Shown here: positions 1 through 64,000 of the stretch, in pieces
Position numbering within the stretch: the stretch's first letter is position 1
Layout of the letters: each line of letters starts with the position of its first letter
Source of the DNA: a virus
Reading direction: 5' to 3' (one strand)
Virus record (IMG/VR): IMGVR_UViG_3300009109_000001
Span: 94,043 to 158,042 of that record
DNA length: 64,000 nucleotides
Program-made: the position numbers and the translations under genes
The notes under the pieces: generated by a model
Databases searched by the model: none
Seen by the model: only the letters and a program-made list of their open reading frames with translations
Told to the model about the DNA's origin: nothing

Positions 1-123
1 ACAATGGAAATGGATACCACTGTAACTCTTTCTAAACATAATTGTATAGTAATTGCACCAACAAGAAAAGAAATGTCTGACCAGTATATCCAAGGAACTA
101 CTGGTCTTGCCATGCCAAGTTAA
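1..123 (+). CDS. C-terminal end of a truncated protein (tail region)
   Basis: The reading frame is open from the first base to a TAA at 121-123, giving about 40 residues that end in GLAMPS. The start lies outside the window. It sits 12 bases ahead of the PAAR spike gene, so it is probably a tail or baseplate component, but the fragment itself carries no recognisable domain. Its stop codon is part of the late-promoter-like TAAATAAATA stretch. Confidence 0.6.
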   Translation, partial: TMEMDTTVTLSKHNCIVIAPTRKEMSDQYIQGTTGLAMPS

Positions 124-130
124 ATAAATA
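121..130 (+). promoter_or_regulatory. Late-promoter-like TAAATAAATA
   Basis: Two overlapping TAAATA cores lie just before the PAAR gene start at 136. The motif matches the core of T4-type late promoters (TATAAATA, read by a gp55-like sigma) and recurs ahead of many genes in this window. Confidence 0.45.
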
Positions 131-135
131 GTAGT

Positions 136-426
136 ATGGCATGGAAAGCACAGCGGGACAAAGACCCTAATTCAGCAGGCGGCATCGCTCAAGGCGGTGC
201 TGAATCTGTCTTAATTAATGGACGAAAAGCAGGCATACCTCAAATGGATGTCACTCCTCATGCACCTTGTCCATTACCATCCCCACCTCATTGTAGTGCT
301 AAAACTGTATCAACATGTAAGTCAGTTATTATTGAAGGAAAGCCAGCATTGCGAACTAAAATTGATAAAGATACTTGTGGCCATCCACGTGCTGTGGGCA
401 GTGAAGACGTTATTATAGGAGAATAG
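136..426 (+). CDS. PAAR-domain tail spike tip protein
   Basis: This 96-residue protein has the layout of PAAR proteins, the small zinc-binding cones that cap the membrane-piercing spike of contractile tails. The N terminus has a G-G-x-x-x-G-A run followed by VLINGRKAG. A proline, histidine and cysteine stretch follows (HAPCPLPSPPHC, about residues 42-53). The C-terminal half repeats the pattern: VIIEGKPA, D-K-D-T-C-G-H, then SEDVIIGE. It is the length of stand-alone phage PAAR proteins. It lies four bases ahead of the next gene, consistent with a baseplate/spike operon. The PAAR call is firm; the exact attachment partner is not visible here. Confidence 0.9.
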   Translation: MAWKAQRDKDPNSAGGIAQGGAESVLINGRKAGIPQMDVTPHAPCPLPSPPHCSAKTVSTCKSVIIEGKPALRTKIDKDTCGHPRAVGSEDVIIGE

Positions 427-429
427 GAC

Positions 430-2079
430 ATGGCAGGCGGTGAAAGCATTTATGGAGAAGGCGGCGTAGGTGCCCAGGGCAGTTGCGAAGTTGGAGACAA
501 ATGTTTAGAATCTGAAGCATTGGCAGAATTAATGGAAGGTAATGGTTTGGCTATGCCAACAACTACCAAAGCATTAATAGATTCTATTAAAGAATTGCCA
601 ATTCAGAAAGCCGCTAAAGATATGGTAGATGCTATTGCTAATCTAGAATGTACCGGACAAGAAGGTGGTATGTTTGGTATACCATCCGCCCAAGCGGACC
701 AATTAAAATCAATAGCTAGTAAAATTGCTGGCGGTGGTTTGGGAGATACTGGTACTTTAATGGATTCAGTTCAAGCACATACAGATAAAATACTTGGTGG
801 TGGTGATCCATCAAAATTTGCTGAGAATTTTGGGCAAATGGAACAAGCAATGGAACAATCTGCTCAAGCAATGCATGCCGCTGTAGTAGGTGCTACAGAA
901 ACAGTATCTTCTCCTCTTGCTAAAGTAGCAGGACAATTTGGCCCAATGATGGAAGGAGGTCCTGAAGGTGGATTTAGTGGTGCTACGGCTGGAGCAAATT
1001 TAGCAAAACTAGGAGAATTACCACTTGATCAAAATCCAGTTGATGTTGTAGATAAACTTATAGCAGGTAATGCAGTAGAAGCAAAAGCAGCTTTTATGGC
1101 GGCTCATGGTAGTTTAGACACAGATAGCATCACATCTGCCCAAGCAACATCTGTTCTTTCTTCACTTAAAAGTTCTAAAGCAATGGATGAAGTAAAGACA
1201 ATATTAAAGACACCAGATGCTACATTAACATCAGGTAGTGATATTATGGATTATGCTAAAGCATCAGGTGGTGCAGTAGAAAACTTCTCAGCAATGACTA
1301 AAGATTTTGGTGATGATTTTGGACAATTAAATACTGCTAGTGATATGGGAACAGTTGTTAAAGATTTAAGTGCCACTGCAAATCCTAATTTCCCAGCAGG
1401 AACAGAAAAAGTAACTGCCGCAACTGCTACCAATTTAACATCACAATTTGGTGGTGGTAGCGGAACTAATGGTGCAAAGACGTTTAAAGATGTCATGGGT
1501 TCAGTAATGGGTAAAAATGGCCCAATGGATGCGGCTTTAACGAACTATAAAAGTGCTATGAGTGGCATTAGTACAACAGTTTTTTCAGATATAGCAAATG
1601 CCTGCAATGGAGATTGGAGTAGTGTTACATCAACTAGTGATACTGGTGAAACAATAACAGGGCCAGGAGCAGCTGAAGTAGAATTAGGAACTGATGCAGC
1701 TGATCAAACATCTTTACAAGCAGTATTAACTAAATTAATACCAGATGCTGAAGCGGCCGCCGCGTCTGCCAGTGCAGCTATGCAATCGTCGGCTAGTGAA
1801 ATTACTTCAATAATGACAAAGGAAAATGCTACGATGAAAGATATGAGTTTAGCGATGTCGGATGCGGCTAAAAAAATACAAAGTCAAGGTGCATTATCAG
1901 GGTTTGCATCTTCATTGTCATCTAAAATGGCAAATCCAGAAATTAAAAAAGCATTAGGAGAATGTTTATCCGGTGCTACTAAAGCATTAGCAGATAGTCA
2001 AGTATTTGATGATGCATTACAAAATAAAGCGGGCGTAACAGGGACAAATACGTTATCTCCACGTCCAGGACCACACTAG
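430..2079 (+). CDS. Large Ala/Gly/Ser-rich tail or baseplate-associated protein
   Basis: This 549-residue protein is rich in Ala, Gly, Ser and Thr, with long helix-forming stretches and no signal peptide or membrane segment. I recognise no catalytic domain. It follows the PAAR gene by three bases, so the two are almost certainly co-transcribed. That placement suggests a spike-, baseplate- or tail-associated structural role. An alternative is a protein delivered together with the spike. The N terminus has two cysteines (residues about 19 and 25) in a glycine-rich lead. Function is inferred from context only. Confidence 0.7.
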   Translation: MAGGESIYGEGGVGAQGSCEVGDKCLESEALAELMEGNGLAMPTTTKALIDSIKELPIQKAAKDMVDAIANLECTGQEGGMFGIPSAQADQLKSIASKIAGGGLGDTGTLMDSVQAHTDKILGGGDPSKFAENFGQMEQAMEQSAQAMHAAVVGATETVSSPLAKVAGQFGPMMEGGPEGGFSGATAGANLAKLGELPLDQNPVDVVDKLIAGNAVEAKAAFMAAHGSLDTDSITSAQATSVLSSLKSSKAMDEVKTILKTPDATLTSGSDIMDYAKASGGAVENFSAMTKDFGDDFGQLNTASDMGTVVKDLSATANPNFPAGTEKVTAATATNLTSQFGGGSGTNGAKTFKDVMGSVMGKNGPMDAALTNYKSAMSGISTTVFSDIANACNGDWSSVTSTSDTGETITGPGAAEVELGTDAADQTSLQAVLTKLIPDAEAAAASASAAMQSSASEITSIMTKENATMKDMSLAMSDAAKKIQSQGALSGFASSLSSKMANPEIKKALGECLSGATKALADSQVFDDALQNKAGVTGTNTLSPRPGPH

Positions 2080-2088
2080 GAATCAATC

Positions 2089-2223
2089 ATGGCAAAAAGT
2101 ATAGGGTTTCAAAAGAGAATCTATGTTAAAAAGAAAACATCTATAGGGAATAGTACAAGATCACGTCCAACAAACAAACATAAAAAGCGCAGTTGGAAAA
2201 AATATAGAGGGCAGGGAAAGTAA
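2089..2223 (+). CDS. Small highly basic protein (44 aa)
   Basis: The protein is 44 residues and strongly Lys/Arg-rich (motifs KKKTSIGNS, SRPTNKHKK, KKYRGQGK), so it probably binds nucleic acid. From memory, closely similar mini-proteins occur next to tail genes in marine T4-like phages. It starts nine bases after the previous stop and its TAA overlaps the ATG of the nuclease gene (TAATG at 2221-2225), indicating translational coupling. Function is unknown; a ribosomal-protein or DNA-packing role is conceivable but not shown. Confidence 0.75.
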   Translation: MAKSIGFQKRIYVKKKTSIGNSTRSRPTNKHKKRSWKKYRGQGK

Positions 2224-2573
2224 TGTATGAGTATCCTGCAACAATAGATCGTGTTGTAGATGGTGACACAATAGATGTTGATATTGACTTAGGATTTAGT
2301 ATTATACTTAAAAAGCAACGAGTTCGCTTATTAGGTATCAACGCCCCTGAAAGTAGAACACGCGATTTAGTAGAAAAAGAAAAAGGACTCGCCGCTAAAG
2401 CAAAAGTGCAAGAAATGTGCCCAGTAGGATCTAATGTTGTTATTAAAACATACTTGGATAAGAAAGGTAAGTTTGGTAGATTACTAGGTGAAATTATGAT
2501 AGAAGAAGTAAATCTTAATAATTATCTTGTAGAACATGGGTTTGCAACTGAATATTTAGGCGGTAGTAGATAA
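2223..2573 (+). CDS. Staphylococcal-nuclease-like (SNase/TNase) protein
   Basis: At 116 residues this is a minimal SNase-fold protein. It has the typical VVDGDTIDVDIDLGF strand (residues 9-23), with acidic residues that would bind calcium, then VRLLGINAPESR with the catalytic-type Arg, and a final GRLLGEI...LVEHGFA block. These match the Asp/Arg/Glu active-site arrangement of thermonucleases that cleave DNA and RNA. There is no signal peptide, so it acts in the infected cell or in the virion. It is coupled to the basic protein upstream. Degradation of host nucleic acid is a plausible role (inference). Confidence 0.9.
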   Translation: MYEYPATIDRVVDGDTIDVDIDLGFSIILKKQRVRLLGINAPESRTRDLVEKEKGLAAKAKVQEMCPVGSNVVIKTYLDKKGKFGRLLGEIMIEEVNLNNYLVEHGFATEYLGGSR

Positions 2574-2599
2574 ATATATTAAATATACTTGGATTTATT

Positions 2600-3184
2600 A
2601 TGAAAATTAAACAAATTTTAGAAGGTAGAGCTGAAGACATTGATAAGCAAATTGCAATGTTGCAGGCCGAGAAAGCCATGTTAGGTGGCGCCAAGCTGAT
2701 AAAAGGTGGTGACGCTGAAGGAGGAACCATTGGCGGCGGCAATATGGGCGCCGCTGGCATTATGACACCGACAAGGGTATCAGCCGCAGGCACAGGAGCA
2801 AGTGGCCCTCCAGGAAGGAATTATGCACCAAGACAGGTAGCCGCAGGCACAGGTCAGCATGGGCCAGCAAATCGTTATGCACCAAAACCAAACTATGCAA
2901 CTGGTGGTGATCCACTACTTCAAAGTGGTGGTGAATTTGATAGTAAACAAGATGGTGATCCATATCTTCAAAACTTGATACGAAATGCCGGTGTAAAACC
3001 ACGAAATAGTATGGCTCCCACACCTAGAAAGAACCCGTTTCGAGGAACACCAAAAAGAGGTGATGATAGTCCAGAATGGTATAATAAAGGCAATACTAAA
3101 ACAGCAAAGCCGAATTTACTGAAGTGGATGAAGAAAAATGCAACACAACCTAAAGCATTTGATCAAGATAACGTTAATAAGTAA
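2600..3184 (+). CDS. Putative virion-internal protein with capsid-targeting-like N terminus
   Basis: The 194-residue protein starts MKIKQILEG, resembling the T4 capsid-targeting sequence and ending in a prohead-protease-type site (I-L-E before G). The middle is low-complexity Gly/Pro/Ala with a near repeat (AAGTGASGPPGRNYAPRQ, then AAGTGQHGPANRYAPK). The C terminus is basic (PNLLKWMKKN). The end resembles that of the 53034-53789 protein (DLFKWAKKKE). It is probably packaged in the head and ejected, or a linker in the virion. No enzyme motif is seen. The TAA overlaps the next ATG. Confidence 0.65.
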   Translation: MKIKQILEGRAEDIDKQIAMLQAEKAMLGGAKLIKGGDAEGGTIGGGNMGAAGIMTPTRVSAAGTGASGPPGRNYAPRQVAAGTGQHGPANRYAPKPNYATGGDPLLQSGGEFDSKQDGDPYLQNLIRNAGVKPRNSMAPTPRKNPFRGTPKRGDDSPEWYNKGNTKTAKPNLLKWMKKNATQPKAFDQDNVNK

Positions 3185-3738
3185 TGAAAATTAATGAAGT
3201 AATACTTGAGAATAAAGATCGCCTTGCTAAAAAGATTGAAAAACTCAATCAAGAAATAGAGATTGCTAAAGAAAAAACTGGCAAGGCGCCTGCTAAATTA
3301 CAAAAAGAACTTGATCGTTTAGTAACGGCTTTTCCTGATTTTGCTGATTACCAGGCAGAAAAACAACAAGCGGCTCGACAATCTAGTCATGATGATATGT
3401 TGTCAAGAATTAAAACAGCCGAGTTTGGTGTTGGTACAAGTACAAATTTAATAGCTGCCGAAGCAGGTGATATGGCAATAGCATTACATATGCTACGTGA
3501 TGTGCCTGGCCAATTGGATGATGACATAGCAAATGTATTAATGTCATTTAATGGCAGGTCAAAAACAAATCCACCATCAAGACAAGAAGTAGAAATAGCA
3601 AAAGCAATTATTGTTCGTGCTAAAGAACTTGGTGTACTTGATGCATATAAAAAACGAGCAATAAAAAAATTAGATAAAGATAAAATGAAGTGGGATTATG
3701 ATAAAGAAAATCCTGCAGAGTTTCAAGACGAAGATTAA
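3184..3738 (+). CDS. Putative internal head protein, coiled coil
   Basis: The 184-residue protein starts MKINEVILEN, again like a T4-type capsid-targeting leader. A Lys/Glu-rich coiled coil follows (about residues 10-70), with a charged C terminus (EFQDED). The ATG overlaps the previous stop (TAATG), so it is translated together with the other MKI-type protein. No catalytic motif is recognised. A packaged, ejected or scaffold-like role is an inference from the leader and neighbour. Confidence 0.6.
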   Translation: MKINEVILENKDRLAKKIEKLNQEIEIAKEKTGKAPAKLQKELDRLVTAFPDFADYQAEKQQAARQSSHDDMLSRIKTAEFGVGTSTNLIAAEAGDMAIALHMLRDVPGQLDDDIANVLMSFNGRSKTNPPSRQEVEIAKAIIVRAKELGVLDAYKKRAIKKLDKDKMKWDYDKENPAEFQDED

Positions 3739-3741
3739 AAT

Positions 3742-4104
3742 CTAATCAATAGTTTTATCACCTTCCGTTAAAGATCGTACAGTTAATATCTCACCTTTTT
3801 TAAGTGGTCGGTTAATAGATAAATGTAAGCACCATGCTTCTTCATACCGTAGTCCCCAATCATAACCACCTGATAACATCATTTCTCGCAGTGAGCAGTT
3901 GGGGTTGTCTGATGTTGTTAAAAATGCACCTAATTCTGTAGTTATTAAAGAACCCTCGCCAGCATGGCCGCGACCTTGCCCCACATGAATGTGAGGATGA
4001 GTAACTGAAGTTATTCCGACAAATCTTCTATGTGGTATATCTTCTGCGGCGCATAGGACAAAAACGCCTTTCTTTTTTCGTATTGTTAAGAATGTAGGTA
4101 ACAT
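3742..4104 (-). CDS. Short SET-domain-like protein
   Basis: This 120-residue protein has the C-terminal signature region of SET proteins: ELGAFLTTSDNPNCSL, equivalent to the N-H-S-x-x-P-N-C motif that binds S-adenosylmethionine, followed by RPLKKGEILTVRS (the usual I-x-x-G-E-E-L segment). The Asn-His pair is replaced by Thr-Thr-Ser, so methyltransferase activity is doubtful. A better preserved relative lies at 33037-33357. The gene runs against the flanking genes and its stop is three bases from the stop of 3184-3738. Histone-type activity is not implied; targets are unknown. Confidence 0.6.
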   Translation of the reverse strand: MLPTFLTIRKKKGVFVLCAAEDIPHRRFVGITSVTHPHIHVGQGRGHAGEGSLITTELGAFLTTSDNPNCSLREMMLSGGYDWGLRYEEAWCLHLSINRPLKKGEILTVRSLTEGDKTID

Positions 4105-4185
4105 ATAATATTTAAAGTGGTTTCTGATATAATAATAACTTGACTTAATTGTACTATAATAAAGAAAAGGTATAAATAAAAACAG

Positions 4186-4211
4186 TTTAGGCGGCTTGTC
4201 TTGCGCCTAAA
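4186..4211 (+). promoter_or_regulatory. Hairpin in the leader of the synthetase-like gene
   Basis: TTTAGGCG (4186-4193) pairs with CGCCTAAA (4204-4211) around a 10-base loop. It lies about 12 bases ahead of the Shine-Dalgarno of the gene at 4234, downstream of a TATAAT at 4155-4160. It is followed by A residues rather than T, so it is more likely a leader structure than a plus-strand terminator. Confidence 0.35.
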
Positions 4212-4233
4212 AAAATTTGACTGGAGAATAAGA

Positions 4234-5091
4234 ATGACGCAATTAATTAACCCTCAACAGTTTACTGAAGCCACAGGCCTATTAAGGTCTTTTTTTATGG
4301 CTAAAGGATTTGAAGAGGTACATACTCAAAATAGATTATCAATATTAGCCGCGTGTGAAGATCCAACAACTGTAGCAACATATAACTATGCCGGAGAAGT
4401 TTGGCCACTTCCACAAACTGGCCAAATGTGGCTCGAGTACGAGCTTTTAACTAAACCCCATGTCCCGGGGTTTTTTTGTGTTTCAACATCCTATAGGCAA
4501 GAACCTAATGTTGTAGAAGGTAGACATGATTTAATTTTCCCAATGTTTGAATTTGAAATGCCAGGTGACATGAATGATTTAGAAAAAATGGAAAAAGAAC
4601 TTATGGAATACTTAGGTTGGTGTTCTAAGGGTGGAGTTGTTGCAAAGGATTATCTTGCATGGTGCGAGGATTTTGGTGTTCAAGAACTCGAGCATGAGCA
4701 CGAAGACGCAATGTGTAAGAATTGGCAAGGTAGAGTTTGCATGATTAAAAACTTCCCTAATTACACAAGTCCTTTTTGGAACATGAAACAAAATGGTGAC
4801 GGAACGGCCGCAAAAATTGATGTAATTATAGCGGGCATGGAAACTATTGGTTCAGCAGAGCGCAGTAGTGACACTACTGAAATGCGAGAAATGTTTCATA
4901 CAATTAGTGATGGTATGTATGCAGATTTATTGTTTGGAACATTTGGTAAAGATCGTGTAACAAAAGAACTAGATGACTTTTTACAATTAGATTTTATTCC
5001 AAGAGTAGGTGGTGGAATAGGCATGACACGTTTTATTCATGCGATGGAACAATATAAGTTGCGTGGTATAGTAGCAAATATGCACCGATAA
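4234..5091 (+). CDS. Class II aminoacyl-tRNA synthetase-like catalytic core (Asp/Asn/Lys type)
   Basis: From the ATG at 4234 (GGAG at 4223) the protein is 285 residues. A TTG 33 bases earlier is in frame but has no good ribosome site. All three class II motifs are visible. Motif 1 is LLRSFFMAKGFEEVHT (about 16-31). Motif 2 is TSYRQEPN...FPMFEFEM with its ATP-contacting Arg (about 85-109). Motif 3 is GGGIGMTRF (about 259-267). There is no N-terminal OB anticodon-binding domain, so it resembles the catalytic half of AsnRS/AspRS or the AsnRS-derived asparagine synthetases. It ends eight bases ahead of an unusual type II tRNA with anticodon GUU, so the two may work as a pair (inference). The true substrate is unknown. 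Confidence 0.85.
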   Translation: MTQLINPQQFTEATGLLRSFFMAKGFEEVHTQNRLSILAACEDPTTVATYNYAGEVWPLPQTGQMWLEYELLTKPHVPGFFCVSTSYRQEPNVVEGRHDLIFPMFEFEMPGDMNDLEKMEKELMEYLGWCSKGGVVAKDYLAWCEDFGVQELEHEHEDAMCKNWQGRVCMIKNFPNYTSPFWNMKQNGDGTAAKIDVIIAGMETIGSAERSSDTTEMREMFHTISDGMYADLLFGTFGKDRVTKELDDFLQLDFIPRVGGGIGMTRFIHAMEQYKLRGIVANMHR

Positions 5092-5098
5092 AAAATGA

Positions 5099-5185
5099 TC
5101 CGGGGTGCTGGAATAGGTATACAGGCCCTACCGTTTATAGGGTGCCCAATGGGCAATGTTGGTTCGATCCCAACCCCCGGAGCCA
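5099..5185 (+). tRNA. Unusual type II tRNA, anticodon GUU by position
   Basis: Acceptor TCCGGGG (5099-5105) pairs with CCCCGGA (5175-5181), then G and encoded CCA. The D stem is 3 bp (CTG/CAG). The anticodon stem is CCCTA/TAGGG with loop CCGTTTA. A long variable arm TGCCC-AAT-GGGCA follows, and the T arm is GTTGG-TTCGATC-CCAAC. The body is that of Leu/Ser tRNAs, but the anticodon position reads GUU (Asn) and base 33 is C instead of the near-universal U. A normal tRNA-Asn(GUU) exists at 60664, so this one is not needed for ordinary Asn decoding. The adjacent gene is a synthetase-like core. Confidence 0.85.
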
Positions 5186-5208
5186 ATTATTTATGCTTGG
5201 AAATAGCA

Positions 5209-5214
5209 TAAATA
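5209..5214 (+). promoter_or_regulatory. Late-promoter-like TAAATA
   Basis: ATAAATA occurs seven bases ahead of the ATG at 5221, directly after the tRNA. It is the same core motif as at 11866 and 43076. Confidence 0.35.
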
Positions 5215-5220
5215 TGTATT

Positions 5221-7227
5221 ATGAAGTTTGGAATATTTGTTCTGTTGACGGCGCTGTCGATCAGCGCCGTTGCCGCATATTATAGTATTATTGGCTTAAT
5301 GGCAATATTTGCCGCGGCCGCTGTGCCTATAGCAATTATGGGTGTAGTATTAGAGATAGGTAAGTTAGTAACTGCCTCGTGGCTCTACCAGTTTTGGGCT
5401 CGCATACCAAAATTTCTAAAGTATTATCTTACTATAGCAGTTGTTGTCTTAATGTTCATTACGTCTATGGGTATCTTTGGCTTTTTATCCAAAGCACACG
5501 TAGAGCAAACAAGTAATACAACACAAGCAGAAGCAAAAGTAGAGCGTATTAATGAAAAGATTAATCGATTTACTGGGCGAGTAAATGTTACTAAAGAGAA
5601 AATAGAGCGGTTGCAAAGTAAAGATCACGGTCAGCATAATACAAATATTGCCTCAGCTATTGAACAACAAGAAGAAATACGTGATGGTGCTTGGGGTAGA
5701 GTCAGCAGTAGTATTAGCCAAGAGAATCAACAAATAACAGCATTAAGAGCGCAATTAGAAAAAGATATTGCTATACAAGAACAACGAGTGTCTAATGCTA
5801 TAGATCGTGTGCGTGATGATGTTGCTGTTAAACAACAAGCAATAGACCGTATAAATCAACAATTAGCACAATTAGATAAAGAAGTTCAAGCATATGTAGA
5901 TAAAGGCGTAGAGAAGCGGACATGGGGACAACCGATTGATTGGATTAAGCGTGGTAAAGAATTGCGTGAAAAACAAAAACCCGAGCGAGAGGCCTTGGCA
6001 TTTAAAATTAGAGAGATTGAGCAAGAGATAGATGGTATAAGGCAGGATGAACTTGCCATCTCAAATGAAGTGCAAACAGAAATTACTGCATTGCGCGAAG
6101 CATTAGCAGTTGCTATTCGACCACATCAAAATAAAATAGCACAATTGCGTGAAAATACCCAATCAGAAATTGATGAAGCTAATGCTGAAATTAAACAACT
6201 TCAAGAACAAATGGGTATGAAAGCAGATGAAGTAGAAACAAAAGTAAATGAATTAGAAGTAGTAATAGAAGATTACTATACACAGATAGATACACTTAAA
6301 GAGCAACGTTTTGTACTTGCTACAGAAGTACGCCAGTTAGAAGTAGAAGTAGGGCCTATTAAATACATTGCTGGTTTAGTATACGGATCTAATGTTACAC
6401 GTGATTTATTAGAAGAAGCAGTACGTTGGGTAATTATTACAATTATATTTGTATTTGATCCACTTGCAGTATTATTAGTTGTTGCTGGTAATATGACATT
6501 AAAACGTTTTAGAGATCCTTCCGAAAAAAAAAGACCGATCCACGCTGGGCCGAAGCAGGATTCTAACCAGGAAGAAACAGTGAGAATAGAGGAAGTTGTT
6601 GTTGAAAAGGAAGTAGTTGTTGAAAAAGAAGTTCCTGTAGAAGTAATTAAAGAAATCATTAAAGAAGTAAAAGTTCCTGTTGAGAAAGAAGTTATTGTTG
6701 AGAAAATAGTAGAGAAGGAAGTTCCAGTAGAAGTAATTAAAGAAGTAGAAGTAGAGAAAATTGTTGAAAAAATTGTAGAAAAAGAAGTGCCAGTAGAAGT
6801 TATTAAAGAAGTTATTAAAGAGGTAGAAGTTCCTGTTGAAAAGATTGTAGAAAAAATTGTAGAAGTTGAGAAAATAGTAGAGAAGGAAGTTCCTGTAGAA
6901 GTAATTAAGGAAGTAGAAGTAATTAAGGAAGTTCCGGTAGAAGTTGAAAAAATAGTAGAAAAAACTGTAGTAGAAACAGAGCAATTAGAAGGCACTCCCA
7001 TAGTAGTATTAAAAGAGGATAAGAAAAAAGTTAAAAAGTTAGAAAAAGAAATAGCACAATTAAAAACTAAACTAACTGGTGCTGAAAATACTGCTAATTT
7101 TAATCAGGAACAGGTAGATAATTTACTTACTCGCTTAAATAGTGGTGTAAACATAGAAGAGTTTACAGATGAGGAACAAGAGTTCTTACAAAATTATTTA
7201 AGCAGACAAGATGTCCTCGGCGGATAA
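5221..7227 (+). CDS. Large membrane-anchored coiled-coil protein with Val-Glu-Lys repeats
   Basis: This is a 668-residue membrane protein. Hydrophobic segments lie at about 1-22, 25-50 and 70-92, then a long coiled coil at about 95-380. Another hydrophobic segment follows (about 400-428, WVIITIIFVFDPLAVLL). Next comes a degenerate repeat region (about 455-590) built from units such as VEKEVPVEVIKEV, and a final short coil (about 598-645). The layout suggests an inner-membrane protein with a long rod-like soluble part. No enzyme domain is seen. It overlaps the next gene by 17 bases. Possible roles are envelope remodelling or organisation of phage complexes at the membrane, both conjectural. 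Confidence 0.75.
   Translation: MKFGIFVLLTALSISAVAAYYSIIGLMAIFAAAAVPIAIMGVVLEIGKLVTASWLYQFWARIPKFLKYYLTIAVVVLMFITSMGIFGFLSKAHVEQTSNTTQAEAKVERINEKINRFTGRVNVTKEKIERLQSKDHGQHNTNIASAIEQQEEIRDGAWGRVSSSISQENQQITALRAQLEKDIAIQEQRVSNAIDRVRDDVAVKQQAIDRINQQLAQLDKEVQAYVDKGVEKRTWGQPIDWIKRGKELREKQKPEREALAFKIREIEQEIDGIRQDELAISNEVQTEITALREALAVAIRPHQNKIAQLRENTQSEIDEANAEIKQLQEQMGMKADEVETKVNELEVVIEDYYTQIDTLKEQRFVLATEVRQLEVEVGPIKYIAGLVYGSNVTRDLLEEAVRWVIITIIFVFDPLAVLLVVAGNMTLKRFRDPSEKKRPIHAGPKQDSNQEETVRIEEVVVEKEVVVEKEVPVEVIKEIIKEVKVPVEKEVIVEKIVEKEVPVEVIKEVEVEKIVEKIVEKEVPVEVIKEVIKEVEVPVEKIVEKIVEVEKIVEKEVPVEVIKEVEVIKEVPVEVEKIVEKTVVETEQLEGTPIVVLKEDKKKVKKLEKEIAQLKTKLTGAENTANFNQEQVDNLLTRLNSGVNIEEFTDEEQEFLQNYLSRQDVLGG
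6590..6975 (+). repeat. In-gene degenerate repeats coding for V-E-K-E-V-P-V-E units
   Basis: GAAGTTCCTGTAGAAGTAAT-like units recur many times, coding for alternating acidic/basic and Val/Ile residues. Synonymous differences between units show the array is old rather than freshly expanded. Confidence 0.8.
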
Positions 7228-7603
7228 ATTAACAATAATAACACCACCAGATAGATATTATGGTGCTGATGTAAACATATTAATATCAGGTTTTAGTAAA
7301 GACGAACAAAGTGAATTAATATTAGTACTTGATAATATAGATGCAGAGTGCTGTTTAGCAATAAATGATATGACTCCCGAGAGAGATACAGAATGGATGC
7401 TTGACACAGCTCTAAGATGTAGTATAATAATATTTAATCTTAAATGGGCAAAAGTAGAGAGAGATGCAATATGCTTTGGTTGGTTATTAAGTAAGAGTAA
7501 TTGTTATTATAAGTGTGATGATAAAACTGCTAAACTAGTAGGATTATTTAACACAAATAGAATAGAAAGTATTATAGAGCCTATAAAACAATTGGAGGAA
7601 TAA
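7211..7603 (+). CDS. Conserved-looking protein of unknown function
   Basis: This soluble 130-residue protein has alternating hydrophobic strands (LTIITPP, VNILISGF, SIIIFNL) resembling an alpha/beta fold, but I recognise no family. The ATG overlaps the end of the coiled-coil membrane gene by 17 bases and its TAA overlaps the ATG of the bS21 gene (TAATGG at 7601-7606), so it sits in a coupled operon between the two. The strand-helix rhythm loosely recalls nucleotide-binding or TIR-like folds; that is too weak to name. Confidence 0.65.
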   Translation: MSSADKLTIITPPDRYYGADVNILISGFSKDEQSELILVLDNIDAECCLAINDMTPERDTEWMLDTALRCSIIIFNLKWAKVERDAICFGWLLSKSNCYYKCDDKTAKLVGLFNTNRIESIIEPIKQLEE

Positions 7604-7923
7604 TGGCACGGGATTGGAATAATAAAAATACAAGTTGGGATAAAAATAGAGGTGGAAAGAAACCTTATAGAAAACCAATAGATTATAAAGTTAGTCCAGT
7701 AAAAATATCTGGACTTAAAGTTTGGGTGCAAAATGGTGATGTGGATAAAGCCTTACGCAAATTTAAAAAGAAAGTAGCCAATTCCGGTAAATTACAAGAT
7801 TTAAAAGCTCGTGAACAATATGAAAAACCTAGTATTGCAAGAAAACGTGCTAAAGACATTGCCCGTAAGCGACATTTAAAAGAAGTTGCTGAAAATTCCA
7901 TCCATCGTAAACGAAAATATTAA
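7603..7923 (+). CDS. rpsU: Ribosomal protein bS21
   Basis: The C-terminal two thirds is bS21: VWVQNGDVDKALRKFKKKV, SGKLQDLKAREQYEKPS and RKRAKDIARKR match the conserved core that sits by the 16S anti-Shine-Dalgarno region and aids initiation. At 106 residues it is longer than the usual 60-75 because of a basic N-terminal extension of about 35 residues. Phage bS21 copies are known in large and marine phages and are thought to replace or compete with the host copy to favour phage mRNAs. It is coupled to the gene before it and followed by a strong terminator. Confidence 0.93.
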   Translation: MARDWNNKNTSWDKNRGGKKPYRKPIDYKVSPVKISGLKVWVQNGDVDKALRKFKKKVANSGKLQDLKAREQYEKPSIARKRAKDIARKRHLKEVAENSIHRKRKY

Positions 7924-7943
7924 CCCTGCCGTGTGAAGAAAAA

Positions 7944-7962
7944 GGGGGGCACAATGCCCCCC
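7944..7962. terminator. Strong GC-rich hairpin terminator between convergent genes
   Basis: GGGGGGC (7944-7950), loop ACAAT, GCCCCCC (7956-7962). It lies between bS21 (plus) and Hsp20 (minus), with an A run before it and a T/C-rich tract after it, so it can serve both strands. Confidence 0.8.
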
Positions 7963-7985
7963 TCTCCTCTTTGGGTTAGCGAAAC

Positions 7986-8417
7986 TTAGAACTTAATTTC
8001 GATCTCCTTTGGCTTCAGTGCTTCAGGTACTTCCTGTTTAAGACTAACCTTTAACATTCCGTCCTTGCATACTGCCGATACAACTTCGACATATTCTGCC
8101 AAGTTCCAAGAGCGTCTGAAGTCGCGTGTTGCGATGCCCTTGTGTAGCCAATTCTGTTCGTCTGAGTCCTCTTTGTGACCAGCGACAGTCAATTGTCCAT
8201 TATCAACAGTTACTGAAAGATCACCCTGAGAAAACCCAGCAACGGCAATGGTAATTACATACTCAGAGTCGCTGATGCGTTCAATATTGTAGGGTGGGTA
8301 GGACGGTGCTTGATGTGTAAAAAGCCTGTCCATATCGCCAAATAAGCGATCGAATCCGACCATGTGTCGGTTAAGTGTGGGGATAAGATTTCCCGCAGTG
8401 ATTCTATACTCAGTCAT
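7986..8417 (-). CDS. Small heat-shock protein, Hsp20/alpha-crystallin family
   Basis: The 143-residue protein is of IbpA/Hsp20 length. The N-terminal arm holds F-D-R-L-F. The alpha-crystallin domain runs from about residue 40 to 130, with YVITIAVAGFSQGDLSVTV, GQLTVAGHK, F-R-R-S and the end-strand GMLKVSL. The C-terminal tail carries the I-E-I anchor motif (KEIEIKF). It would hold unfolded proteins during infection. The gene has its own perfect sigma70-like promoter and an AGGAGG ribosome site. Its base composition is noticeably more GC-rich than its neighbours, suggesting later acquisition. Confidence 0.93.
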   Translation of the reverse strand: MTEYRITAGNLIPTLNRHMVGFDRLFGDMDRLFTHQAPSYPPYNIERISDSEYVITIAVAGFSQGDLSVTVDNGQLTVAGHKEDSDEQNWLHKGIATRDFRRSWNLAEYVEVVSAVCKDGMLKVSLKQEVPEALKPKEIEIKF

Positions 8418-8482
8418 TTTAAGTTCCTCCTTATGTTAAGCGAGTAAGTTTATGAGCCTCCAAATTGAGCACTCATATACAT

Positions 8483-8511
8483 ATTATAGCACCATTACTA
8501 TGATATGTCAA
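8483..8511 (-). promoter_or_regulatory. Sigma70-type promoter for the Hsp20 gene
   Basis: On the minus strand TTGACA (8506-8511), a 17-base spacer and TATAAT (8483-8488) form a perfect consensus, about 66 bases ahead of the start codon. Confidence 0.8.
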
Positions 8512-8516
8512 TATAT

Positions 8517-9596
8517 TTATCGTTTTCTTAACCGATCAATTAACTCTTTTTCACGTATGAACTCTTTGGTTTGTGTAAATTCTTCAAAATCTTTATCGGT
8601 AAAATTCATAGATCTGTGATCGTTGCATAAGAATATCATATCATAATAGTTCCAATTTTTGTATTCCGGAATGAGATAATTTTTTACAGGTTCAGTCCAT
8701 CTTTCTTTGATGTAGTCTATTGTTTCATTAATTGAATCGTAATTATATGCTGATTTTGTTAAATTGAATCCTATCATAAAAAACCAATTGTCACTTACTT
8801 TAGTTGCACATACTTGATCAACCCAATTATCTATATTATCTCTTACTTTATTCCATTTTGCCGGCCAACGAATTTCTTCAAAAACATCATCTATGCCATC
8901 TATGCTGTATGTCATGGTAACTGATCTAAATTCTTTAAAGATTTTGTATTTTTCACTATTAGTATCTACTTTTACTGTACCATTAGTATTATATTCTACT
9001 CGTACTGAACTTCGTTGTTCTTTTGGTATTTTTTCTAAAGTTTTAAGATGAGTAGCTGTGAGTAATGGTTCTCCACCATTAAAATGTATCCATTCTAAAT
9101 TTTTATAATCAATGTTTGGAGGATCTTCAGTAATAGGTTTCCATTCTTTTATATCAATGCTGTTTCTGTGATTTCTATCATGGCCAGCCGGTCTTTGTAG
9201 TAACGTATTCCATGTTGAACTATAATAAGATGTACATGTATTACATGCTAAATTACATAAATTACCTACCCAAAAATCAAATCTATATGGAGCATCAGAA
9301 TCGATGTAATCTTCATAATTATTATGTAGTTTTAACCAATTTCTGTTAACGTCTAGTCTTCTACTCGAGCGTCCGTCACTATGTTTTTCGTTTTCGACGC
9401 AACCTTCACATTCTTCTGGTATTTCTCCCCGGTCAAATTTTGCTCTAATATCTTTAAGGTAAGGATCATTCCATACATCGTCAGGAGTAGTTACTTTACC
9501 TCCTTCATGTAAACAACAACAAAATACCTTGCCAGGTTCTGTTATTGACATACTAACATATGGTTCTATGCAGAAGAATTTATGATTTGGATTCAT
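8517..9596 (-). CDS. Radical SAM protein with Cys-rich N and middle regions
   Basis: This 359-residue protein has the radical SAM cluster motif C-N-L-A-C-N-T-C (Cys 114, 118, 121), which binds a 4Fe-4S cluster and cleaves S-adenosylmethionine. FNGGEPLL follows (the GGE motif). The N terminus carries extra Cys (VFCCCLHEGG, and CEGC at 63-66), placed like the auxiliary twitch/SPASM ligands of peptide-modifying enzymes. From memory, such twitch-domain proteins occur in marine T4-like phages. The substrate is unknown. The gene stands alone on the minus strand between the Hsp20 promoter and the ExbB-like operon. Confidence 0.88.
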   Translation of the reverse strand: MNPNHKFFCIEPYVSMSITEPGKVFCCCLHEGGKVTTPDDVWNDPYLKDIRAKFDRGEIPEECEGCVENEKHSDGRSSRRLDVNRNWLKLHNNYEDYIDSDAPYRFDFWVGNLCNLACNTCTSYYSSTWNTLLQRPAGHDRNHRNSIDIKEWKPITEDPPNIDYKNLEWIHFNGGEPLLTATHLKTLEKIPKEQRSSVRVEYNTNGTVKVDTNSEKYKIFKEFRSVTMTYSIDGIDDVFEEIRWPAKWNKVRDNIDNWVDQVCATKVSDNWFFMIGFNLTKSAYNYDSINETIDYIKERWTEPVKNYLIPEYKNWNYYDMIFLCNDHRSMNFTDKDFEEFTQTKEFIREKELIDRLRKR

Positions 9597-9617
9597 TCCA
9601 ATATTTATAGATTGCGC

Positions 9618-9623
9618 TAAATA
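9618..9623 (+). promoter_or_regulatory. Late-promoter-like TAAATA
   Basis: GCTAAATACT occurs 25 bases ahead of the ExbB-like gene at 9648 and is a candidate late start for the three-gene membrane operon. Confidence 0.4.
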
Positions 9624-9647
9624 CTGAAGACGGATTAGGAGCGACGA

Positions 9648-10118
9648 ATGCGATCAAATTGCTTTCTCAAGTGGTGGCTAATAACATGTGCTGTACTTGC
9701 CTCAACGGCAGTAGTACATTATTTCGATATGTGGGTCACCCTCTGGCATTTAGACCAAACCAAGATAAGCTTTGGTATATTAATACTGTTTTATGGTTTA
9801 ACTGCCCATTTAGGACATCAATCATACAAACTCTATAAAAGCCGACCTTTAAATTTCCGCACAATAGAAGTATCATGGTTCTTTGCTGAATCAATGATAA
9901 CTTTGGGGTTAATTGGTACAGTAACAGGTTTTATCATAATGCTAGGTGGCGCTTTTGCTGACTTAGATTTAACTAATATAGGACAAGCCAAGGAAGTTAT
10001 ACGAGATATGGCCGCGGGAATGAGTACCGCGTTAACAACTACATTGGTAGGCCTTGTGTGCTCAATTATTACCAAATTACAATTGATGAACTTAGAATAT
10101 GACCACAGGAAAGCGTAA
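9648..10118 (+). CDS. MotA/TolQ/ExbB-like proton-channel protein
   Basis: This 156-residue multi-pass membrane protein has hydrophobic segments near 8-28, 42-58, 80-105 and 122-145. The last two are the MotA/ExbB core: LGLIGTVTGFIIML and GMSTALTTTLVGLVCSI, with the conserved Gly/Thr pattern that lines the ion path. It is shorter than TolQ or ExbB (about 230-240), lacking most of the cytoplasmic loop. AGGAG precedes the ATG. It overlaps by 20 bases a gene for an ExbD/MotB-like single-TM protein, the partner expected for a force-generating complex. Energised work on the envelope is inferred. Confidence 0.85.
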   Translation: MRSNCFLKWWLITCAVLASTAVVHYFDMWVTLWHLDQTKISFGILILFYGLTAHLGHQSYKLYKSRPLNFRTIEVSWFFAESMITLGLIGTVTGFIIMLGGAFADLDLTNIGQAKEVIRDMAAGMSTALTTTLVGLVCSIITKLQLMNLEYDHRKA

Positions 10119-10923
10119 CAGATATCTATCAGGATTAGGATTTACTGATTTATTGTTTAATACTTTAATCGGTTTTGTGTTCCTTTTTGTTATAGCATTC
10201 TTGCTTATAGCACCTCCTGTCCCCACAGATAAAAAAATAGATCCAAAGGCAGAGATATTGCTCATATTAACTTGGCCTGAAGGATCGTCTAAAGATATTG
10301 ACATGTGGGTTAGAGATCCATTAGGACAAATTGTTAGTTTTAGAGGCAGGGATAGAGGACTGATGCATTTGGATCGAGATGATCTAGGTACTAGTAATGA
10401 CACTGTTCAATTAGCAGATGGTCGTTATGTAACAAGTGATATGAATCAAGAGATTGTTACAATACGTGGTTTCCTTCCAGGCGAATGGACTGTTAATATT
10501 CATTATTATGCGTATAGGCAAGGCTCTACTGCAGATGTACCACAAGAAGAAATAACTGCACCTGTCACAGTGGAATTAATTAGAATTAATCCATATAAAT
10601 CTAAAGGTTTAATTAAATTTGATTTGGTTAAACCAGGGCAAGAAAAAACAGCGTTTAATTTTACTGTAGTAGAAGAAACATATACTAAACGAAAAGGTGG
10701 AGAACTAACTGAAGAAAAGATTTATCATATAACAGATGTTAATACATATATGACACCATTTGTATATGACCAAAGGTGGCAATCAACATATCATGAAGGC
10801 CCTGACGGAAATTTAATTGAACGTACACATGGAGACCAAACACCTGAGTCACCAGTGCCCCCTGATCCTGCTGGCAATTTTGCTGGTATTAAAGAAGAAT
10901 TTTTACACTTATGGGGATATTGA
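10099..10923 (+). CDS. ExbD/MotB-like TM protein with a DUF2135-like periplasmic domain
   Basis: The 274-residue protein has one TM helix at about 15-38 beginning F-T-D-L-L-F-N. The Asp sits where ExbD, TolR and MotB carry the proton-accepting Asp. The exported part starts AEILLILTWPEG and contains DIDMWVRDPLGQIVSF...HLDRDDLG...GEWTVNIHYY. That resembles DUF2135-type beta-sandwich domains (S-x-D-V-D-L-W-V-x-D-P-x-G), not the usual ExbD or OmpA-like peptidoglycan domain. It overlaps its neighbours on both sides, so it is part of a tight three-gene operon. The beta domain may contact the cell wall or an outer-membrane partner (inference). Confidence 0.78.
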   Translation: MTTGKRNRYLSGLGFTDLLFNTLIGFVFLFVIAFLLIAPPVPTDKKIDPKAEILLILTWPEGSSKDIDMWVRDPLGQIVSFRGRDRGLMHLDRDDLGTSNDTVQLADGRYVTSDMNQEIVTIRGFLPGEWTVNIHYYAYRQGSTADVPQEEITAPVTVELIRINPYKSKGLIKFDLVKPGQEKTAFNFTVVEETYTKRKGGELTEEKIYHITDVNTYMTPFVYDQRWQSTYHEGPDGNLIERTHGDQTPESPVPPDPAGNFAGIKEEFLHLWGY

Positions 10924-11561
10924 TGATTGATGAACAACAAGAAACTCAAAACATTACAGACGCAAGTCATCATCAAAACAATGCAGAGGCAAATATTATG
11001 GCAACAGCACAAGAAAAAGCAATAGATTTTTCCACAATAGCAGGTGATGAGAAACTTGAATGGAATGCTTGGTATGATATACTATATGCGTTTAATATTG
11101 AGTTTATTACTGCGGTGTTGTTAATTATTCTTGTTAGTTATATATTAATACGTACTCCTGCGAAACTTTACATCAAATTCTTAACAATTCCCTTGCTTTT
11201 TTTCTTATTATATAGTACAATGGATAAGTTAAATGACGTTCTAGGGTATGCTTATCCTACGATTCCTGTTGGAAAAGTAATTGTAATGGACGGCCAAAGA
11301 CAAGGTAAAGTTATTGAATTATGGGTTAAACATTTAGGTAAAACAGATACTCGATTATATAAATTACCGTATACTAAAAAATTGCAGAAAAAGTTAAAGC
11401 AAGCAAAAGAAGCACGAGAACAAGGTAATCCAATGGTCTTAGAATGGAAGAGAGCCGCTAAACATAAAGGACGAGCAGGGCAACGTAATCCAGGAAAATT
11501 TATAGTATATAATTTACGTGACTTAATGGAAGGGCCAAAAAAGAATTATGAGCAACAATGA
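10923..11561 (+). CDS. Third membrane protein of the ExbBD-like operon
   Basis: The ATG at 10923 overlaps the previous TGA (TGATG). The 212-residue protein has a polar Gln/Asn-rich N-terminal region. Two or three hydrophobic segments follow at about 52-75 (FITAVLLIILVSYILI) and 84-103. The basic C-terminal soluble half (VIELWVKHLGKTDTRLYKLPY, then a Lys-rich helix) is probably cytoplasmic. I do not recognise the family. Overlapping arrangement with the ExbB- and ExbD-like genes suggests it is a subunit or regulator of that complex. Confidence 0.7.
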   Translation: MIDEQQETQNITDASHHQNNAEANIMATAQEKAIDFSTIAGDEKLEWNAWYDILYAFNIEFITAVLLIILVSYILIRTPAKLYIKFLTIPLLFFLLYSTMDKLNDVLGYAYPTIPVGKVIVMDGQRQGKVIELWVKHLGKTDTRLYKLPYTKKLQKKLKQAKEAREQGNPMVLEWKRAAKHKGRAGQRNPGKFIVYNLRDLMEGPKKNYEQQ

Positions 11562-11860
11562 TGTCAGATACTGCAACTAAAATAGAAGAAAATTTAAAGT
11601 TAAAAGAACCACCTTTGTATAAGGTAGTTTTTATTAATGATGATGTTACACCAATGGATTTTGTTGTAAATTGTTTAATGTCTATTTTTATGCATGCCAT
11701 TGATGCCGCACAAGATTTGACACATAAAATACATCAAGAAGGGTTTGCTATAGTAGCAGTATTGCCGTATGAAATAGCAGAACAAAAAGGTATTGAAACC
11801 ACTGTACTATCTCGTAACAATAATTACCCGTTACAAGTAAAAATAGAAGCAGATAATTAA
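11558..11860 (+). CDS. clpS: ClpS, adaptor for ClpAP protease
   Basis: This 100-residue protein is ClpS: YKVVFINDDVTPMDFVV is the family signature (L-L-N-D-D-Y-T-P-M-E-F-V), followed by HKIHQEGFAIVAVLPYEIAE with the conserved His and the C-terminal L-Q-V-K-I-E strand. ClpS delivers N-degron substrates to ClpAP and inhibits ClpAP degradation of ssrA-tagged proteins. The ATG overlaps the previous stop (ATGA). ClpS genes are known in marine T4-like phages. Here it lies within 1.5 kb of the phage tmRNA, so the phage may redirect host proteolysis (inference). Confidence 0.93.
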   Translation: MMSDTATKIEENLKLKEPPLYKVVFINDDVTPMDFVVNCLMSIFMHAIDAAQDLTHKIHQEGFAIVAVLPYEIAEQKGIETTVLSRNNNYPLQVKIEADN

Positions 11861-11865
11861 TATTT

Positions 11866-11873
11866 TATAAATA
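11866..11873 (+). promoter_or_regulatory. Perfect T4-type late promoter core TATAAATA
   Basis: TATAAATA matches the T4 late consensus exactly and lies 22 bases ahead of the small membrane gene at 11896, itself preceded by AGGAG at 11882-11886. Confidence 0.6.
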
Positions 11874-11895
11874 TAAACCATAGGAGAATAACAAT

Positions 11896-12057
11896 ATGGA
11901 CTATTTAAAAGCACGATGGGCAGAAAGATCATCATGGGATGGCGGCGTATTAGTCGCTGTTGGTGTAGTATGCCTCTTATTTTCACCACTGGTTAAGTGG
12001 GCGGCCTGGGGCGCAATAATTTATGGTGCATGGACACTATTTAAAGGCGAAGAATGA
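11896..12057 (+). CDS. Small membrane protein (53 aa)
   Basis: The ATG at 11896 has AGGAG nine bases upstream. The 53 residues contain one or two hydrophobic segments (VLVAVGVVCLLFSPLV, WAAWGAIIYGAW) with a charged N terminus and a KGEE tail. Its TGA overlaps the next ATG (ATGA at 12054-12057). Function is unknown; it begins the small operon that ends with bL33 and the tmRNA. Confidence 0.75.
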   Translation: MDYLKARWAERSSWDGGVLVAVGVVCLLFSPLVKWAAWGAIIYGAWTLFKGEE

Positions 12058-12398
12058 TTGATTCAACACATATAAGATTAGAATGTCTTAAATTAGCAGG
12101 TGGTGATTTGACTTTAGCATCAGAGTATGTTAAGTTTGTCACAGATGAGGCCGAGAAAAAATATGGTCCTTCTAGCTATATGGAAATTTATAATGACTAT
12201 AAAGACATTTTCGATAAAGCAATGGGACAAAAATCACAAAGTTTTGATGATGTACAAACAGCATCAAGATTTTATACTACAGGAAGTTCTGTAGATGTGC
12301 CACCGCAAAATATATCTTATGGTGATAAAGAAGAAGTAAAAGAACATGTTATAGAAAATGATAATTTCGCTAAACCACAATTTAAGGATGCATGGTAA
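12054..12398 (+). CDS. Soluble protein of unknown function
   Basis: This acidic 114-residue protein has no signal or membrane segment. The N terminus ([23 protein letters not shown]) is helical, and the C-terminal third looks flexible. Four-base overlaps at both ends (ATGA with the small membrane gene, TAATG with bL33) show translational coupling in the operon. No family recognised. Confidence 0.7.
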
Positions 12399-12571
12399 TG
12401 GCAAGTAAAAATATTACAATTATTAAATTAGTATCAACTGCTGGTACCGGGCATTATTATACCACAACCGTTAATAAAAGAAAGATGGGTGGCAATAAAC
12501 TTAAATTAAAAAAGTATGACCCAGTTGTACGCAAACATGTTTTATATGAAGAAAAGAAAATAAGTAAGTAA
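12398..12571 (+). CDS. rpmG: Ribosomal protein bL33
   Basis: The 57-residue protein matches bL33 end to end: [41 protein letters not shown]. It is the Cys-free form, without the zinc-binding CxxC pairs seen in some bL33. bL33 sits near the E site of the 50S subunit. Phage-encoded bL33 is much rarer than bS21. The ATG overlaps the preceding TAA, and the stop is only a few bases ahead of the tmRNA acceptor piece, so the ribosomal protein and the RNA may share a transcript. It may mark or replace host ribosomes (inference). Confidence 0.95.
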
Positions 12572-12575
12572 CTTT

Positions 12576-12638
12576 ATTGTCGTATGATGTAGACAATATG
12601 CATTCTGGACGTGGGTTCGATCCCCACCACCTCCACCA
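12576..12638 (+). ncRNA. ssrA: tmRNA acceptor piece (3' half of mature tmRNA, encoded first)
   Basis: The T arm GTGGG-TTCGATC-CCCAC (12611-12627) is followed by CACCTCC, A and CCA (12628-12638). CACCTCC pairs with the 5' end of the coding piece, GGGGGTG (12831-12837), to give the alanine-type acceptor stem. TGTCGTAT (12578-12585) pairs with ATACG-G-ACGACA (12865-12876) with one bulge to form helix 2. The order acceptor, spacer, coding piece is that of circularly permuted two-piece tmRNA genes of alphaproteobacteria. The exact 5' end is approximate. Confidence 0.92.
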
Positions 12639-12651
12639 AAAGGAGATTAAA

Positions 12652-12756
12652 ATGAACTATAATACATTGATAGGAGGAAGCGACGATGCGATTCCTCCGG
12701 AACAAGATAAAAACATTACCAAGGCCTTTCAGGAAAGCTATAGAATATATGTTTAA
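12652..12756 (+). CDS. Small ORF 1 in the tmRNA spacer (34 aa)
   Basis: The ATG at 12652 has AAGGAG six bases upstream, right after the acceptor CCA. The 34 residues are polar and soluble (IGGSDDAIPPEQDK). It overlaps the second spacer ORF in another frame. The ribosome site supports translation, but the short length leaves real doubt. Confidence 0.45.
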   Translation: MNYNTLIGGSDDAIPPEQDKNITKAFQESYRIYV

Positions 12757-12829
12757 AATATATGTCGCATGGAGTATCTGTGCCGACATAATTATTATTG
12801 GTGGTATAGTATACTTAATCTTTTTTTGA
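12686..12829 (+). CDS. Small membrane peptide ORF 2 in the tmRNA spacer (47 aa)
   Basis: The ATG at 12686 has a perfect AGGAGG (12672-12677) eight bases upstream. The 47-residue product has a very basic N terminus (RFLRNKIKTLPRPFRK) and one TM helix (ADIIIIGGIVYLIFF), like a small inner-membrane peptide. Its TGA (12827-12829) ends one base before the first base of the tmRNA coding piece, so the ORF fills the spacer precisely. Because tmRNA maturation must cut out this spacer, expression of the peptide and RNA processing would compete. Function unknown. Confidence 0.6.
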   Translation: MRFLRNKIKTLPRPFRKAIEYMFKIYVAWSICADIIIIGGIVYLIFF

Positions 12830-12830
12830 C

Positions 12831-13012
12831 GGGGGTGACATGGCTTCGACAGGGTGAGGACGATATACGGACGACACATGGGAGCAGTTCCATGTTAAAA
12901 AACAGCAAACTAAAATAATTGCAAACGACGATTATTACGAATACGCATTAGCCGCTTAATCACGGCAGTATTCCGGGGTATAGAGCATACCTTGTTACCC
13001 AATCTGCTTTTT
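12831..13012 (+). ncRNA. ssrA: tmRNA coding piece with proteolysis tag
   Basis: It starts GGGGGTGACATGGCTTCGAC, the conserved 5' end of alphaproteobacterial tmRNA. The tag reading frame runs 12921-12959, GCA through TAA, giving ANDDYYEYALAA, with the expected A-N-D start and L-A-A end recognised by ClpXP/ClpAP. The piece ends ahead of a terminator hairpin. No acceptor sequence follows downstream, confirming the permuted order. The 3' end is approximate. Confidence 0.93.
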
Positions 13013-13013
13013 T

Positions 13014-13038
13014 GGAAGGGCCCGTTTAGGGCCTTTCC
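13014..13038. terminator. Terminator after tmRNA
   Basis: GGAAGGGCCC (13014-13023), loop GTTTA, GGGCCTTTCC (13029-13038), a 10 bp stem with one G-U pair, preceded by a T run on the plus strand. It sits between the tmRNA and the convergent oxygenase gene and can serve both. Similar stems end the small secreted-protein genes at 33752 and 34174. Confidence 0.75.
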
Positions 13039-13620
13039 TTATTCTATAACTGTAGCAACTAAATGGACGCGATCTTCCTCGCCTCCGTTAAACGCATTAT
13101 GATATTTTGTATTATCAGTAATCCATACTTTGCCATCTGCGGGCATATGTTTTACTTCATCATCAATAATCATTAGTGCGCCTGGGTTGGTTACGATAGG
13201 TATGTGTAATCTGCGTTCAGGATCCCTGTGCCAACTCAATGTTGTGCGTGGCATTTTCCAAAGCAATCTTACTCTGCCTAATTTATAATTGGGAATAAGT
13301 GTATCGTATACTTCTTTGAAGTAAGTATCTTCAAATAGTTTAACAAACTCAGTATATTGGGATTCGTCTATTGGATTTTCTCGTTGGACCTCTTCACCAC
13401 TGCTTGTTGGGCGTGTCCAAAATAATCCTCTTACATTACCACCTGTGATAGAGTTTGGATCACCGGGAATTTGTGTCAGACAAATAGCATTGATGTCTCT
13501 TTTGCCTAAAGGAGATTGTCTTGCGACTCGCGAATCAACTTCGCGCAATGCATCCTGTAATTTGCTCACGTCAAAGCAAATATCAGGGTCAATGAAAAAG
13601 TTATTCAATTTAGGTAGCAA
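13039..13620 (-). CDS. Aspartyl/asparaginyl beta-hydroxylase-like 2OG-Fe(II) oxygenase
   Basis: The 193-residue protein ends in the AspH-type jelly roll: LSWHRDPERRLHIPIVTN gives the Fe-binding H-x-D and nearby Arg, and TKYHNAFNGGEEDRVHLVATV gives the distal His and the 2-oxoglutarate-binding Arg. It would hydroxylate a protein or small-molecule substrate using iron, oxygen and 2-oxoglutarate. It stands alone on the minus strand between the tmRNA terminator and a promoter region. Three more oxygenase-like genes lie in this window. The substrate is unknown. Confidence 0.82.
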   Translation of the reverse strand: MLPKLNNFFIDPDICFDVSKLQDALREVDSRVARQSPLGKRDINAICLTQIPGDPNSITGGNVRGLFWTRPTSSGEEVQRENPIDESQYTEFVKLFEDTYFKEVYDTLIPNYKLGRVRLLWKMPRTTLSWHRDPERRLHIPIVTNPGALMIIDDEVKHMPADGKVWITDNTKYHNAFNGGEEDRVHLVATVIE

Positions 13621-13640
13621 CCTGTAAAGTTCTATTTATA

Positions 13641-13663
13641 ATAGTGGATAACTTATAGCAGTA
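13641..13663. repeat. Direct repeat copy 1 (23 bp)
   Basis: ATAGTGGATAACTTATAGCA plus GTA, matching 14281-14303 at 21 of 23 positions. Both copies are followed within about 60 bases by an AAATATTG-x-CATG sequence, so upstream regions of two consecutive transcription units appear duplicated. Confidence 0.6.
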
Positions 13664-13675
13664 TTACGTTAAATA

Positions 13676-13704
13676 TTGACATGGCGGTAACATAGCTATA
13701 TATT
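13676..13704 (+). promoter_or_regulatory. Sigma70-type promoter
   Basis: TTGACA (13676-13681), 17-base spacer, TATATT (13699-13704), ahead of the gene at 13748. A TTAAATA late-type core overlaps just upstream (13669-13675). Confidence 0.55.
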
Positions 13705-13747
13705 AATCATAATCGACTACCATTTTATTAATAATGGAGGACGATTT

Positions 13748-14281
13748 ATGCGTGTTACTGAAGTAAAAGATTTCTTTCCTCAAGAAATTCTTGATAAAAT
13801 CTTATCGATTGCAAACAATAATGAATTTGTGGATATAAATTATTCTGTTGCGAGTGGTATTCGTAAAAAATTAGATCTTTGGGATTTAGATGTTAAACAA
13901 GATATTGAGAAATTTTGTGATTCTGTTATAAAAACCGCAGTTGATCACCCTGTTATTATTAATAATGCCTTTTTGTGGAAGGATGAACCAGGATTCTCTA
14001 TGAGTAATCATGTTGATAATTATAAAGTTCATCTTGCAATACAAATTTATTTAAATGATAATGATAATTTTGGAACTATATTTAAAATGGATGGTTCAGA
14101 CAAAATAATAAAATATGGTTTAAATAGGGGTTATATTAATCATAATTATCTTGAACCAAGAATTGTTCATTCGGTTCCCAAATGTAATTATAAAAGATTA
14201 AGTCTTTATATTATGTACGCTAAAACCGATAAAGATGGTAATCCAATAGTTTTAGAAAATGAACAAGCTAATATGAAATAA
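13748..14281 (+). CDS. 2OG-Fe(II) oxygenase-like protein
   Basis: The 177-residue protein has features of prolyl-4-hydroxylase-type folds. S-N-H-V-D-N-Y-K-V-H-L (about 95-105) supplies the H-x-D, and IQIYLNDNDNFGTIF the next strands. RIVHSVPKCNYKRLSLYIMYA near the C terminus supplies the distal His and the Arg or Lys that holds 2-oxoglutarate. TGGAGG lies upstream of the ATG. Its neighbours are the AspH-like gene (divergent) and a small membrane protein. The target is unknown; phage relatives are usually annotated only as 2OG oxygenases. Confidence 0.72.
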   Translation: MRVTEVKDFFPQEILDKILSIANNNEFVDINYSVASGIRKKLDLWDLDVKQDIEKFCDSVIKTAVDHPVIINNAFLWKDEPGFSMSNHVDNYKVHLAIQIYLNDNDNFGTIFKMDGSDKIIKYGLNRGYINHNYLEPRIVHSVPKCNYKRLSLYIMYAKTDKDGNPIVLENEQANMK

Positions 14282-14303
14282 TAGTGGATAATTTACAGCA
14301 GTA
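14281..14303. repeat. Direct repeat copy 2 (23 bp)
   Basis: Second copy of the repeat at 13641, beginning at the last base of the oxygenase gene, followed by TTTAAATATTGGCATG that contains the start of the next gene. Confidence 0.6.
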
Positions 14304-14348
14304 ATATAGTAGTGCTTTAATCATTAAAACATCACTTTAAATATTGGC

Positions 14349-14720
14349 ATGAGTAAACAAACAAGTATGACAGTTAGTGATTCATCAATGATAACTATCC
14401 CAGTTCGTAATTTGATAGCATTGTTCGTCTTTGTAGGTCTTGCTATTACTGGTTATTTTAATGTAACAGGACGTATTACGTTTTTAGAGCATAATCTAGC
14501 AATTCAAGATGTCCATGTTAAAGCAAATAATGAATTTCGTGTTAAATGGCCTCGTGGTGAATTGGGTTCATTACCTGATGATGCTGAACAGAATATGAGA
14601 TTAAATCATCTAGAGAACGAATTAAAAGAAATTCAAGAAAATATTAAAATTTATAAACAAGTAAGTGAAGAAGTTAATCTGCGTGAACAAATGAACGCAA
14701 TTGAAGTTAAATCAAATTGA
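14349..14720 (+). CDS. Small single-TM protein with C-terminal coiled coil
   Basis: The 123-residue protein has a polar N terminus, one TM helix at about 22-40 (LIALFVFVGLAITGYF) and a Glu/Lys-rich coil at about 75-110. The topology suggests a long periplasmic or cytoplasmic helical part. A TAAATA core lies six bases before the ATG. It is immediately followed by a signal-peptide thioredoxin-like gene. No family is named. Confidence 0.65.
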   Translation: MSKQTSMTVSDSSMITIPVRNLIALFVFVGLAITGYFNVTGRITFLEHNLAIQDVHVKANNEFRVKWPRGELGSLPDDAEQNMRLNHLENELKEIQENIKIYKQVSEEVNLREQMNAIEVKSN

Positions 14721-14721
14721 T

Positions 14722-15153
14722 ATGAAAAAGTTCCTATTTGTATTGCTATTATTAGTGGCTATGCCCGCACAAGCATTGGAATTGTTAGTAGTTACTGCTA
14801 ACTGGTGCCCTGTTTGTGCTCGTTGGATAGACGAAATTCCAGAGTTTTATGATGATATTGATTTACCAATGATAAAAATAGACATCACTAATGGTATTAT
14901 TGCAAATCAAGAATATTTAGAGCATTATTGGGAAGGCAATATAAAGAGATTATATGCTGTTCCTACGTTTATTATATGGGATGAAGTTAATAAACGCGAA
15001 CTAGTACGTTGGGCAGGTTATCAAAGTGAAGAACATTGGTATGAAATGCTAGAACGTGCTAAATTAAAAGCAGATATTAGCATAATAGACTGTGAAGCGG
15101 TCGGCCACTGCGAAAGTTTTAATCTCGGTCCCATACCACAAAACCAACCATAA
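14722..15153 (+). CDS. Exported thioredoxin-like protein with CPVC motif
   Basis: From ATG 14722 the 143-residue protein has a clear signal peptide (MKKFLFVLLLLVAMPAQA). VVTANWCPVCARW follows, with a C-P-V-C redox pair at the start of the first helix of a thioredoxin fold. VPTFIIW later supplies the cis-Pro loop. Two more Cys near the C terminus (C-E-A-V-G-H-C) could form a second disulfide. It would act in the periplasm on disulfides or as a reductant. Two exported phage peptides at 33480 and 33924 each carry a Cys pair and are possible clients (speculative). Confidence 0.82.
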   Translation: MKKFLFVLLLLVAMPAQALELLVVTANWCPVCARWIDEIPEFYDDIDLPMIKIDITNGIIANQEYLEHYWEGNIKRLYAVPTFIIWDEVNKRELVRWAGYQSEEHWYEMLERAKLKADISIIDCEAVGHCESFNLGPIPQNQP

Positions 15154-15168
15154 GACTAAATCCTACAC

Positions 15169-15174
15169 TAAATA
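15169..15174 (+). promoter_or_regulatory. Late-promoter-like TAAATA
   Basis: CTAAATA occurs five bases before the ATG at 15180; if used as a promoter the mRNA would be almost leaderless, so it may instead drive the following genes. Confidence 0.3.
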
Positions 15175-15179
15175 TCTAT

Positions 15180-15533
15180 ATGGATATCTATCATGTTTGG
15201 TGTGATATCGAAGGTGATATTACCGATAAAGAATGGGCACATAACCTTCGAGAATTTTTAAAATCACTCAAAGAAGAACACAAAATCGAGTCTTATCGTA
15301 TTACTCGGTGTAAATTAGGCTTTCGTAGTATACAAGATTTGCCTGAATGGCATATTATGATTGAAACAAAAGACATGTCTCAATTAGAAAATGCTTTTCA
15401 GAGAGTCGCTAAAGTAGAACATCATGCATTAGACGAAATAGAAAGTCAACTTAAAACAAAGCATCATGCCTTTAATCAGCATGTTGCAGACAATATACAA
15501 CACGCATTATTCAGAGATTGGCCTGATGAGTGA
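15180..15533 (+). CDS. DUF6614-like protein
   Basis: The 117-residue soluble protein matches what I recall of DUF6614: MDIYHVWCDIEGD at the N terminus, an R-I-T-R-C-K-L-G-F segment and W-H-I-M-I-E-T-K-D-M-S-Q-L-E-N-A-F-x-R-V-A. The fold is ferredoxin-like, probably dimeric. Members are common in marine proteobacteria and lack a known function. It overlaps the next gene by eight bases. Confidence 0.65.
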   Translation: MDIYHVWCDIEGDITDKEWAHNLREFLKSLKEEHKIESYRITRCKLGFRSIQDLPEWHIMIETKDMSQLENAFQRVAKVEHHALDEIESQLKTKHHAFNQHVADNIQHALFRDWPDE

Positions 15534-15801
15534 CGATAATGTTATTGACTTTGAAGGGAAGAAAGCAGACAGAATTCCGTTAAAGGAAATTATTGAAACT
15601 GACTTTCACGGCAAAGGAGATGACATTTTCAATGATGAAACAACTCGCGTAATATCCGAAGTTTGGTTGTGGGATACGTTAGCTTTATTAGATGAGCACG
15701 GTATCGATACTACAAATAATGATTTCAACCATGACTTAACAATTATACTTCAATTAATAGATACACTAATATATCGATACAAGGATAAAAAGCATGATTA
15801 A
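15526..15801 (+). CDS. Small acidic protein of unknown function
   Basis: The start is placed at ATG 15526 (MSDDNVIDFEG) because it gives a short overlap with the previous gene; an ATG 60 bases upstream lies deep inside it. The 91-residue product is acidic with a helical C-terminal half (TIILQLIDTLIYRYKDKK). It overlaps the SbmA-like gene by eight bases. No family recognised. Confidence 0.6.
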   Translation: MSDDNVIDFEGKKADRIPLKEIIETDFHGKGDDIFNDETTRVISEVWLWDTLALLDEHGIDTTNNDFNHDLTIILQLIDTLIYRYKDKKHD

Positions 15802-16828
15802 GGCATTTTTTAGAAGTAAAAAATGGGCCTTATGGGCATATGGTGGTGGGGGATTATTAGTTTTATCATTGTGGGTACAAGTACAAATAACTGTAGCAAT
15901 AAACAAATGGTACGGTGGCTTTTATAACTTACTACAAACATCGGGTACATACAAAGACAACTCAGCAGAAGGTATTGCACTATTTTACGACAAGTTACTC
16001 AGTTTTGATTATTGGCTTAATGGCTTTGAAGGCGAGCCGTCATTCGCAGTTTTAGCGTTCCCATATGTTATTTTGGCGGTGCTAACTGGATGGTTTACCC
16101 GTATATATGGATTGCGTTGGCGACAAGCAATGACATTTGATTATATTCCGCGTTGGCGCACAGTTAAAGAAGAAATAGAAGGTGCGTCTCAACGTATTCA
16201 AGAAGACTGCAACCGGTTTGCACGAATTGTAGAATCATTGGGACTCCAAGTAGTAAGAGCAATTATGACACTTGTAGCATTTATTCCAGTATTGTGGGGA
16301 TTAAGTGAGCACGTTGCTATTCCATTCTTTAGTGATATACCCGGCTCATTAGTTTGGACTGCGTTAACAGTATCGGTTGGTGGTATAATTATTTCATGGT
16401 TTGTGGGTTGGAAACTGCCTGGACTTGAATACAATAACCAAAAAGTAGAAGCGGCATTTAGAAAAGACCTTGTATTAGGTGAGGATGACAAAGTAAATTA
16501 TGCACAGCCAGAAACACTGTGGAGTTTATTTACTGGCATACGTTTTAACTATCAGAGACTATATCTTCATTATGGATATTTTGATACGTGGATGATTATG
16601 TATGATCAATTTATGATTATTGTTCCATACTTAATAGTAGGCCCGGGTTTGTTTACTGGTGCAATATTGTTAGGTGTAGTAGTACAAGTATCTAATGCAT
16701 TCCAGAAAGTACATGGTGGATTTGCATTGTTCTTACATAACTGGACTACAATTACAGAACTAAGAAGCATATGGAAACGTTTGCATGAATTCGAACGAAA
16801 CCTTGACAAATACGCTACGATCGCATAG
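15794..16828 (+). CDS. SbmA/BacA-family peptide transporter
   Basis: This 344-residue integral membrane protein has about six TM helices. It matches SbmA/BacA at several conserved spots: VAINKWYGGFYNLLQT, YGLRWRQAMT, IEGASQRIQEDCNRFA, LPGLEYNNQKVEAAFRKDLVLGEDD and the end LHNWTTITELRSIWKRLHEFE. SbmA/BacA dimers use the proton gradient to import peptides such as microcins and defensin-like NCR peptides. At 344 residues it is shorter than the E. coli protein (about 400), missing N-terminal residues. A phage copy is unusual; it could import or export peptides across the inner membrane during infection. Confidence 0.9.
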   Translation: MIKAFFRSKKWALWAYGGGGLLVLSLWVQVQITVAINKWYGGFYNLLQTSGTYKDNSAEGIALFYDKLLSFDYWLNGFEGEPSFAVLAFPYVILAVLTGWFTRIYGLRWRQAMTFDYIPRWRTVKEEIEGASQRIQEDCNRFARIVESLGLQVVRAIMTLVAFIPVLWGLSEHVAIPFFSDIPGSLVWTALTVSVGGIIISWFVGWKLPGLEYNNQKVEAAFRKDLVLGEDDKVNYAQPETLWSLFTGIRFNYQRLYLHYGYFDTWMIMYDQFMIIVPYLIVGPGLFTGAILLGVVVQVSNAFQKVHGGFALFLHNWTTITELRSIWKRLHEFERNLDKYATIA

Positions 16829-17393
16829 TATAGATAAATTAACAAGCAAGTATCCAAATGCTAATTGGGAAAATGTTTTTAGTAAAGGACAGTTAGAAAG
16901 TAAATCATGGCTTGTTGATAAATTACTACACTGGGATGTGGATTTAGGCATTGTGTATATATGTGGTGGTTGGTATGGCCAATTGGCTTCTATGCTGTTT
17001 ATTAGTAAACTTCCTATTATTAGAATTTATTCGTATGACATAGATTCATTTTGCACCCAAATAGCAAATGATATGAATTCTTTCAAATACGTTAATAGGT
17101 TTATGGCAATAACAGAAGATATACATAATTTAGACTACAATAAGTGTGATACTATTATTAATACATCCTGTGAACATATAAAAAACTTTAGTGATTGGTA
17201 TGATAATATTCCAGATAACAAATTATTAGTATTGCAAAGTAATAATTTTAATGAATTAGAAGAACATGTTAATTGTGTTGATAGTTTAGAGGAATTTAAA
17301 CAACAATGTTATATAAGTAATCTCTTATACGGTGGGGAGTTGGATATTAATGTTGCAGGATATACTCGTTATATGTTAATAGGTAGAAAATGA
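16785..17393 (+). CDS. Class I SAM methyltransferase-like protein
   Basis: The 202-residue protein has a Rossmann-like pattern: VYICGGWYGQLASMLF (about 56-71) resembles motif I, RIYSYDID (about 79-86) supplies the acidic strand-2 residue, and C-D-T-I-I-N-T-S-C-E-H resembles motif IV. From memory, similar short methyltransferases occur in marine phages. The start overlaps the SbmA-like gene by 44 bases; a later start would remove the N-terminal helix. It is followed after one base by a glycosyltransferase-like gene, suggesting a role in modifying a surface or small-molecule product. Confidence 0.68.
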   Translation: MNSNETLTNTLRSHSIDKLTSKYPNANWENVFSKGQLESKSWLVDKLLHWDVDLGIVYICGGWYGQLASMLFISKLPIIRIYSYDIDSFCTQIANDMNSFKYVNRFMAITEDIHNLDYNKCDTIINTSCEHIKNFSDWYDNIPDNKLLVLQSNNFNELEEHVNCVDSLEEFKQQCYISNLLYGGELDINVAGYTRYMLIGRK

Positions 17394-17394
17394 A

Positions 17395-18132
17395 TTGGAT
17401 ATTATTTTCATTTCTTATAAAGAACCCAATGCTGAAGTAAATTATCAAGATTTGTTAAGTAAATTTCCTCATGCTAAAAGGGTTCATGGAGTAAGAGGGA
17501 TTTATGAGGCATATTATAAAGCATCTAAATTAAATGAGTCTGATTGCTTTATTACTGTAGATGGTGATACAGTGGTTTGGGATAATTTAAAAGATATAGA
17601 GTTTAATTTTACTAATGATAATCAATTAATTAGATATCCTACAAAAAATAGTATATTAGGTGCTACAGATGCAAGTGGATCTATAAAATGTTGGACTAAA
17701 AATACATTTAACTATATAACAAAAGATAACTTTAATAAAAATTTAGAATGGTATAGATGTGATAATATTGAACAAACTGATGGAAATGTTTGTGTTGGTG
17801 AAACTGTCATTAATAGTTCTACATATCAAGCATTTTGTGCAGGGTTTAGAGAAGCATTTAAAACACATTCGTTGTTTGGTGAACCTAGAATAAATTATAC
17901 ACTTTCATGGTGTATAAAACGAGAAGTAAAAAATGGAAAATCTTGTGCGTTTGGAGCAAGACTTGGCTTTTTATATGCTATAGATAATAAAATTAGTCTT
18001 CAAGACGTTAATGATTTTAAATTTTTAGAAGAGTTATTTACAAATTCTAATATTGAAAACTATATAGATGTAACTAATGAATTAAAAGAAAAATTATATC
18101 AAAAACAGTATAAAATAAAAATTACTATATGA
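17395..18132 (+). CDS. Glycosyltransferase-like (GT-A type) protein, paralogue 1
   Basis: It starts at TTG, one base after the previous stop; the nearby ATG is in another frame and stops after 16 codons. The 245-residue protein begins DIIFISYKEPNAEVN and contains K-R-V-H-G-V-R-G-I and a DGD motif (FITVDGDTVVW) like the metal-binding DXD of GT-A transferases. It shares these three motifs, in order, with the protein at 25446-26390. It overlaps the ATP-grasp gene by four bases. Donor and acceptor are unknown. Confidence 0.65.
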   Translation: MDIIFISYKEPNAEVNYQDLLSKFPHAKRVHGVRGIYEAYYKASKLNESDCFITVDGDTVVWDNLKDIEFNFTNDNQLIRYPTKNSILGATDASGSIKCWTKNTFNYITKDNFNKNLEWYRCDNIEQTDGNVCVGETVINSSTYQAFCAGFREAFKTHSLFGEPRINYTLSWCIKREVKNGKSCAFGARLGFLYAIDNKISLQDVNDFKFLEELFTNSNIENYIDVTNELKEKLYQKQYKIKITI

Positions 18133-19364
18133 ACATATTATTATTGTGCCATAGTAGAGGTTGGAATAAATGTACTGGTATGATTAAAGGGTTAAAACTT
18201 TTAAATCATAGAGTATTTCTTGTGTCAGATCATTATTGGCCAGATCAAATTGAAAGTTTTGAAATATATAGGGCGGAGTTGTTTATAAACTCGACATATG
18301 ATATTAAACAAATTCTATTAGATGTAAAAGAAGTAGATGTAGTTTACAGTCTTACTGAAGATCTGTTGCCATTACAATGCAAACTTGAGCAATATTATGG
18401 GTTAAGTAATTTATATTATGAAACAGCACAAGTGTTGTCTGATAAACAAAAGTTTGATAATCATTGTAAAGAAATAGGGTTTGGAGAACTTATACCAGAT
18501 AGTGTTATACCTGTATGTCATGAAGATTTAGATATATTTAAAGATAAAGGAATATTTGTTAAACCTACTGTTGGATCAGGTATGAGATGTTTAACTCCTT
18601 ATAAAGATTATGAATATACAAGTTTTAAAAATAAAAATAGTTTTATGAAAGAGTTAGGGCCAACATTTTTTAAAGATAATAAACAAGGATTTGCCCATCC
18701 AGATTTCAATAATATAAGATATCATTTAATGGCACAAGAATGTTTATCGATTAGTACACAAGTGTTTGGACTTTATACTCGTATTACGAAAAAAGGTATT
18801 CCTGAAATAATATTTTGGTTATCAATAAAGTTAGAAGATAATCAAGTTATTTCGCATCGTAGTATTAATGAAAATGAAGTACCTATTAAATTAGTAGAAA
18901 TTGCTAAACATTTTTTAAGTACATTTGTTACTTCATTAGAAATAAAAGATATGATATTTTCTGGCCCAGACTTTTATATGTATGATGGTAATATAAAAAT
19001 AATTGATTTAAATCCTCGTCCTGGTGGTGGTATATCTTTTATGGATCAAATACATGATAATGAATTGTTTTCATCTATATTACAAGATAAGTTTATTCCT
19101 TTAAGGAAACATTTTCTATGGACTATTGCTAATATAAAACCAGGAAAAATTAAAAGTATTAGTGATATATCTCATTTAAAACCTTATATAAGAGATACAA
19201 GTTTGCATCAATTAAAACCTGGTTATACGTTGCCTGAAAATATGTATATACCAAAAGGGATTGAGATTATGTTGTCAACAGATGAAAAAAATGGATCTAG
19301 TTTAGATAGTAAACATAGATCCATTTCAGAACAGTTACAGGCGTGTATTATATATGAAAATTAA
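18129..19364 (+). CDS. ATP-grasp family ligase-like protein
   Basis: The 411-residue protein looks like an ATP-grasp enzyme. It has an N-terminal Rossmann-like domain (NILLLCHSRGW, VDVVYSLTED), a central G-I-F-V-K-P-T-V-G-S-G-M-R strand with the ATP-binding Lys, and IIDLNPRPGGG (about 297-307) with the metal-binding Asp/Asn-Pro-Arg typical of carboxylate-amine ligases. These join an acid to an amine or thiol through an acyl phosphate. It lies in a run of methyltransferase and glycosyltransferase-like genes, so a small-molecule or cell-surface conjugate is a plausible product. It converges on the TctC-like gene with overlapping ends. Confidence 0.8.
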   Translation: MNILLLCHSRGWNKCTGMIKGLKLLNHRVFLVSDHYWPDQIESFEIYRAELFINSTYDIKQILLDVKEVDVVYSLTEDLLPLQCKLEQYYGLSNLYYETAQVLSDKQKFDNHCKEIGFGELIPDSVIPVCHEDLDIFKDKGIFVKPTVGSGMRCLTPYKDYEYTSFKNKNSFMKELGPTFFKDNKQGFAHPDFNNIRYHLMAQECLSISTQVFGLYTRITKKGIPEIIFWLSIKLEDNQVISHRSINENEVPIKLVEIAKHFLSTFVTSLEIKDMIFSGPDFYMYDGNIKIIDLNPRPGGGISFMDQIHDNELFSSILQDKFIPLRKHFLWTIANIKPGKIKSISDISHLKPYIRDTSLHQLKPGYTLPENMYIPKGIEIMLSTDEKNGSSLDSKHRSISEQLQACIIYEN

Positions 19365-20131
19365 TTTGAAAAATTACTAATAGCACTATTAACTTTAGAA
19401 GTTATAGCACCACTATTAATTATATATGTCATAGTTCCACCAAATGCAGTTTCCCATGCTTCTGATTGTACTAGTTTAGCAACAACACTTCGAGCATTGT
19501 TTACGGCAGTTTTAGATGCGTTGATAGATACAATAACATCAACAAATGCAAAATCTAAATCTCCATTTGCACTAAATGCAAAGCATTTACCATCCGCTTC
19601 TACTTTAGCTTGTTTAGTTTGAGTTGTAAAAATAGTATCAGTGTCGTTTCCTAGATAACCTCTGGTAGTTGCACCACTTCCGTCATAAGGAACAATAACA
19701 AAATTTATATTATTGTCTTTTCCTACCCTATCAAGGAATTTTTTAACAGGGGGTGATTTCCCCCATGTTGCTATTTTAATTGTTTTACCAGACATGTCTG
19801 ACATTGAAGTAAAAGTGCGAGAACACATTATTGTTTCATATGTCATAATACCGATAATTGTATTTTCATTCATTTCTACTGATGGCATAGATGAATCGCC
19901 TGGCCACTCTGTACTCCACATAGTAAGTACATTTTTATTATTAAAATGACTGGCCGCAACTACAGGATTATTGGCCTGTATAAATTTACTATCAACTTGA
20001 TTGCCAATCATTGACAATACTGCTTTAAAATCTCCTGAGTCGCTACCAGCATTTACGATTGTATAACTGTCATCTGCTGTAGCTGAAAAAGAAGTTAAAA
20101 GCATAGATAGTGCTACTATAACTTTTTTCAT
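19361..20131 (-). CDS. TctC-family periplasmic solute-binding protein
   Basis: The 256-residue protein has a signal peptide (MKKVIVALSMLLTSFSATA) and a TctC-like Venus-flytrap pattern. This comprises YTIVNAGSDSGDFKAVL at the N terminus, G-K-T-I-K-I-A-T-W-G-K-S-P-P in the middle and VPYDGSGATTRGYLGNDTDTIF. It is shorter than most TctC proteins (about 320). The first binding loop is changed, so the ligand may not be citrate. The TctA-like permease lies 0.7 kb further along the same strand, with a FkbM methyltransferase gene between them. Confidence 0.75.
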   Translation of the reverse strand: MKKVIVALSMLLTSFSATADDSYTIVNAGSDSGDFKAVLSMIGNQVDSKFIQANNPVVAASHFNNKNVLTMWSTEWPGDSSMPSVEMNENTIIGIMTYETIMCSRTFTSMSDMSGKTIKIATWGKSPPVKKFLDRVGKDNNINFVIVPYDGSGATTRGYLGNDTDTIFTTQTKQAKVEADGKCFAFSANGDLDFAFVDVIVSINASKTAVNNARSVVAKLVQSEAWETAFGGTMTYIINSGAITSKVNSAISNFSN

Positions 20132-20209
20132 TGATTTAACTCCTTGTTGTAATTGATATCAACTAATTTTATTTACTTTATTATTGATATATGGTACCAA
20201 TTCTTGGTA

Positions 20210-20860
20210 TTAGTTAAATAGATAATGATCGTTACCAAAATCTTCCTTTTGTCTATATCCTAATTCTGTTAAAAAAATGTAGGCATCCTTATTTACTATC
20301 TCAATGTAAATTGGTGGTTTAAATTTTCTTATTGTTTTCTCTGCACCTTTTAATGCCTCTAATTCGTGACTTTCCACATCCATTTTAATAAAATCCACAT
20401 TATGAAAATCATAACTATCTATTGTTTTAGTGTTAACAGATATATCTTTTGGAGTCTGTATAACTTTTTTCTTTGTAAGTTTTTTAAATTCTATTTCCAT
20501 TTCTTCAGCATTATAGTGTAAGGTAGACATACCAGTGAAATAATTTATATATTTCATAGTTGCTGTGCCTGCCCTGTCAGAAATTGCCACTTTGTTTAAA
20601 CTTGCATTCTTTTCTAATACATTTGTTTCCCAACATTCTATATGTTGTGGTATTGGTTCAAATGCTATCACTTTTGTAAATTCATAGGCAAGTCTTTTGG
20701 ACCAAATGCCTACATGAGCACCAATATCTAAAGCTATATTCTTATTAACAATTTGTTTTATTGTAGATAAGTAAGGATTAAATTCGTAATTAGCACTCCA
20801 ACGCCAACCACAATGATCTTCTTCTGGTATATAAAAATGTTTATCGTTTGTTAATTTCAT
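20210..20860 (-). CDS. FkbM-family methyltransferase
   Basis: The 216-residue protein has the FkbM layout: IALDIGAHVGIWSKRLA (motif I, SAM binding), VIAFEPIPQHIECWETNV, and FIKMDVESHELEALKGAEKTI, the family hallmark. The C terminus is YIEIVNKDAYIFLTELGY. Members methylate hydroxyl groups on sugars or polyketides. It overlaps the TctA-like gene by four bases, so the two are co-transcribed on the minus strand. The substrate is likely a glycan, in keeping with glycosyltransferase-like genes nearby (inference). Confidence 0.88.
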   Translation of the reverse strand: MKLTNDKHFYIPEEDHCGWRWSANYEFNPYLSTIKQIVNKNIALDIGAHVGIWSKRLAYEFTKVIAFEPIPQHIECWETNVLEKNASLNKVAISDRAGTATMKYINYFTGMSTLHYNAEEMEIEFKKLTKKKVIQTPKDISVNTKTIDSYDFHNVDFIKMDVESHELEALKGAEKTIRKFKPPIYIEIVNKDAYIFLTELGYRQKEDFGNDHYLFN

Positions 20861-22143
20861 TGATATATTATTATTATTCTTATTGCGTTATCCCAAAATA
20901 AGTCAGTTAAAAAGAACCCATATATTACTGGAAATGTATCTAAATTTCTCATATAATATCCTAGTATAGTTAATACTATTAAACAAATAAGCATCCACTC
21001 TGCTACTGGATAAATTTGAATACTCATTATACATATTATGCTTACAATACCAATGCTCACTATATTTTTGTGTTCTTTATAAAGATATGCTATTTTACCT
21101 AACATGTTAAAACCTGTCCATGATAATAATAGACAAATTAGTATTATAACTGGAATACAATAAAGTATAGAGAAAAATTCTGATTTAATTGTCTCTAAAT
21201 TGAATATATAACCTTGAGACATCATCAAATAGTATATTAGTACCTCACTTCCTACAATTGGTATGCCAAGTATCAGTAATGGTAATAAACTACTCAATGC
21301 TCCACTGTTATTTGCCGCCTCGGCCGCTGAAATACTTTTTAAGTTTGGCATTCTAAAGAATTTTTTTACTAAATTCGCACTAACAAAACTTCCTAGAATA
21401 TTAGTAATGCCAGGTATAAGTCCGCACCAGAATCCAACAACACTTCCTAACATTGTTGCAGGTAACGTATTTTTTCCTATAGCAAATTTAGTTATTTTTT
21501 TAGGTGTACTGATAGTTAAATTTTTAAATTTTAATATTTCAGGAATAATATACAAGCCTATCATTACACTACTAAAAGGTATGCCCAAAGTTAAGTAATC
21601 TATACCAAATGTGCCCCATGTTTCATATGTAGTATTATTAAATCCAATTTTGGCAAGCACACCTCCTAATATAAAAAGAAGCAATGTTTTATATATTTGT
21701 TGTTTTGTGTATAATGTTATTAGTATAATTGCTAAACCAATAACAATTAATTGAATAGTACTATTGTAAAATTTAAAAATATGTAATATTTGTGGGAAAA
21801 ATAGTAGAAATACTCCTACGGCAAATATAGAACCTATACTGCTTGCTATTGCGTTGCTACTTACAGCAAGATGGCCAACTCCTTTTGTAAATAATTTATG
21901 ACCAATTCTTGCAGTAGTAACTGCTGTCGCGTCACCAGGAATTCCATAAAGTATAGCAGTAACACTGTTTGTATAATTTGATGTTATTATGAGTGCTATA
22001 TAAAATGCTAAAATATTAATTGGCTCAGTGTTTGCCAATATAGCATAAACTGTTGCTATTGCTAAAAATGGACCAGCGCCGGGAATGATTCCAAAAATTA
22101 TTCCACTTGCTATGCCAAATAAAGACCACAATAATAGAATCAC
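20857..22143 (-). CDS. TctA-family tricarboxylate transporter permease
   Basis: The 428-residue protein has about 11 TM segments and two TctA signatures: GIIFGIIPGAGPFLAIAT near the N terminus, and ILYGIPGDATAVTTARIGHKLFTKGVG (conserved G-x-P-G and Gly-rich loop). A second inverted repeat has FWCGLIPGITNILGSF. TctA is the large membrane subunit of tripartite tricarboxylate transporters and normally works with TctB and a TctC binding protein. No TctB is seen here; a TctC-like gene lies downstream. It is shorter than cellular TctA (about 500). A phage-encoded transporter could feed the infected cell (inference). Confidence 0.87.
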   Translation of the reverse strand: MILLLWSLFGIASGIIFGIIPGAGPFLAIATVYAILANTEPINILAFYIALIITSNYTNSVTAILYGIPGDATAVTTARIGHKLFTKGVGHLAVSSNAIASSIGSIFAVGVFLLFFPQILHIFKFYNSTIQLIVIGLAIILITLYTKQQIYKTLLLFILGGVLAKIGFNNTTYETWGTFGIDYLTLGIPFSSVMIGLYIIPEILKFKNLTISTPKKITKFAIGKNTLPATMLGSVVGFWCGLIPGITNILGSFVSANLVKKFFRMPNLKSISAAEAANNSGALSSLLPLLILGIPIVGSEVLIYYLMMSQGYIFNLETIKSEFFSILYCIPVIILICLLLSWTGFNMLGKIAYLYKEHKNIVSIGIVSIICIMSIQIYPVAEWMLICLIVLTILGYYMRNLDTFPVIYGFFLTDLFWDNAIRIIIIYQ

Positions 22144-22778
22144 TGTACATGACCAAGATCTAATACTTTTTGAAATAAATGTTTATCAAATTTTAAACAA
22201 ATAACTAATAACATCATATTATTTGCTACTGAGTGAACACTGTGTCTTTTGTTACCATTAAAATACCAAATACTGCCGTTTCTGCCTTTTATGATTTTAT
22301 CATCATATATCCATTTGAATTGATATTCGTTAGCATTAACAAAGCCAACTAGTCTAATTTCTTCGTAAGTATAATCTTCTTTATTAATATCAAAATGGTC
22401 TGGAAAAAAACTTCCTGAATCCATACGAAGAAAATGACATCGACCTAACCATGGTTTCCATGGTTCTAAAAGATTTTGTAATTCCTCGCAATGATCATAT
22501 ACAGGGGTTGTTACGTTAATATCATGATTATGTATTACTTGCCCTGTTTCTATTTCATAATCTCTTAAACTTGTTAAATCAGGAACACCGTGGAGACCAC
22601 CATCAATGCTGGTCACACTTAATCCCCATCTGTTATTTGGTTTACTAGGGTTATAACGTTTCCAGTTAAGTTTGAATATTTCTAATTCTTTTAATAACTT
22701 TTTATGGTTAAATCTATTCAGTTCAATCCAATCAACCATAGAATATAATCGTAAAAGTGCTTTATCATCATCATTCAT
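22140..22778 (-). CDS. 2OG oxygenase/cupin-like protein
   Basis: The 212-residue protein has a jelly-roll-like core: CHFLRMDSGSFFPDHFDINKED gives an H-x-D pair, and G-S-I-W-Y-F-N-G-N-K-R-H-S-V-H-S gives the distal His region, as in aspartyl hydroxylase-type 2OG-Fe(II) oxygenases. It overlaps the TctA-like gene by four bases and is therefore first in that minus-strand operon apart from the small gene before it. The substrate is unknown. Confidence is moderate because the 2OG-binding Arg is not obvious. Confidence 0.62.
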   Translation of the reverse strand: MNDDDKALLRLYSMVDWIELNRFNHKKLLKELEIFKLNWKRYNPSKPNNRWGLSVTSIDGGLHGVPDLTSLRDYEIETGQVIHNHDINVTTPVYDHCEELQNLLEPWKPWLGRCHFLRMDSGSFFPDHFDINKEDYTYEEIRLVGFVNANEYQFKWIYDDKIIKGRNGSIWYFNGNKRHSVHSVANNMMLLVICLKFDKHLFQKVLDLGHVQ

Positions 22779-22795
22779 ACGTTTATAATGTAAAT

Positions 22796-23095
22796 TTATA
22801 AAGAAATTTTCTCAAACTTTAGTGTAACATCTTTAGATGGTGTTATTCCCATAACCAGAGACATATATTCATTATATTTTGCTTCATCTACGAATTCTCT
22901 TGTAGTTATGACTGATAATCCATCTTCTGCTAATTCTTGACTTTTAGATATTACTCTGTCAGTTTCATATTCTTCTCTTTTAGAAGATACATCATCTAAA
23001 TATTCGCTATGATCATTCCAAAAATCAGTAGTTGAACTGTAAACTTTTTCTGCATCTAATAGAGATGTTATTTTATATTTGACTGTGTGTGGCAT
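22796..23095 (-). CDS. Small soluble protein of unknown function
   Basis: The 99-residue protein is charged, with a strand-rich start (HTVKYKITSLLDAEKVY) and end (DVTLKFEKISL). No signal peptide or known motif is seen. It leads the minus-strand operon of oxygenase, TctA, FkbM and TctC-like genes. Confidence 0.55.
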   Translation of the reverse strand: MPHTVKYKITSLLDAEKVYSSTTDFWNDHSEYLDDVSSKREEYETDRVISKSQELAEDGLSVITTREFVDEAKYNEYMSLVMGITPSKDVTLKFEKISL

Positions 23096-23111
23096 TATTA
23101 TTCCTCTTTCC

Positions 23112-23140
23112 TTGACAATATCATTGAAATATAATATAAT
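23112..23140 (+). promoter_or_regulatory. Perfect sigma70-type promoter
   Basis: TTGACA (23112-23117), 17-base spacer, TATAAT (23135-23140), ahead of the nucleotidyltransferase-cupin gene. A TTAAATA core (23165-23171) lies between it and the ATG at 23177, so early and late transcription are both possible. Confidence 0.75.
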
Positions 23141-23176
23141 AGTATATGTTAAGTATATTTATAGTTAAATATTAAC

Positions 23177-23989
23177 ATGTCAAAGATTATAGTAGTCTCA
23201 GGCGGTTTCGATCCTATTCACAAAGGACATATCGCTTTATTTAATTCAGCCAAAGCACTAGGAGATAAACTCGTAGTGGCGTTAAACAGTGATAAGTGGC
23301 TTCAACGCAAAAAAGGCAGGTCTTTTATGTTATTTGAGGAAAGACGCCTTATTGTACGCAATTTACAAATGGTGGATGAAGTTTTCTCGTTTAATGATAA
23401 TGACAATACTGCTATAGATGCATTAAACAAAGTTAAAAGACATTACCCTGATGACACAATTGTATTTGCTAATGGTGGAGATCGTGGTAAAGATAATGTT
23501 CCAGAACAAGAAGTAGAGGGTGTAGAATTTGTGTTTAGTATTGGCGGTGATGACAAGAAAAACTCCTCAAGTGACTTAATTAAGAATTATAAATTTGGTA
23601 TGTCGTATGAGGAATTTGGTTATTATAATGTATTGTACAATGACACAACATGTCGTGTAAAGGAAGTACATTTAGATCCCGGCGCAACAATGCAAATGGA
23701 ACGTCATAAGAAGAAAAGTGAATTTTGGTTTGTTGCTAAAGGTGATTGTCAAGTAGAATATGCTTGGCCAGAAGATGTTAATAAACTAAAAACCCGCTCA
23801 TTAACAAAGTATATGCATTTTTATGTTCCATCAGGACAATTTCACCGTATATATAACGAAACAAAACTCCCTTGCAAAATATTAGTTATGGAATACAGTC
23901 CTACAGCAGATGTTAGATTTGATGATGACTGCGAACTAATTGAGAATTATTACAATCCCGTTCCTATTACAAGCACAGCATTTTTATGA
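23177..23989 (+). CDS. Cytidylyltransferase-like / cupin fusion protein
   Basis: The 270-residue protein joins two domains. Residues 1-140 form a nucleotidyltransferase: VVSGGFDPIHKGH carries the H-x-G-H motif, with SSSDLIKNY near the domain end, as in glycerol-3-phosphate and other cytidylyltransferases. Residues about 150-260 form a cupin resembling the mannose-6-phosphate isomerase C-terminal type: VKEVHLDPGATMQMERHKKKSEFWFVAKG and F-Y-V-P-S-G-Q-F-H-R. The pair could activate and isomerise a sugar phosphate for glycan synthesis. It has its own promoter, with both early- and late-type motifs. Confidence 0.85.
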   Translation: MSKIIVVSGGFDPIHKGHIALFNSAKALGDKLVVALNSDKWLQRKKGRSFMLFEERRLIVRNLQMVDEVFSFNDNDNTAIDALNKVKRHYPDDTIVFANGGDRGKDNVPEQEVEGVEFVFSIGGDDKKNSSSDLIKNYKFGMSYEEFGYYNVLYNDTTCRVKEVHLDPGATMQMERHKKKSEFWFVAKGDCQVEYAWPEDVNKLKTRSLTKYMHFYVPSGQFHRIYNETKLPCKILVMEYSPTADVRFDDDCELIENYYNPVPITSTAFL

Positions 23990-24002
23990 AACTAAATAGT
24001 TT

Positions 24003-24296
24003 ATGCGCTGGACACGAGAAACAAGAGAAGAACGAGCAATTAGACTGAGCCAATGGCATGAATGGTTTGCGTGGCGTCCAATACGCATGTGGAAATTAAA
24101 TCCAAGAAAATCCCATAGAACACAGAAAGAAGTACAAATGTTAGAACACTCTAATCAAGTGATATGGTTAGAACGTGTTATGAGAAAGTTTGAAGGTGAT
24201 ACTAAAATTTATGCAGGTTCATTAAAAGAAGTAACAATGATACAATTAGCAGACCCAGTAATTAAACATAGAGTAATTATTCGAGAGGATGATTGA
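24003..24296 (+). CDS. Basic protein of unknown function
   Basis: The 97-residue protein is Arg- and Trp-rich in its first half (MRWTRETREERAIRLSQWHEW), suggesting nucleic acid or protein binding. A CTAAATAG late-type core lies five bases before the ATG. It overlaps the zinc-ribbon gene by one base. No family recognised. Confidence 0.6.
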   Translation: MRWTRETREERAIRLSQWHEWFAWRPIRMWKLNPRKSHRTQKEVQMLEHSNQVIWLERVMRKFEGDTKIYAGSLKEVTMIQLADPVIKHRVIIREDD

Positions 24297-24499
24297 TGCC
24301 AACTTATGAATACAAATGTGAAGACGATAATTGCGAACATACCCTAGAAATAACACAATCCATTAAGGATGAGCCAATAGAATTTTGCCCAAATTGTGGC
24401 GAGAAAACATTTAAAAGAGTACCCTCATTATCATCATTTATTTTAAAAGGAGATGGTTGGTATAAAAACACCACTAAACCTTCTAGCAATGACTCGTAA
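24296..24499 (+). CDS. FmdB-type zinc-ribbon protein
   Basis: From ATG 24296 the 67-residue protein has the FmdB layout: PTYEYKCEDDNCEHTLEI, then C-P-N-C-G-E-K-T-F-K-R-V-P-S, so four Cys form a zinc ribbon. The remainder (FILKGDGWYKNT) also matches this regulatory-protein family. Its role in phages is unknown; the TGATG overlap couples it to the gene upstream. Confidence 0.85.
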   Translation: MPTYEYKCEDDNCEHTLEITQSIKDEPIEFCPNCGEKTFKRVPSLSSFILKGDGWYKNTTKPSSNDS

Positions 24500-24564
24500 A
24501 TACGAATATAATGGTTACCTTAGAAGTAAATTCTTTGGCAACACTACTCACAAGTCACTCAACA

Positions 24565-25158
24565 ATGAAGAAAGATAGAATCATATTAACCGATGTTGAT
24601 GGTGTCTTGCTAGACTGGGAATTCGCGTTTCATACGTGGATGGAAGAGCACGGACACACAGCAGAAGATGGGCATAAACTAGTTTATAGCGTAGCAAAGC
24701 GTTTTGGTATAACTGGTACAAATGCTAAAAAATTAACAGAGTTTTTTAATGAGAGTGCTTCAATAGGTTTCCTCCCCCCATTACGAGATGCTATGTTTTA
24801 TGTAAAAAAATTACATGAGCAACATGGTTACGCATTTCACGCAATTACATCATTAAGTTTGAATAGACACGCGATACGTTTAAGAGAACAGAATTTAGCC
24901 AAATTGTTTGGTGAAACCGCATTTGAAAAAGTAGTTTGTTTAGATACTGGCGTTGATAAAGATGACGCATTAGAACCTTATAGGGACTCAGGATGCTGGT
25001 GGATAGAAGATAAAATGAAAAATGTAGATACTGGCGAAAAAATGGGGTTGCGTGGTATACTAATGGAACATGGTCATAATATGGATTATCCAGGCCCTGC
25101 TTTAGTTGCTAAAAATTGGAAAGATATTTACAACTTTATTACTAACCCTTCATCATAA
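24565..25158 (+). CDS. HAD-superfamily hydrolase
   Basis: I place the start at ATG 24565 (MKKDRIILTDVDGVLLDW) because the catalytic DVDGVLLDW then lies at the usual N-terminal position; an ATG at 24511 adds 18 residues. The 197-residue protein has motif I DxDG, a Ser/Thr motif in HAITSLS, a basic helix and motif IV in WWIEDKMKN. These fit a phosphatase such as a nucleotidase. It converges on, and overlaps by 17 bases, the IscA-like gene on the other strand. The substrate is unknown. Confidence 0.8.
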   Translation: MKKDRIILTDVDGVLLDWEFAFHTWMEEHGHTAEDGHKLVYSVAKRFGITGTNAKKLTEFFNESASIGFLPPLRDAMFYVKKLHEQHGYAFHAITSLSLNRHAIRLREQNLAKLFGETAFEKVVCLDTGVDKDDALEPYRDSGCWWIEDKMKNVDTGEKMGLRGILMEHGHNMDYPGPALVAKNWKDIYNFITNPSS

Positions 25159-25483
25159 AGGATTCACCACACCCACAAGATGCAGTATCTGGGATGGTAA
25201 CTTTAAATGCTGGCATAAAATCACCAGTATAATCAATTGTTGCACCAGTCATATGTGTAATTGTAAATTTATCAATGAGGAATTGTTTACTCTCACCTAA
25301 ATCAAAAGTAATATCACCATCTTCTAACTCGTCAGAATTTTCCCATTTGCCAATTAAGCCTGAGCACCCGCCGCCATCAAGTGAATAGCGGACGTATGGT
25401 ACGTCATTTTTAGTAGCAACTGTTAGTAACTGTTTTTTTGCTGTTTCAGTTAGTATTATGTTGTGTTCCATATTCTTTCTCAA
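25142..25483 (-). CDS. IscA/ErpA-type iron-sulfur carrier, copy 1
   Basis: This is a 113-residue A-type carrier protein. The start could be four codons later (MEHNIIL). The three Cys of the family are present: G-G-G-C-S-G-L and, at the C terminus, S-C-G-C-G-E-S-F. YDGDF-like strands (IDYTGDFMPAFKVT) fit as well. Such proteins hand Fe-S clusters or iron to client enzymes. Three radical SAM enzymes in the window need 4Fe-4S clusters and are plausible clients. A diverged second copy is at 50729. The gene overlaps both neighbours. Confidence 0.92.
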   Translation of the reverse strand: MRKNMEHNIILTETAKKQLLTVATKNDVPYVRYSLDGGGCSGLIGKWENSDELEDGDITFDLGESKQFLIDKFTITHMTGATIDYTGDFMPAFKVTIPDTASCGCGESFMMKG

Positions 25484-26390
25484 AAGTTTCTCTTAACCAA
25501 TCATAATTGTCTGAAGTATTTCTGTATTCCTCTATCCAATTATTACATATTTTAGCACATTTTATGCCGTATGTCACTCCTTCTATACAGTATTTACCAT
25601 TTTTTTGCTCATATCCTACACTAGACCATTTATCTAATCTTATAGTATAATCATTATGGTTTTGTTTATTTGTCTCATTAAGAAGTTTATAAGTTAGTCT
25701 ATTTCCAATTCTAAATCCTGTTTTCCATGAGTCATATGGCGAGGTATTAAAAAAACTTATGCTTGCTATGTTATTTTCTTGCCATGAACCCCACATTTTC
25801 CAATAATCTTCCTCAATTATAGTTTCATCAAATATTTCATATGTATTATCGATGTCATAATTATTAGGCAGTTTGAATTTTTCAAATAAGTTATAATTGT
25901 TTGTGCTTTTACAAACTAAAGCCACAGGACTATGATTAAGTATCTCACCATTTACCGGATTTAATGAATTCCAATTAATATTATGTTTTCTTTTAACATA
26001 TTCATAACTAATTTCGTCATTAGTTAATGTGGTTAAGTGTTTAGTCCATTTTTGCGGTGGTTTAAAGTTAAAATCCTTACATACCATAGAATCTCCTTCA
26101 ACTATAAAGTAGTATGGAGTTTCTGTTATTTCCCTACACGCATTATACGCATTAAGTATTCCTTTAACACCATTTACACGTTTAGCGTTAGGTACACGTT
26201 TTTTTAATAATTTATAATGTTTATCAGCATCTTTCTCATTATAACTCATAAACACTACGTCTAAATGTGGATTTGGTATAGGTCTTACGTCAGAAAAATC
26301 AGAATTGTATTCAATAAATTTATTAACAGTTTCTAAGTCAATATATTGTTTGGTTAAATCTAACTTCATATTAATATTTAATAAATACAT
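25446..26390 (-). CDS. Glycosyltransferase-like (GT-A type) protein, paralogue 2
   Basis: The 314-residue protein (or 307 from MKLD) is a longer relative of 17395-18132. Shared motifs are LDVVFMSYNEKDADKHY, PNAKRVNGVKGILNAY and YYFIVEGDSMVC, the last in place of the DGD motif. It has extra N- and C-terminal segments, including several Cys near the C terminus (YCIEGVTYGIKCAKICNNW). It overlaps the IscA-like gene, so expression is shared. Substrate unknown; the altered acidic motif may change metal binding. Confidence 0.62.
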   Translation of the reverse strand: MYLLNINMKLDLTKQYIDLETVNKFIEYNSDFSDVRPIPNPHLDVVFMSYNEKDADKHYKLLKKRVPNAKRVNGVKGILNAYNACREITETPYYFIVEGDSMVCKDFNFKPPQKWTKHLTTLTNDEISYEYVKRKHNINWNSLNPVNGEILNHSPVALVCKSTNNYNLFEKFKLPNNYDIDNTYEIFDETIIEEDYWKMWGSWQENNIASISFFNTSPYDSWKTGFRIGNRLTYKLLNETNKQNHNDYTIRLDKWSSVGYEQKNGKYCIEGVTYGIKCAKICNNWIEEYRNTSDNYDWLRETFEKEYGTQHNTN

Positions 26391-26408
26391 ATAAATGGAA
26401 ACATTATT

Positions 26409-26843
26409 ATGAGCACACAGATGAAAGATATTCTAACAACGTTAGAGTTACTTACGAAAGAAAAAATTGATCCTGAAACAATATTAGAAGAGGGTGAAAT
26501 AGAACAAACTCTTAAGTTAGATGAAGATGGAGAATTGTTGCCTGGCCAGCAATTAGACGAAGCATTTACCAAGCAACATTTTGAATTATTTGCTGATATG
26601 TTAAAAAGTATTAGTGATAATGATACTCGTGATGACTATGCGAGTCGTTTAGTAGCAATGTTTGAGAAGGATAATCCTCGCTTTAATAAAGAAATGTTTC
26701 TACAAGCCGCAGGTATTGATACTGCTGATGAAAAAACAGAACTTGTATATGATGAACATGGGAGTGTACATCAAATTAGACCATCTGAAGTAGATGCTTT
26801 CTTACAAGGTCATCCTGGTCGTGGTTTAGCAGAGTCAGTATAA
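26409..26843 (+). CDS. Acidic protein of unknown function
   Basis: The 144-residue protein is strongly acidic and mostly helical (QMKDILTTLELLTKEK at the N terminus). No catalytic motif or membrane segment is seen. A TAAATA core at 26382-26387 lies ahead of the ATG. From memory, such acidic helical proteins are common in marine T4-like genomes and some are virion proteins. Role unknown. Confidence 0.6.
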   Translation: MSTQMKDILTTLELLTKEKIDPETILEEGEIEQTLKLDEDGELLPGQQLDEAFTKQHFELFADMLKSISDNDTRDDYASRLVAMFEKDNPRFNKEMFLQAAGIDTADEKTELVYDEHGSVHQIRPSEVDAFLQGHPGRGLAESV

Positions 26844-26873
26844 CTCAATAACATTAATTAAGGGAGATGGTTA

Positions 26874-27146
26874 ATGGCTGGACACTTAAAAAATGCCGCG
26901 ATCGCGGCGAATCGTAAATGTAATTTTTCTTATTACTGCTATCACGCATGGATAGCATGTAGAGCAGGTGCTTTATTGGGTTATTTGTCAATAATGTCAT
27001 TTGTTCACGCATTTTTTCCATTTGTATATGCTGGATTTGGATTAGCAAAATTAATTGTACGTAATACTAATAATATCCGTAGATCTATCCCAAATTGGGA
27101 AGGCTGGAAAGAGTTAGATAACTGGAACGACGAGAAATACAAATAA
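26874..27146 (+). CDS. Small membrane protein, DUF6356-like
   Basis: The 90-residue protein has a basic, aromatic N-terminal part with a H-A-W segment. A hydrophobic region follows at about 33-62 (GALLGYLSIMSFVHAFFPFVYAGFGLAKLIVR) that probably spans the membrane once or twice, and the tail is soluble and Trp-rich. It resembles the DUF6356 group of small H-A-x-F-P-F membrane proteins. GGGAG precedes the ATG. Function unknown. Confidence 0.6.
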   Translation: MAGHLKNAAIAANRKCNFSYYCYHAWIACRAGALLGYLSIMSFVHAFFPFVYAGFGLAKLIVRNTNNIRRSIPNWEGWKELDNWNDEKYK

Positions 27147-27147
27147 C

Positions 27148-27176
27148 TTGACATTTTACACGATTTGCTATAGAAT
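27148..27176 (+). promoter_or_regulatory. Sigma70-type promoter, apparently leaderless
   Basis: TTGACA (27148-27153), 17-base spacer, TAGAAT (27171-27176). Only six bases separate the -10 from the ATG at 27183 and no ribosome site is present, so transcription would start at or next to the start codon. Confidence 0.65.
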
Positions 27177-27182
27177 CATAGC

Positions 27183-27647
27183 ATGACTAAAAAATATATT
27201 TACCTTGCTGGCCCGATAGCGCAATGCAATTATCAGGAAGCAAACGACTGGCGCAGTTATGTTCGTGATAAATTACACACAAACATAATTGGAATTTCCC
27301 CACTACGTTGTGAGCCTATGGAAGGAGAAACATACGGCCCAGGTAACGACCCACGTTACAATTCCCCCGGAGCAATAGCGGCAAAGAATTGGTATGACAC
27401 AGAAAAGTGTGATTTAATTCTTGCATATATGCCACGTGAATTAAACCAACGTCGGCCATCTTATGGTACAACTATTGAGATTGGTTGGGCAATTGGTTTA
27501 AAGAAACCTATTATATTAGTAACAGATGATGAGTACTTAACAGAGCATCCTTTAATTAGGGCAAATGTTAATTGGGTATTTGAAGATTTTCAAAATGCTG
27601 TAGATGTTATACATGGATTATTTGACGATTACGTAGGCAATGGATAG
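27183..27647 (+). CDS. Nucleoside 2-deoxyribosyltransferase-like protein
   Basis: The 154-residue protein has the fold pattern of nucleoside deoxyribosyltransferases: YIYLAGPIAQCNYQEANDWR at the N terminus, CDLILAYMPRE with the Asp/Asn region, and GTTIEIGWAIGLKKPIILVTDD with the catalytic-type Glu. These enzymes exchange or cleave bases from deoxynucleosides, supporting nucleotide salvage; some relatives are TIR-like or toxin-related hydrolases. It overlaps the next gene by eight bases. A sigma70-type promoter lies directly before the ATG. Confidence 0.82.
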   Translation: MTKKYIYLAGPIAQCNYQEANDWRSYVRDKLHTNIIGISPLRCEPMEGETYGPGNDPRYNSPGAIAAKNWYDTEKCDLILAYMPRELNQRRPSYGTTIEIGWAIGLKKPIILVTDDEYLTEHPLIRANVNWVFEDFQNAVDVIHGLFDDYVGNG

Positions 27648-27846
27648 AACTGAAATACATTGTGTAGATAATGGGCAAGTTGCTCCAGCAGATATTTTAC
27701 ATAAAAATGATAAAATGCTGGAAGTTGCTATTGTAGGCACAGATACCCCTATAAAATTATTTAAAAAAACTCCCGATGCTAAGGTATATCATGGTAGATA
27801 TGCTGGTTTAGAGTTTACATCAACAGGCGAACCACCTAAAACGTAG
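27640..27846 (+). CDS. Small protein of unknown function
   Basis: The 68-residue soluble protein (VDNGQVAPADILHKNDKMLEV, TPIKLFKKTPDAKVYHG) has alternating strands and no known motif. It overlaps the deoxyribosyltransferase-like gene by eight bases and ends ahead of a TAAATA motif at 27879-27884. Confidence 0.55.
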   Translation: MDRTEIHCVDNGQVAPADILHKNDKMLEVAIVGTDTPIKLFKKTPDAKVYHGRYAGLEFTSTGEPPKT

Positions 27847-27921
27847 GTTTTTCCGAGTAATATTATTGGTATTTTAACTAAATACTGGTAGATATTACTT
27901 TAATGGAGCAACCTACGTTTA

Positions 27922-28695
27922 ATGAACGATTTTTACGATTTCGCTACACTTCTAATTGATAAAGAAAAAATTGAAAAAGTAATTCAGCGAAAGGCGTCAA
28001 TAATTCAAAGAGCATTTGAAGAAAAACATAAAGCGCCTGAAAGAATTATAAGTCTTGAATTTCATAGTATATTAGTAGATTTTGCCTTACAAGGTTTAGA
28101 TGTAAGTTATATTTCTGAGAATAAAAAACTTGTCAAATATGTAAATAATTTGTGTAAGGAATTTGATGTTAAAATTAAAAATCACAATATGCCATTAGAT
28201 GCATTTTGTGTTAAGTATCATATGAATAAAGATAAACAAGAACCATATGATGCTGTATTAGCATTGGATCAATATTTTACATATGCTAATAGTGAAGATC
28301 AACAAAGAACTAATTTACATAATGCGTTGTCTTTATTACATACAGAAGGTATTTTATTAACATCTTTAATGGATTATAAGAATATTAAATTCAATAATAA
28401 AATGTTTACTGAACCATTTTATATTAGTACTGCTGGAGTAGAATATATATTAGTATCTTATAGAAAATGGGATCAGGAAGATAGAAAGAAGTGGATGCAC
28501 TATTCTTATGCTATTGATCAAACAAATAAAAAAATGACAGTATTTGAACCACAACAACGTCAAGCAATGTTTTTTAAACAACTGGCATATCATACTGCTT
28601 CAGCCGGTTGGACTAATTTTACAGTGCATAAAAAATTATTGTATAAACCGATATATAGTAATAGTGGTCAGTATATTATATCAGTGACACAATAG
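27922..28695 (+). CDS. Protein of unknown function, possibly methyltransferase-related
   Basis: The 257-residue soluble protein has a helical first half and a second half with a strand pattern ending in EYILVSYRKWD. The middle YDAVLALDQYFTY resembles motif IV of class I methyltransferases, but no glycine-rich motif I is visible, so I do not name it one. It sits directly ahead of the tail-fibre gene and may be a virion or tail-assembly protein. A TAAATA core is 38 bases upstream. Confidence 0.55.
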   Translation: MNDFYDFATLLIDKEKIEKVIQRKASIIQRAFEEKHKAPERIISLEFHSILVDFALQGLDVSYISENKKLVKYVNNLCKEFDVKIKNHNMPLDAFCVKYHMNKDKQEPYDAVLALDQYFTYANSEDQQRTNLHNALSLLHTEGILLTSLMDYKNIKFNNKMFTEPFYISTAGVEYILVSYRKWDQEDRKKWMHYSYAIDQTNKKMTVFEPQQRQAMFFKQLAYHTASAGWTNFTVHKKLLYKPIYSNSGQYIISVTQ

Positions 28696-28703
28696 GAAAA
28701 ATT

Positions 28704-29594
28704 ATGAGCATAGCAACATTTGAAACATTAATGTCACCAAGTTCTATTAAAATAGAACATATCAATTTTGACGCCAATGATCTAAGTGGTGACTATATAG
28801 ATGGTGGTACGATAACGAATTTTTCCAGTACTGGTATTAAAGATGAAGCGACCAAGCCTGCCTTACACCTAGATGATAATGGTTTAAGTGTTGATAATAT
28901 CACTAGTAATGATATAGAAGTTACTAATATTACAGTTAGTGGTACAATGACTGTAGAAAATCTCAAATACAAATTTACACAAGAAGAGATAGTAGATGGC
29001 ATTCATTTAGGTAAACAAGGATTAATTCATATGGGACATGATACTGTGTTATCTCGTAGTGAATTAGGTCCAGGTATTGCCTTTAGTAATTTAAGGACAG
29101 TGGGACATTTAGAAAAGTTGATTGTAATTGGCAATCTAGATGCAGGATATAGTTTCCACGTTAATTCATTAACCAATCGTGTTGGTATTAATACTTCTGA
29201 ACCTGTTGGCGCACTACATATACAAAATGACAGTGGTGCTGAATTAGTAGTCGATGGTGTAGGTGATAAAAGTTATGTTGGTACTGCTCGAAATACTGAT
29301 TTAGTATTTGGTACTAATATGCTTGGAAGTGAAAAAGCAGTACATATGACAGTTTGTACTGATGGTAATATTGGCATAGGCACTCGCGAACCCACTGCTA
29401 CATTAGAAGTACGTGGTGATATTAAGTTTGATGGTGTCACAATGTCCTCAGGCTACTCTAAACCAAAACCAGGCTGGCATGATAGAAGTGAGATTATTTG
29501 GAATCAAGAGCCAGCAATTGGCCAACCAATTGGTTGGGTTTGTATAGAATCAGGTGACCCTGGCACATGGGCCACATTTGGCACTATCGAATAG
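28704..29594 (+). CDS. Tail-fibre-type protein
   Basis: The 296-residue protein has the repeat style of trimeric phage fibres. Asn/Asp/Gly-rich strands are followed by NRVGINTSEPVGALHIQ and later DGNIGIGTREPTATLEVRGDIKFDG, phrases typical of T4-like tail-fibre and spike shafts. The C terminus (GWHDRSEIIWNQEPAIGQPIGWVCI, then DPGTWATFGTIE) matches receptor-binding or fibre-tip ends in marine phages. It probably contacts the host surface. It follows the unknown protein by eight bases and is followed by an exported glycosidase-like gene. Confidence 0.82.
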   Translation: MSIATFETLMSPSSIKIEHINFDANDLSGDYIDGGTITNFSSTGIKDEATKPALHLDDNGLSVDNITSNDIEVTNITVSGTMTVENLKYKFTQEEIVDGIHLGKQGLIHMGHDTVLSRSELGPGIAFSNLRTVGHLEKLIVIGNLDAGYSFHVNSLTNRVGINTSEPVGALHIQNDSGAELVVDGVGDKSYVGTARNTDLVFGTNMLGSEKAVHMTVCTDGNIGIGTREPTATLEVRGDIKFDGVTMSSGYSKPKPGWHDRSEIIWNQEPAIGQPIGWVCIESGDPGTWATFGTIE

Positions 29595-29637
29595 TTACCT
29601 CCTAAAATTATTTTTTGATAATTAATACTTGAGGTAA
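29595..29637 (+). promoter_or_regulatory. Inverted repeat covering the ribosome site of the glycosidase-like gene
   Basis: TTACCTC (29595-29601) pairs with GAGGTAA (29631-29637), which includes the Shine-Dalgarno for the ATG at 29645. An inner stem AATTAT/ATAATT (29606-29611, 29618-29623) extends it. The structure could sequester the ribosome site. The T run in the inner loop means it may alternatively act as a weak terminator. Confidence 0.45.
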
Positions 29638-29644
29638 TTTAATT

Positions 29645-30718
29645 ATGAAAAAGTATATAACTACTTTGGCTGTAGTGGTGTTTTCTATGATATGCTCGCC
29701 CAATATCTATGCATATGATACAAATTATTCACTACACGGACACAGTGCAAGTTTTTTGATGTTAGATAATAAGTGGATGACACTTAATTATCTTCACCCT
29801 AACGCCAACAAAGTCGGTATGAGAAATGCCGCAAAGGCCAATGGCGATACCCACATCTATCTTTACACCAGAAATGGTGGTGACAATGGTGGTGGTTACA
29901 ATCTAGAACAGATAAGTCCCCAACCAGATTGGGAAGCAAGACTAGATGAACTCAACAACATGGGACTCAAACCAGTTTTATGGTTGACACCTGATGACAG
30001 TCCTTCTATCACAAATCAATCCATGGATGCCCAGAAGGCACACTTTAGTAATATGGTTGCTAGGTTTGATGACAAAGTTACAGGATATGTTACTTGCCTA
30101 GAATGTGATGAATATTGGAGTGCCGCTCAAGTGCAGGCTCTAGTAGCACATTTAAAATCAAAAACAAATAAACCTGTTGGTGTGCATTTGACACCAGGTG
30201 TTCAACCGGCATACTTTGCTAATGCTGATTATGTATTTTTACAAACCGGCTTTGGTAAGACAGCAGAACAAGTAAAGGCCATGGTGGCTCATGCAATTGC
30301 AGTAACTGGTAAACCAGTTGTTGCGTCCGAGTACTCATTTGAAAGTAGATCAGCGAACGCTAGAGCATTAGGTGATGCGGCGTGTGCGGCAGGTGCAATA
30401 GGTACAGGTAACGGTAGAAGTATTACACTGTGCGGTGCAGAAGAGCCGCCAAAAAAGAAAAACAGAGATGCTGAAACAGCAATGGCAGTTGCTGGTGTTG
30501 CTTTAATCGCCGTTGGTGCATATTATTTGCATACTAACTATGATTTTGAATTGAAAATGGATTTAACAGACAATTATCAACTATATGGCACACAGAAAAC
30601 ATTTAACTTGTTTGAAAAAAATGATAATTCATTAAATTTTAAGATGGAATTATCCCATACTACAGCAGATGATTTTAATGAAAACAAAATCTTTTTTGGT
30701 TTCACTGGTACTTTCTAG
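29645..30718 (+). CDS. Exported glycoside-hydrolase-like protein, tandem copy 1
   Basis: The 357-residue protein has a signal peptide (MKKYITTLAVVVFSMICSPNIYA). A TIM-barrel-like part follows, with strand motifs DTHIYLYTR, LKPVLWLTPDD, GYVTCLECDEYW and KPVVASEYSF. The Glu residues in ECDEYW and SEYSF are candidate catalytic acids. A TM helix follows at about 280-298, then a strand-rich tail ending GFTGTF, with a terminal aromatic as in outer-membrane beta signals. It shares the whole layout with the next gene. A role in digesting or remodelling envelope glycans is inferred; the family is not named. Confidence 0.68.
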   Translation: MKKYITTLAVVVFSMICSPNIYAYDTNYSLHGHSASFLMLDNKWMTLNYLHPNANKVGMRNAAKANGDTHIYLYTRNGGDNGGGYNLEQISPQPDWEARLDELNNMGLKPVLWLTPDDSPSITNQSMDAQKAHFSNMVARFDDKVTGYVTCLECDEYWSAAQVQALVAHLKSKTNKPVGVHLTPGVQPAYFANADYVFLQTGFGKTAEQVKAMVAHAIAVTGKPVVASEYSFESRSANARALGDAACAAGAIGTGNGRSITLCGAEEPPKKKNRDAETAMAVAGVALIAVGAYYLHTNYDFELKMDLTDNYQLYGTQKTFNLFEKNDNSLNFKMELSHTTADDFNENKIFFGFTGTF

Positions 30719-31802
30719 TATATTACTAGTACCTAGTATCAGTCAAGCATACGATAAAATACACTCGTTGCATGGTGTAAGGTCTTCCTTTTTATTAGGT
30801 AAGATAGGACCTTTCACTAACGATCAGTCAAAGAAGTTTAATACAACCTTAATGTATTTGTCTAACACTTGGACAGATGCAGAACGAGCAACCTTTAGAC
30901 AACGATTAACCAATACTGGTGACACACATATTGATATGTATGTTCGTGCCACCAGAGGTCATCTGCCTGGTGGCATAGTAAATCCTAATGATGATTTCCG
31001 ACAAAGACTCATAGAACTAAACCAGTCGGGACTAAAACCTGTATTGTGGATGACACCCGAATCTGCACATAGAGATTGGAAGGGTGATGCTACACATCAT
31101 AAAGCGTTTATGGAAAAAATTATTAGACTTTATGATGATCAAGCATCTGCATATGTTGCTTGTTTAGAATGTGATGAGTACTGGACACCTGAACAAGTAA
31201 ATGACTATGTTGCTTTTATAAAGTCAAAGACAAATAAACCTGTTGCTGTGCATTTGTCAGATGGTGTTGGTGGTTATAAAAAAGATACACGATATTACAC
31301 TAATGCAGACTACATCTACTTACAAATAGGTGGACACACAACAGGCGATTACATATCAGATACAGAGACAGCAAAAAGAATGTTGACTGAGGCATTGACA
31401 CTTGGCAAACCAGTAGTAGTTTCTGAGTATTCGTTATTCAGCGAGTCGGCACAAGCAAAAGCATTAGGTGATTTAATGTGTTCTATGGGTGCCGTAGGCA
31501 CAGGTAATGGTAGAAGTATTACATATTGTGGGCATGAGGATGCCCCAACAAAGAAAAATGATAAGACTATGGCAATATTAGGTATAGGTGTTGCAATTGC
31601 CGCAGTATATTTCTATCAACAACAATTTAAAGAAATGCCTTTTAACTTTACCCTTAATGGAAATGAAGATTATCAAATATATGGAGCAGAAAAAGTATTT
31701 GGAATAACTGATAGTTTAGAATTTGTTATGAACTATGATTATGAAATTGCTGAACAATATGAAGATAATGTAATACAATTCTCTATTAGAGGTAGATGGT
31801 AA
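30678..31802 (+). CDS. Exported glycoside-hydrolase-like protein, tandem copy 2
   Basis: The second copy overlaps the first by 41 bases (an upstream ATG at 30669 is also in frame). From ATG 30678 it is 374 residues, with signal peptide MKTKSFLVSLVLSSILLVPSISQA, barrel motifs DTHIDMYVRAT, LKPVLWMTPES, YVACLECDEYW, KPVVVSEYSL, a TM helix at about 300-318 and a tail ending SIRGRW. Both copies keep ECDEYW and S-E-Y-S, so those residues probably matter for activity. The pair arose by tandem duplication and has since diverged. Confidence 0.68.
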   Translation: MKTKSFLVSLVLSSILLVPSISQAYDKIHSLHGVRSSFLLGKIGPFTNDQSKKFNTTLMYLSNTWTDAERATFRQRLTNTGDTHIDMYVRATRGHLPGGIVNPNDDFRQRLIELNQSGLKPVLWMTPESAHRDWKGDATHHKAFMEKIIRLYDDQASAYVACLECDEYWTPEQVNDYVAFIKSKTNKPVAVHLSDGVGGYKKDTRYYTNADYIYLQIGGHTTGDYISDTETAKRMLTEALTLGKPVVVSEYSLFSESAQAKALGDLMCSMGAVGTGNGRSITYCGHEDAPTKKNDKTMAILGIGVAIAAVYFYQQQFKEMPFNFTLNGNEDYQIYGAEKVFGITDSLEFVMNYDYEIAEQYEDNVIQFSIRGRW

Positions 31803-31831
31803 TTGACATATTAAACTAATTATGTTATAGT
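31803..31831 (+). promoter_or_regulatory. Sigma70-type promoter, apparently leaderless
   Basis: TTGACA (31803-31808), 17-base spacer, TATAGT (31826-31831), with six bases between -10 and the ATG at 31838 and no ribosome site. Confidence 0.6.
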
Positions 31832-31837
31832 AACACT

Positions 31838-32056
31838 ATGCAATATGAAATTAAATCCGGGAAAACTTTGTATATGACTCATGCAAGTTCTCCCGCAGAA
31901 GCAGTTCAACATTTTAAGTCATCTATTGGAAATTTGCCTGTTGATTTTGTTAATTGTGTAGGAAATGGATCAGTGCTAGATAATGTTATAAGTAATTTTG
32001 AAAGGGAAAAAGAATCCTATTTTGATATAATTACATTTAATCATGACAAGTATTGA
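31838..32056 (+). CDS. Small protein of unknown function
   Basis: The 72-residue soluble protein starts MQYEIKSGKTLYMTHASSPAEAVQHF, a strand-helix opening that recalls small double-psi or ferredoxin-like folds, but I cannot assign it. A promoter sits directly ahead, and it overlaps the next gene by 14 bases. Confidence 0.55.
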   Translation: MQYEIKSGKTLYMTHASSPAEAVQHFKSSIGNLPVDFVNCVGNGSVLDNVISNFEREKESYFDIITFNHDKY

Positions 32057-33035
32057 TATTATAATTCCTCAAGGAACTATACATATAGAACTTTTGGATA
32101 ATCCATTTGTTAAAAAATGGACAGAGCATTTCTGTAATATGCAAAAAGCATATGATATGGATTATCATACTGAAACACAGCCAGTTTATAATATTCTTAA
32201 AACTAATCAAGAAATATTAAAAGATTTGGCAAATTTAAGAAATACTATTATTAAACTTCGAGATATGGGTACAAATTTTCCATTTGATCCATGGAAAGTT
32301 ACATATGAAAAGATTTTTCCTAATCATGATGCAGGGCAACAAACACTGAATGAAATACATCGGTATTTTACCACTGGTGGCAGAACATTAAATGAATATG
32401 AAAATCTTGGTATTCTTAATACTGGGCATTGGTCAGATGATTTTGATTCTAAATTTACTTTTGATAAAGAAAATGAAGAAGAATTTAAACATACACACGC
32501 CTTGGTTAATGATTATGTACATGAACTTGATCAAAGTATTTTAACTTCGAGAAAAGATATGGATTTTAAAAATCAAGCAGTTAATTTGCAATTTGAATTC
32601 GGAAGTCAAAAGAAAGATTGTCGTTTTGATAAAGGTACATTTGTTAATATTGTTGAAGATGATTATATGTATGCAGATGACGAAGTAGATATTGATGTTT
32701 GGTGTGGTAATGATATATTAGGAAAAGATTATATAGAAGCATATTATGATCATGACGATCCTTCTCAATGGGATGTTACTCCAATTGATGGACATAGTGG
32801 AAAGTTTAAAATTAATGTTAGTTCTCAGTGGTATGAAGAAGATAGTACTGATAATACTTTGCAACAATTAGTAAAAAGTGATAATTTTCAAAATTGGCTT
32901 AAGGAACATAATATAGAATATACGCCAGAAATGTGTGGTATGCCATTAGGTAAGGTAGTTAATGGTAAAGAATTAGCAACACGTGATAATTTTCAACAAC
33001 CACCTATATATTTTGACATTATAGTAAATAATTAA
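32043..33035 (+). CDS. Protein of unknown function (330 aa)
   Basis: This acidic 330-residue soluble protein has a helical N-terminal half and a strand-rich C-terminal half (KINVSSQWYEED). It has no signal peptide, nucleotide-binding loop or metal motif. It overlaps the small gene before it and lies one base ahead of the SET-domain gene. A structural role or a protein-modification partner are both open. Confidence 0.6.
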   Translation: MTSIDIIIPQGTIHIELLDNPFVKKWTEHFCNMQKAYDMDYHTETQPVYNILKTNQEILKDLANLRNTIIKLRDMGTNFPFDPWKVTYEKIFPNHDAGQQTLNEIHRYFTTGGRTLNEYENLGILNTGHWSDDFDSKFTFDKENEEEFKHTHALVNDYVHELDQSILTSRKDMDFKNQAVNLQFEFGSQKKDCRFDKGTFVNIVEDDYMYADDEVDIDVWCGNDILGKDYIEAYYDHDDPSQWDVTPIDGHSGKFKINVSSQWYEEDSTDNTLQQLVKSDNFQNWLKEHNIEYTPEMCGMPLGKVVNGKELATRDNFQQPPIYFDIIVNN

Positions 33036-33036
33036 C

Positions 33037-33357
33037 ATGTATAGACCCTTGCCAGATGGTATTACTGTAGGACCAAGTGACATTGAAGGTACTGGTCTTC
33101 TCACAACTAAACCAATTAAAGCAGATGTAGTTTTAGGTATTGTACATATTGCAAATAAGAATTTTCCTCATGGCTATATACGTACTGCGTTAGGAGCATT
33201 CTATAATCATTCTGAAACACCAAACTGTATTACGAAAAATGGCTATTGGCATCAAATTCCTGTAAAATATCTTGTGACATTGCGAGATATTGAAGCAAAC
33301 GAAGAACTCACAGCAAAATATACATTATACACTGTTGATGATTATCCTTGGGAGTAA
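33037..33357 (+). CDS. SET-domain protein
   Basis: This 106-residue minimal SET protein has GPSDIEGTGLLTTKPIKADVVLGIV at the N terminus (strand 1 and the G-x-G loop). It also has the hallmark GAFYNHSETPNCI (N-H-S-x-x-P-N-C) and VTLRDIEANEELTAKYT (I-x-x-x-E-E-L-x-x-x-Y). All core elements for binding S-adenosylmethionine and a lysine are present, unlike the diverged copy at 3742. It probably methylates a lysine on a host or phage protein. It lies one base after the 330-residue unknown gene, a possible partner. Confidence 0.85.
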   Translation: MYRPLPDGITVGPSDIEGTGLLTTKPIKADVVLGIVHIANKNFPHGYIRTALGAFYNHSETPNCITKNGYWHQIPVKYLVTLRDIEANEELTAKYTLYTVDDYPWE

Positions 33358-33361
33358 TACG

Positions 33362-33380
33362 ATAGTATATAGTATACTAT
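33362..33380. promoter_or_regulatory. Palindrome ATAGTATA-TAG-TATACTAT
   Basis: A perfect 8 bp inverted repeat with a 3-base centre lies four bases after the SET gene and about 100 bases before the small secreted-protein gene. It could be an operator or part of a -10 region. Confidence 0.35.
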
Positions 33381-33479
33381 TTCTTTCTTAAATACCAAAC
33401 TAGGGGTTGATGATTATGGATCACGTGTATCGGGTATATAATTATCGCTGACTAGTTTAGCAACTTATTGGAGAATAAT

Positions 33480-33695
33480 ATGAAGGCAATAGTAATTGCA
33501 GCTTTAATTACAGGTTTTTCAATTAGTTCAGTTTATGCGTCGGACCACGGCGATGCCGCATGGCAAAATCATGTCGGCACAGCAGGCACTCCAGGATCAT
33601 GTGAAATGGTAATGGAAGTTGGCGGTCCAGTTGAAGTTTGCGGTACAATATTCCATGGTCACGAGTTGACAAAGGAAGATTTACTAGCAAAGTAA
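33480..33695 (+). CDS. Small secreted protein with paired Cys, copy 1
   Basis: From ATG 33480 (GGAGAATAAT just upstream) the 71-residue precursor has a signal peptide MKAIVIAALITGFSISSVYA. The mature part of about 51 residues holds C-x12-C followed by G-T. The gene has its own late-type motif (33389-33394) and terminator. A second gene with a near-identical leader and the same Cys spacing follows at 33924, but the mature parts are otherwise different. The role is unknown; a periplasmic or secreted effector with one disulfide is a reasonable reading. Confidence 0.72.
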   Translation: MKAIVIAALITGFSISSVYASDHGDAAWQNHVGTAGTPGSCEMVMEVGGPVEVCGTIFHGHELTKEDLLAK

Positions 33696-33751
33696 ACTAT
33701 ATAGCATAATTGAATCATTCGACAATAATAATTAATTGCTAATTAACATGG

Positions 33752-33775
33752 AAAGGGCCCAGAAATGGGCCTTTT
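33752..33775 (+). terminator. Terminator after secreted protein 1
   Basis: AAAGGGCCC (33752-33760), loop AGAAAT, GGGCCTTTT (33767-33775), then C and TTTA. Confidence 0.8.
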
Positions 33776-33923
33776 CTTTATATACTGCTATAACCCTCCC
33801 CCAAATACACCTTAAATACTACGCTAAGAGTCGATATTGTCATACAACCTTTATTTGGTGAAACATGTGGAGGATGTATTCAAATATTTACTTTTAGTAA
33901 TTTAGCAATTATTGGAGAATAAT

Positions 33924-34136
33924 ATGAAAGCAATAGTTATAGCAGCTATAATTACAGGTTTTTCGATTGGTTCAGTATTTGCTCACGCACCTGAAGGTCG
34001 GCAAGATGCTGACGTTCTACATGCAGGTACCGGTACAGTGTGCTGGACAGATTGGGATCGTGGTGGCGCATATGAACAATGCGGTACTACTGTCAAAACT
34101 GTTGTAGTAGAAGCAGAGGGCGGTCGTGGCGAATAA
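33924..34136 (+). CDS. Small secreted protein with paired Cys, copy 2
   Basis: From ATG 33924 the 70-residue precursor starts MKAIVIAAIITGFSIGSVFA, nearly identical to copy 1. The mature part has C-W-T-D-W-D-R-G-G-A-Y-E-Q-C-G-T, keeping the C-x12-C-G-T pattern, then an acidic tail. The ribosome site GGAGAATAAT is identical to that of copy 1. A TAAATA core lies at 33813-33818. The conserved leader and divergent cargo suggest diversification of exported proteins. Confidence 0.72.
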   Translation: MKAIVIAAIITGFSIGSVFAHAPEGRQDADVLHAGTGTVCWTDWDRGGAYEQCGTTVKTVVVEAEGGRGE

Positions 34137-34173
34137 ACTGTAAAATTCAATAATAATTAAACGCTAAAGACAC

Positions 34174-34199
34174 GGAGAGGGCCTGATTGGGCCCTTTCC
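34174..34199 (+). terminator. Terminator after secreted protein 2
   Basis: GGAGAGGGCC (34174-34183), loop TGATTG, GGCCCTTTCC (34190-34199), a 10 bp stem with one G-U pair. Confidence 0.7.
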
Positions 34200-34224
34200 A
34201 CTTATCTAATCCATAAACTTGGTT

Positions 34225-34596
34225 TTAACTTATAAGTGTGTCTTTTTTTTCCGAAGAACCATTTTTATGTACGTCACTACGCACTACTTTTTCAAGTTTT
34301 AAAAACGCAAGTCTTTCATTGGGAACATATCTCCAAACTATGCCTCTATCGTTTACTTTTTCAAATACTGTTTTAGTAACGCCAATTGTTATTATAACTG
34401 CTTCTTCACCATCGAGTAATACTACATCACCAGGGTTAAATGCGTTACTTAATTTAAATTTTATTCCTTTTGCTAAAGATGTTGCCCAATCTTTAATCAT
34501 CATTGCCATAATAATGCTTACTAGTATAGTAAGCCAAGGCATTAAAAATGTTGTAAGTTGTAAACTAGTTGCTAGAGATAGTTCTTCGATATTCAT
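34225..34596 (-). CDS. Small MscS-like membrane protein
   Basis: The 123-residue protein has one or two N-terminal TM helices (LTTFLMPWLTILVSIIMAMMI, about 14-34). A beta domain follows, NAFNPGDVVLLDGEEAVIITIGVTKTVF...VWRYVPNERL, the signature of the MscS middle domain (F-x-x-G-D-x-V...P-N). It is a minimal version of the mechanosensitive channel core without the C-terminal cage. It could form a small channel or alter host osmotic response. It stands alone on the minus strand. Confidence 0.78.
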   Translation of the reverse strand: MNIEELSLATSLQLTTFLMPWLTILVSIIMAMMIKDWATSLAKGIKFKLSNAFNPGDVVLLDGEEAVIITIGVTKTVFEKVNDRGIVWRYVPNERLAFLKLEKVVRSDVHKNGSSEKKDTLIS

Positions 34597-34629
34597 ATAT
34601 GAATTTTCCTAATCGTGTAAATATTATTT

Positions 34630-35277
34630 ATGGTAAAGAAAGTAGCATTTTGTATTGGCAATGGGCAATCTCGTAAGGGTTATAATTTAGAAAAATTACG
34701 AGATATTGGGCCATTATATGGTTGTGGTGCGGTTTGGCGAGATAATCATGTAGATAACGTAATTTGTTGTGATAAGTTTAAAGCAAGAGAAGCCGCAGAA
34801 CATCATGTAGAAATGCGTTCAAATTTTTATACTAGAGCAGAGTATATACCGCATTTAGAAGCAGTAGGTATTAAACCACTGCCATCACTTCCTTATTTTG
34901 GATTAGAGCCACACGAACAACCTGCAGGTTGGGATAGTGGATTATATGCTGTGCATACTGCTATACATGAAGAAGCAGATGTAATAATGTTGCTTGGTTA
35001 TGACTTTTATGGATGGGGTAACAACCAAAGTAGAGTTAATAACATATATAAAAGAACAAAGAATTATAATAAAGAGAAAAAACCACGTGATCCAATTACA
35101 TGGATTAAACAGTTTCAGTTATTGTTTAAAACGCACTATACAGTAACATTTATTTTTATAAAACCTGAGAAATATCCACATCCGCCAGAATTTGATTCGT
35201 GGAGGTATGTATTGTTTGATACGTATGAGGGGTTGGATAAGTTTGTTGAAACGAAGTTAGAGGATATACACGGATAA
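34630..35277 (+). CDS. Glycosyltransferase-like protein (GT42/DUF115-type pattern)
   Basis: The 215-residue protein starts VAFCIGNGQSRKGYNLEKLRD, like the G-N-G-P-S loop of CST-type sialyltransferases and the DUF115 group. Further on, PAGWDSGLYAVHTAIHEEADVIMLLGYDFYG matches the second half of that fold. Such enzymes use CMP-sugars or related donors. A TAAATA core overlaps the start region (34618). The call rests on pattern memory only, so donor and product are not claimed. Confidence 0.6.
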   Translation: MVKKVAFCIGNGQSRKGYNLEKLRDIGPLYGCGAVWRDNHVDNVICCDKFKAREAAEHHVEMRSNFYTRAEYIPHLEAVGIKPLPSLPYFGLEPHEQPAGWDSGLYAVHTAIHEEADVIMLLGYDFYGWGNNQSRVNNIYKRTKNYNKEKKPRDPITWIKQFQLLFKTHYTVTFIFIKPEKYPHPPEFDSWRYVLFDTYEGLDKFVETKLEDIHG

Positions 35278-35279
35278 CG

Positions 35280-36728
35280 TTATTTCTTCTTGGTTTTTCT
35301 CGTTCTTGGGTTTTTCTTTTCTCTAACTGTTGTTAATTGTGTTAATAGTTTTTCTTTTTCTATATAATTTCGAAGATAACCACTTTTCACTTGCATAAGT
35401 CTTATTGAGAGAAGTAATTCCTGTTTTCCAATGAAATTTTCTATTTGAGAGTCAGGATATTTTTCTACGTCTGTTGCATCATAAATTATTAGTTTAGGTA
35501 AGTTGCCTTTCTGATAAAGAACGTCTGTTGCTAGATCAATATTTGATAATTTCTCATCTAGTTTTTTAAAATCTAACAAGTAATATCCGCCTGCTGTTGA
35601 GTCATGAAATTGTACTAATTTAACATTTTTTTGGTTTAATGTTCCAAAATAGTTAATACCACCGTTACCATCTGCACCATGTAACAATTGTTTTAAAAAT
35701 TTTCTTTCACTTGAATTGCTATCTTGTTCAAGTAATTGATTCATTACTTTACTTACATATTCATATGATTTAGATATTGCATTTATTATATTTTTAGATC
35801 TTATAAAATTTTCCCTGACTGGTTCTATATCTATACCAAATATACGCCAAAGTTCTTTTTGGTACTCAAATCTTTCGTCTAATGATAAATTAACAGCGCC
35901 AGCACCTTTTTGCCCAAATTGTTTAGTAGTACCCACTTTAACAGATAAATCAAAATGTACTAATTTACTACCAGGTTCGTCACGAGAAGTATATTCCATA
36001 TAAATGTCTGTCTTACTGCCAACTTCATCACTTATGCCATCTGATGTAATTGTAACAACATCAGGTTTTCCATTTGCTTCAAAGTATTTTGCATATTGGC
36101 CAACTCCCTTGTCATTAACATACTGAACAATACCTTTTACAATGTTTCCCATATAACTGTCAAATATTTTAGGATCTATAAATCCATTCCAAGTTGGTGG
36201 TTTTAATTTTACAACAAGTCTTACGTCATCTACAATATTACTATTTGCTAAATCGGGCAAATTACCACGATTGATAGTTCCATTATTTAATCCTAGTTCA
36301 TTTACGATACTTTTTACATCTGCTACTGATATAGGTTCTGTAGGTCGTTTTATCATTCTAGCAAACGTAGCGGCGCCAAAGACACCTTCAGCCATTTCTC
36401 CTCTATTAGGATTACCCGCTTTCCCGCCAAAGTCAGCAGTTTTGAGTAAAGACTGTGAAGTAATTTCCTGACCAGATTTTGTTTTTAATACTATCTTTGG
36501 AAAGTTTTTTCCTTGTGCTTTAGTTTCTTTTGCTACTTTTACTTGATTTATTACATCATTATATGTGCTAGGATCAATAACAACGGTGCCTCCACCAACT
36601 AACTCAAAAGGTATGCCTTGTCTAATGTAATCTAAAAATTTAGCAGTACGGTCGTCATAGCCAGACTTAAACAGTTCATTAGATCTTAAGTCTGAAGATT
36701 CGGAAATGAAAAATTCATGATACTTCAT
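35280..36728 (-). CDS. Large putative virion protein with capsid-targeting-like N terminus
   Basis: The 482-residue protein begins MKYHEFFISES, close to the T4 internal-protein leader M-K-T-Y-Q-E-F-I-x-E-A, with I-S-E before S as a possible protease site. The centre contains GSKTDIYMEYTS...VHFDLSVKVGTTKQF. This spacing of D and (D/E)-x-K-like residues vaguely resembles PD-(D/E)XK nucleases. The C terminus is very basic (EKKNPRTRKTKKK). It may be a packaged, ejected protein with DNA-binding or nuclease function (inference). Its ATG overlaps the stop of the MKISDI protein gene. Confidence 0.6.
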   Translation of the reverse strand: MKYHEFFISESSDLRSNELFKSGYDDRTAKFLDYIRQGIPFELVGGGTVVIDPSTYNDVINQVKVAKETKAQGKNFPKIVLKTKSGQEITSQSLLKTADFGGKAGNPNRGEMAEGVFGAATFARMIKRPTEPISVADVKSIVNELGLNNGTINRGNLPDLANSNIVDDVRLVVKLKPPTWNGFIDPKIFDSYMGNIVKGIVQYVNDKGVGQYAKYFEANGKPDVVTITSDGISDEVGSKTDIYMEYTSRDEPGSKLVHFDLSVKVGTTKQFGQKGAGAVNLSLDERFEYQKELWRIFGIDIEPVRENFIRSKNIINAISKSYEYVSKVMNQLLEQDSNSSERKFLKQLLHGADGNGGINYFGTLNQKNVKLVQFHDSTAGGYYLLDFKKLDEKLSNIDLATDVLYQKGNLPKLIIYDATDVEKYPDSQIENFIGKQELLLSIRLMQVKSGYLRNYIEKEKLLTQLTTVREKKNPRTRKTKKK

Positions 36729-37036
36729 TAATTCTTTGCGCCCTGTTTTATTTTTTCAAATTCTTTCTGTAATTCTTTAGTATAATTTTTACCAGATTTT
36801 TCTAAATTAGGATCTATTTTTCCAGTAGTAATAGTAGTTCCCAATGATTTGTTAAATTTTGTTTCAGCATCAGGCTCTGCTTTATCAGGGCCTTGTTCTG
36901 TATTTTGATCTGCTTTGTTTAATAGTTGTTGCCCAGCATCACGTGCTTCCTTACTCAAAGGACTAACAGGCGTTTCACGTCTATGTGAAATCGTACCCTG
37001 TGGTGTTGCCTCTATTAGAATATCAGAAATTTTCAT
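36728..37036 (-). CDS. Putative internal head protein with capsid-targeting-like N terminus
   Basis: The 102-residue protein starts MKISDILIEA, with L-I-E before A fitting the T4 gp21 cleavage rule. The remainder is low-complexity and charged, with a coiled C terminus (YTKELQKEFEKIKQG). It is translated just before, and overlaps by one base, the 482-residue protein gene. Packaging and ejection with DNA are inferred. Confidence 0.6.
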   Translation of the reverse strand: MKISDILIEATPQGTISHRRETPVSPLSKEARDAGQQLLNKADQNTEQGPDKAEPDAETKFNKSLGTTITTGKIDPNLEKSGKNYTKELQKEFEKIKQGAKN

Positions 37037-37119
37037 AATACTACCATATTTTGTTTCCTATATTTATACTATTTGTATGCTAATAATAGTTTTGCTATTA
37101 AGTGAAAGGGATTATAAAC

Positions 37120-37125
37120 TAAATA
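37120..37125 (+). promoter_or_regulatory. Late-promoter-like TAAATA
   Basis: ACTAAATATAC occurs 23 bases ahead of the PrkA gene, with AGGAG at 37136-37140. It suggests late transcription of the PrkA-YeaH-SpoVR operon. Confidence 0.45.
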
Positions 37126-37148
37126 TACATAACACAGGAGCGTGATAC

Positions 37149-39089
37149 ATGGTAAGCAAATTACTTAAAGAGTATTCTTCCAACTACCAAAGTAAAAAAG
37201 AGGTAGAAATAACATTAGAAGCATACTTAACATTATGTAAGAAAGATCCATTGGCTTATGCTACATCTGCTGAACGCATGTTAGCAGCTATCGGAGACCC
37301 AGAACACGTCGATACATCAGAAGATTCAAGATTGTCTCGTATATTCTTGAATAGAACATTAAGAGTTTTCCCAGCATTTAAAGATTTTTATGGACTAGAA
37401 GATACAGTTGAACGAATTGTAGGCTTCTTTAAACATGCCGCACAAGGACTAGAAGAACGCAAGCAGGTATTATATTTGCTTGGTCCAGTTGGCGGTGGTA
37501 AGAGTTCTTTAGCAGAACGACTAAAAGAACTAATGGAAATACACCCAATATATGTTCTTAAAGCAGGCGATACAATTAGTCCTGTGTATGAAAGTCCGTT
37601 ATCATTATTTAACCCAGAAGTATATGGTGACCAACTTGAAAAAGAATATAAAGTTCCAAAACGTTATCTCACAGGCTTGTTAAGTCCGTGGGCAATTAAA
37701 CGTTTGGATGAGTTTGATGGCGATATTACTAAATTTACAGTAGTAAAACTACAGCCTAGCAAATTAAAGCAAATTGCTGTAGTAAAAACAGAACCAGGTG
37801 ATGAAAATAACCAAGATATAAGTGCCCTAGTAGGTAAAACAGACATACGCCAACTAGAATACTTTTCACAACATGACCCAGATTCATATGCATTTAGTGG
37901 TGCATTGTGTAAGGGCAACCAAGGTCTTATGGAGTTTGTGGAAATGTTTAAAGCACCAATTAAGGTATTACATCCACTACTAACTGCTACACAAGAAGGC
38001 AACTACATGGGCACAGAAGGTATTAGTGCTATCCCATTTAGTGGCACAATTTTAGCACATAGTAATGAATCAGAATGGACATCATTTAAAAACAACAAAA
38101 ACAACGAAGCGTTTTTAGATCGTGTATATGTTGTTAAAGTTCCTTATTGCTTGCGTATAGATGAGGAAATTAAGATTTATGATAAGATGTTAACATCTAG
38201 TGGATTAGCGGATCATCCATGTGCGCCGCAAACATTAGATATGCTAGGACAGTATTCAATCTTGAGCAGACTACAAGAGCATGAAAACAGCAACTTGTTT
38301 TCCAAAATGCAAGTGTATAATGGTAAGAATTTAAAGGATACGGATCCGCAAGCAAAAAGTCTACAGGAGTATAAAGATACTGCCGGAGTAGACGAAGGCA
38401 TGTCAGGTTCATCGACACGTTTTGCTTTTAAGATTTTATCTCAGACATTCAACTTTGACACAGCGGAGATAGCCGCTGACCCAGTACATCTAATGTTTGT
38501 ATTGGAACAAGCAATAAAACGCGAGCAGTTTGGTGAGGAAAAAGAAAAGGCACTCATTGCTTTTATTAAAGAGTGGCTTGCACCAAAGTATGCCGATTTT
38601 ATTGGCAATGAAATACAGAAAGCGTATTTAGAAAGTTATAGTGATTATGGACAAAACTTGTTTGATCGCTATATTCAATATGCTGACCATTGGATACAAG
38701 AGATAGATTTTAAGGATCCTGATACAGGCAACCTCTTTAGTCGCGATGTATTAAATGATGAACTAGAGAAAATAGAGAAGCCAGCAGGCATTGCTAATCC
38801 TAAAGACTTTCGTAGTGAAGTAGTTAATTTTGTTTTACGTGCTAAAGCAAAAAACAAAGGTAAAAATCCAAAATGGACAAGTTACGAGAAACTACGTGAG
38901 ATTATAGAGAAGAAAATGTTTGCGTCTACAGAGGAATTACTTCCAATTATTTCCTTTGGTAATAAGCAAAACAAAGATGATCAACAAAAGCATGACGATT
39001 TTGTAGAGCGTATGGAATCAAAAGGCTATACAGAACGTCAAGTGCGGAGACTTGTCGAATGGTATATGAGAACCCAGAAGAGCAGTTAA
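37149..39089 (+). CDS. prkA: PrkA/YeaG serine protein kinase
   Basis: The 646-residue protein is full length for PrkA/YeaG. The N-terminal AAA-like domain has LYLLGPVGGGKSSLAERL (Walker A, about 108-125), then GALCKGNQGLMEFVEMFKAPIKVLHPLL and IPFSGTILAHSNESEW, all hallmarks of PrkA. The C-terminal kinase-type region ends RQVRRLVEWYMRTQ. In E. coli yeaG acts in nitrogen- and acid-stress responses, and in other bacteria it influences sporulation or quiescence. It is first of the three-gene set prkA, yeaH, spoVR, nine bases ahead of yeaH. A phage copy is unusual; it may alter host stress or protease state during infection. Confidence 0.96.
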   Translation: MVSKLLKEYSSNYQSKKEVEITLEAYLTLCKKDPLAYATSAERMLAAIGDPEHVDTSEDSRLSRIFLNRTLRVFPAFKDFYGLEDTVERIVGFFKHAAQGLEERKQVLYLLGPVGGGKSSLAERLKELMEIHPIYVLKAGDTISPVYESPLSLFNPEVYGDQLEKEYKVPKRYLTGLLSPWAIKRLDEFDGDITKFTVVKLQPSKLKQIAVVKTEPGDENNQDISALVGKTDIRQLEYFSQHDPDSYAFSGALCKGNQGLMEFVEMFKAPIKVLHPLLTATQEGNYMGTEGISAIPFSGTILAHSNESEWTSFKNNKNNEAFLDRVYVVKVPYCLRIDEEIKIYDKMLTSSGLADHPCAPQTLDMLGQYSILSRLQEHENSNLFSKMQVYNGKNLKDTDPQAKSLQEYKDTAGVDEGMSGSSTRFAFKILSQTFNFDTAEIAADPVHLMFVLEQAIKREQFGEEKEKALIAFIKEWLAPKYADFIGNEIQKAYLESYSDYGQNLFDRYIQYADHWIQEIDFKDPDTGNLFSRDVLNDELEKIEKPAGIANPKDFRSEVVNFVLRAKAKNKGKNPKWTSYEKLREIIEKKMFASTEELLPIISFGNKQNKDDQQKHDDFVERMESKGYTERQVRRLVEWYMRTQKSS

Positions 39090-39098
39090 GGGTTCAAC

Positions 39099-40487
39099 AT
39101 GACCAAGCATATTATAGATAGGCGACAAAATCCTAAAGGTAAGAATTTATCTAACCGACAGAGATTTATAAAACGCTCTAAAAAGCATCTTAAAGATAGC
39201 ATGGACGAAGCCATGAAGACACGTTCCGTAAGGGACTTAAAGTCTGGTGGCCGTGTTCGTGTGCCTTCTAAAAGTATTAAAGAACCACAGTTTAATTATG
39301 ATCCTAAATCAGGACAGAAAGATTATATACTGCCAGGTAACCAAGAATACTTACAAGGTGATAAAATACGCAAACCATCTTCTGGACAAGGCGGTGGTGG
39401 CGGCCAGGAAGGATCCGATGATGCTTATGGAGAAGATGATTTTGTTTTTTCTATTAATAGAGATGAATTCCTAGATATATTATTTGAAGATTTGGAACTG
39501 CCAAATCTTAGAGAAAAGAAAAAGAAAAGTATAGAGGAATTTACAACTCGTCGTGCTGGATATGTTAATGAGGGCTCACCTAATAACTTAAACCTTGAGC
39601 AAAGTATGATACGCAGTATTGGTAGACGTATTGCTCTTAAAAAGCCAAAAGGGATCCGGCTTAAGGAACTAGAAGCACGATTAGAGGAACTTAAAGAGGA
39701 AAGAAAACCTCTTGTTGTTATTATTGAAAAGTATCCTTATAATAAACAGGGCAGATGTAAAGAAGCACCTTTATTAAAAGCAATTGATGATGAGATTGCA
39801 GAAGTAGAAGCAGAGATTAAAAAAATAAGAGCACGTTACAATGCTATCTCTTTTATTGATCCAATTGATTTAAAGTTTAATAATTTTACTAAAGTTCCAA
39901 ATCCTAAAAATGCCGCTGTAATGTTTTGTATATTGGATGTTTCAATATCAATGCAAGAACGTGAGAAAGATTTAGCAAAACGATTCTTTATTTTATTACA
40001 CTTGTTTCTCAGTATGAAATATGATAAAGTAGATGTAGTGTTTATACGACATCATACTACTGCTAAAGAATGTACTGAGGAAGAATTTTTTACTAGTAAA
40101 GAAAGTGGTGGTACTGTTGTATCAACTGCTTTAGAATTAGCATACGATATTGTTAGAAAAAGATATGATTTGGAATATTGGAATGTTTATGTAAGTCAAG
40201 CAAGTGATGGTGACAACTTTACTACAGATAACCAACAAGTACAAGATGTCATGCAAAATAAATTATTGCCATTAGTTCAGTTTTTTGCTTATGTAAGCAT
40301 TGTAGCACATTCACATCAAGTTAATAATGAAATAGGTACATCAGTAGGTAGTGGATTAGAAAAAATATATCAAGCATTAATGGATACTTTTGATTATGTA
40401 CAAATACGTAGGGTACATGAGCCTAAAGACATATATCCAGTATTTAGAAAGTTCTTTGCGCCAAAAGGAGGAAGTAAAGATGAGTAA
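39099..40487 (+). CDS. yeaH: YeaH/YhbH (DUF444) protein
   Basis: The 462-residue protein is a DUF444 member: IIDRRQNPKGKNLSNRQRFIKR at the N terminus, a Gly-rich linker (SGQGGGGGQEG), FNNFTKVPNPKNAAVMFCILDVSISMQEREKD in the centre (a vWA-like metal site D-x-S-x-S) and the end YPVFRKFFAPKGG. YeaH is the constant genetic partner of PrkA. The central domain probably binds a partner protein through the metal site. It overlaps the SpoVR gene by eight bases. Confidence 0.95.
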   Translation: MTKHIIDRRQNPKGKNLSNRQRFIKRSKKHLKDSMDEAMKTRSVRDLKSGGRVRVPSKSIKEPQFNYDPKSGQKDYILPGNQEYLQGDKIRKPSSGQGGGGGQEGSDDAYGEDDFVFSINRDEFLDILFEDLELPNLREKKKKSIEEFTTRRAGYVNEGSPNNLNLEQSMIRSIGRRIALKKPKGIRLKELEARLEELKEERKPLVVIIEKYPYNKQGRCKEAPLLKAIDDEIAEVEAEIKKIRARYNAISFIDPIDLKFNNFTKVPNPKNAAVMFCILDVSISMQEREKDLAKRFFILLHLFLSMKYDKVDVVFIRHHTTAKECTEEEFFTSKESGGTVVSTALELAYDIVRKRYDLEYWNVYVSQASDGDNFTTDNQQVQDVMQNKLLPLVQFFAYVSIVAHSHQVNNEIGTSVGSGLEKIYQALMDTFDYVQIRRVHEPKDIYPVFRKFFAPKGGSKDE

Positions 40488-42114
40488 AACTTTATATGAG
40501 CCGCAAAGTGATTGGAGTTTTGATCTAATTTCTGAAATATATGACGCATGTGAAGATATAGCAGTTAATGAACTTGGATGTGACTGTTATGTTAATCAAC
40601 TTGAAGTAGTAACGTTTGAACAAATGCTAGATGCTTATGCTAGTATAGGTATGCCATTGTCTTACAATCATTGGAGTAATGGTAAAGCATGGGCACACTA
40701 TGAGAACCAATATAGAAAAGGCAGAACAAGTTTAGCATATGAGTTAGTCATTAATAGTAATCCTTGTATTAATTATTTAATGGAAGAGAATACAATGACT
40801 ACACAAACTCTAGTTATTGCTCACGCCGCATTTGGACATAATCATTTCTTTAAAAATAATTATTTGTTTAAAACATGGACAAGTGCTGACAGTATTATTG
40901 ACTATCTAGTATTTGCTAAAAATTATATACAAAAGTGTGAGGAAAAGTATGGACTTGATGAAGTAGAACTTTTCTTAGATTCCCTACACGCGATACGTAA
41001 TTATGGTATAAACAAGTATAAACGCCCTCATAAATTAAATGCAAAAGCAGAAGCAGATAAGGCACAAGAGCGAGCAACATATTTACGTAAACAAGTAAAT
41101 GAGTTGTGGGACACAACCATTGTTCCAAATAAGAAAGACCAAGAAGAAAAGGAAAAAAGAGTTAGTTTACAAAAGCCAGAAGAAAATTTAATTTACTTTT
41201 TAGAAAAAAATGCACCAAATTTAACTGACTGGCAACGTGAACTGTGTCGTATAGTGCGTAAAATTGCTCAGTATTTTTATCCACAAGGGCAAACAAAAGT
41301 AATGAATGAGGGATTTGCCTGTTTTGTGCATTATTATTCAATGCATAGATTACATGATAAAGGACTAATTACTGACGCCGCAATGTTTGAGTTTTTAAAG
41401 TTACATACTAATGTATTAAATCAACCCACATTTGACAAAAAATGGTATAATGGTATTAACCCTTATTCATTAGGTTTTGCTATGTTTATGGATATTAAAC
41501 GTATGTGTGAGCATCCTACTAAAGAAGATAAGGAATGGTTTCCTGATATTGCTGGTGGTAACTGGAAAGAAATTATTTTAGATGCTGTTGCTAATTACAG
41601 AGATGAAAGTTTTATATTACAATTTTTATCACCAAAAGTAATTAGAGATTTTAAATTATTTCAACTTGGTGATAATAAGTCAGATCCTCATTATGTAGTT
41701 AAAGCAATACATAACAGCTTAGGATATAAAAGCATACGTAAAGAGATGGCACGACAATATGATTATAATTACCGTATACCTGACATACAAGTAGTTGATT
41801 ATGATCATGATGACAAGCGTTCGCTATTATTGCATCATTATAAAGGACCAAGTGGTAGAGAATTGTCAAAGACAACAACTGTTGAAGTATTAAATTATAT
41901 TGCTTATATTTGGGGTTATGAAGTACAATTAGATGTGTATAGTAGGCAAGCAAAATTTGTTGATGGTCAACACGTAGGCGAACCATTTCAGAAAGTGAAT
42001 GGTTATAAATCCACTTCTACTGATGGGACACCACCGCCACCAGAAAAACCCCCAGCGAAGAATTTTGGTTATTGGGGAATGATGTTAACATCAGATGACT
42101 CTAGTACTATTTAA
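40480..42114 (+). CDS. spoVR: SpoVR family protein
   Basis: From ATG 40480 (GGAGGAAGTAAAG upstream) the protein is 544 residues, normal for SpoVR. Typical stretches are WSFDLISEIYDACEDIAVNELG, MPLSYNHWSNGKAW, GRTSLAYELVINSNPCINYLME, AHAAFGHNHFFKNN and NEGFACFVHYYSMHRL. The conserved His and Glu residues suggest a metal site. SpoVR is needed for normal spore cortex formation in Bacillus and, with PrkA and YeaH, is part of an envelope or stress set in many bacteria. Here the order matches cellular operons. It overlaps the radical SAM gene by 20 bases. Confidence 0.95.
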   Translation: MSKTLYEPQSDWSFDLISEIYDACEDIAVNELGCDCYVNQLEVVTFEQMLDAYASIGMPLSYNHWSNGKAWAHYENQYRKGRTSLAYELVINSNPCINYLMEENTMTTQTLVIAHAAFGHNHFFKNNYLFKTWTSADSIIDYLVFAKNYIQKCEEKYGLDEVELFLDSLHAIRNYGINKYKRPHKLNAKAEADKAQERATYLRKQVNELWDTTIVPNKKDQEEKEKRVSLQKPEENLIYFLEKNAPNLTDWQRELCRIVRKIAQYFYPQGQTKVMNEGFACFVHYYSMHRLHDKGLITDAAMFEFLKLHTNVLNQPTFDKKWYNGINPYSLGFAMFMDIKRMCEHPTKEDKEWFPDIAGGNWKEIILDAVANYRDESFILQFLSPKVIRDFKLFQLGDNKSDPHYVVKAIHNSLGYKSIRKEMARQYDYNYRIPDIQVVDYDHDDKRSLLLHHYKGPSGRELSKTTTVEVLNYIAYIWGYEVQLDVYSRQAKFVDGQHVGEPFQKVNGYKSTSTDGTPPPPEKPPAKNFGYWGMMLTSDDSSTI

Positions 42115-43036
42115 CGTAGGTTGGCATTTAGAAATAACAAGACGCTGTCCTCTAGCATGTCCTGCTTGTGACAGAACAACAGATTTCGACACTATGGTAG
42201 TTGATTCTAAACGTGATATAGATGTCACCAATTTGAAAACCTTTTTTCCTAAGAACAAAGTTTCTAAAATAAAATATATTTTTATGCAAGGAAATCTTGG
42301 AGACCCTATATACCATCCTCAATTTCATGATATAAGTGAGCATTTTTTTGATACAGAAAATTTAAATGTCACTACCAATGGTATGCAAACCAAAAACTTT
42401 TGGCATAGAGTACTGGAAACTTGGCCTAAGGAATCTTCGATAACTTTAAGCATTGATGGATTACAAGACACAAATCATATGTATAGGGTTAATAGTAACT
42501 GGGGTAAAATACAAGGATTATTTGATCTAATTGCAAAAAAGAAACACAACTGTGAAATAGAATGGAAATATATTGTATTCGAACACAACCATCATCAAGT
42601 TGAAGAAGCAAAAAGTTTGGCTAAAAAAATTGGTATTGATAGATTTAGGATACAACGCACTAGAAGACTAGATCCGAAGTTGGATATAAAATCCTATGAT
42701 AATCCCGAATGGTTTAAAAAGATTAACGTAGAATATGAAAATGCTCTAAGTCCTTTTTGCTATACAGGAGATATGCACTATATAACAGCGTTTGGTGATT
42801 ATTATCCTTGCTGTTGGTTTGAAGGAAGATACAATGGTAGTAGATGGAAACCTTTGAATATAAAAAACAATACAGTACAGTCTTTTGAAAAACACTTTAA
42901 AAATTTTACACATGAACTAGAAGATTTCGAAACCTGTCCAGATGTATGTAAAAAATTTTGTAGAAAAATAAAAAATAATGGCAAGGACATGCAGGTACCT
43001 AATTCACAACTAAACAGAAGTATAATTGATCTATAA
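42095..43036 (+). CDS. Radical SAM protein downstream of SpoVR
   Basis: The 313-residue protein has C-P-L-A-C-P-A-C (Cys 18, 22, 25) for the 4Fe-4S cluster and T-L-S-I-D-G-L for the later SAM strand. The C-terminal Cys (P-C-C-W-F, C-P-D-V-C-K-K-F-C) resemble SPASM or twitch auxiliary-cluster ligands, as in peptide- and sugar-modifying enzymes. It overlaps spoVR by 20 bases, so it is the fourth gene of that operon and may modify one of its proteins or a common target (inference). Confidence 0.88.
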   Translation: MTLVLFNVGWHLEITRRCPLACPACDRTTDFDTMVVDSKRDIDVTNLKTFFPKNKVSKIKYIFMQGNLGDPIYHPQFHDISEHFFDTENLNVTTNGMQTKNFWHRVLETWPKESSITLSIDGLQDTNHMYRVNSNWGKIQGLFDLIAKKKHNCEIEWKYIVFEHNHHQVEEAKSLAKKIGIDRFRIQRTRRLDPKLDIKSYDNPEWFKKINVEYENALSPFCYTGDMHYITAFGDYYPCCWFEGRYNGSRWKPLNIKNNTVQSFEKHFKNFTHELEDFETCPDVCKKFCRKIKNNGKDMQVPNSQLNRSIIDL

Positions 43037-43065
43037 TTGACAAATCATAAGTTATATAGTAGAAT
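43037..43065 (+). promoter_or_regulatory. Sigma70-type promoter for EF-G
   Basis: TTGACA (43037-43042), 17-base spacer, TAGAAT (43060-43065), just after the radical SAM gene and ahead of EF-G. Confidence 0.65.
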
Positions 43066-43075
43066 TAACATTAAC

Positions 43076-43083
43076 TATAAATA
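43076..43083 (+). promoter_or_regulatory. Perfect T4-type late promoter core TATAAATA
   Basis: TATAAATA lies 27 bases ahead of the EF-G start, downstream of the sigma70-type site. EF-G may thus be transcribed both early and late. Confidence 0.6.
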
Positions 43084-43110
43084 GTAAAACCTTTCATGGA
43101 GCAATAAAAA

Positions 43111-45210
43111 TTGTCTTTGAGTAATTATAGAAATATTGGTATCTTCGCGCATGTAGACGCAGGTAAAACTACGACTACTGAGAGGATCCTTAAGCTCACA
43201 GGAAAGATACACAAAATTGGTGAGGTACATGATGGCGCCGCAACCACAGACTTTATGGAGCAAGAGCAAGAGCGAGGCATTACAATACAGAGTGCCGCGA
43301 CTACTTGCTACTGGAACGATCACCAATTAAACATCATCGACACCCCTGGGCACGTAGACTTCACTATTGAAGTCTATCGTTCCCTTAAGGTGTTAGATGG
43401 TGGTGTAGGTGTATTTTGTGCTAGTGGTGGTGTAGAGCCACAGTCAGAAACTAACTGGCGTTATGCTAACGATAGTGAAGTAGCACGTATTATATACATC
43501 AATAAAATGGATAGAGTTGGTGCTGATTTTAATCGTGTTGTAGCACAAATAAGAACGCGGCTTGGAGCAAAGCCGTTAGTTATGACATATCCAATTGGAA
43601 CGGAAGATAACTTTGTGGGTATAGTTGATATACTTACACAAAAGGCTTGGATATGGTCAGATCCTACTGACCCAACTTCTTACACTATAACTGATATCCC
43701 AGAAGATAAAGTGCCTAGTGTGCAACTTGGTGACAAATACACATATAAAGAATTAGCAAAACAATATTATGATAATTTAGTCGAAACAGTTGTTGAGCAA
43801 GATGATGAAGTTATGATGCAATGGATGGATGATCCAGAAGGCATTAGCGAAGAAGATCTTAAAATGTGCATACGCAAAGGCACAATTAATAACGATTTCT
43901 TTCCAACATACTGCGGCAGTTCATTTAAGAACAAAGGCGTGCAAAACGTCTTAAATGCAGTAGTAGATTACTTGCCAGATCCAACTGAGGTTGATCCACA
44001 ACCGGAAGTTGATGAGAAAGGCGTAGAGACAGGTGAAGTTGCTACAGTAGATTCTAATAAGTCATTGCGAGCACTTGCATTTAAAATAATGGAAGACAAA
44101 TATGGCGCACTAACATTTACACGCATTTACTCAGGCAAGTTAAAGAAAGGCGACTCAATATACAATAGCACAAATGGTAAAACAGAACGTGTTGGGCGTA
44201 TATTGGAAATGCATGCCGACTCGCGTGAGGAATTGGATAGTGCTGAAGCAGGTGACATTGTTGCATTGCTTGGTATGAAACAAGTGCAAACAGGTCATAC
44301 ATTGTGTGATAAAAAGAATATAGCAATACTTGAGCCAATGGTATTTCCAGATCCAGTTATTAGTATTGCAGTTGAACCAAAGACACAGGGTGACATGGAT
44401 AAGTTAGGAACTGCTATTGGGAAAATGATAGCAGAGGATCCTTCCTTCCACGTAGAGACAGATCAAGAGAGCGGGCAAACAATACTTAAAGGTATGGGCG
44501 AGTTGCATTTAGATGTTAAGTGTGATATACTAAAACGCACATATGGCGTAGAAGTAAGCATAGGTAAACCACAAGTAGCATATAGGGAAACTATTACTAA
44601 AACAGTTAGTGATAAGTTTGTTCATAAAAAGCAATCAGGTGGTGCTGGACAGTTTGCTGACATTGAATATACTGTTGAGCCTCTTGAAGCAGGAGAGGGA
44701 TTCCAATTTGAAAGTAAAGTAGTTGGAGGCAATGTCCCACGAGAGTTTTGGCCCGCAGTAGAAAAGGGATTTGAACAATCTAGTGAATCTGGTATACTTG
44801 CTAATTATCCAATGTTAGATTATAAAGTGACATTAACAGATGGTTCTAGTCATGCAGTAGATAGTAGTGCGGTGGCATTTGAGTTAGCGGCACGTGGTGC
44901 GTTTAGACAAACAATGGCTAAAGCCGGCCCACAATTATTAGAACCAATTATGAAACTTGACGTAATTTCCCCAGCGGATAAAGTAGGTGATGTTATAGGT
45001 GATATAAATAGGCGTAGAGGCATGATACACAATCAAGAAATGACTGGTGTAACAGTTCGTATATTCGCAGAAGCACCAATTGGTGAAATGTTTGGATATA
45101 TAGGAGACTTACGTAGTCAAACAAGTGGTCGTGGTCAATTTAGTATGGAATTTAGTCATTATGCGCCATGTCCTAGCAATATTACTGAGGTTATCGTAAA
45201 GAAAACTTAA
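43111..45210 (+). CDS. fusA: Translation elongation factor G
   Basis: This is a 699-residue full-length EF-G starting at TTG (GGAG at 43099-43102). G1 is AHVDAGKTT (13-21), G3 DTPGHVDF (77-84), G4 NKMD (131-134). It also has the switch T-x-x-D-x-x-x-Q-E-x-E-R-G-I-T-I-Q, the domain IV region [11 protein letters not shown] and the end [19 protein letters not shown]. It should catalyse GTP-driven translocation after peptide bond formation, and may also act in recycling. A complete EF-G is a rare phage gene; none of the domains is missing. It may favour phage mRNAs or escape a host modification of EF-G (inference). Confidence 0.97.
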
Positions 45211-45269
45211 AACACCATATATTTCCCTTCAAAACCACTCTAAATATAATGATGGAATGGAGGATTTAT

Positions 45270-45473
45270 ATGATTCATTGTAAATCGTTGCTTAAGACTA
45301 TAAGTTGGAGATGTGTTGCTACTATGGACACGTTTCTGATCGCCTGGTTAATTACTGGACAGTATACCTATGCAGGCGCAATAGCAGGACTAGAGATATG
45401 TACCAAAATGGTACTCTATTACCTCCACGAGAGAGGATGGGCTAGAATCAAGTTAGCGAAAAATGGAACATAG
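45270..45473 (+). CDS. DUF2061-family small membrane protein
   Basis: From ATG 45270 (GGAGG at 45258-45262) the 67-residue protein begins with S-L-L-K-T-I-S-W-R, then ATMDTFLIAWLITGQYTYAGAIAG and EICTKMVLYYLHERGW. This two-TM pattern is that of DUF2061. Function is unknown. TAAATA lies at 45241-45246. It overlaps the next gene by 11 bases. Confidence 0.8.
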   Translation: MIHCKSLLKTISWRCVATMDTFLIAWLITGQYTYAGAIAGLEICTKMVLYYLHERGWARIKLAKNGT

Positions 45474-46053
45474 AACCTGTCACAGACGAGGATACGAACT
45501 TTTGACTCCCAACGTCTGGGAGTTATATGATGGAATGGAGTCAAAAGGCTTCGTAAAAAATTTTAAAAACGAAAAATCGGATCCGCCAGTATATAGAGCA
45601 ATTGCTGATTCTGATTTAGGAGAACTACCTAAAGGTGGCATTCTACAAACACGTAAATGGGAAGATGAATATCCACCACATCTACAAGGCCCAGAAGTAA
45701 ATGAGATACTTGATACTCGTGAGCAAACAATTCGCGATTTAAAAGGAGCAATACAACAATTACGAGATGAGTGTGGAGAGTTATTTACAGAGAATAAACA
45801 ATTAGAACACAAATTAAAATATCAAAAACCAAGCGGCTCTACTAGATGGAAATTAGAGTATACTTGGATTTATGGTAAAGAAGTATATTGGGATTTTAAA
45901 ACTAAGAAACAAGCAGTAGCACAAATGGAACAAATCCAAAACTTTTTTGGTAGTCGACTAGTAGAATCTATTAAAGACATAAAATATACAAAATACATAT
46001 ACGGAACACGCGGAGTAAAACAAGATGAAACTAGCGATACACAAAAGAAGTAA
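45463..46053 (+). CDS. Protein of unknown function with coiled coil
   Basis: The 196-residue protein has a central Gln/Glu-rich coil (about 88-125) and a strand-helix C-terminal third (RWKLEYTWIYGKEVYWDFKTKKQ). No signal peptide is seen. The N-terminal CHRRGYELL stretch overlaps the DUF2061 gene by 11 bases. The basic mini-protein gene starts inside its 3' end. Confidence 0.55.
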   Translation: MEHRTCHRRGYELLTPNVWELYDGMESKGFVKNFKNEKSDPPVYRAIADSDLGELPKGGILQTRKWEDEYPPHLQGPEVNEILDTREQTIRDLKGAIQQLRDECGELFTENKQLEHKLKYQKPSGSTRWKLEYTWIYGKEVYWDFKTKKQAVAQMEQIQNFFGSRLVESIKDIKYTKYIYGTRGVKQDETSDTQKK

Positions 46054-46138
46054 GTATTTTGCTGTTGGTAAGCGAAATAAACGTCGTGGTAAGAATAGAC
46101 TTAAGACGAAAAGTCGCAATAGTCGTTCGACCACATAA
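46025..46138 (+). CDS. Tiny highly basic protein (37 aa)
   Basis: The 37 residues are almost half Lys/Arg (HKRSKYFAVGKRNKRRGKNR), resembling RNA- or DNA-binding peptides and the 44-residue basic protein at 2089. It overlaps the previous gene by 29 bases in another frame. It could bind ribosomes or genome DNA; both are guesses. Confidence 0.6.
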   Translation: MKLAIHKRSKYFAVGKRNKRRGKNRLKTKSRNSRSTT

Positions 46139-46144
46139 ATATCC

Positions 46145-46173
46145 TTGACTTTACTTTAAGTTTAGTCTATAAT
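46145..46173 (+). promoter_or_regulatory. Sigma70-type promoter
   Basis: TTGACT (46145-46150), 17-base spacer, TATAAT (46168-46173), ahead of the lipoprotein gene, which also has AAAGGAGA before its ATG. Confidence 0.75.
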
Positions 46174-46206
46174 ATATTATAGTATATCAATCAAAGGAGA
46201 TATAAC

Positions 46207-46806
46207 ATGAAGAAGTTATTAATTGCCTTGGCATTTGGCGGACTCTTAATCGGGTGTGTCCAGGAAGAGGCAGAAGCCGTTGAGTTTGAAAATGCCATTA
46301 GTGTTTCTGCAGGAGATACTACACTTTCATTTGATCAAGACGGTGATGAGTTTTCTGTAGGCTGGTCTGGCGCATCTGTCTATCATAATGATAATGTTGA
46401 AGCTGGCATATCATTTGAAATGAATGTAGTAGGATCACTTTCTACAAAACTCTCATATGAATACACTAATGATGATGACAGCATCATAGGTGTTAAAACT
46501 CCAATTACGCTAATGGGTTTAACAACAACCCCGTCAGTAGACTGGAATATCAATGATTCAGATATTGATGGCGCATTAGAAAATTCATTTAGTTTAATGG
46601 GTGGTGGTCTTCGTACAAAATTTATGTTTGACTTAGATGACACTGATTTTACAGGATCAGAGTTTGAGGTTAATTACACACTATCATTGTCCGATAACCT
46701 TTCAGCACAACCATATGTTGAAGTACCCATGGATGACGACTGGGAACGTGGTGAAACAGTTGCTGGTCTAAGAATTTCATTAAATTGGGGCGGCAGTTCA
46801 AATTAG
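46207..46806 (+). CDS. Predicted outer-membrane-type lipoprotein/beta-barrel
   Basis: The 199-residue protein has a lipoprotein signal with lipobox LLIGC (Cys 17), then Ser/Thr/Asp-rich alternating strands (KLSYEYTNDDD, GGGLRTKFMFD, FEVNYTLSL, TVAGLRISLNW). These look like an eight-strand outer-membrane barrel or porin-like fold. A strong sigma70 promoter and ribosome site suggest high early expression. It might coat the host surface, for example to block superinfection (inference). Confidence 0.72.
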   Translation: MKKLLIALAFGGLLIGCVQEEAEAVEFENAISVSAGDTTLSFDQDGDEFSVGWSGASVYHNDNVEAGISFEMNVVGSLSTKLSYEYTNDDDSIIGVKTPITLMGLTTTPSVDWNINDSDIDGALENSFSLMGGGLRTKFMFDLDDTDFTGSEFEVNYTLSLSDNLSAQPYVEVPMDDDWERGETVAGLRISLNWGGSSN

Positions 46807-46821
46807 TAAATAAATACCTAT

Positions 46822-47121
46822 GTGGCAGTCACTCGTAAAGTTAGAACTAAAGAAGAATATATTTACGAATCGCGAGATAACGGGGTTACCGTATCTCGGC
46901 GACTGCCTTTAGGTGAACAAAAAGAATATCTTATCACAGAAGAAAACGATAGAGAAACTGCGTTTAAGAAGAAAAAATTTGATTGGCTATCTCATGATGA
47001 ATTAATGGATTTGGGCCGAGAAAAATTTGAACAAAAAGAATTGCGTGAAAAACATCCTGCGTTGAAAGAGGCATGGGAAAAATATCTTGTGTTGTTAAAT
47101 TTAGTTAAATCGGGTAAATAG
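46822..47121 (+). CDS. Protein of unknown function
   Basis: The GTG start at 46822 is chosen because the nearby ATG is in another frame. The 99-residue protein is charged with strand-like ends and a helical C-terminal half (REKHPALKEAWEKYLVLLNLVK). Two TAAATA cores (46807-46816) lie directly upstream. No family recognised. Confidence 0.6.
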   Translation: MAVTRKVRTKEEYIYESRDNGVTVSRRLPLGEQKEYLITEENDRETAFKKKKFDWLSHDELMDLGREKFEQKELREKHPALKEAWEKYLVLLNLVKSGK

Positions 47122-47125
47122 TATT

Positions 47126-47491
47126 ATGCGTTACACTGAACTAAATGAAAGTGGTTCCATATACTGGGAAGATGAAGACTTTGATGCAGAAAACCCAACT
47201 GTATTAATACGTGGTTATGGCACACTAAAATATGAATCCCTCCAAAAAGCAATCGCAAGAGATTTGGCAGATATGTCTAATCGTGTACTAGAAGGTGGTT
47301 TAGAAGTTGTAGCAAATCATCAATTACTTGATAGTAAAAGCGCATTTAATGGCAAGGTTCAAGCATATTTAGATGTTACGAAAGAACTCGCAAAGCCAAC
47401 AATCAAGCGAAAACTCACAATTCACAAGAAAAATAGTCTGTTTAACACTATAAAAAACAGCGAAAAGCCGCGTCGCGGCGAGCCATTTTGA
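47126..47491 (+). CDS. Putative virion protein with MRYTELNES leader
   Basis: The 121-residue protein starts MRYTELNES, where L-N-E before S fits the T4 gp21 protease rule, so the leader may be a capsid-targeting sequence. The rest is mixed helix and ends very basic (KRKLTIHKKNS, KPRRGEPF). It lies four bases after the previous gene. A packaged or DNA-binding role is inferred. Confidence 0.5.
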   Translation: MRYTELNESGSIYWEDEDFDAENPTVLIRGYGTLKYESLQKAIARDLADMSNRVLEGGLEVVANHQLLDSKSAFNGKVQAYLDVTKELAKPTIKRKLTIHKKNSLFNTIKNSEKPRRGEPF

Positions 47492-47496
47492 TCAAC

Positions 47497-47525
47497 TTGA
47501 CAAATCCCTCAAATTTTAGTATAAT
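47497..47525 (+). promoter_or_regulatory. Perfect sigma70-type promoter
   Basis: TTGACA (47497-47502), 17-base spacer, TATAAT (47520-47525), ahead of the gene at 47557. Confidence 0.8.
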
Positions 47526-47556
47526 TTAGTATTACTCTTTTAATAGGAATAGTATT

Positions 47557-48162
47557 ATGTTTATTAGTTTTATGCTTCACGGATATGGTGGAGAAGTTGT
47601 ATTAGGTAAAATATCTAAAAAAGCGGCAGAGTTTTGGCAATCTGACGAGATGGAAGAACACTTTCATGATTATGTTTTTAGTGCAGAATGGTGGGAAGAT
47701 GAAAACCCAACCATTAAAATACCCAAGTACGCCAAGATTGGTGTGTGGCATGATATAGATGATCTTGGACACGAATGGGGAGCGGCACAAAGCGGTGCGT
47801 ATCTTACTATAAATGAAATGAGTGATGGTACTTGGGATGCAGATCATGTACGTGACATTTATTATGGTGAGTTTATGGATTATGTAAATGAGCACGAAGT
47901 AGAGATTCATTCTGATGAACAGCATCCTAATCCAAAAGGATATACTTTCTGCGGTGTTAATTCTGAGAAAGGTTCATTTTATCACGGTGTTATAGAAATC
48001 GAAGGAGAGTTTGATCCTAAAAAAGTTTCTTTTGGTGTCACAGAAATCCATCAGGATACTCTTATTACACAAATTTTTTATGGTGACGAAACTATAGATA
48101 ATGATGGCGGCGGCACTGATGGCAAGGCCATGGATTTTGAAATTATAGAGCCTTGGGAGTAA
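47557..48162 (+). CDS. Acidic protein of unknown function (201 aa)
   Basis: The 201-residue protein is acidic and Trp/His-rich (FSAEWWEDENPTIK, GVWHDIDDLGHEWG). It has a Cys-containing strand (GYTFCGVNS) and a closing MDFEIIEPWE. No signal peptide or known motif is seen. Its strong sigma70 promoter suggests early expression. Confidence 0.65.
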   Translation: MFISFMLHGYGGEVVLGKISKKAAEFWQSDEMEEHFHDYVFSAEWWEDENPTIKIPKYAKIGVWHDIDDLGHEWGAAQSGAYLTINEMSDGTWDADHVRDIYYGEFMDYVNEHEVEIHSDEQHPNPKGYTFCGVNSEKGSFYHGVIEIEGEFDPKKVSFGVTEIHQDTLITQIFYGDETIDNDGGGTDGKAMDFEIIEPWE

Positions 48163-48170
48163 ATACATGT

Positions 48171-48533
48171 ATGAGTATCAAACTTGATCCAGTTGATTTA
48201 ATGGTTTATGCAGATGTAGCACAAGCATTTGAAAGTTGGTTGATCAATAATCCTCCGGAAGATGGTGAACCAAAAGGTATAACACAGTCACGAGTATTTG
48301 CAAAGTCGTATCTTAATTTATATTTAACATTTTTGGAAATGTTTTCATATGTGCCAAGAGATAAAGTAGAATATGAATCACATACGTCAGAAGGTGTTAA
48401 ACGTAAATTTGAAAATATAAGTGAAATTTATACTGATTTAAAAGTAAATTCAAAATTAACCGATACTGAGAAAACGGTAATTGAGGAAGGAATCTCACAA
48501 GCATTTAATCGAGTAAAACCAACACTACATTAA
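48171..48533 (+). CDS. Helical protein of unknown function
   Basis: From ATG 48171 the protein is 120 residues (a start 18 bases earlier would overlap the previous gene). It is helical and soluble: DPVDLMVYADVAQAFESWL, AKSYLNLYLTFLEMF. No family recognised. It is followed four bases later by a membrane-tail protein gene. Confidence 0.6.
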   Translation: MSIKLDPVDLMVYADVAQAFESWLINNPPEDGEPKGITQSRVFAKSYLNLYLTFLEMFSYVPRDKVEYESHTSEGVKRKFENISEIYTDLKVNSKLTDTEKTVIEEGISQAFNRVKPTLH

Positions 48534-48537
48534 TATT

Positions 48538-48981
48538 ATGACCCCAGAAATGAGAAAAGCGTTAGGAGAACTAACAGATTGCCAATTACTTCACGTAGTA
48601 AGTGAGATAATGGGTTATCATTACCAAGAAACATACGCCATTGCCCACAAGCAAGTTAGTGTTGAGGGTGATCCTTGGGAATCATGGTCACGCAATTTTA
48701 GTTTAGTTAAAGGTTCAGGCAATAAACTACCTGTTGCTGTTCGTTATGAATTAGAAGAAGCAATGGATAAATTCAGAAATGAAGATAGAATTAAACCAAA
48801 ATACTTTACTGCTATACATAGAGCAAATGCTTATGTAAATGCCGTAGGACACAATGGCGATCCAGGATATAAAAAACCTACTTTATTTGGTGCTGGTGCT
48901 GGTACTATTTTAAAATGGATGGCTTGGCTATGGTTTGCATATTTTATATTGGGATTCATCGCTCGCTGTGGTGGCCCATAA
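48538..48981 (+). CDS. Tail-anchored membrane protein of unknown function
   Basis: The 147-residue protein is soluble up to about residue 112. A single C-terminal TM helix follows (TILKWMAWLWFAYFILGFIA), with a Cys after it. The layout is that of a tail-anchored or signal-anchor protein. A strong terminator follows directly. Confidence 0.6.
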   Translation: MTPEMRKALGELTDCQLLHVVSEIMGYHYQETYAIAHKQVSVEGDPWESWSRNFSLVKGSGNKLPVAVRYELEEAMDKFRNEDRIKPKYFTAIHRANAYVNAVGHNGDPGYKKPTLFGAGAGTILKWMAWLWFAYFILGFIARCGGP

Positions 48982-49006
48982 ACCTCCTTTTTGGAGGTTT
49001 ATTTTT
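48980..49006 (+). terminator. Rho-independent terminator
   Basis: AAACCTCC (48980-48987), loop TTTTT, GGAGGTTT (48993-49000), then ATTTTT. It is a textbook stem plus T run that ends the 47557-48981 unit. Confidence 0.88.
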
Positions 49007-49015
49007 GACTTTTAA

Positions 49016-49021
49016 TAAATA
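49016..49021 (+). promoter_or_regulatory. Late-promoter-like TAAATA
   Basis: AATAAATAAC occurs five bases ahead of the ATG at 49027, right after the terminator, where a new promoter is expected. Confidence 0.4.
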
Positions 49022-49026
49022 ACGAC

Positions 49027-49215
49027 ATGAAGAGATTGCTCGATAAGTTTAAGCAGGAAGAGCCGCCTCCTCAAAGAAAATTTGTAGCAGAAATTAGAGA
49101 CACGTTTAACGAAAAGAAGATCTATAGAGCGAGGTGGGTATGGTATCATACAATCCTTGCCGCGGAATTGTTTTTAATTATTATTTTGTTAATTGGGATA
49201 TTGATAAAAATTTAA
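49027..49215 (+). CDS. Small single-TM protein
   Basis: The 62-residue protein has a basic N-terminal region (MKRLLDKFKQEEPPPQRK) and a C-terminal TM helix (ILAAELFLIIILLIGILIKI). It is probably an inner-membrane peptide with cytoplasmic N terminus. Unknown function. Confidence 0.6.
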   Translation: MKRLLDKFKQEEPPPQRKFVAEIRDTFNEKKIYRARWVWYHTILAAELFLIIILLIGILIKI

Positions 49216-49230
49216 GGAACATAGTTAGGC

Positions 49231-49701
49231 GTGGCCACAACACCTATACACAAGCACTTAATCATAAGAGCAGAAGTAACAGATCCACCCGGAAAAGACG
49301 ACATTCAACGAATGATCGATTGGACTACTGAGTTAATCGATGAAATAGATATGAAACTCCTTGATGGCCCTTTTTGTAAGTATGTGGACATTGAAGGAAA
49401 CTCCGGACTCACCGTTGTAGCAATTATAGAAACCAGTCATATTGCAATGCACGTATGGGATGAAGCATCACCCGCGTTAATGCAATTGGATGTGTATACC
49501 TGTGGCCCATTTAAACCAATTTTAGTATTTGAGAAATTACGAGATTTTGGATTAACTAAACTTGAATGGAAGTATTTAGACCGAGAGACACAATTAAAAT
49601 TAGAGCATATTGGCGTTTGGGACAATCCAGCGAAAGGAACAGGCTGGGAAAGTTTACGTGAGGCACAACTGCCTAATCATGCAACACTCAACAACGGATA
49701 A
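49231..49701 (+). CDS. S-adenosylmethionine decarboxylase-like (SpeD) protein
   Basis: The protein is 156 residues from a GTG start. The SpeD core is present: I-I-E-T-S-H-I-A-M-H-V-W-D-E (Ser 69, His 74), then L-D-V-Y-T-C-G (Cys 91). In SpeD, the Ser becomes a pyruvoyl group after self-cleavage, and the His and Cys assist. Here the residue before Ser is Thr, not the usual Glu, and the spacing to Cys is two residues longer than in the Thermotoga enzyme. So it may process differently or act on another substrate; SpeD relatives that decarboxylate Orn or Arg are known. Polyamine production for DNA packing or translation is plausible. Confidence 0.82.
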   Translation: MATTPIHKHLIIRAEVTDPPGKDDIQRMIDWTTELIDEIDMKLLDGPFCKYVDIEGNSGLTVVAIIETSHIAMHVWDEASPALMQLDVYTCGPFKPILVFEKLRDFGLTKLEWKYLDRETQLKLEHIGVWDNPAKGTGWESLREAQLPNHATLNNG

Positions 49702-50026
49702 AGAAAAAGAATATAAACCAACTCTAATACAATGCCCAAGGTGTACTGCGTCTGGATTTGCTATTCATGACGATAAAACACATTGGAAGTGCCTAGTCTG
49801 CGGGCATGTTCAACCACATAAAGGAGCAAATGGAAACAAAATGAGCCATTGGCCATATACTACTGAGGAGTGGGAGATGGTTTCAAAAGCAAACTATGTC
49901 CACTTCAAGGACCCAGACATAGGTCCAGATCAATTAAAAGACACAAACGGAATACCAGAAGAAAAAGAATCAAAATTTACAAACTTAACCCAGCCAATTA
50001 AGGACTGGTTATTTAAGAGGTGGTAA
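49679..50026 (+). CDS. Zinc-ribbon protein
   Basis: From ATG 49679 the protein is 115 residues. It has C-P-R-C and later C-L-V-C-G-H (about residues 19-41), forming a zinc ribbon as in transcription or ribosome-associated factors. The C-terminal part is helical with conserved-looking W residues. It overlaps the SpeD-like gene by 23 bases. A DNA- or RNA-binding regulator is a fair guess. Confidence 0.68.
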   Translation: MQHSTTDKEKEYKPTLIQCPRCTASGFAIHDDKTHWKCLVCGHVQPHKGANGNKMSHWPYTTEEWEMVSKANYVHFKDPDIGPDQLKDTNGIPEEKESKFTNLTQPIKDWLFKRW

Positions 50027-50027
50027 C

Positions 50028-50207
50028 ATGTCAGATACCGCCGACTGGGAGGCCCTTAAGAAGAAAGCATTCGAAAGGGAGTTAGCAAACGACATATGGA
50101 AAAAATTAAAAGGACGTGAATTACCTGATACGTGGGATGAAAAACAAGTGCAATCAATTATAGAAAGATATTGGCACAAAGCAATAGCATTTAGCGAAGG
50201 ATATTAG
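50028..50207 (+). CDS. Small helical protein (59 aa)
   Basis: The 59-residue protein is helical and charged (ADWEALKKKAFERELANDIWKK). It starts one base after the zinc-ribbon gene stop and overlaps the next gene by one base. No family recognised. Confidence 0.6.
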   Translation: MSDTADWEALKKKAFERELANDIWKKLKGRELPDTWDEKQVQSIIERYWHKAIAFSEGY

Positions 50208-50722
50208 TGCCAGAACATATTAAATTTACTTTTAAATCAACAAATAAAGAACGTGCCATATTGTGGCCAAAAATCAATGATAAATTTATTATGCTTGATG
50301 AGACTCCACTGTGGCCTGCTTGCATAGCAACAGGAGATCATCGACAAGTTGCGGATATATGGATGGAAGTGCCAGATGATTTTGAAGATGGGGAACATAC
50401 ATTACAAATTGATATGATTCCAATGAATGAGTTTATAGAATCAAAATTAGAATCAATTGAAGTAAATGGTATAGAATTTGAATTTACTGATCAACGGTGG
50501 GGGGATGTTGTAACAACATATCAACAAGAAAGTGCTGATGTTTATATTGATCATTATAATGGGGAATTAGTTACGATGAATTTAAATAGAGACAATCAAT
50601 TAGATAGTAATAAATATTGGAAGTTTAAATGGTTTGAAGAACCGAGTATATATGGTAGAGGTTCTTGGACTTTTACATTTTCATTACCATATATGGCATG
50701 GTATAAAAGTATATTTTATTGA
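50207..50722 (+). CDS. Beta-rich protein, paralogue family member A
   Basis: This 171-residue strand-rich protein starts at GTG. It has IKFTFKSTNKERAIL, then DIWMEVPDDFEDGEHTLQI, and ends PYMAWYKSIFY. Three similar proteins occur at 51893, 60075 and 60746, with N-terminal strands and a final aromatic helix. The fold may be a beta-sandwich like carbohydrate-binding modules. Role unknown; see the family finding. Confidence 0.55.
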   Translation: MPEHIKFTFKSTNKERAILWPKINDKFIMLDETPLWPACIATGDHRQVADIWMEVPDDFEDGEHTLQIDMIPMNEFIESKLESIEVNGIEFEFTDQRWGDVVTTYQQESADVYIDHYNGELVTMNLNRDNQLDSNKYWKFKWFEEPSIYGRGSWTFTFSLPYMAWYKSIFY

Positions 50723-50728
50723 GAAATT

Positions 50729-51067
50729 ATGATTACAGTAACAGAAGCCGCACAAAAAAAGATAAAAGAAATGTGCGAAGAAAATGATATGCCAGCAGTA
50801 CGCCCGTTTGTTCATGGTGGCGGTTGTTCAGGCATGTCACATTCTATGACATTTGCTGATGAAAAAGATTGGAGAGATACAGAAGTTGCTCCTTATGTAT
50901 ATGTAGATCCTGTTTGTATGCAATACATGGACGGAGCAACTATCGATTATGATACTTCAGGTATGAGCCCAACATTTGTATTTCAAGATGTATTTAGAGC
51001 ACAAGGAGGCACTGGTGTTTGTGGAGGATGCGGAGCGGCAACTGGCCCTGGCTATTCACCCCATTAA
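50729..51067 (+). CDS. IscA/HesB-type iron-sulfur carrier, copy 2
   Basis: The 112-residue A-type carrier has VTEAAQKKIKEMCEE, G-G-G-C-S-G-M (Cys 33), YMDGATIDYD and C-G-G-C-G at the C terminus, so all three metal-ligand Cys are present. It is diverged from copy 1 at 25142. It is directly followed by a heme-oxygenase-like diiron candidate and could supply iron or clusters to it or to the radical SAM enzymes (inference). The C terminus has an extra Gly-rich tail. Confidence 0.92.
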   Translation: MITVTEAAQKKIKEMCEENDMPAVRPFVHGGGCSGMSHSMTFADEKDWRDTEVAPYVYVDPVCMQYMDGATIDYDTSGMSPTFVFQDVFRAQGGTGVCGGCGAATGPGYSPH

Positions 51068-51074
51068 ATAAATA
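51065..51074 (+). promoter_or_regulatory. Late-promoter-like TAAATAAATA
   Basis: Two overlapping TAAATA cores at the end of the IscA-like gene, 20 bases ahead of the HDO-like gene at 51095. Confidence 0.4.
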
Positions 51075-51094
51075 CATTAAATGGGAGAGTAGTT

Positions 51095-51880
51095 ATGATT
51101 AGTGATGCAGAAGCATTCGAGTATCTTAAATTAGAACTAAAAGAAACAGTTTTATCTCACCCAATCATTAAAAGAAATAATTATCTTTGGTGGTTTTCAC
51201 AAACAACAGACTTAACCAAAGAAGATCTTATTATTTTAACAAAAGAGTTTTCAGTATTTTCAAATCAATTTATAGTTGCTCAACTACACAAAACACTTAA
51301 TGCTAATAGTTTGGAACAGATGCATGATGCCAAAGAAATATTAGTAAATGAATTGGGTGTACTTTTTACAAACGAAACAGTGGATAACAGCACATTTAGA
51401 TTTAAGGCCGCTCATTTTGAGTGGCTTGTTCATTTTGCAAGCAAGTTAGGCTTGGAATTTAATGATATTGGTAAACGCAAACATGGCAGTCCATCAACAT
51501 TATTTTATTGTGACGAACTAATACGTATATATGGCAGTCCAGATTTTAACACAGCCGCCGGTGCTAGTTTTGCTGTAGAGAATTGGGCCAATGCTGGTTT
51601 TTGGCAACAATTAATGGATGGCATAGAAAATTTTAATGAGTATAATACAGAGGGTATTACATTACCATTGCAGTTTTTTTCATTCCATGATAAACTAGAA
51701 GCACAACACGCACAACATACTTGGGATGAATTGCGTGATTTACATGATAAAGAACCAGAATTTGATAAAGATAAGTTTATTGCCGCTGGTATGGAAATGT
51801 TAGATGGTGTTTATGCTTTTTGGGAAGGTTTAGATCAAAATAGAATTGCCAGATATTGGAGAGAAACTCGAGGCGGTTAA
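51095..51880 (+). CDS. Heme-oxygenase-like diiron oxidase candidate
   Basis: The 261-residue all-helical protein has a pattern like the HDO/CADD group. E-N-W-A-N-A-G-F-W (Glu 162) and H-D-K-L-E-A-Q-H (His 198, Glu 202, His 205) match the second-half ligands of diiron sites in CADD-type oxidases. Earlier E and H residues (Glu 86, His 107) could supply the rest. HDO enzymes oxidise amines, fatty acids or make p-aminobenzoate. The IscA-like gene next to it fits metal supply. The assignment rests on motif spacing, so activity is not certain. Confidence 0.65.
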   Translation: MISDAEAFEYLKLELKETVLSHPIIKRNNYLWWFSQTTDLTKEDLIILTKEFSVFSNQFIVAQLHKTLNANSLEQMHDAKEILVNELGVLFTNETVDNSTFRFKAAHFEWLVHFASKLGLEFNDIGKRKHGSPSTLFYCDELIRIYGSPDFNTAAGASFAVENWANAGFWQQLMDGIENFNEYNTEGITLPLQFFSFHDKLEAQHAQHTWDELRDLHDKEPEFDKDKFIAAGMEMLDGVYAFWEGLDQNRIARYWRETRGG

Positions 51881-51892
51881 TTAAATATCTAT

Positions 51893-52348
51893 ATGGAAGT
51901 TAAATTAGTATTTGATATAAAACCTGATATCAATGTACTAGTAAATCAAATTAAAGTAGATACAAAATTATCATTAATAGTTAATAGTGATACAAAAACA
52001 CTTCTTCCTGAGTGGATGGACATACAAGCACGAGATGATGATAAATTATTTACTAATGGCTATATATTAAGTTTTAATATAGTAGTAGATGAGCATGTTG
52101 TTTCTGATCAACGTATTACTATTATGCCATATAAATGGGGTTTTCCTAAAAATCTTACTTTAAGTAGTATTATATTTGATAATATTAAGATAGATGCTAG
52201 TGAAGGTATTCTTACAGTACATGATATAACAACATATAAATGCGGAGATCGTGTACAAGAAGGAAACATTCTTAATGATCCTAATAGTTCACTTGAAGTT
52301 AAATTTAAAACTCCGCTATATGATTGGTTATTGGATTCATTATTATGA
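51893..52348 (+). CDS. Beta-rich protein, paralogue family member B
   Basis: The 151-residue protein is made of alternating strands (VKLVFDIKPDIN, GYILSFNIVVDEHVV, GILTVHDITTY) and ends TPLYDWLLDSLL. It resembles 50207, 60075 and 60746 in layout. TAAATA lies at 51882-51887. It overlaps the next gene by four bases (ATGA). Unknown function. Confidence 0.55.
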   Translation: MEVKLVFDIKPDINVLVNQIKVDTKLSLIVNSDTKTLLPEWMDIQARDDDKLFTNGYILSFNIVVDEHVVSDQRITIMPYKWGFPKNLTLSSIIFDNIKIDASEGILTVHDITTYKCGDRVQEGNILNDPNSSLEVKFKTPLYDWLLDSLL

Positions 52349-52998
52349 TTATTGAACACAGTAATATATTTCCAATATTTGTTAGTGAGTTTGATTTAAC
52401 TGATCACGAATGTAATTCATTAGTAATTAAGAAAATAGATACTTATTATGAAAAGAAAGACCCTACTTTATACAATAATAATAGAGAAAGATTTCTAAAT
52501 GAACCAGACTTGATAGAATTATGGAAAACATTTCAAGAATGTTGTGATATATATTGTGAAAACGCAAATATAAAACCTGTTATCGTAAGTTCTAATTGGA
52601 TCAATGCATTGCAATTAGATGATAATCTTAGAGCACACAGACATCCAGTAAGTGTAATAAGTGGTGTATACTACCCTTATGTTGAATTAACAGAATCTCC
52701 ACTTATATTTGAGAATCCTGCTAGTCCAATAATAAAAGAACATAATATACGCCGTATACTGAAAAATTTTAATAATACATCAGGATTATCTAAAAAAGAT
52801 TACGAAGTTAATGATATAGAGTTTCATCCACAAAATGAATCATTAATTATTTTCCCTTCATATTTAAATCATTGGGTTAACTCAAGTACTACAAATAAAA
52901 GATATACTGTAGTGTTTAATACATTGTTGTATTCTGAAAGAAAATCATTTAAACCACACCTTAGGGATTATAGGATAGAGCCACACGAAGATAAATAA
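52345..52998 (+). CDS. 2OG-Fe(II) oxygenase-like protein (TIGR02466-type pattern)
   Basis: From ATG 52345 the protein is 217 residues. The pattern W-I-N-A-L-Q-L...H-R-H-P-V-S-V-I-S-G-V-Y-Y, followed by PLIFENPAS and LIIFPSYLNHWVNSS...R-Y-T-V-V-F-N, fits the phage/cyanobacterial putative 2OG-Fe(II) oxygenase family. It has the H-x-H/D type iron site, distal His and 2OG-binding Arg. The four-base overlap couples it to the beta-rich protein gene. The substrate is unknown. Confidence 0.75.
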   Translation: MIIEHSNIFPIFVSEFDLTDHECNSLVIKKIDTYYEKKDPTLYNNNRERFLNEPDLIELWKTFQECCDIYCENANIKPVIVSSNWINALQLDDNLRAHRHPVSVISGVYYPYVELTESPLIFENPASPIIKEHNIRRILKNFNNTSGLSKKDYEVNDIEFHPQNESLIIFPSYLNHWVNSSTTNKRYTVVFNTLLYSERKSFKPHLRDYRIEPHEDK

Positions 52999-53033
52999 TA
53001 TTAATAAAATTTAATTCATGAGAGAATTTAGAT

Positions 53034-53789
53034 ATGTCAAACCCAACGAATATACGAACATTGCTTGAAACTTTGGATGTTATTAATGAGGCCGGAGGCT
53101 CTCCCCATTCGGAAGCTAAACCTGGCTATAACGATGATGGATCCCGAAAAACTGGCTTTTCTCTTGCTAGAGCACAAGATGAATTGGCTCAGATTCAAGC
53201 ACAAATAGCCGCTCTCCAAGCAAGAGCACAGAAAATACAATCCGCTCAACCAAATGTAATACCAAGTGATATAACAGGTATGGCAGGCAGTGGTGATGTA
53301 AACAAGGAACTTGCGGCGATAAAGGCTGAACGTCGAGCGATAATGAAAAAAGCATGGGAAACAGGTGATCCCAGTTTAATAACTAATGCTGACGACAGAG
53401 AATCTTTAGGATTGCCTCCACTTGCTCAAAGTGTTGACGGCAAAACACCACAAAAACATATGCATGATGGTCCAAGAGATCCAGTTATGGATGGACCACC
53501 ACCAGATATTGCTGGTGAAAAACCTGATCTTTGGGCCTACGCTAATAGAAAAAATAAAGAGCAATATGAGAAAGAACTTAAGGCAAGAGAGGAAGCCAAA
53601 GCAAAAGGATTCATACCAGAACCTTGGTCACATGCGGCAAGAAGGGGTATGCCAGATGCACCAGACCTTTTTAAATGGGCAAAAAAGAAAGAAATTGAGA
53701 AAGCCGCTCAACCAAAGCCTGAGCCAAAGAAGGGATTATGGGGTAAACCAATGAATCCTGAAACCGGCGCAGATGCACGAAATAAATGA
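53034..53789 (+). CDS. Putative ejected virion protein, low complexity
   Basis: The 251-residue protein has an N terminus with L-L-E-T-L-D-V-I-N-E-A, where I-N-E before A fits the T4 prohead-protease rule. A Gln/Ala-rich coil follows (ARAQDELAQIQAQIAALQARAQ), then Pro/Lys/Glu-rich segments. W-A-Y-A-N-R-K and L-F-K-W-A-K-K motifs lie near the end, as in 2600-3184. It is probably an internal head protein. It overlaps the next gene by four bases. Confidence 0.6.
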   Translation: MSNPTNIRTLLETLDVINEAGGSPHSEAKPGYNDDGSRKTGFSLARAQDELAQIQAQIAALQARAQKIQSAQPNVIPSDITGMAGSGDVNKELAAIKAERRAIMKKAWETGDPSLITNADDRESLGLPPLAQSVDGKTPQKHMHDGPRDPVMDGPPPDIAGEKPDLWAYANRKNKEQYEKELKAREEAKAKGFIPEPWSHAARRGMPDAPDLFKWAKKKEIEKAAQPKPEPKKGLWGKPMNPETGADARNK

Positions 53790-54487
53790 GACTTAAAGAA
53801 ATTTATATTAAAGAAGAAGCAACCGCTGGTGCAACAGCCAGTGGTAATATTGCTTCTATTGCAAATCCACACGTTACTAACCCCTCACGTAACTCAGTAG
53901 CATATACTGGCAAACCTGGTGTATCAGGCAAAGGTCCAGTAAAACAATATGTAGCAAAAAAGCAAAAACCCACTGACAATGCTTTGGATGGTGATGCTTT
54001 GTTAATGTCTAGCAAAGAACCAAAAATGATTAGACGTCAAATTCAAGAAGGCTCATTATATGAAGGTTGGCCACTTATTGCAGGTTTAGCGGCTTTGGGT
54101 GGTGCTGGTTATGCTGGTTATAAGAAATTAAAAGGCGCCGCAGATAAAACTGTGAAAAAAGTTGCTGATCGCAGATCTAAGACGGATGCGGCGATTGATA
54201 CGGCCCTTGGAACTCCCACACCTAAGAAAAAGGCTAACGAAGGCATTAGGATTGAGCCACGTAGCGAAGCAGGGAAAGCAAGTGCATTTAAGCAAGCAAT
54301 GGCAAACGCATCTAAAAATAAAGAAACGCGAGCAATTAATACAGAAAAATCCAAAAGACAAACTGCTCAAGCCGCTGGATATAAAGCAATTGTGGGCGGA
54401 AAAGATCTATCTCAGATAGCCAAAGGCCCCGCTACTAAAGCACCAAAATCACAGAAAACCACCGACCCCTCCGTCCGCGATAGATAA
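53786..54487 (+). CDS. Putative ejected virion protein with hydrophobic segment
   Basis: The 233-residue Ala/Lys/Thr-rich protein starts MRLKEIYIKEEA. A hydrophobic segment lies at about 93-110 (GWPLIAGLAALGGAGYAGY). It could insert into a membrane during genome entry. The rest is low-complexity and basic. The ATG overlaps the stop of the preceding protein. Virion ejection is an inference. Confidence 0.55.
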   Translation: MRLKEIYIKEEATAGATASGNIASIANPHVTNPSRNSVAYTGKPGVSGKGPVKQYVAKKQKPTDNALDGDALLMSSKEPKMIRRQIQEGSLYEGWPLIAGLAALGGAGYAGYKKLKGAADKTVKKVADRRSKTDAAIDTALGTPTPKKKANEGIRIEPRSEAGKASAFKQAMANASKNKETRAINTEKSKRQTAQAAGYKAIVGGKDLSQIAKGPATKAPKSQKTTDPSVRDR

Positions 54488-54492
54488 CCCAC

Positions 54493-54534
54493 TGATTTCA
54501 TTGACTTTTTAACTTATTGATTTCATTGACTTTT
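54493..54534. repeat. 17-bp direct repeat pair in an intergenic stretch
   Basis: TGATTTCATTGACTTTT occurs at 54493-54509 and again at 54518-54534, 25 bases apart. Each copy contains TTGACT. It lies in the 171-base gap between the ejected-protein genes and the higher-GC block; nothing else but the promoter at 54596 is seen in this gap. Confidence 0.7.
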
Positions 54535-54595
54535 CTGCGAATTCCGACTTTTTTCACTAATCCTTTAAAATCAAGCATTTAGAGCACAAAAAAGA

Positions 54596-54623
54596 GTGAC
54601 AGATCTGCTCGATATGCTATAAT
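54596..54623 (+). promoter_or_regulatory. Sigma70-type promoter
   Basis: GTGACA (54596-54601), 16-base spacer, TATAAT (54618-54623), the likely entry to the small-gene block from 54659. Confidence 0.6.
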
Positions 54624-54658
54624 AGTGGTATAGTTAAGTAAACCCAAGTACAGAAACT

Positions 54659-55009
54659 ATGTCAAAAACCCTTACATTCGCCCCAGGTTGGACCCAAACC
54701 ATCAATACCTCGAATGAGGTTGATGAGCGGAACGACCTCCTCTCATACATTTCGGATACGTATAAAGGACTGTACGGTTTCCGTCCTCGCTTTGATCAGC
54801 GTGAATACACTCTTACAGATCTGCGTAGGCAGGCTGATGAGTTGCAGGCGGACGTATTGCGCGAAGCGGAATACGCGAAGCAGGAGTTTCTCCGCAAGAA
54901 GCGGGAGAAAGCCGCTCACAAGCGGGCAATGAAGTATTACATGAATCTCAAACCGCGTAGCAATGCCATGGAAGTGGCAATGCTTGACGCACTCGACAAG
55001 GTAGCCTAA
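54659..55009 (+). CDS. Charged protein of unknown function
   Basis: The 116-residue protein has YISDTYKGLYGFRPRFDQREYTL, a stretch I recall from small phage and plasmid proteins, then a strongly Arg/Lys/Glu-rich helix (DVLREAEYAKQEFLRKKREK). It is soluble. The base composition is clearly more GC-rich than most of the window. No function can be named. Confidence 0.65.
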   Translation: MSKTLTFAPGWTQTINTSNEVDERNDLLSYISDTYKGLYGFRPRFDQREYTLTDLRRQADELQADVLREAEYAKQEFLRKKREKAAHKRAMKYYMNLKPRSNAMEVAMLDALDKVA

Positions 55010-55010
55010 T

Positions 55011-55241
55011 ATGTATAACGATTTTGGAATGTTTACCGACAAAGGTAATAACGAAGTGGGCAAGATAGTTTTAAAGGCTATCAAAGATATGCACACATGG
55101 CCCTGGGTACTGAAGAAACTGGAAGATCTTGGCAAGCGTAAAGGTACCGAAGAGGCAACTGATACGATGGTCCGTGAGATATGTTTTGATACTATGGATC
55201 GAGCCGGCGCCCTTCCTGAAGGGCAGTCATTTTGGGGATGA
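55011..55241 (+). CDS. Small protein of unknown function
   Basis: The 76-residue helical protein (GKIVLKAIKDMHTWPWVLKKLEDLGKRKG) starts one base after the previous stop. It is basic, with no signal or known motif, and forms an operon with the flanking small genes. Confidence 0.6.
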   Translation: MYNDFGMFTDKGNNEVGKIVLKAIKDMHTWPWVLKKLEDLGKRKGTEEATDTMVREICFDTMDRAGALPEGQSFWG

Positions 55242-55245
55242 TATA

Positions 55246-55578
55246 ATGTCATACGCAGAACATTTGGAAAAATACACAGGTGATTACTCGCCTAAATTAC
55301 CGATCAGCAAAGACAATCGGTACAAAGGTTGGTATCTCGAACAGCACAGTGAAATGGAAGCAGATGGTGATTGCTCCAAAATTTATCATGTTGCTCGCTC
55401 GTGGCCCTCAGGTGATGTCAGTATTGATTGGACACCGTATGAGTATATGACGGATGAAGAATTCAAACTGTGGATCGAACTTAAGATGCCTGGTCGCATA
55501 TCTGCTGGCCCGCTTCGTACAGAAGATCTCTGGACACTTGCCAAGGAGTATATGAACAATGACGGTATACCAGCATAA
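55246..55578 (+). CDS. Protein of unknown function
   Basis: From ATG 55246 the protein is 110 residues, with many Trp and acidic residues (WTPYEYMTDEEFKLWIELKMPGR). It overlaps the zinc-ribbon gene by 20 bases. No family recognised. Confidence 0.6.
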   Translation: MSYAEHLEKYTGDYSPKLPISKDNRYKGWYLEQHSEMEADGDCSKIYHVARSWPSGDVSIDWTPYEYMTDEEFKLWIELKMPGRISAGPLRTEDLWTLAKEYMNNDGIPA

Positions 55579-55786
55579 GCAAGATAAAAATCTCATAGTC
55601 TGTAGTGAATGTGCCGAGTCACACGCTATAGACTTGGATGAGTATGTTGAGAGCGCATTTAGTGAATGCTCTATTTGTGGCTATGTGGATGTAAAGGCCC
55701 GTGAAGAGTATATGTGGTGGTCTCATAAACTTGATAGTGAAATGAGTGATTGGGAGGACGGCAGTCTTCCTATGGAGAAAGAATAG
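55559..55786 (+). CDS. Small zinc-ribbon protein
   Basis: The 75-residue protein has C-S-E-C near the N terminus and C-S-I-C-G in the middle, a Cys4 zinc ribbon, followed by a Trp-rich acidic tail. It ends directly at the first base of tRNA-Leu. Possible RNA- or DNA-binding factor. Confidence 0.65.
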   Translation: MTVYQHKQDKNLIVCSECAESHAIDLDEYVESAFSECSICGYVDVKAREEYMWWSHKLDSEMSDWEDGSLPMEKE

Positions 55787-55873
55787 GCTCCCATGGTGGA
55801 ATTGGTATACACAACAGACTTAAAATCTGTCGGCGAAAACGCCTTGCTGGTTCGAGTCCAGCTGGGAGCACCA
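55787..55873 (+). tRNA. tRNA-Leu (UAA)
   Basis: Acceptor GCTCCCA/TGGGAGC, TGGTGGAATTGGTATACA D arm, anticodon loop CTTAAAA, long variable arm, encoded CCA. Confidence 0.96.
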
Positions 55874-55875
55874 AT

Positions 55876-55952
55876 AGAGGGGTGTAGTGTTAATGGTAGC
55901 ACGGCGGTCTCCAAAACCGCAAGTCAGGGTTCAAATCCTTGCACCTCTGCCA
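55876..55952 (+). tRNA. tRNA-Trp (CCA)
   Basis: Anticodon stem GCGGT/ACCGC with loop CTCCAAA, T arm CAGGG-TTCAAAT-CCTTG, encoded CCA. The acceptor AGAGGGG/CACCTCT has one G-A mismatch at pair 6. Confidence 0.9.
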
Positions 55953-55959
55953 AACTGAT

Positions 55960-56304
55960 ATGAAAAGAATACTAACATTATATTTCACGTATAAAGGACT
56001 CAGTGGTTTTGAGGTTGATCAATACGTGCCATTTACTACTGCGGTGGTAAATGATGATGAGGAATACGAAAGAACACAAAATTGGCTTGCTACTATTTTA
56101 GACGCTCGTCTTAAGTGTGATCAAGATATTTCAAGTTTTGTTATAACTGAGATGGAAGAAACCGAAGAAGAAACCGCAAAGCAAGAAGAAAGCCTTGGTG
56201 CTTTTATTGAGACAAAAAAGAAAACAATCCCTAAACCTGAAGGTAACATAGTTACCGTAGATTTTGGAAAGAAAGATGGACCCGACGACACAAAAGATAA
56301 TTGA
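55960..56304 (+). CDS. Acidic protein of unknown function
   Basis: From ATG 55960 the protein is 114 residues. The first 60 residues are folded-looking (ILTLYFTYKGLSGFEVDQYVPF), and a highly acidic, Lys-containing tail follows. It overlaps the SWIM-type gene by 29 bases. Unknown function. Confidence 0.6.
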   Translation: MKRILTLYFTYKGLSGFEVDQYVPFTTAVVNDDEEYERTQNWLATILDARLKCDQDISSFVITEMEETEEETAKQEESLGAFIETKKKTIPKPEGNIVTVDFGKKDGPDDTKDN

Positions 56305-56536
56305 TCATTACAGAGCCATCAGTAAAAAGATGATGGACAATGTAGCGGCAAGTCAAGGAGATTTGATATTTGCGGCAGGCCAGGCTAAAGTAATACCACC
56401 TGAGTTAGTTGCAACATATGAATCAGGATCAGTTCAAGGTCTTATGTACAAAGTATATAAGGATTGGAAGGACAATTTAACTTGTAATTGTCCGGGTTTT
56501 GTTTACAGGAAAAAGTGTAAGCATATAAGCGGTTGA
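56276..56536 (+). CDS. SWIM-type zinc-finger protein
   Basis: From ATG 56276 the 86-residue protein has L-T-C-N-C-P-G-F-V-Y-R-K-K-C-K-H-I, a C-x-C...C-x-H SWIM-type zinc site, at its C terminus. The N-terminal helix is soluble. SWIM proteins often bind DNA or proteins in repair or transcription. It is cut close after the zinc site, so a truncated version is possible. Confidence 0.72.
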   Translation: MDPTTQKIIDHYRAISKKMMDNVAASQGDLIFAAGQAKVIPPELVATYESGSVQGLMYKVYKDWKDNLTCNCPGFVYRKKCKHISG

Positions 56537-56540
56537 TTAT

Positions 56541-56735
56541 ATGCTTGACAGGATGAGCAAAATGCAGTATCATAATAGTATGAAGAACCCTCGCCGTAAG
56601 ACGAGATTCGCCCGTGTTCTGTTTGAACGCGATAACCCTTACTCTCAGAAAGTTGAGCGTAAGAAAACCGCTTATACCCGTAAAAGGAAGCATAAACCCG
56701 AGTATGAGCAAGAGATAGGAGACCATTATGTCTGA
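56541..56735 (+). CDS. Small very basic protein
   Basis: The reading frame gives 64 residues from ATG 56541 or 51 from ATG 56580 (MKNPRRKTRFARVLFERD). I favour the later start because a promoter-like TTGACA (56545-56550), 17-base spacer and TATCAT (56568-56573) lie six bases ahead of it. The protein is almost half Lys/Arg and probably binds RNA or DNA. It overlaps the next gene by eight bases. Confidence 0.55.
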   Translation: MLDRMSKMQYHNSMKNPRRKTRFARVLFERDNPYSQKVERKKTAYTRKRKHKPEYEQEIGDHYV

Positions 56736-57117
56736 TCAACAGATTATCAGTAGTGTTGGCACAGTTGATGCAATGAAATTGGCTGAGGCAAGGATAAAAG
56801 AGGAACAGTCGCATTACCCGAGCATTCAAGAAGTTGGTGAAGTAGTACGATGGGTTGGAGATCCGCCAGACAAAGACGGAGAGTCGTTATATAGTGGTTC
56901 ATTTCGTTGGATGTTTACTGATATTGCTCGGTGGCAGAGAAAAGTAAACCCAGGTGAAAGTTATATTATGGTCGAGAGTGCTCTTGAAGAGACTCGCTTT
57001 CCGACTTGGGGTGAAGCAGTTGATTATTTGACTGCTGAAGACAATTTTCACGCCAAACGTTACTATCAAGCGGCTGTTGAAGTAGAATTAATGGGTGATA
57101 ATGACGAGGATGAATGA
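56728..57117 (+). CDS. Protein of unknown function
   Basis: The 129-residue acidic protein (GTVDAMKLAEARIKEEQ, GSFRWMFTDIARWQRKVNPGESYIM) has no known motif. It overlaps the next small gene by eight bases. It is the last clear member of the higher-GC block. Confidence 0.6.
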   Translation: MSDQQIISSVGTVDAMKLAEARIKEEQSHYPSIQEVGEVVRWVGDPPDKDGESLYSGSFRWMFTDIARWQRKVNPGESYIMVESALEETRFPTWGEAVDYLTAEDNFHAKRYYQAAVEVELMGDNDEDE

Positions 57118-57271
57118 CTTATTTGATAAGTACGATGTAGTAGCTGATATGGTTGTTGTGTTTGGTGCTGACAAAGTGCTAGAAGCAATGGCTCATTATT
57201 TCAGTGAAAAGGAAATCGACGAATTACATAGTTTTATATGTGACGAGTACAATAAAAATCTTATGGGGTAG
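57110..57271 (+). CDS. Small acidic protein (53 aa)
   Basis: The 53-residue helical protein (DLFDKYDVVADMVVVFGADKVL) starts inside the previous gene by eight bases and ends three bases before the metalloprotease-like gene. Unknown function. Confidence 0.55.
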   Translation: MNDLFDKYDVVADMVVVFGADKVLEAMAHYFSEKEIDELHSFICDEYNKNLMG

Positions 57272-57274
57272 GTC

Positions 57275-57784
57275 ATGATTATAACCACATATGGTTATAA
57301 AACACAGAGCAAAAGGTTTAGAACTTTGCTAGAGAATTCTGCAGAGTATTATGCCCAGAAGATGATGAGGTCTGATTTGTGTGCAAACATACATTTGGAC
57401 ATTCTTGTAACGAAGGATTTAGCAAAAAAAGAAGGCGTAAAACAGATATATGGTTATTGCCATATAACAGACTATAGGTTATCTCGACCACGTGAATTTG
57501 AGATTGAGTTAGATGCTAAAAAGCGTATAACCAAAATGTTGCTAACGTTGGCACATGAAATGACGCATTTAAAGCAGTTTGCCAGGCGACAATTGCGATA
57601 TTATGACAATGGTAGCACAAAGTGGAAAAGTGAAACATTTGGTCATAAGAAAGAAAAGAAAATTGGTCACTATAAACTTCCGTGGGAAGTTGAGGCCTAT
57701 AAGAAAGAGAAGGAATTGTTTCTAGATTTGGTAAATAATACTGATATACTAGACGATTATATGGATGGAATTAAGAGAGATTAA
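57275..57784 (+). CDS. Zinc metalloprotease-like protein (HEMTH motif)
   Basis: The 169-residue protein contains L-A-H-E-M-T-H-L-K-Q-F, an H-E-x-x-H zinc site in a predicted helix, with a later W-E-V-E-A-Y that could supply the third ligand Glu. This layout resembles SprT-like and other small zincins. No signal peptide, so it would act in the cytoplasm. It may process phage or host proteins. It overlaps the next gene by 20 bases. Confidence 0.75.
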   Translation: MIITTYGYKTQSKRFRTLLENSAEYYAQKMMRSDLCANIHLDILVTKDLAKKEGVKQIYGYCHITDYRLSRPREFEIELDAKKRITKMLLTLAHEMTHLKQFARRQLRYYDNGSTKWKSETFGHKKEKKIGHYKLPWEVEAYKKEKELFLDLVNNTDILDDYMDGIKRD

Positions 57785-58016
57785 TTTAGAATATCTCTTT
57801 ATGTTAACTCGACAACAACAGGCAGAACAACTTTTTAATAAGTGGTACTTATGCAAAATAAATGACAAATACTTTGCTGGGCAGTTTGGCTATCCTAAGG
57901 GAGCATTTGGTGGTGGCGGTGGTGTAATTCATTTTAGTCCAGTGCCGTGGAATCCAAGTGGTCATACTTTAACAGTAATGACAGGCTGGCAAGGTGTTTG
58001 GGAAATACTCAACTAA
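57765..58016 (+). CDS. Small protein of unknown function
   Basis: The 83-residue protein (or 71 from ATG 57801, MLTRQQQAEQLF) has a Gly-rich loop FGGGGGVIHF flanked by aromatic strands, and W-Y-L-C-K-I-N-D-K-Y-F-A-G-Q. The sequence is compact and strand-rich. No family recognised. Confidence 0.55.
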   Translation: MELREINLEYLFMLTRQQQAEQLFNKWYLCKINDKYFAGQFGYPKGAFGGGGGVIHFSPVPWNPSGHTLTVMTGWQGVWEILN

Positions 58017-58038
58017 TAACAAGAGACTATTGAATAAA

Positions 58039-58989
58039 ATGAAACTCATTTCAGGTAACTCGAACCTGGAGTTGGCTAAACGAATATCCCAGTTTGCCGG
58101 TGTACCGCTAGTTAAGGCAAACATAGGGAGGTTTGCTGACGGCGAGGTTAGAGCAGAAATTCACGAAAACATCAGAGGTAAAGACGCATTTGTAATACAA
58201 AGTACTAGCACACCAGTCAATGATAATGTAATGGAATTACTAGTTATGATTGACGCTCTTAAAAGAGCAAGTGCTAGGCGCATAACAGCAGTATTGCCAT
58301 ACTTTGGTTACGCAAGACAAGACAGAAAAACAATGAGTAGGGCACCAATTAGTGCTAAACTACTCGCTGATTTAATAACAACGGCAGGCGCAAATAGAGT
58401 ATTAACAGTAGATCTACACGCAGGCCAAATCCAAGGATTTTTTAATATCCCAGTAGATACTTTGATAGCACGACCTATCCTAGTCAATGATATACGGAAA
58501 AGAATAGAAACAGACAATCTTGTATTCGTCAGTCCAGACGCCGGCGGTACAGAACGAGCAAGAAGTTATGCTAAAAAGTTCGATACAGAGATTGCTGTAA
58601 TCGATAAAAGACGCCCAGAACCGGGCGCAAGTGAGGTTATGAATGTTGTTGGTGACGTTAAAGATAAACAATGTATTATCGTTGACGACATCATAGACAG
58701 TGGGGGCACCCTAGCCAACGCGGCCACGGCTTTGTTGGAACACGGTGCTATTAAAGTAAGAGCATATATTACGCACGGAGTACTGACGCCTAAGGCAGAC
58801 GACAAAATTGGTAATAGCGATTTAACTGAGTTAATAGTAACAGATTCTATCAAAATTAACAGAGAATCGGGTATTTCTCAACTCAGGTATGTAACAATTG
58901 CTCCGCTAATTGGACGAGCGATAGTAAATGTTCATAATGAAGAAAGCGTGAGTAATTTACTCATCGAGGATAATTGGGATATATTGTGA
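58039..58989 (+). CDS. prs: Ribose-phosphate pyrophosphokinase (PRPP synthetase)
   Basis: From ATG 58039 the 316-residue protein is full length. It begins MKLISGNSNLELAK, then VQ-type SPDAGG...RARSYAKKF, DLHAGQIQGFF, and the PRPP-binding loop CIIVDDIIDSGGTLANAA. It makes 5-phosphoribosyl-1-pyrophosphate from ribose-5-phosphate and ATP, feeding nucleotide and NAD synthesis. Phage Prs genes often pair with NadV; none is in this window. The gene lies between small unknown genes and tRNA clusters. Confidence 0.97.
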   Translation: MKLISGNSNLELAKRISQFAGVPLVKANIGRFADGEVRAEIHENIRGKDAFVIQSTSTPVNDNVMELLVMIDALKRASARRITAVLPYFGYARQDRKTMSRAPISAKLLADLITTAGANRVLTVDLHAGQIQGFFNIPVDTLIARPILVNDIRKRIETDNLVFVSPDAGGTERARSYAKKFDTEIAVIDKRRPEPGASEVMNVVGDVKDKQCIIVDDIIDSGGTLANAATALLEHGAIKVRAYITHGVLTPKADDKIGNSDLTELIVTDSIKINRESGISQLRYVTIAPLIGRAIVNVHNEESVSNLLIEDNWDIL

Positions 58990-59000
58990 GGAAATCAAAA

Positions 59001-59459
59001 ATGGGAGAGTTATTAGCAGTTGTTATGGTTGCGTGTTTGGCAACAGGCTGTGCAAACATGACTCGAGAAGAGTCGGGTAATGTTATAGGTGCATTAATAG
59101 GTGGCGCATTAGCATATGAACTTGGCAAGGACAGTTCAAATAAAGAAATTTGGGTTGCTACTGGTATAATTGGCGGTGCCCTTGCAGGCGGCCATTATGC
59201 TGTATTAACAGAGCCAAGTCAAAGAATGAATGCTACTAATATGCATACAACACTTGAAAGCATACCTGACAATGCACAAACTAAATGGATTAATCCAAAT
59301 ACAAATGAATCTGGTACCATGACAGTTATGAGAACTAATAACAATAATGGAACCCCATGTAGAGAGTTTACTCAAACGATCTATGTTGGTGGTAAAGCAG
59401 TTCAAGGTTATGGCACAGCATGCCGTCAAGCAGACGGTTCTTGGAAAATCGTACAATAA
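59001..59459 (+). CDS. Surface-antigen-like glycine-zipper lipoprotein
   Basis: From ATG 59001 the 152-residue protein has a lipoprotein signal with lipobox LATGC (Cys 15). A glycine-zipper segment follows (NVIGALIGGALAYELG, IIGGALAGGHYA), then a C-terminal beta domain with R-E-F-T-Q-T-I-Y-V-G-G and G-T-A-C-R-Q-A-D-G-S-W-K-I-V. That is the pattern of rickettsial 17-kDa surface-antigen-like lipoproteins. It probably sits in the periplasm or outer membrane. An alphaproteobacterial origin is suggested. Confidence 0.8.
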   Translation: MGELLAVVMVACLATGCANMTREESGNVIGALIGGALAYELGKDSSNKEIWVATGIIGGALAGGHYAVLTEPSQRMNATNMHTTLESIPDNAQTKWINPNTNESGTMTVMRTNNNNGTPCREFTQTIYVGGKAVQGYGTACRQADGSWKIVQ

Positions 59460-59467
59460 TTAACAAC

Positions 59468-59544
59468 GCACCCATCGTCTAGTAGGCCTAGGACACCGCC
59501 CTTTCACGGCGGCAACACCGGTTCGAATCCGGTTGGGTGTACCA
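59468..59544 (+). tRNA. tRNA-Glu (UUC)
   Basis: Acceptor GCACCCA/TGGGTGT, anticodon stem CCGCC/GGCGG with loop CTTTCAC, encoded CCA. Confidence 0.96.
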
Positions 59545-59557
59545 AAAGGGAAACAAA

Positions 59558-59833
59558 ATGATAGTAGATGTATATGAAAAAGCAGAAAGAAAAGCACAGA
59601 GTCTTATTAGTAAAGTTGCTAATGCTGATAAAGCAAAGTTAAAAGGTGTTGCTCGGCGAGTGTATCTTGAAGGATTTGCTAGTTTGAAAAACTGTGAAAA
59701 AGTTGCTCAAAATGGTAATCAGGGCAGAGGATTTCATATTGCCAAAGTAGTAAATCAGGAATTTGCTGAGAAAGAAAAAGAGAATGAAAAGAAGAAAAAA
59801 CGAAAAAGAGGTAAGAAAAAACAGGAAAAATAA
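59558..59833 (+). CDS. Basic protein with Lys-rich tail
   Basis: From ATG 59558 the 91-residue protein has a helical body (KAERKAQSLISKVANADK) and a very Lys/Glu-rich tail (KENEKKKKRKRGKKKQEK). Nucleic acid binding is likely. Its TAA ends directly at the first base of tRNA-Pro, so it is transcribed inside the tRNA array. Confidence 0.65.
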   Translation: MIVDVYEKAERKAQSLISKVANADKAKLKGVARRVYLEGFASLKNCEKVAQNGNQGRGFHIAKVVNQEFAEKEKENEKKKKRKRGKKKQEK

Positions 59834-59910
59834 CGGGGATTAGTTCAGTCTGGTAGAATACTCGCTTTGGGAGCGAGATGTCGCAGGTTCAAATCCTGCA
59901 TCCCCGACCA
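59834..59910 (+). tRNA. tRNA-Pro (UGG)
   Basis: Acceptor CGGGGAT/ATCCCCG, anticodon stem CTCGC/GCGAG with loop TTTGGGA, encoded CCA. Confidence 0.96.
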
Positions 59911-59913
59911 GAT

Positions 59914-59987
59914 TGGGACATAGTGTAACGGTAGCACTACAGATTTTGATTCTGTCAGTTGGGGTTCGAATCCCTGTGTCCCAGCCA
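59914..59987 (+). tRNA. tRNA-Gln (UUG)
   Basis: Acceptor TGGGACA/TGTCCCA, anticodon stem ACAGA/TCTGT with loop TTTTGAT, encoded CCA. Confidence 0.95.
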
Positions 59988-59989
59988 AT

Positions 59990-60065
59990 GGGCCTGTAAC
60001 TCAGCGGTGAGAGTGTCGGTCTTATATGCCGATGGTCGTTGGTTCGAATCCAACCAGGCCTACCA
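59990..60065 (+). tRNA. tRNA-Ile (UAU)
   Basis: Acceptor GGGCCTG/CAGGCCT, anticodon stem TCGGT/GCCGA with loop CTTATAT. Anticodon UAU reads AUA directly, without needing lysidine modification. Encoded CCA. Confidence 0.92.
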
Positions 60066-60074
60066 ATAATTATT

Positions 60075-60413
60075 ATGAGTGAATGGATTAATTTTAAATT
60101 TATATCTGTTGAGCCTGCTAAAATTAAAGTTAAATTTAATGATAAAGCAGTAGAAAATACTTCAGAGTATTTTATAGATGGTAATAAGACTATTTGGTTG
60201 GAAATTCCATATAGTATTACTGAAAATCATGGTATGAATATAATTGGGTTTAAATTTAATAACTTTGTTATTTTAGAAACTGTACAATTGTGTGGTATTG
60301 ATTATTTCATAACTGATGATAGATTAGAATCTTTTGTAGAAATAAAGGAAAATTCAATAGAGTATTATTTGCCATGTCCATTTATAGACTGGTGGGAAAA
60401 GACATTTAACTAA
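60075..60413 (+). CDS. Beta-rich protein, paralogue family member C
   Basis: From ATG 60075 the 112-residue protein starts WINFKFISVEPAKIKVKF and ends P-F-I-D-W-W-E-K-T-F-N. The pattern matches 50207 and 51893. It lies inside the tRNA cluster, transcribed in the same direction. No function known. Confidence 0.55.
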   Translation: MSEWINFKFISVEPAKIKVKFNDKAVENTSEYFIDGNKTIWLEIPYSITENHGMNIIGFKFNNFVILETVQLCGIDYFITDDRLESFVEIKENSIEYYLPCPFIDWWEKTFN

Positions 60414-60416
60414 ATA
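60411..60416 (+). promoter_or_regulatory. Late-promoter-like TAAATA
   Basis: AACTAAATATTT at the end of the beta-rich gene, seven bases ahead of tRNA-Thr; candidate late start for the four-tRNA run. Confidence 0.4.
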
Positions 60417-60423
60417 TTTACAT

Positions 60424-60499
60424 GCCCGGGTAGCTCAGTTGGCAGAGCAGCTGATTTGTAATCAGCAGGTCGGAAGTTCGAATCTTCTCCCGGGCTCCA
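60424..60499 (+). tRNA. tRNA-Thr (UGU)
   Basis: Acceptor GCCCGGG/CCCGGGC, anticodon stem GCTGA/TCAGC with loop TTTGTAA, encoded CCA. Confidence 0.96.
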
Positions 60500-60504
60500 A
60501 TTTG

Positions 60505-60580
60505 GGGGCTGTAGCTCAGTTGGGAGAGCGCCTCCCTTGCACGGAGGAGGTCGCAGGTTCGACCCCTGTCAGCTCCACCA
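60505..60580 (+). tRNA. tRNA-Ala (UGC)
   Basis: Acceptor GGGGCTG/CAGCTCC with the G3-U70 identity pair, anticodon stem CCTCC/GGAGG with loop CTTGCAC, encoded CCA. Confidence 0.96.
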
Positions 60581-60583
60581 GAT

Positions 60584-60658
60584 GGGTCCTTAGCTCAGTG
60601 GGAGAGCAACGCCTTTACACGGCGTGGGTCGTAGGTTCAAATCCTACAGGACCCACCA
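60584..60658 (+). tRNA. tRNA-Val (UAC)
   Basis: Acceptor GGGTCCT/AGGACCC, anticodon stem ACGCC/GGCGT with loop TTTACAC, encoded CCA. Confidence 0.96.
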
Positions 60659-60663
60659 GATTT

Positions 60664-60738
60664 TCCCCGGTGGCGCAGTGGTAGCGCAGAAGACTGTTAA
60701 TCTTTTGGTCGTAGGTTCGAATCCTTCCCGGGGAGCCA
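60664..60738 (+). tRNA. tRNA-Asn (GUU), canonical
   Basis: Acceptor TCCCCGG/CCGGGGA, anticodon stem GAAGA/TCTTT with loop CTGTTAA (normal U33), short variable loop, encoded CCA. It is the ordinary counterpart of the odd GUU tRNA at 5099. Confidence 0.94.
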
Positions 60739-60745
60739 ATTTATT

Positions 60746-61165
60746 ATGAAAATTCACAATATTTTAAGTGTTCAATACCCCTTTAGTATGTTACGTATAG
60801 AATTGGATGATATTCCTGCGAAGTATAAGAAATATAAAAATAGTTATTATGTAAAATTATTGCAACCTTGCAATGTTAAAATATTTTTTGAACCGTGGAA
60901 AATAGAACCATTAATAAGAATAGATAATCATCTATTGAATTATGCGTTAGCAGAAATAAATTGTTATGATCATATGTTTGAGTTTTTTTGGGATAATGAC
61001 TTTTATGATAGATACTTTAGTAATATTATAAAGTTTAAATTGAAATCCCGTAATATAACAGATATTAATAATTTGGATTATGATTTGTTTATAGGATATA
61101 ATAACGCACATGAAAACATAGTGCGTAAAATTTATGAAGAAATTTCTATTTGTAAGTCTTCCTAA
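60746..61165 (+). CDS. Beta-rich protein, paralogue family member D
   Basis: The 139-residue protein has strands (FSMLRIELDDIPAKYK, CNVKIFFEPWKIEPLIRI) and an aromatic helical C-terminal part (MFEFFWDNDFYDRYF). It looks related to the three beta-rich proteins above, though more distantly. It overlaps the B12-type radical SAM gene by 32 bases, so it is co-translated with it. Confidence 0.5.
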   Translation: MKIHNILSVQYPFSMLRIELDDIPAKYKKYKNSYYVKLLQPCNVKIFFEPWKIEPLIRIDNHLLNYALAEINCYDHMFEFFWDNDFYDRYFSNIIKFKLKSRNITDINNLDYDLFIGYNNAHENIVRKIYEEISICKSS

Positions 61166-62564
61166 ACATGACTTATCTCCTAGTGCCGCAATAGGTGCAT
61201 TAAATGGAGTTGCATTAAATTTTAATTGTGAAACAGAAATTATTGATTTTTCTTCTATAATTAGGTATAATTTAACTGATGAAGAATTTGAAGATTTAGA
61301 TAATTGGTTAATGTTTATTAAAGAGGATATTAGTAATACAATAGTGCAAAAAATATGCAGTTTGTGGTCTGAAACAGTAGAGAAGAAACAATTAAATTTT
61401 GATTATGTTTGTATAAGTGTATTTACTTATTGGAGTCTTAATATAGCGAGATTATTATTAGAATATCATAATAGGATTCCTAGAACAACACAAATTATTG
61501 TAGGAGGGTGTGGTTGTTCTAGTGAATTTCCAGACACTAGAATACGTTTTAGTGCATGGTGTGAAGATTTAGTAGATGGTATATGTTTAGAACAAGATGG
61601 TGAACAATATATAGCAAATATTATTAATGCACAGGTTGACTATAATAATGACATAAGTTTATATCCAATACCAAATTATAATGGTTTTGATTTTAATAAT
61701 TATGATACTAACAAAATATATATAACTGGTAGTAAAGGATGTGTTAGGAATTGTACATTTTGTGATGTTGCGGCGTTATGGCCAAAGTTTAGATATAGGA
61801 AAGCAACAAATTTAGTACAAGAAATTAAAGAGCAATTTTACAACTATGGTACAACTATATTTGATTTTACTGATAGTTTAATAAATGGTAGTGTAAGTAA
61901 TTTTTATAAATTTAATTGTTTACTTGCAGAAGAAAAAGAAAAAGATAAATCTCTAAAAGATATAAGATATACTGGTCAAGCAATATGTAGACCTAGAAAT
62001 CAAATGCCCCCTTCTCATTATGAAGCAATGTATTATGGTGGGTGTGATCAAGTTACTATTGGTATAGAGAGTTTTAGTCAAGATGTTCGTTATCATATGA
62101 AAAAGAAATTTAGTAATACAGATATTGACTATCATATAGAACAGAGTAGTTATTATGATATAAGCAATATTTGGTTAATGATAGTAGGATATCCGACAGA
62201 AACGATAAAAGATCATGAAGAGAATTTAAAAGCACTTGATAGATATGCAAAGTATGCGAAAAATGGCACATTAGAACTTATTCATTGGGGTTATACAATG
62301 ATATTTTTGGAGGATACTCCAATAACAACAATAAAATATATGAAGGAACTAGAAATATATAATGATGATACTTTAATTTCACAAGGAAATTTAGGAGGGT
62401 TCTATACATGGGGGTCATATTTAAATCCAACAAATACATTGCGAGAAAGAATAAGACGTAGAGTGGAATTACATGAAAAAAGTATAGAGTTAGGATATTC
62501 ACAACCACGAGTTAAACAAGAATTAAATTCACTATTAAAGATTGCAGAGCAAATACATGGATAA
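61134..62564 (+). CDS. B12-binding-type radical SAM protein
   Basis: The 476-residue protein has an N-terminal Rossmann-like region (FLFVSLPKHDLSPSAAIGALNG, IIVGGCGCSS) as in cobalamin-binding domains. The radical SAM motif C-V-R-N-C-T-F-C (Cys 203, 207, 210) follows, then FDFTDSLING, QVTIGIESF and IVGYPTET, typical of B12-dependent class B enzymes. The D-x-H-x-x-G cobalamin ligand motif is not obvious, so cobalamin may not be bound. Possible roles are methylation or rearrangement of a natural-product or RNA base. It overlaps the genes on both sides. Confidence 0.85.
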   Translation: MKKFLFVSLPKHDLSPSAAIGALNGVALNFNCETEIIDFSSIIRYNLTDEEFEDLDNWLMFIKEDISNTIVQKICSLWSETVEKKQLNFDYVCISVFTYWSLNIARLLLEYHNRIPRTTQIIVGGCGCSSEFPDTRIRFSAWCEDLVDGICLEQDGEQYIANIINAQVDYNNDISLYPIPNYNGFDFNNYDTNKIYITGSKGCVRNCTFCDVAALWPKFRYRKATNLVQEIKEQFYNYGTTIFDFTDSLINGSVSNFYKFNCLLAEEKEKDKSLKDIRYTGQAICRPRNQMPPSHYEAMYYGGCDQVTIGIESFSQDVRYHMKKKFSNTDIDYHIEQSSYYDISNIWLMIVGYPTETIKDHEENLKALDRYAKYAKNGTLELIHWGYTMIFLEDTPITTIKYMKELEIYNDDTLISQGNLGGFYTWGSYLNPTNTLRERIRRRVELHEKSIELGYSQPRVKQELNSLLKIAEQIHG

Positions 62565-63516
62565 GATAAGAGGATATGATTTTCATCAAGACAAAACATT
62601 TCTTGGTGAAAAATTAACTACCAATAATATTTTTAAATCTAATTTTGAATTATTTGACGAAATTACTGATGAGCAAATACCTAAATTACAGCAATCTAAT
62701 ATATTAATAACGTTTGGATGTAGTTGGACGTGGGGTATAGGTTCTAGTTATACTGAAAATATTAAAAATGCAGATGATCTTGAAACTAGTATATTAATTA
62801 ATGAGGATTATAATAACTGGAATGATGTTTATAGTTATAGGGGTCTTGTAACAAACAAGTATAATTTTACAAATTTAAACTTTTCAAAGCCAGGGTCTAG
62901 TAATCAAAAACAATTTAGATTTGCAAGAGAATTTTTCACTAATACTAAAAATATTAATTTATTAAAACAAGCAAAAAATGTTATAATAATGTGGGGTATT
63001 ACAAGTACCGCAAGAACTGAATTTTGGTATAATGAAACAAATAAATTTGAAAGTGTTGTATTTAATAATAATGAAGAAGGACACATACCAACAGGGTTTG
63101 GACTAAAACGCAAAACTAATTTAGTAAGTCATAATGATACACATGATGTAGTTAGGGTATTAATATTAGATTTATATAATCATGAAATAGAAGTCAAAAA
63201 ACTTGCAGAAGATATGCTTATATGGAATGATTTTTTTAAAAATAATAATTTTAAAAACTTATGGTTTGATACATTTAACACTCATAAATATCCCTTGACA
63301 ATAGAAAATTTAATAGAAGGCGATTTAATGACTTTTCTAGCAAATCAAATTACTAAAACTTATCATAGAAGTATATGGAAGAAAGATGATACAAGAATAG
63401 ATAAGTTAATTAAAGAGAAATTAGTTAATCCGTTTAGTTTCCATCCAACACAGAAAGGTCATAAAAAAATAGCACATAGATTAAGTCCTTATATTGAAAA
63501 TATATTGGAGCGGTAG
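62557..63516 (+). CDS. SGNH/GDSL-hydrolase-like protein
   Basis: From ATG 62557 the 319-residue protein has ILITFGCSWTWGIGSSY (the GDSL-like nucleophile Ser loop), LNFSKPGSSNQ (block with Gly/Asn) and F-H-P-T-Q-K-G-H near the end (catalytic Asp/His region, here H-P-T-x-x-G-H). SGNH enzymes remove acyl or acetyl groups from glycans or lipids. From memory, large phages carry relatives. The stop lies inside tRNA-Asp, so the last codons overlap the tRNA gene. Confidence 0.75.
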   Translation: MDKIRGYDFHQDKTFLGEKLTTNNIFKSNFELFDEITDEQIPKLQQSNILITFGCSWTWGIGSSYTENIKNADDLETSILINEDYNNWNDVYSYRGLVTNKYNFTNLNFSKPGSSNQKQFRFAREFFTNTKNINLLKQAKNVIIMWGITSTARTEFWYNETNKFESVVFNNNEEGHIPTGFGLKRKTNLVSHNDTHDVVRVLILDLYNHEIEVKKLAEDMLIWNDFFKNNNFKNLWFDTFNTHKYPLTIENLIEGDLMTFLANQITKTYHRSIWKKDDTRIDKLIKEKLVNPFSFHPTQKGHKKIAHRLSPYIENILER

Positions 63517-63583
63517 TTCAGTTGGTTAGAATACCGGCCTGTCACGCCGGTGGTCGCGAGTTCGAGTCTCGTCCGCTCCGCCA
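63507..63583 (+). tRNA. tRNA-Asp (GUC)
   Basis: Acceptor GGAGCGG/CCGCTCC, anticodon stem CCGGC/GCCGG with loop CTGTCAC, encoded CCA. Its first ten bases encode the end of the SGNH-like protein (stop at 63514-63516). Confidence 0.96.
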
Positions 63584-63586
63584 CAC

Positions 63587-63661
63587 GCGGGTATCGTATA
63601 ATGGTTATTACAGTGCGTTGCCAACGCATAGATGAGAGTTCGATTCTCTCTACCCGCTCCA
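63587..63661 (+). tRNA. tRNA-Gly (GCC)
   Basis: Acceptor GCGGGTA/TACCCGC, anticodon stem GTGCG/CGCAT with loop TTGCCAA, encoded CCA. Confidence 0.95.
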
Positions 63662-63671
63662 TACCAAAAAC

Positions 63672-63677
63672 TAAATA
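63672..63677 (+). promoter_or_regulatory. Late-promoter-like TAAATA
   Basis: ACTAAATAGTAG, 23 bases ahead of the glutathione peroxidase ATG, with AGGAG at 63690-63694. Confidence 0.45.
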
Positions 63678-63700
63678 GTAGTATATTATAGGAGTCAATT

Positions 63701-64000
63701 ATGAGTTTATACGATTATACTGTTACAGATGTATCAGGAAATGAAGTTAGTATGAAAGATGTATGTGAAGGTAATGTAGTATTAATTACAAATACTGCTA
63801 GTGAATGTGGTTGGACACGTCATTATGAGCCATTACAAGAACTTTATCAACAACATAAAGATAAAGGATTTGTTGTTATTGCTTTTCCTTGTAATCAATT
63901 TGGCGAACAAGAGCCTGGTTCAAATGAAGAAATTCTTAATTTTTGTGAATCAAAATATAATGTTACATTTCCAATAATGGAAAAAAATGATGTACAAGGT
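63701..64000 (+). CDS. Glutathione peroxidase-like protein (truncated by window end)
   Basis: The first 100 residues are present. LITNTASECGWTRHYEPLQELY carries the peroxidatic Cys (Cys 36 region), VVIAFPCNQFGEQEPGSNEEILNFC is the family signature with the resolving-type Cys, and VTFPIMEK follows. This is the Cys form of GPx, which usually uses thioredoxin rather than glutathione. It would reduce peroxides in the infected cell. The C terminus lies outside the window. Confidence 0.93.
   Translation, partial: MSLYDYTVTDVSGNEVSMKDVCEGNVVLITNTASECGWTRHYEPLQELYQQHKDKGFVVIAFPCNQFGEQEPGSNEEILNFCESKYNVTFPIMEKNDVQG

Follow-up and report, generated by a model that had tools for sequence, protein, structure and literature searches.

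Do three genes that lie side by side on a viral contig form an intact copy of the bacterial prkA-yeaH-spoVR operon, and what might a phage gain from carrying it? The joint function of PrkA, YeaH, and SpoVR is poorly defined in bacteria. The genes lie in a 64,000-nucleotide stretch (bases 94043-158042 of the 158,042-bp IMG/VR record IMGVR_UViG_3300009109_000001, classed as viral by IMG/VR), which was analysed as a whole and is called the window here (Table 1). The original prediction, made from the letters of the window, was that three full-length genes in cellular order and with tight spacing are carried by a lytic phage and change host physiology in a way useful to infection. It saw the main grounds for doubt in a cellular contig joined by error and in the loss of key residues from all three proteins.

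Table 1. Coordinates of the cassette and of other features in the window.
Feature	Position	Strand	Remarks
prkA (yeaG-type)	37149..39089	+	646 aa; AAA+ ATPase domain and PrkA C-terminal kinase-like domain
yeaH (DUF444)	39099..40487	+	462 aa; C-terminal von Willebrand A (vWA) domain; N-terminal part of low confidence (AlphaFold2)
spoVR (ycgB-type)	40480..42114	+	544 aa from ATG 40480
CTAAATA, possible T4-late-like phage promoter element	37119..37125	+	putative; 23 nt before prkA
Radical-SAM gene	42095..43036		overlaps the end of spoVR
EF-G gene	43111..45210		full length
Predicted tmRNA gene	12099..12638		another tmRNA prediction overlaps this one; tag peptide is unusual
Twelve-tRNA cluster	55787..63661		region also holds the next feature
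Ribose-phosphate pyrophosphokinase gene	57994..58989		

All three reading frames are unbroken. The match of PrkA to its families was complete (Pfam AAA_PrkA, PF08298, 1-358 of 358; PrkA_C, PF06798, 2-255 of 255), YeaH matched DUF444 (PF04285) over 1-416 of 418 positions, and SpoVR matched PF04293 over 1-404 of 407 together with SpoVR_C (PF24755). Each protein also exceeded the cut-off of its NCBIfam equivalog: PRK15455 for PrkA (1194 bits, cut-off 576), PRK05325.1-2 for YeaH (536 bits, cut-off 396), and PRK11767 for SpoVR (736 bits, cut-off 679). The genes are adjacent on one strand in the order of the cellular operon, with a 9-nt gap between prkA and yeaH and an 8-nt overlap between the yeaH stop and spoVR. 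We place the start of spoVR at its ATG, which is preceded by an AGGAGG site, in preference to the listed TTG at 40390, which is too early. Family coverage, equivalog scores, and spacing thus confirm the predicted full length, order, and tight packing.

Key residues have not been lost. Among alignment columns that are at least 98% fixed in bacteria, PrkA retains 227 of 233, YeaH 70 of 74, and SpoVR 93 of 98. PrkA is 68% identical to Enterobacter YeaG, and in the alignment of the two its K118 (Walker A), R234, and K428 correspond to K116, R232, and K426, the residues that E. coli YeaG needs in vivo together with both its AAA+ and its kinase-like domain (PMC4664914). The metal-site motif of the YeaH vWA domain, DxSxS...T...D, is intact, with D280, S282, S284, T339, and D370 invariant. 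SpoVR has the invariant residues H115-x4-H120, E277, and H284 (numbered from the ATG start), and these conserved His and Glu residues look like a candidate metal site. Comparison with a 322-kb relative gave dN/dS values of 0.055 for PrkA, 0.095 for YeaH, and 0.091 for SpoVR; the cassette genes are under purifying selection. The retained fixed residues and the low dN/dS rule out degenerate genes.

The record that carries the cassette also encodes a T4-type capsid protein gp23 (E 5e-98) and a T4-type portal protein gp20 (E 5e-112), the latter above the family cut-off in 13 cassette records. The prediction of a phage was therefore correct: the source is a large, T4-like tailed phage. The other half of that claim, that the phage is lytic, we would call likely, as no tyrosine integrase (PF00589) was found in the source record or in eight relatives, all of them possibly incomplete. 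An assembly chimera or cellular contamination is an extremely improbable source of the genes. In other phage contigs, whose PrkA is 92-97% identical, a homologue of the 215-aa gene to the left, the cassette, and EF-G follow one another, and gene order is kept across the cassette junctions in contigs L003, L006, L007, and L011. Since the same neighbours recur in independent contigs, the junctions are real. A 184-row PrkA tree places the window in a 41-row clade made up entirely of phages (local support 95). What speaks for contamination is that a few IMG/VR matches to PrkA (L071, L076, and L140) nest in bacterial clades; these three are probably bacterial contigs filed as viral. Short of read-level data, the hallmark genes, the shared junctions, and the phage-only clade rule out a chimera, and the concern about a cellular contig joined by error does not hold.

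Many other large phages carry this set, and on this ground we conclude that the cassette is real, selected for, and widespread among them. IMG/VR scans yielded 121 relatives of PrkA and 111 of SpoVR, from which the best 80 of each were retained. Among the best 80 of the 121, YeaH and then SpoVR followed PrkA in 70 of 70 distinct genes, whatever the neighbours; this count required at least 3.6 kb of downstream sequence and left out three contigs that grouped with bacteria. The search of phage genomes for the triple, which the original prediction had proposed, was therefore positive. Under strict clustering of 54 phage loci, PrkA was present in 54, YeaH in 54, and SpoVR in 51, and any other family in at most 12; the flanks vary and the cassette is constant. 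In the phage set only these three genes are always found together, which is strong genetic evidence for one working unit. In close kin a 534-bp insert lies between prkA and yeaH (L003:11939-12472), and by eye its protein resembles a free-standing homing endonuclease, with a His-rich N-terminus and repeated NUMOD-like motifs.

Records bearing the cassette together with a capsid or portal hallmark occur in seven or more clades of the PrkA tree, and the contigs searched for some other clades (e.g., L077/L078) held no such hallmark. The hallmark search with phrog_9 was uninformative, this being a nameless family that bacteria match too. Only 16 of 50,697 deposited phage records had a PrkA match, namely Thermus phages, four huge metagenomic phages, and one lambdoid record. 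The lambdoid record, Enterobacter phage LAU1 (L239, MN688132), was rejected as a further example: its first genes, right at the edge, are a yeaG and a yeaH of host type, which suggests a bacterial flank left in the deposited phage genome. Phages carrying these genes had thus been sequenced before, and the deposited records and the IMG/VR relatives make the window a further instance and not a unique find. In the open-licence literature we found no paper describing PrkA-YeaH-SpoVR as a phage module.

Pairwise distances of PrkA, YeaH, and SpoVR correlate at 0.84-0.91 across 63 phages, as expected for genes that travel together. In a 94-row, outgroup-rooted PrkA tree, several deep phage clades surround two proteobacterial ones, one alpha and one gamma/beta. 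The outgroup of this tree sits on a very long branch, the bacterial rows of named origin are all Pseudomonadota, and a single phage clade was not rejected (AU p 0.10). Because proteobacterial clades sit among phage clades, we tentatively entertain, as a possibility with the odds against it, that large phages have kept an old three-part machine as a self-contained host-control unit through most of its Proteobacteria history, and that the whole unit has been exchanged between phages and bacteria, possibly also from phage to bacterium.

We then considered when the genes might be expressed and where the unit ends. Within the window, CTAAATA shows a 7.9-fold enrichment at 8-60 nt before ORFs, and it also precedes prkA in L003, L006, L007, L011, and L042. 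The most enriched upstream heptamer in the window is ATAAATA (11.5-fold), and seven of the eight window copies of TATAAATA are non-coding, most of them just upstream of ORFs. By their sequence and position, TATAAATA and related heptamers are putative T4-type late promoters. If CTAAATA is a late promoter, the cassette products would act late, which would suit upkeep of the infected cell more than a takeover early on. EF-G scores 928 bits against the TIGR00484 equivalog (cut-off 659), is 82-91% identical to the copies in related phages, and has TATAAATA 27 nt before its start; EF-G has been reported in huge phages (PMC7162821). We do not count it as a cassette member, as only some kin have it close by and a separate TATAAATA site precedes it. 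The gene for a radical-SAM protein was likewise set aside: the window shares it only with L002, a twin contig of 54.6 kb that is 100% identical, and the relatives at 97% lack it at this position.

What might the three proteins do? The reading we favour, at a probability of about 0.5, is that the cassette encodes an ATP-driven AAA+/vWA remodelling complex with SpoVR, made during infection to alter host physiology. PrkA would form the ATP-driven AAA+ ring, on which YeaH would dock via its metal-site vWA domain and present or regulate clients, as vWA proteins do with MoxR-type rings; SpoVR would be the third part, facing the client or RNA. Made in infection, such a complex would remodel host (or phage) assemblies and leave the cell damped and stress-tolerant yet productive through a long infection. 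We favour this reading because purified B. anthracis PrkA oligomerises with ATP (PMC13001217), because the AlphaFold2 model of YeaH has a vWA fold (top PDB match the MIDAS domain of the AAA+ protein MDN1, E 1.3e-6), because a vWA domain plugs the AAA+ ring in structures of NorQ/NorD (PMC9976466), and because Bacillus SpoVR crosslinks RNA in vivo (PMC12456014). The vWA analogy is one of fold and gene pairing only, since PrkA is not a MoxR protein. The SpoVR model had no match among solved structures (PDB) at E below 0.001, and a sequence search found no solved relative; direct evidence for a PrkA-YeaH-SpoVR complex was not found for any organism. Also against this reading, E. coli has its SpoVR homologue, ycgB, at a distance from yeaGH, and a starvation-like host state is not obviously a benefit to a virus. 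In its favour, E. coli deletions of yeaG, yeaH, or both have a similar phenotype (PMC4664914).

The kinase label of PrkA is doubtful, as the purified B. anthracis protein had negligible kinase and protease activity (PMC13001217). For this reason phosphoproteomics may be an unsuitable assay for the cassette, although the in vivo work on YeaG still implicates the kinase-like domain. As to the predicted benefit, conservation of the cassette across many phage clades, with purifying selection, argues for a useful role in infection, and that part of the original prediction stands. The effect on host physiology is a projection from the roles of the genes in hosts, where yeaG/yeaH act in nitrogen starvation in E. 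coli (PMC4664914) and a role in sporulation and osmotic stress is reported for Bacillus (PMC13001217).

These host roles also invite a narrower explanation, in which the module imposes a stationary-phase or nitrogen-starved programme and slows competing metabolism for the phage. It would fit the failure of E. coli yeaG mutants to damp metabolism in nitrogen starvation, with less rpoS mRNA (PMC4664914), and the induction of the bacterial operon by many stresses. Such mimicry is plausible by analogy with host genetics, but the phage sequence has no starvation-specific feature, and the possible promoter before prkA is of a late type and would act after the time when host reprogramming is needed; we regard it as possible but doubtful. 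Another candidate role is that of a chaperone dedicated to the phage's own proteins, needed late in infection to build or recycle a complex that is the phage's own or has been modified by it. The late-type motif before prkA would fit such a role, as would the carriage of all three parts, as though the phage did not rely on the copies of its host. Bacteria, however, have these three proteins too, with identical residues at the fixed positions, which makes a cellular or general client probable and a chaperone of this kind unlikely.

The crosslinking of RNA by Bacillus SpoVR (PMC12456014), and the position of EF-G after the cassette in close kin of the window, could instead point to a role in translation, which an RNA-binding SpoVR and the ATPase would tune together with the phage EF-G, tRNAs, and tmRNA. 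EF-G is near the cassette in only 6 of 54 loci, however, and in the window it has its own TATAAATA site, which makes this role improbable. We give still less credence to counter-defence, whereby the module would lower toxin-antitoxin activity and so block abortive infection: yeaG does lower mqsRA and dinJ-yafQ transcripts in nitrogen-starved E. coli (PMC4664914), but this effect may be indirect, and none of the three proteins is a PADLOC defence family, the one PADLOC match among the three being to IetA, weak (E 0.002) and confined to a 41-residue stretch containing the Walker A motif. The remodelling complex remains our preferred reading. Large phages likely have in this set a module for host physiology, whose members are usually annotated apart as a "kinase" and a "sporulation protein"; its phage versions can be transferred to a laboratory host as one block.

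One of the nearest known counterparts is the prkA-yeaH-spoVR operon of bacteria (in E. coli, yeaGH and ycgB), to which all three proteins are alike at the equivalog level. The gene order was the same in 62 of 63 proteobacterial loci tested. The phage cassettes are tighter than the bacterial operon (median gaps of 12 and about -7 nt versus 23 and about 11), and the phage copies group in separate clades and have phage genes around them. Among isolates, Thermus phages phiYS40 and phiLo encode all three components within a few kb, annotated in their records as SpoVR, a "serine kinase" (PrkA), and a vWA-like protein. Their PrkA is only 25-28% identical and the order differs (vWA, SpoVR, an extra gene in phiYS40, PrkA), and they are probably a distant, separate acquisition. 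A 617-aa BFVD protein that matches the window SpoVR model (E 1.3e-10) has the length of phiLo SpoVR and, judging from this only, may be that protein. The lytic Ralstonia jumbo phage RsoM2USA encodes PrkA (ORF30) and SpoVR (ORF28) about 1.35 kb apart, SpoVR being placed by its authors under replication, recombination and repair (PMC8504454). The space between them fits a YeaH gene, and since ORF29 is unnamed in the paper's text (PMC8504454), the triple in this phage is a supposition. Huge phages LR745206, LR756502, and LR756504 have all three genes, with PrkA 58-62% identical; SpoVR is about 240 kb distant in LR756502 and, in LR756504, less than 3 kb from YeaH and matched in two pieces. The MoxR AAA+/vWA pairs RavA-ViaA and NorQ-NorD likewise encode an AAA+ ATPase with a vWA partner, and RavA-ViaA is also reported to be linked to persistence (PMC10585395). 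Unlike these pairs, the cassette has a PrkA that matches PF08298 and no MoxR family, and it adds an unrelated third component, SpoVR.
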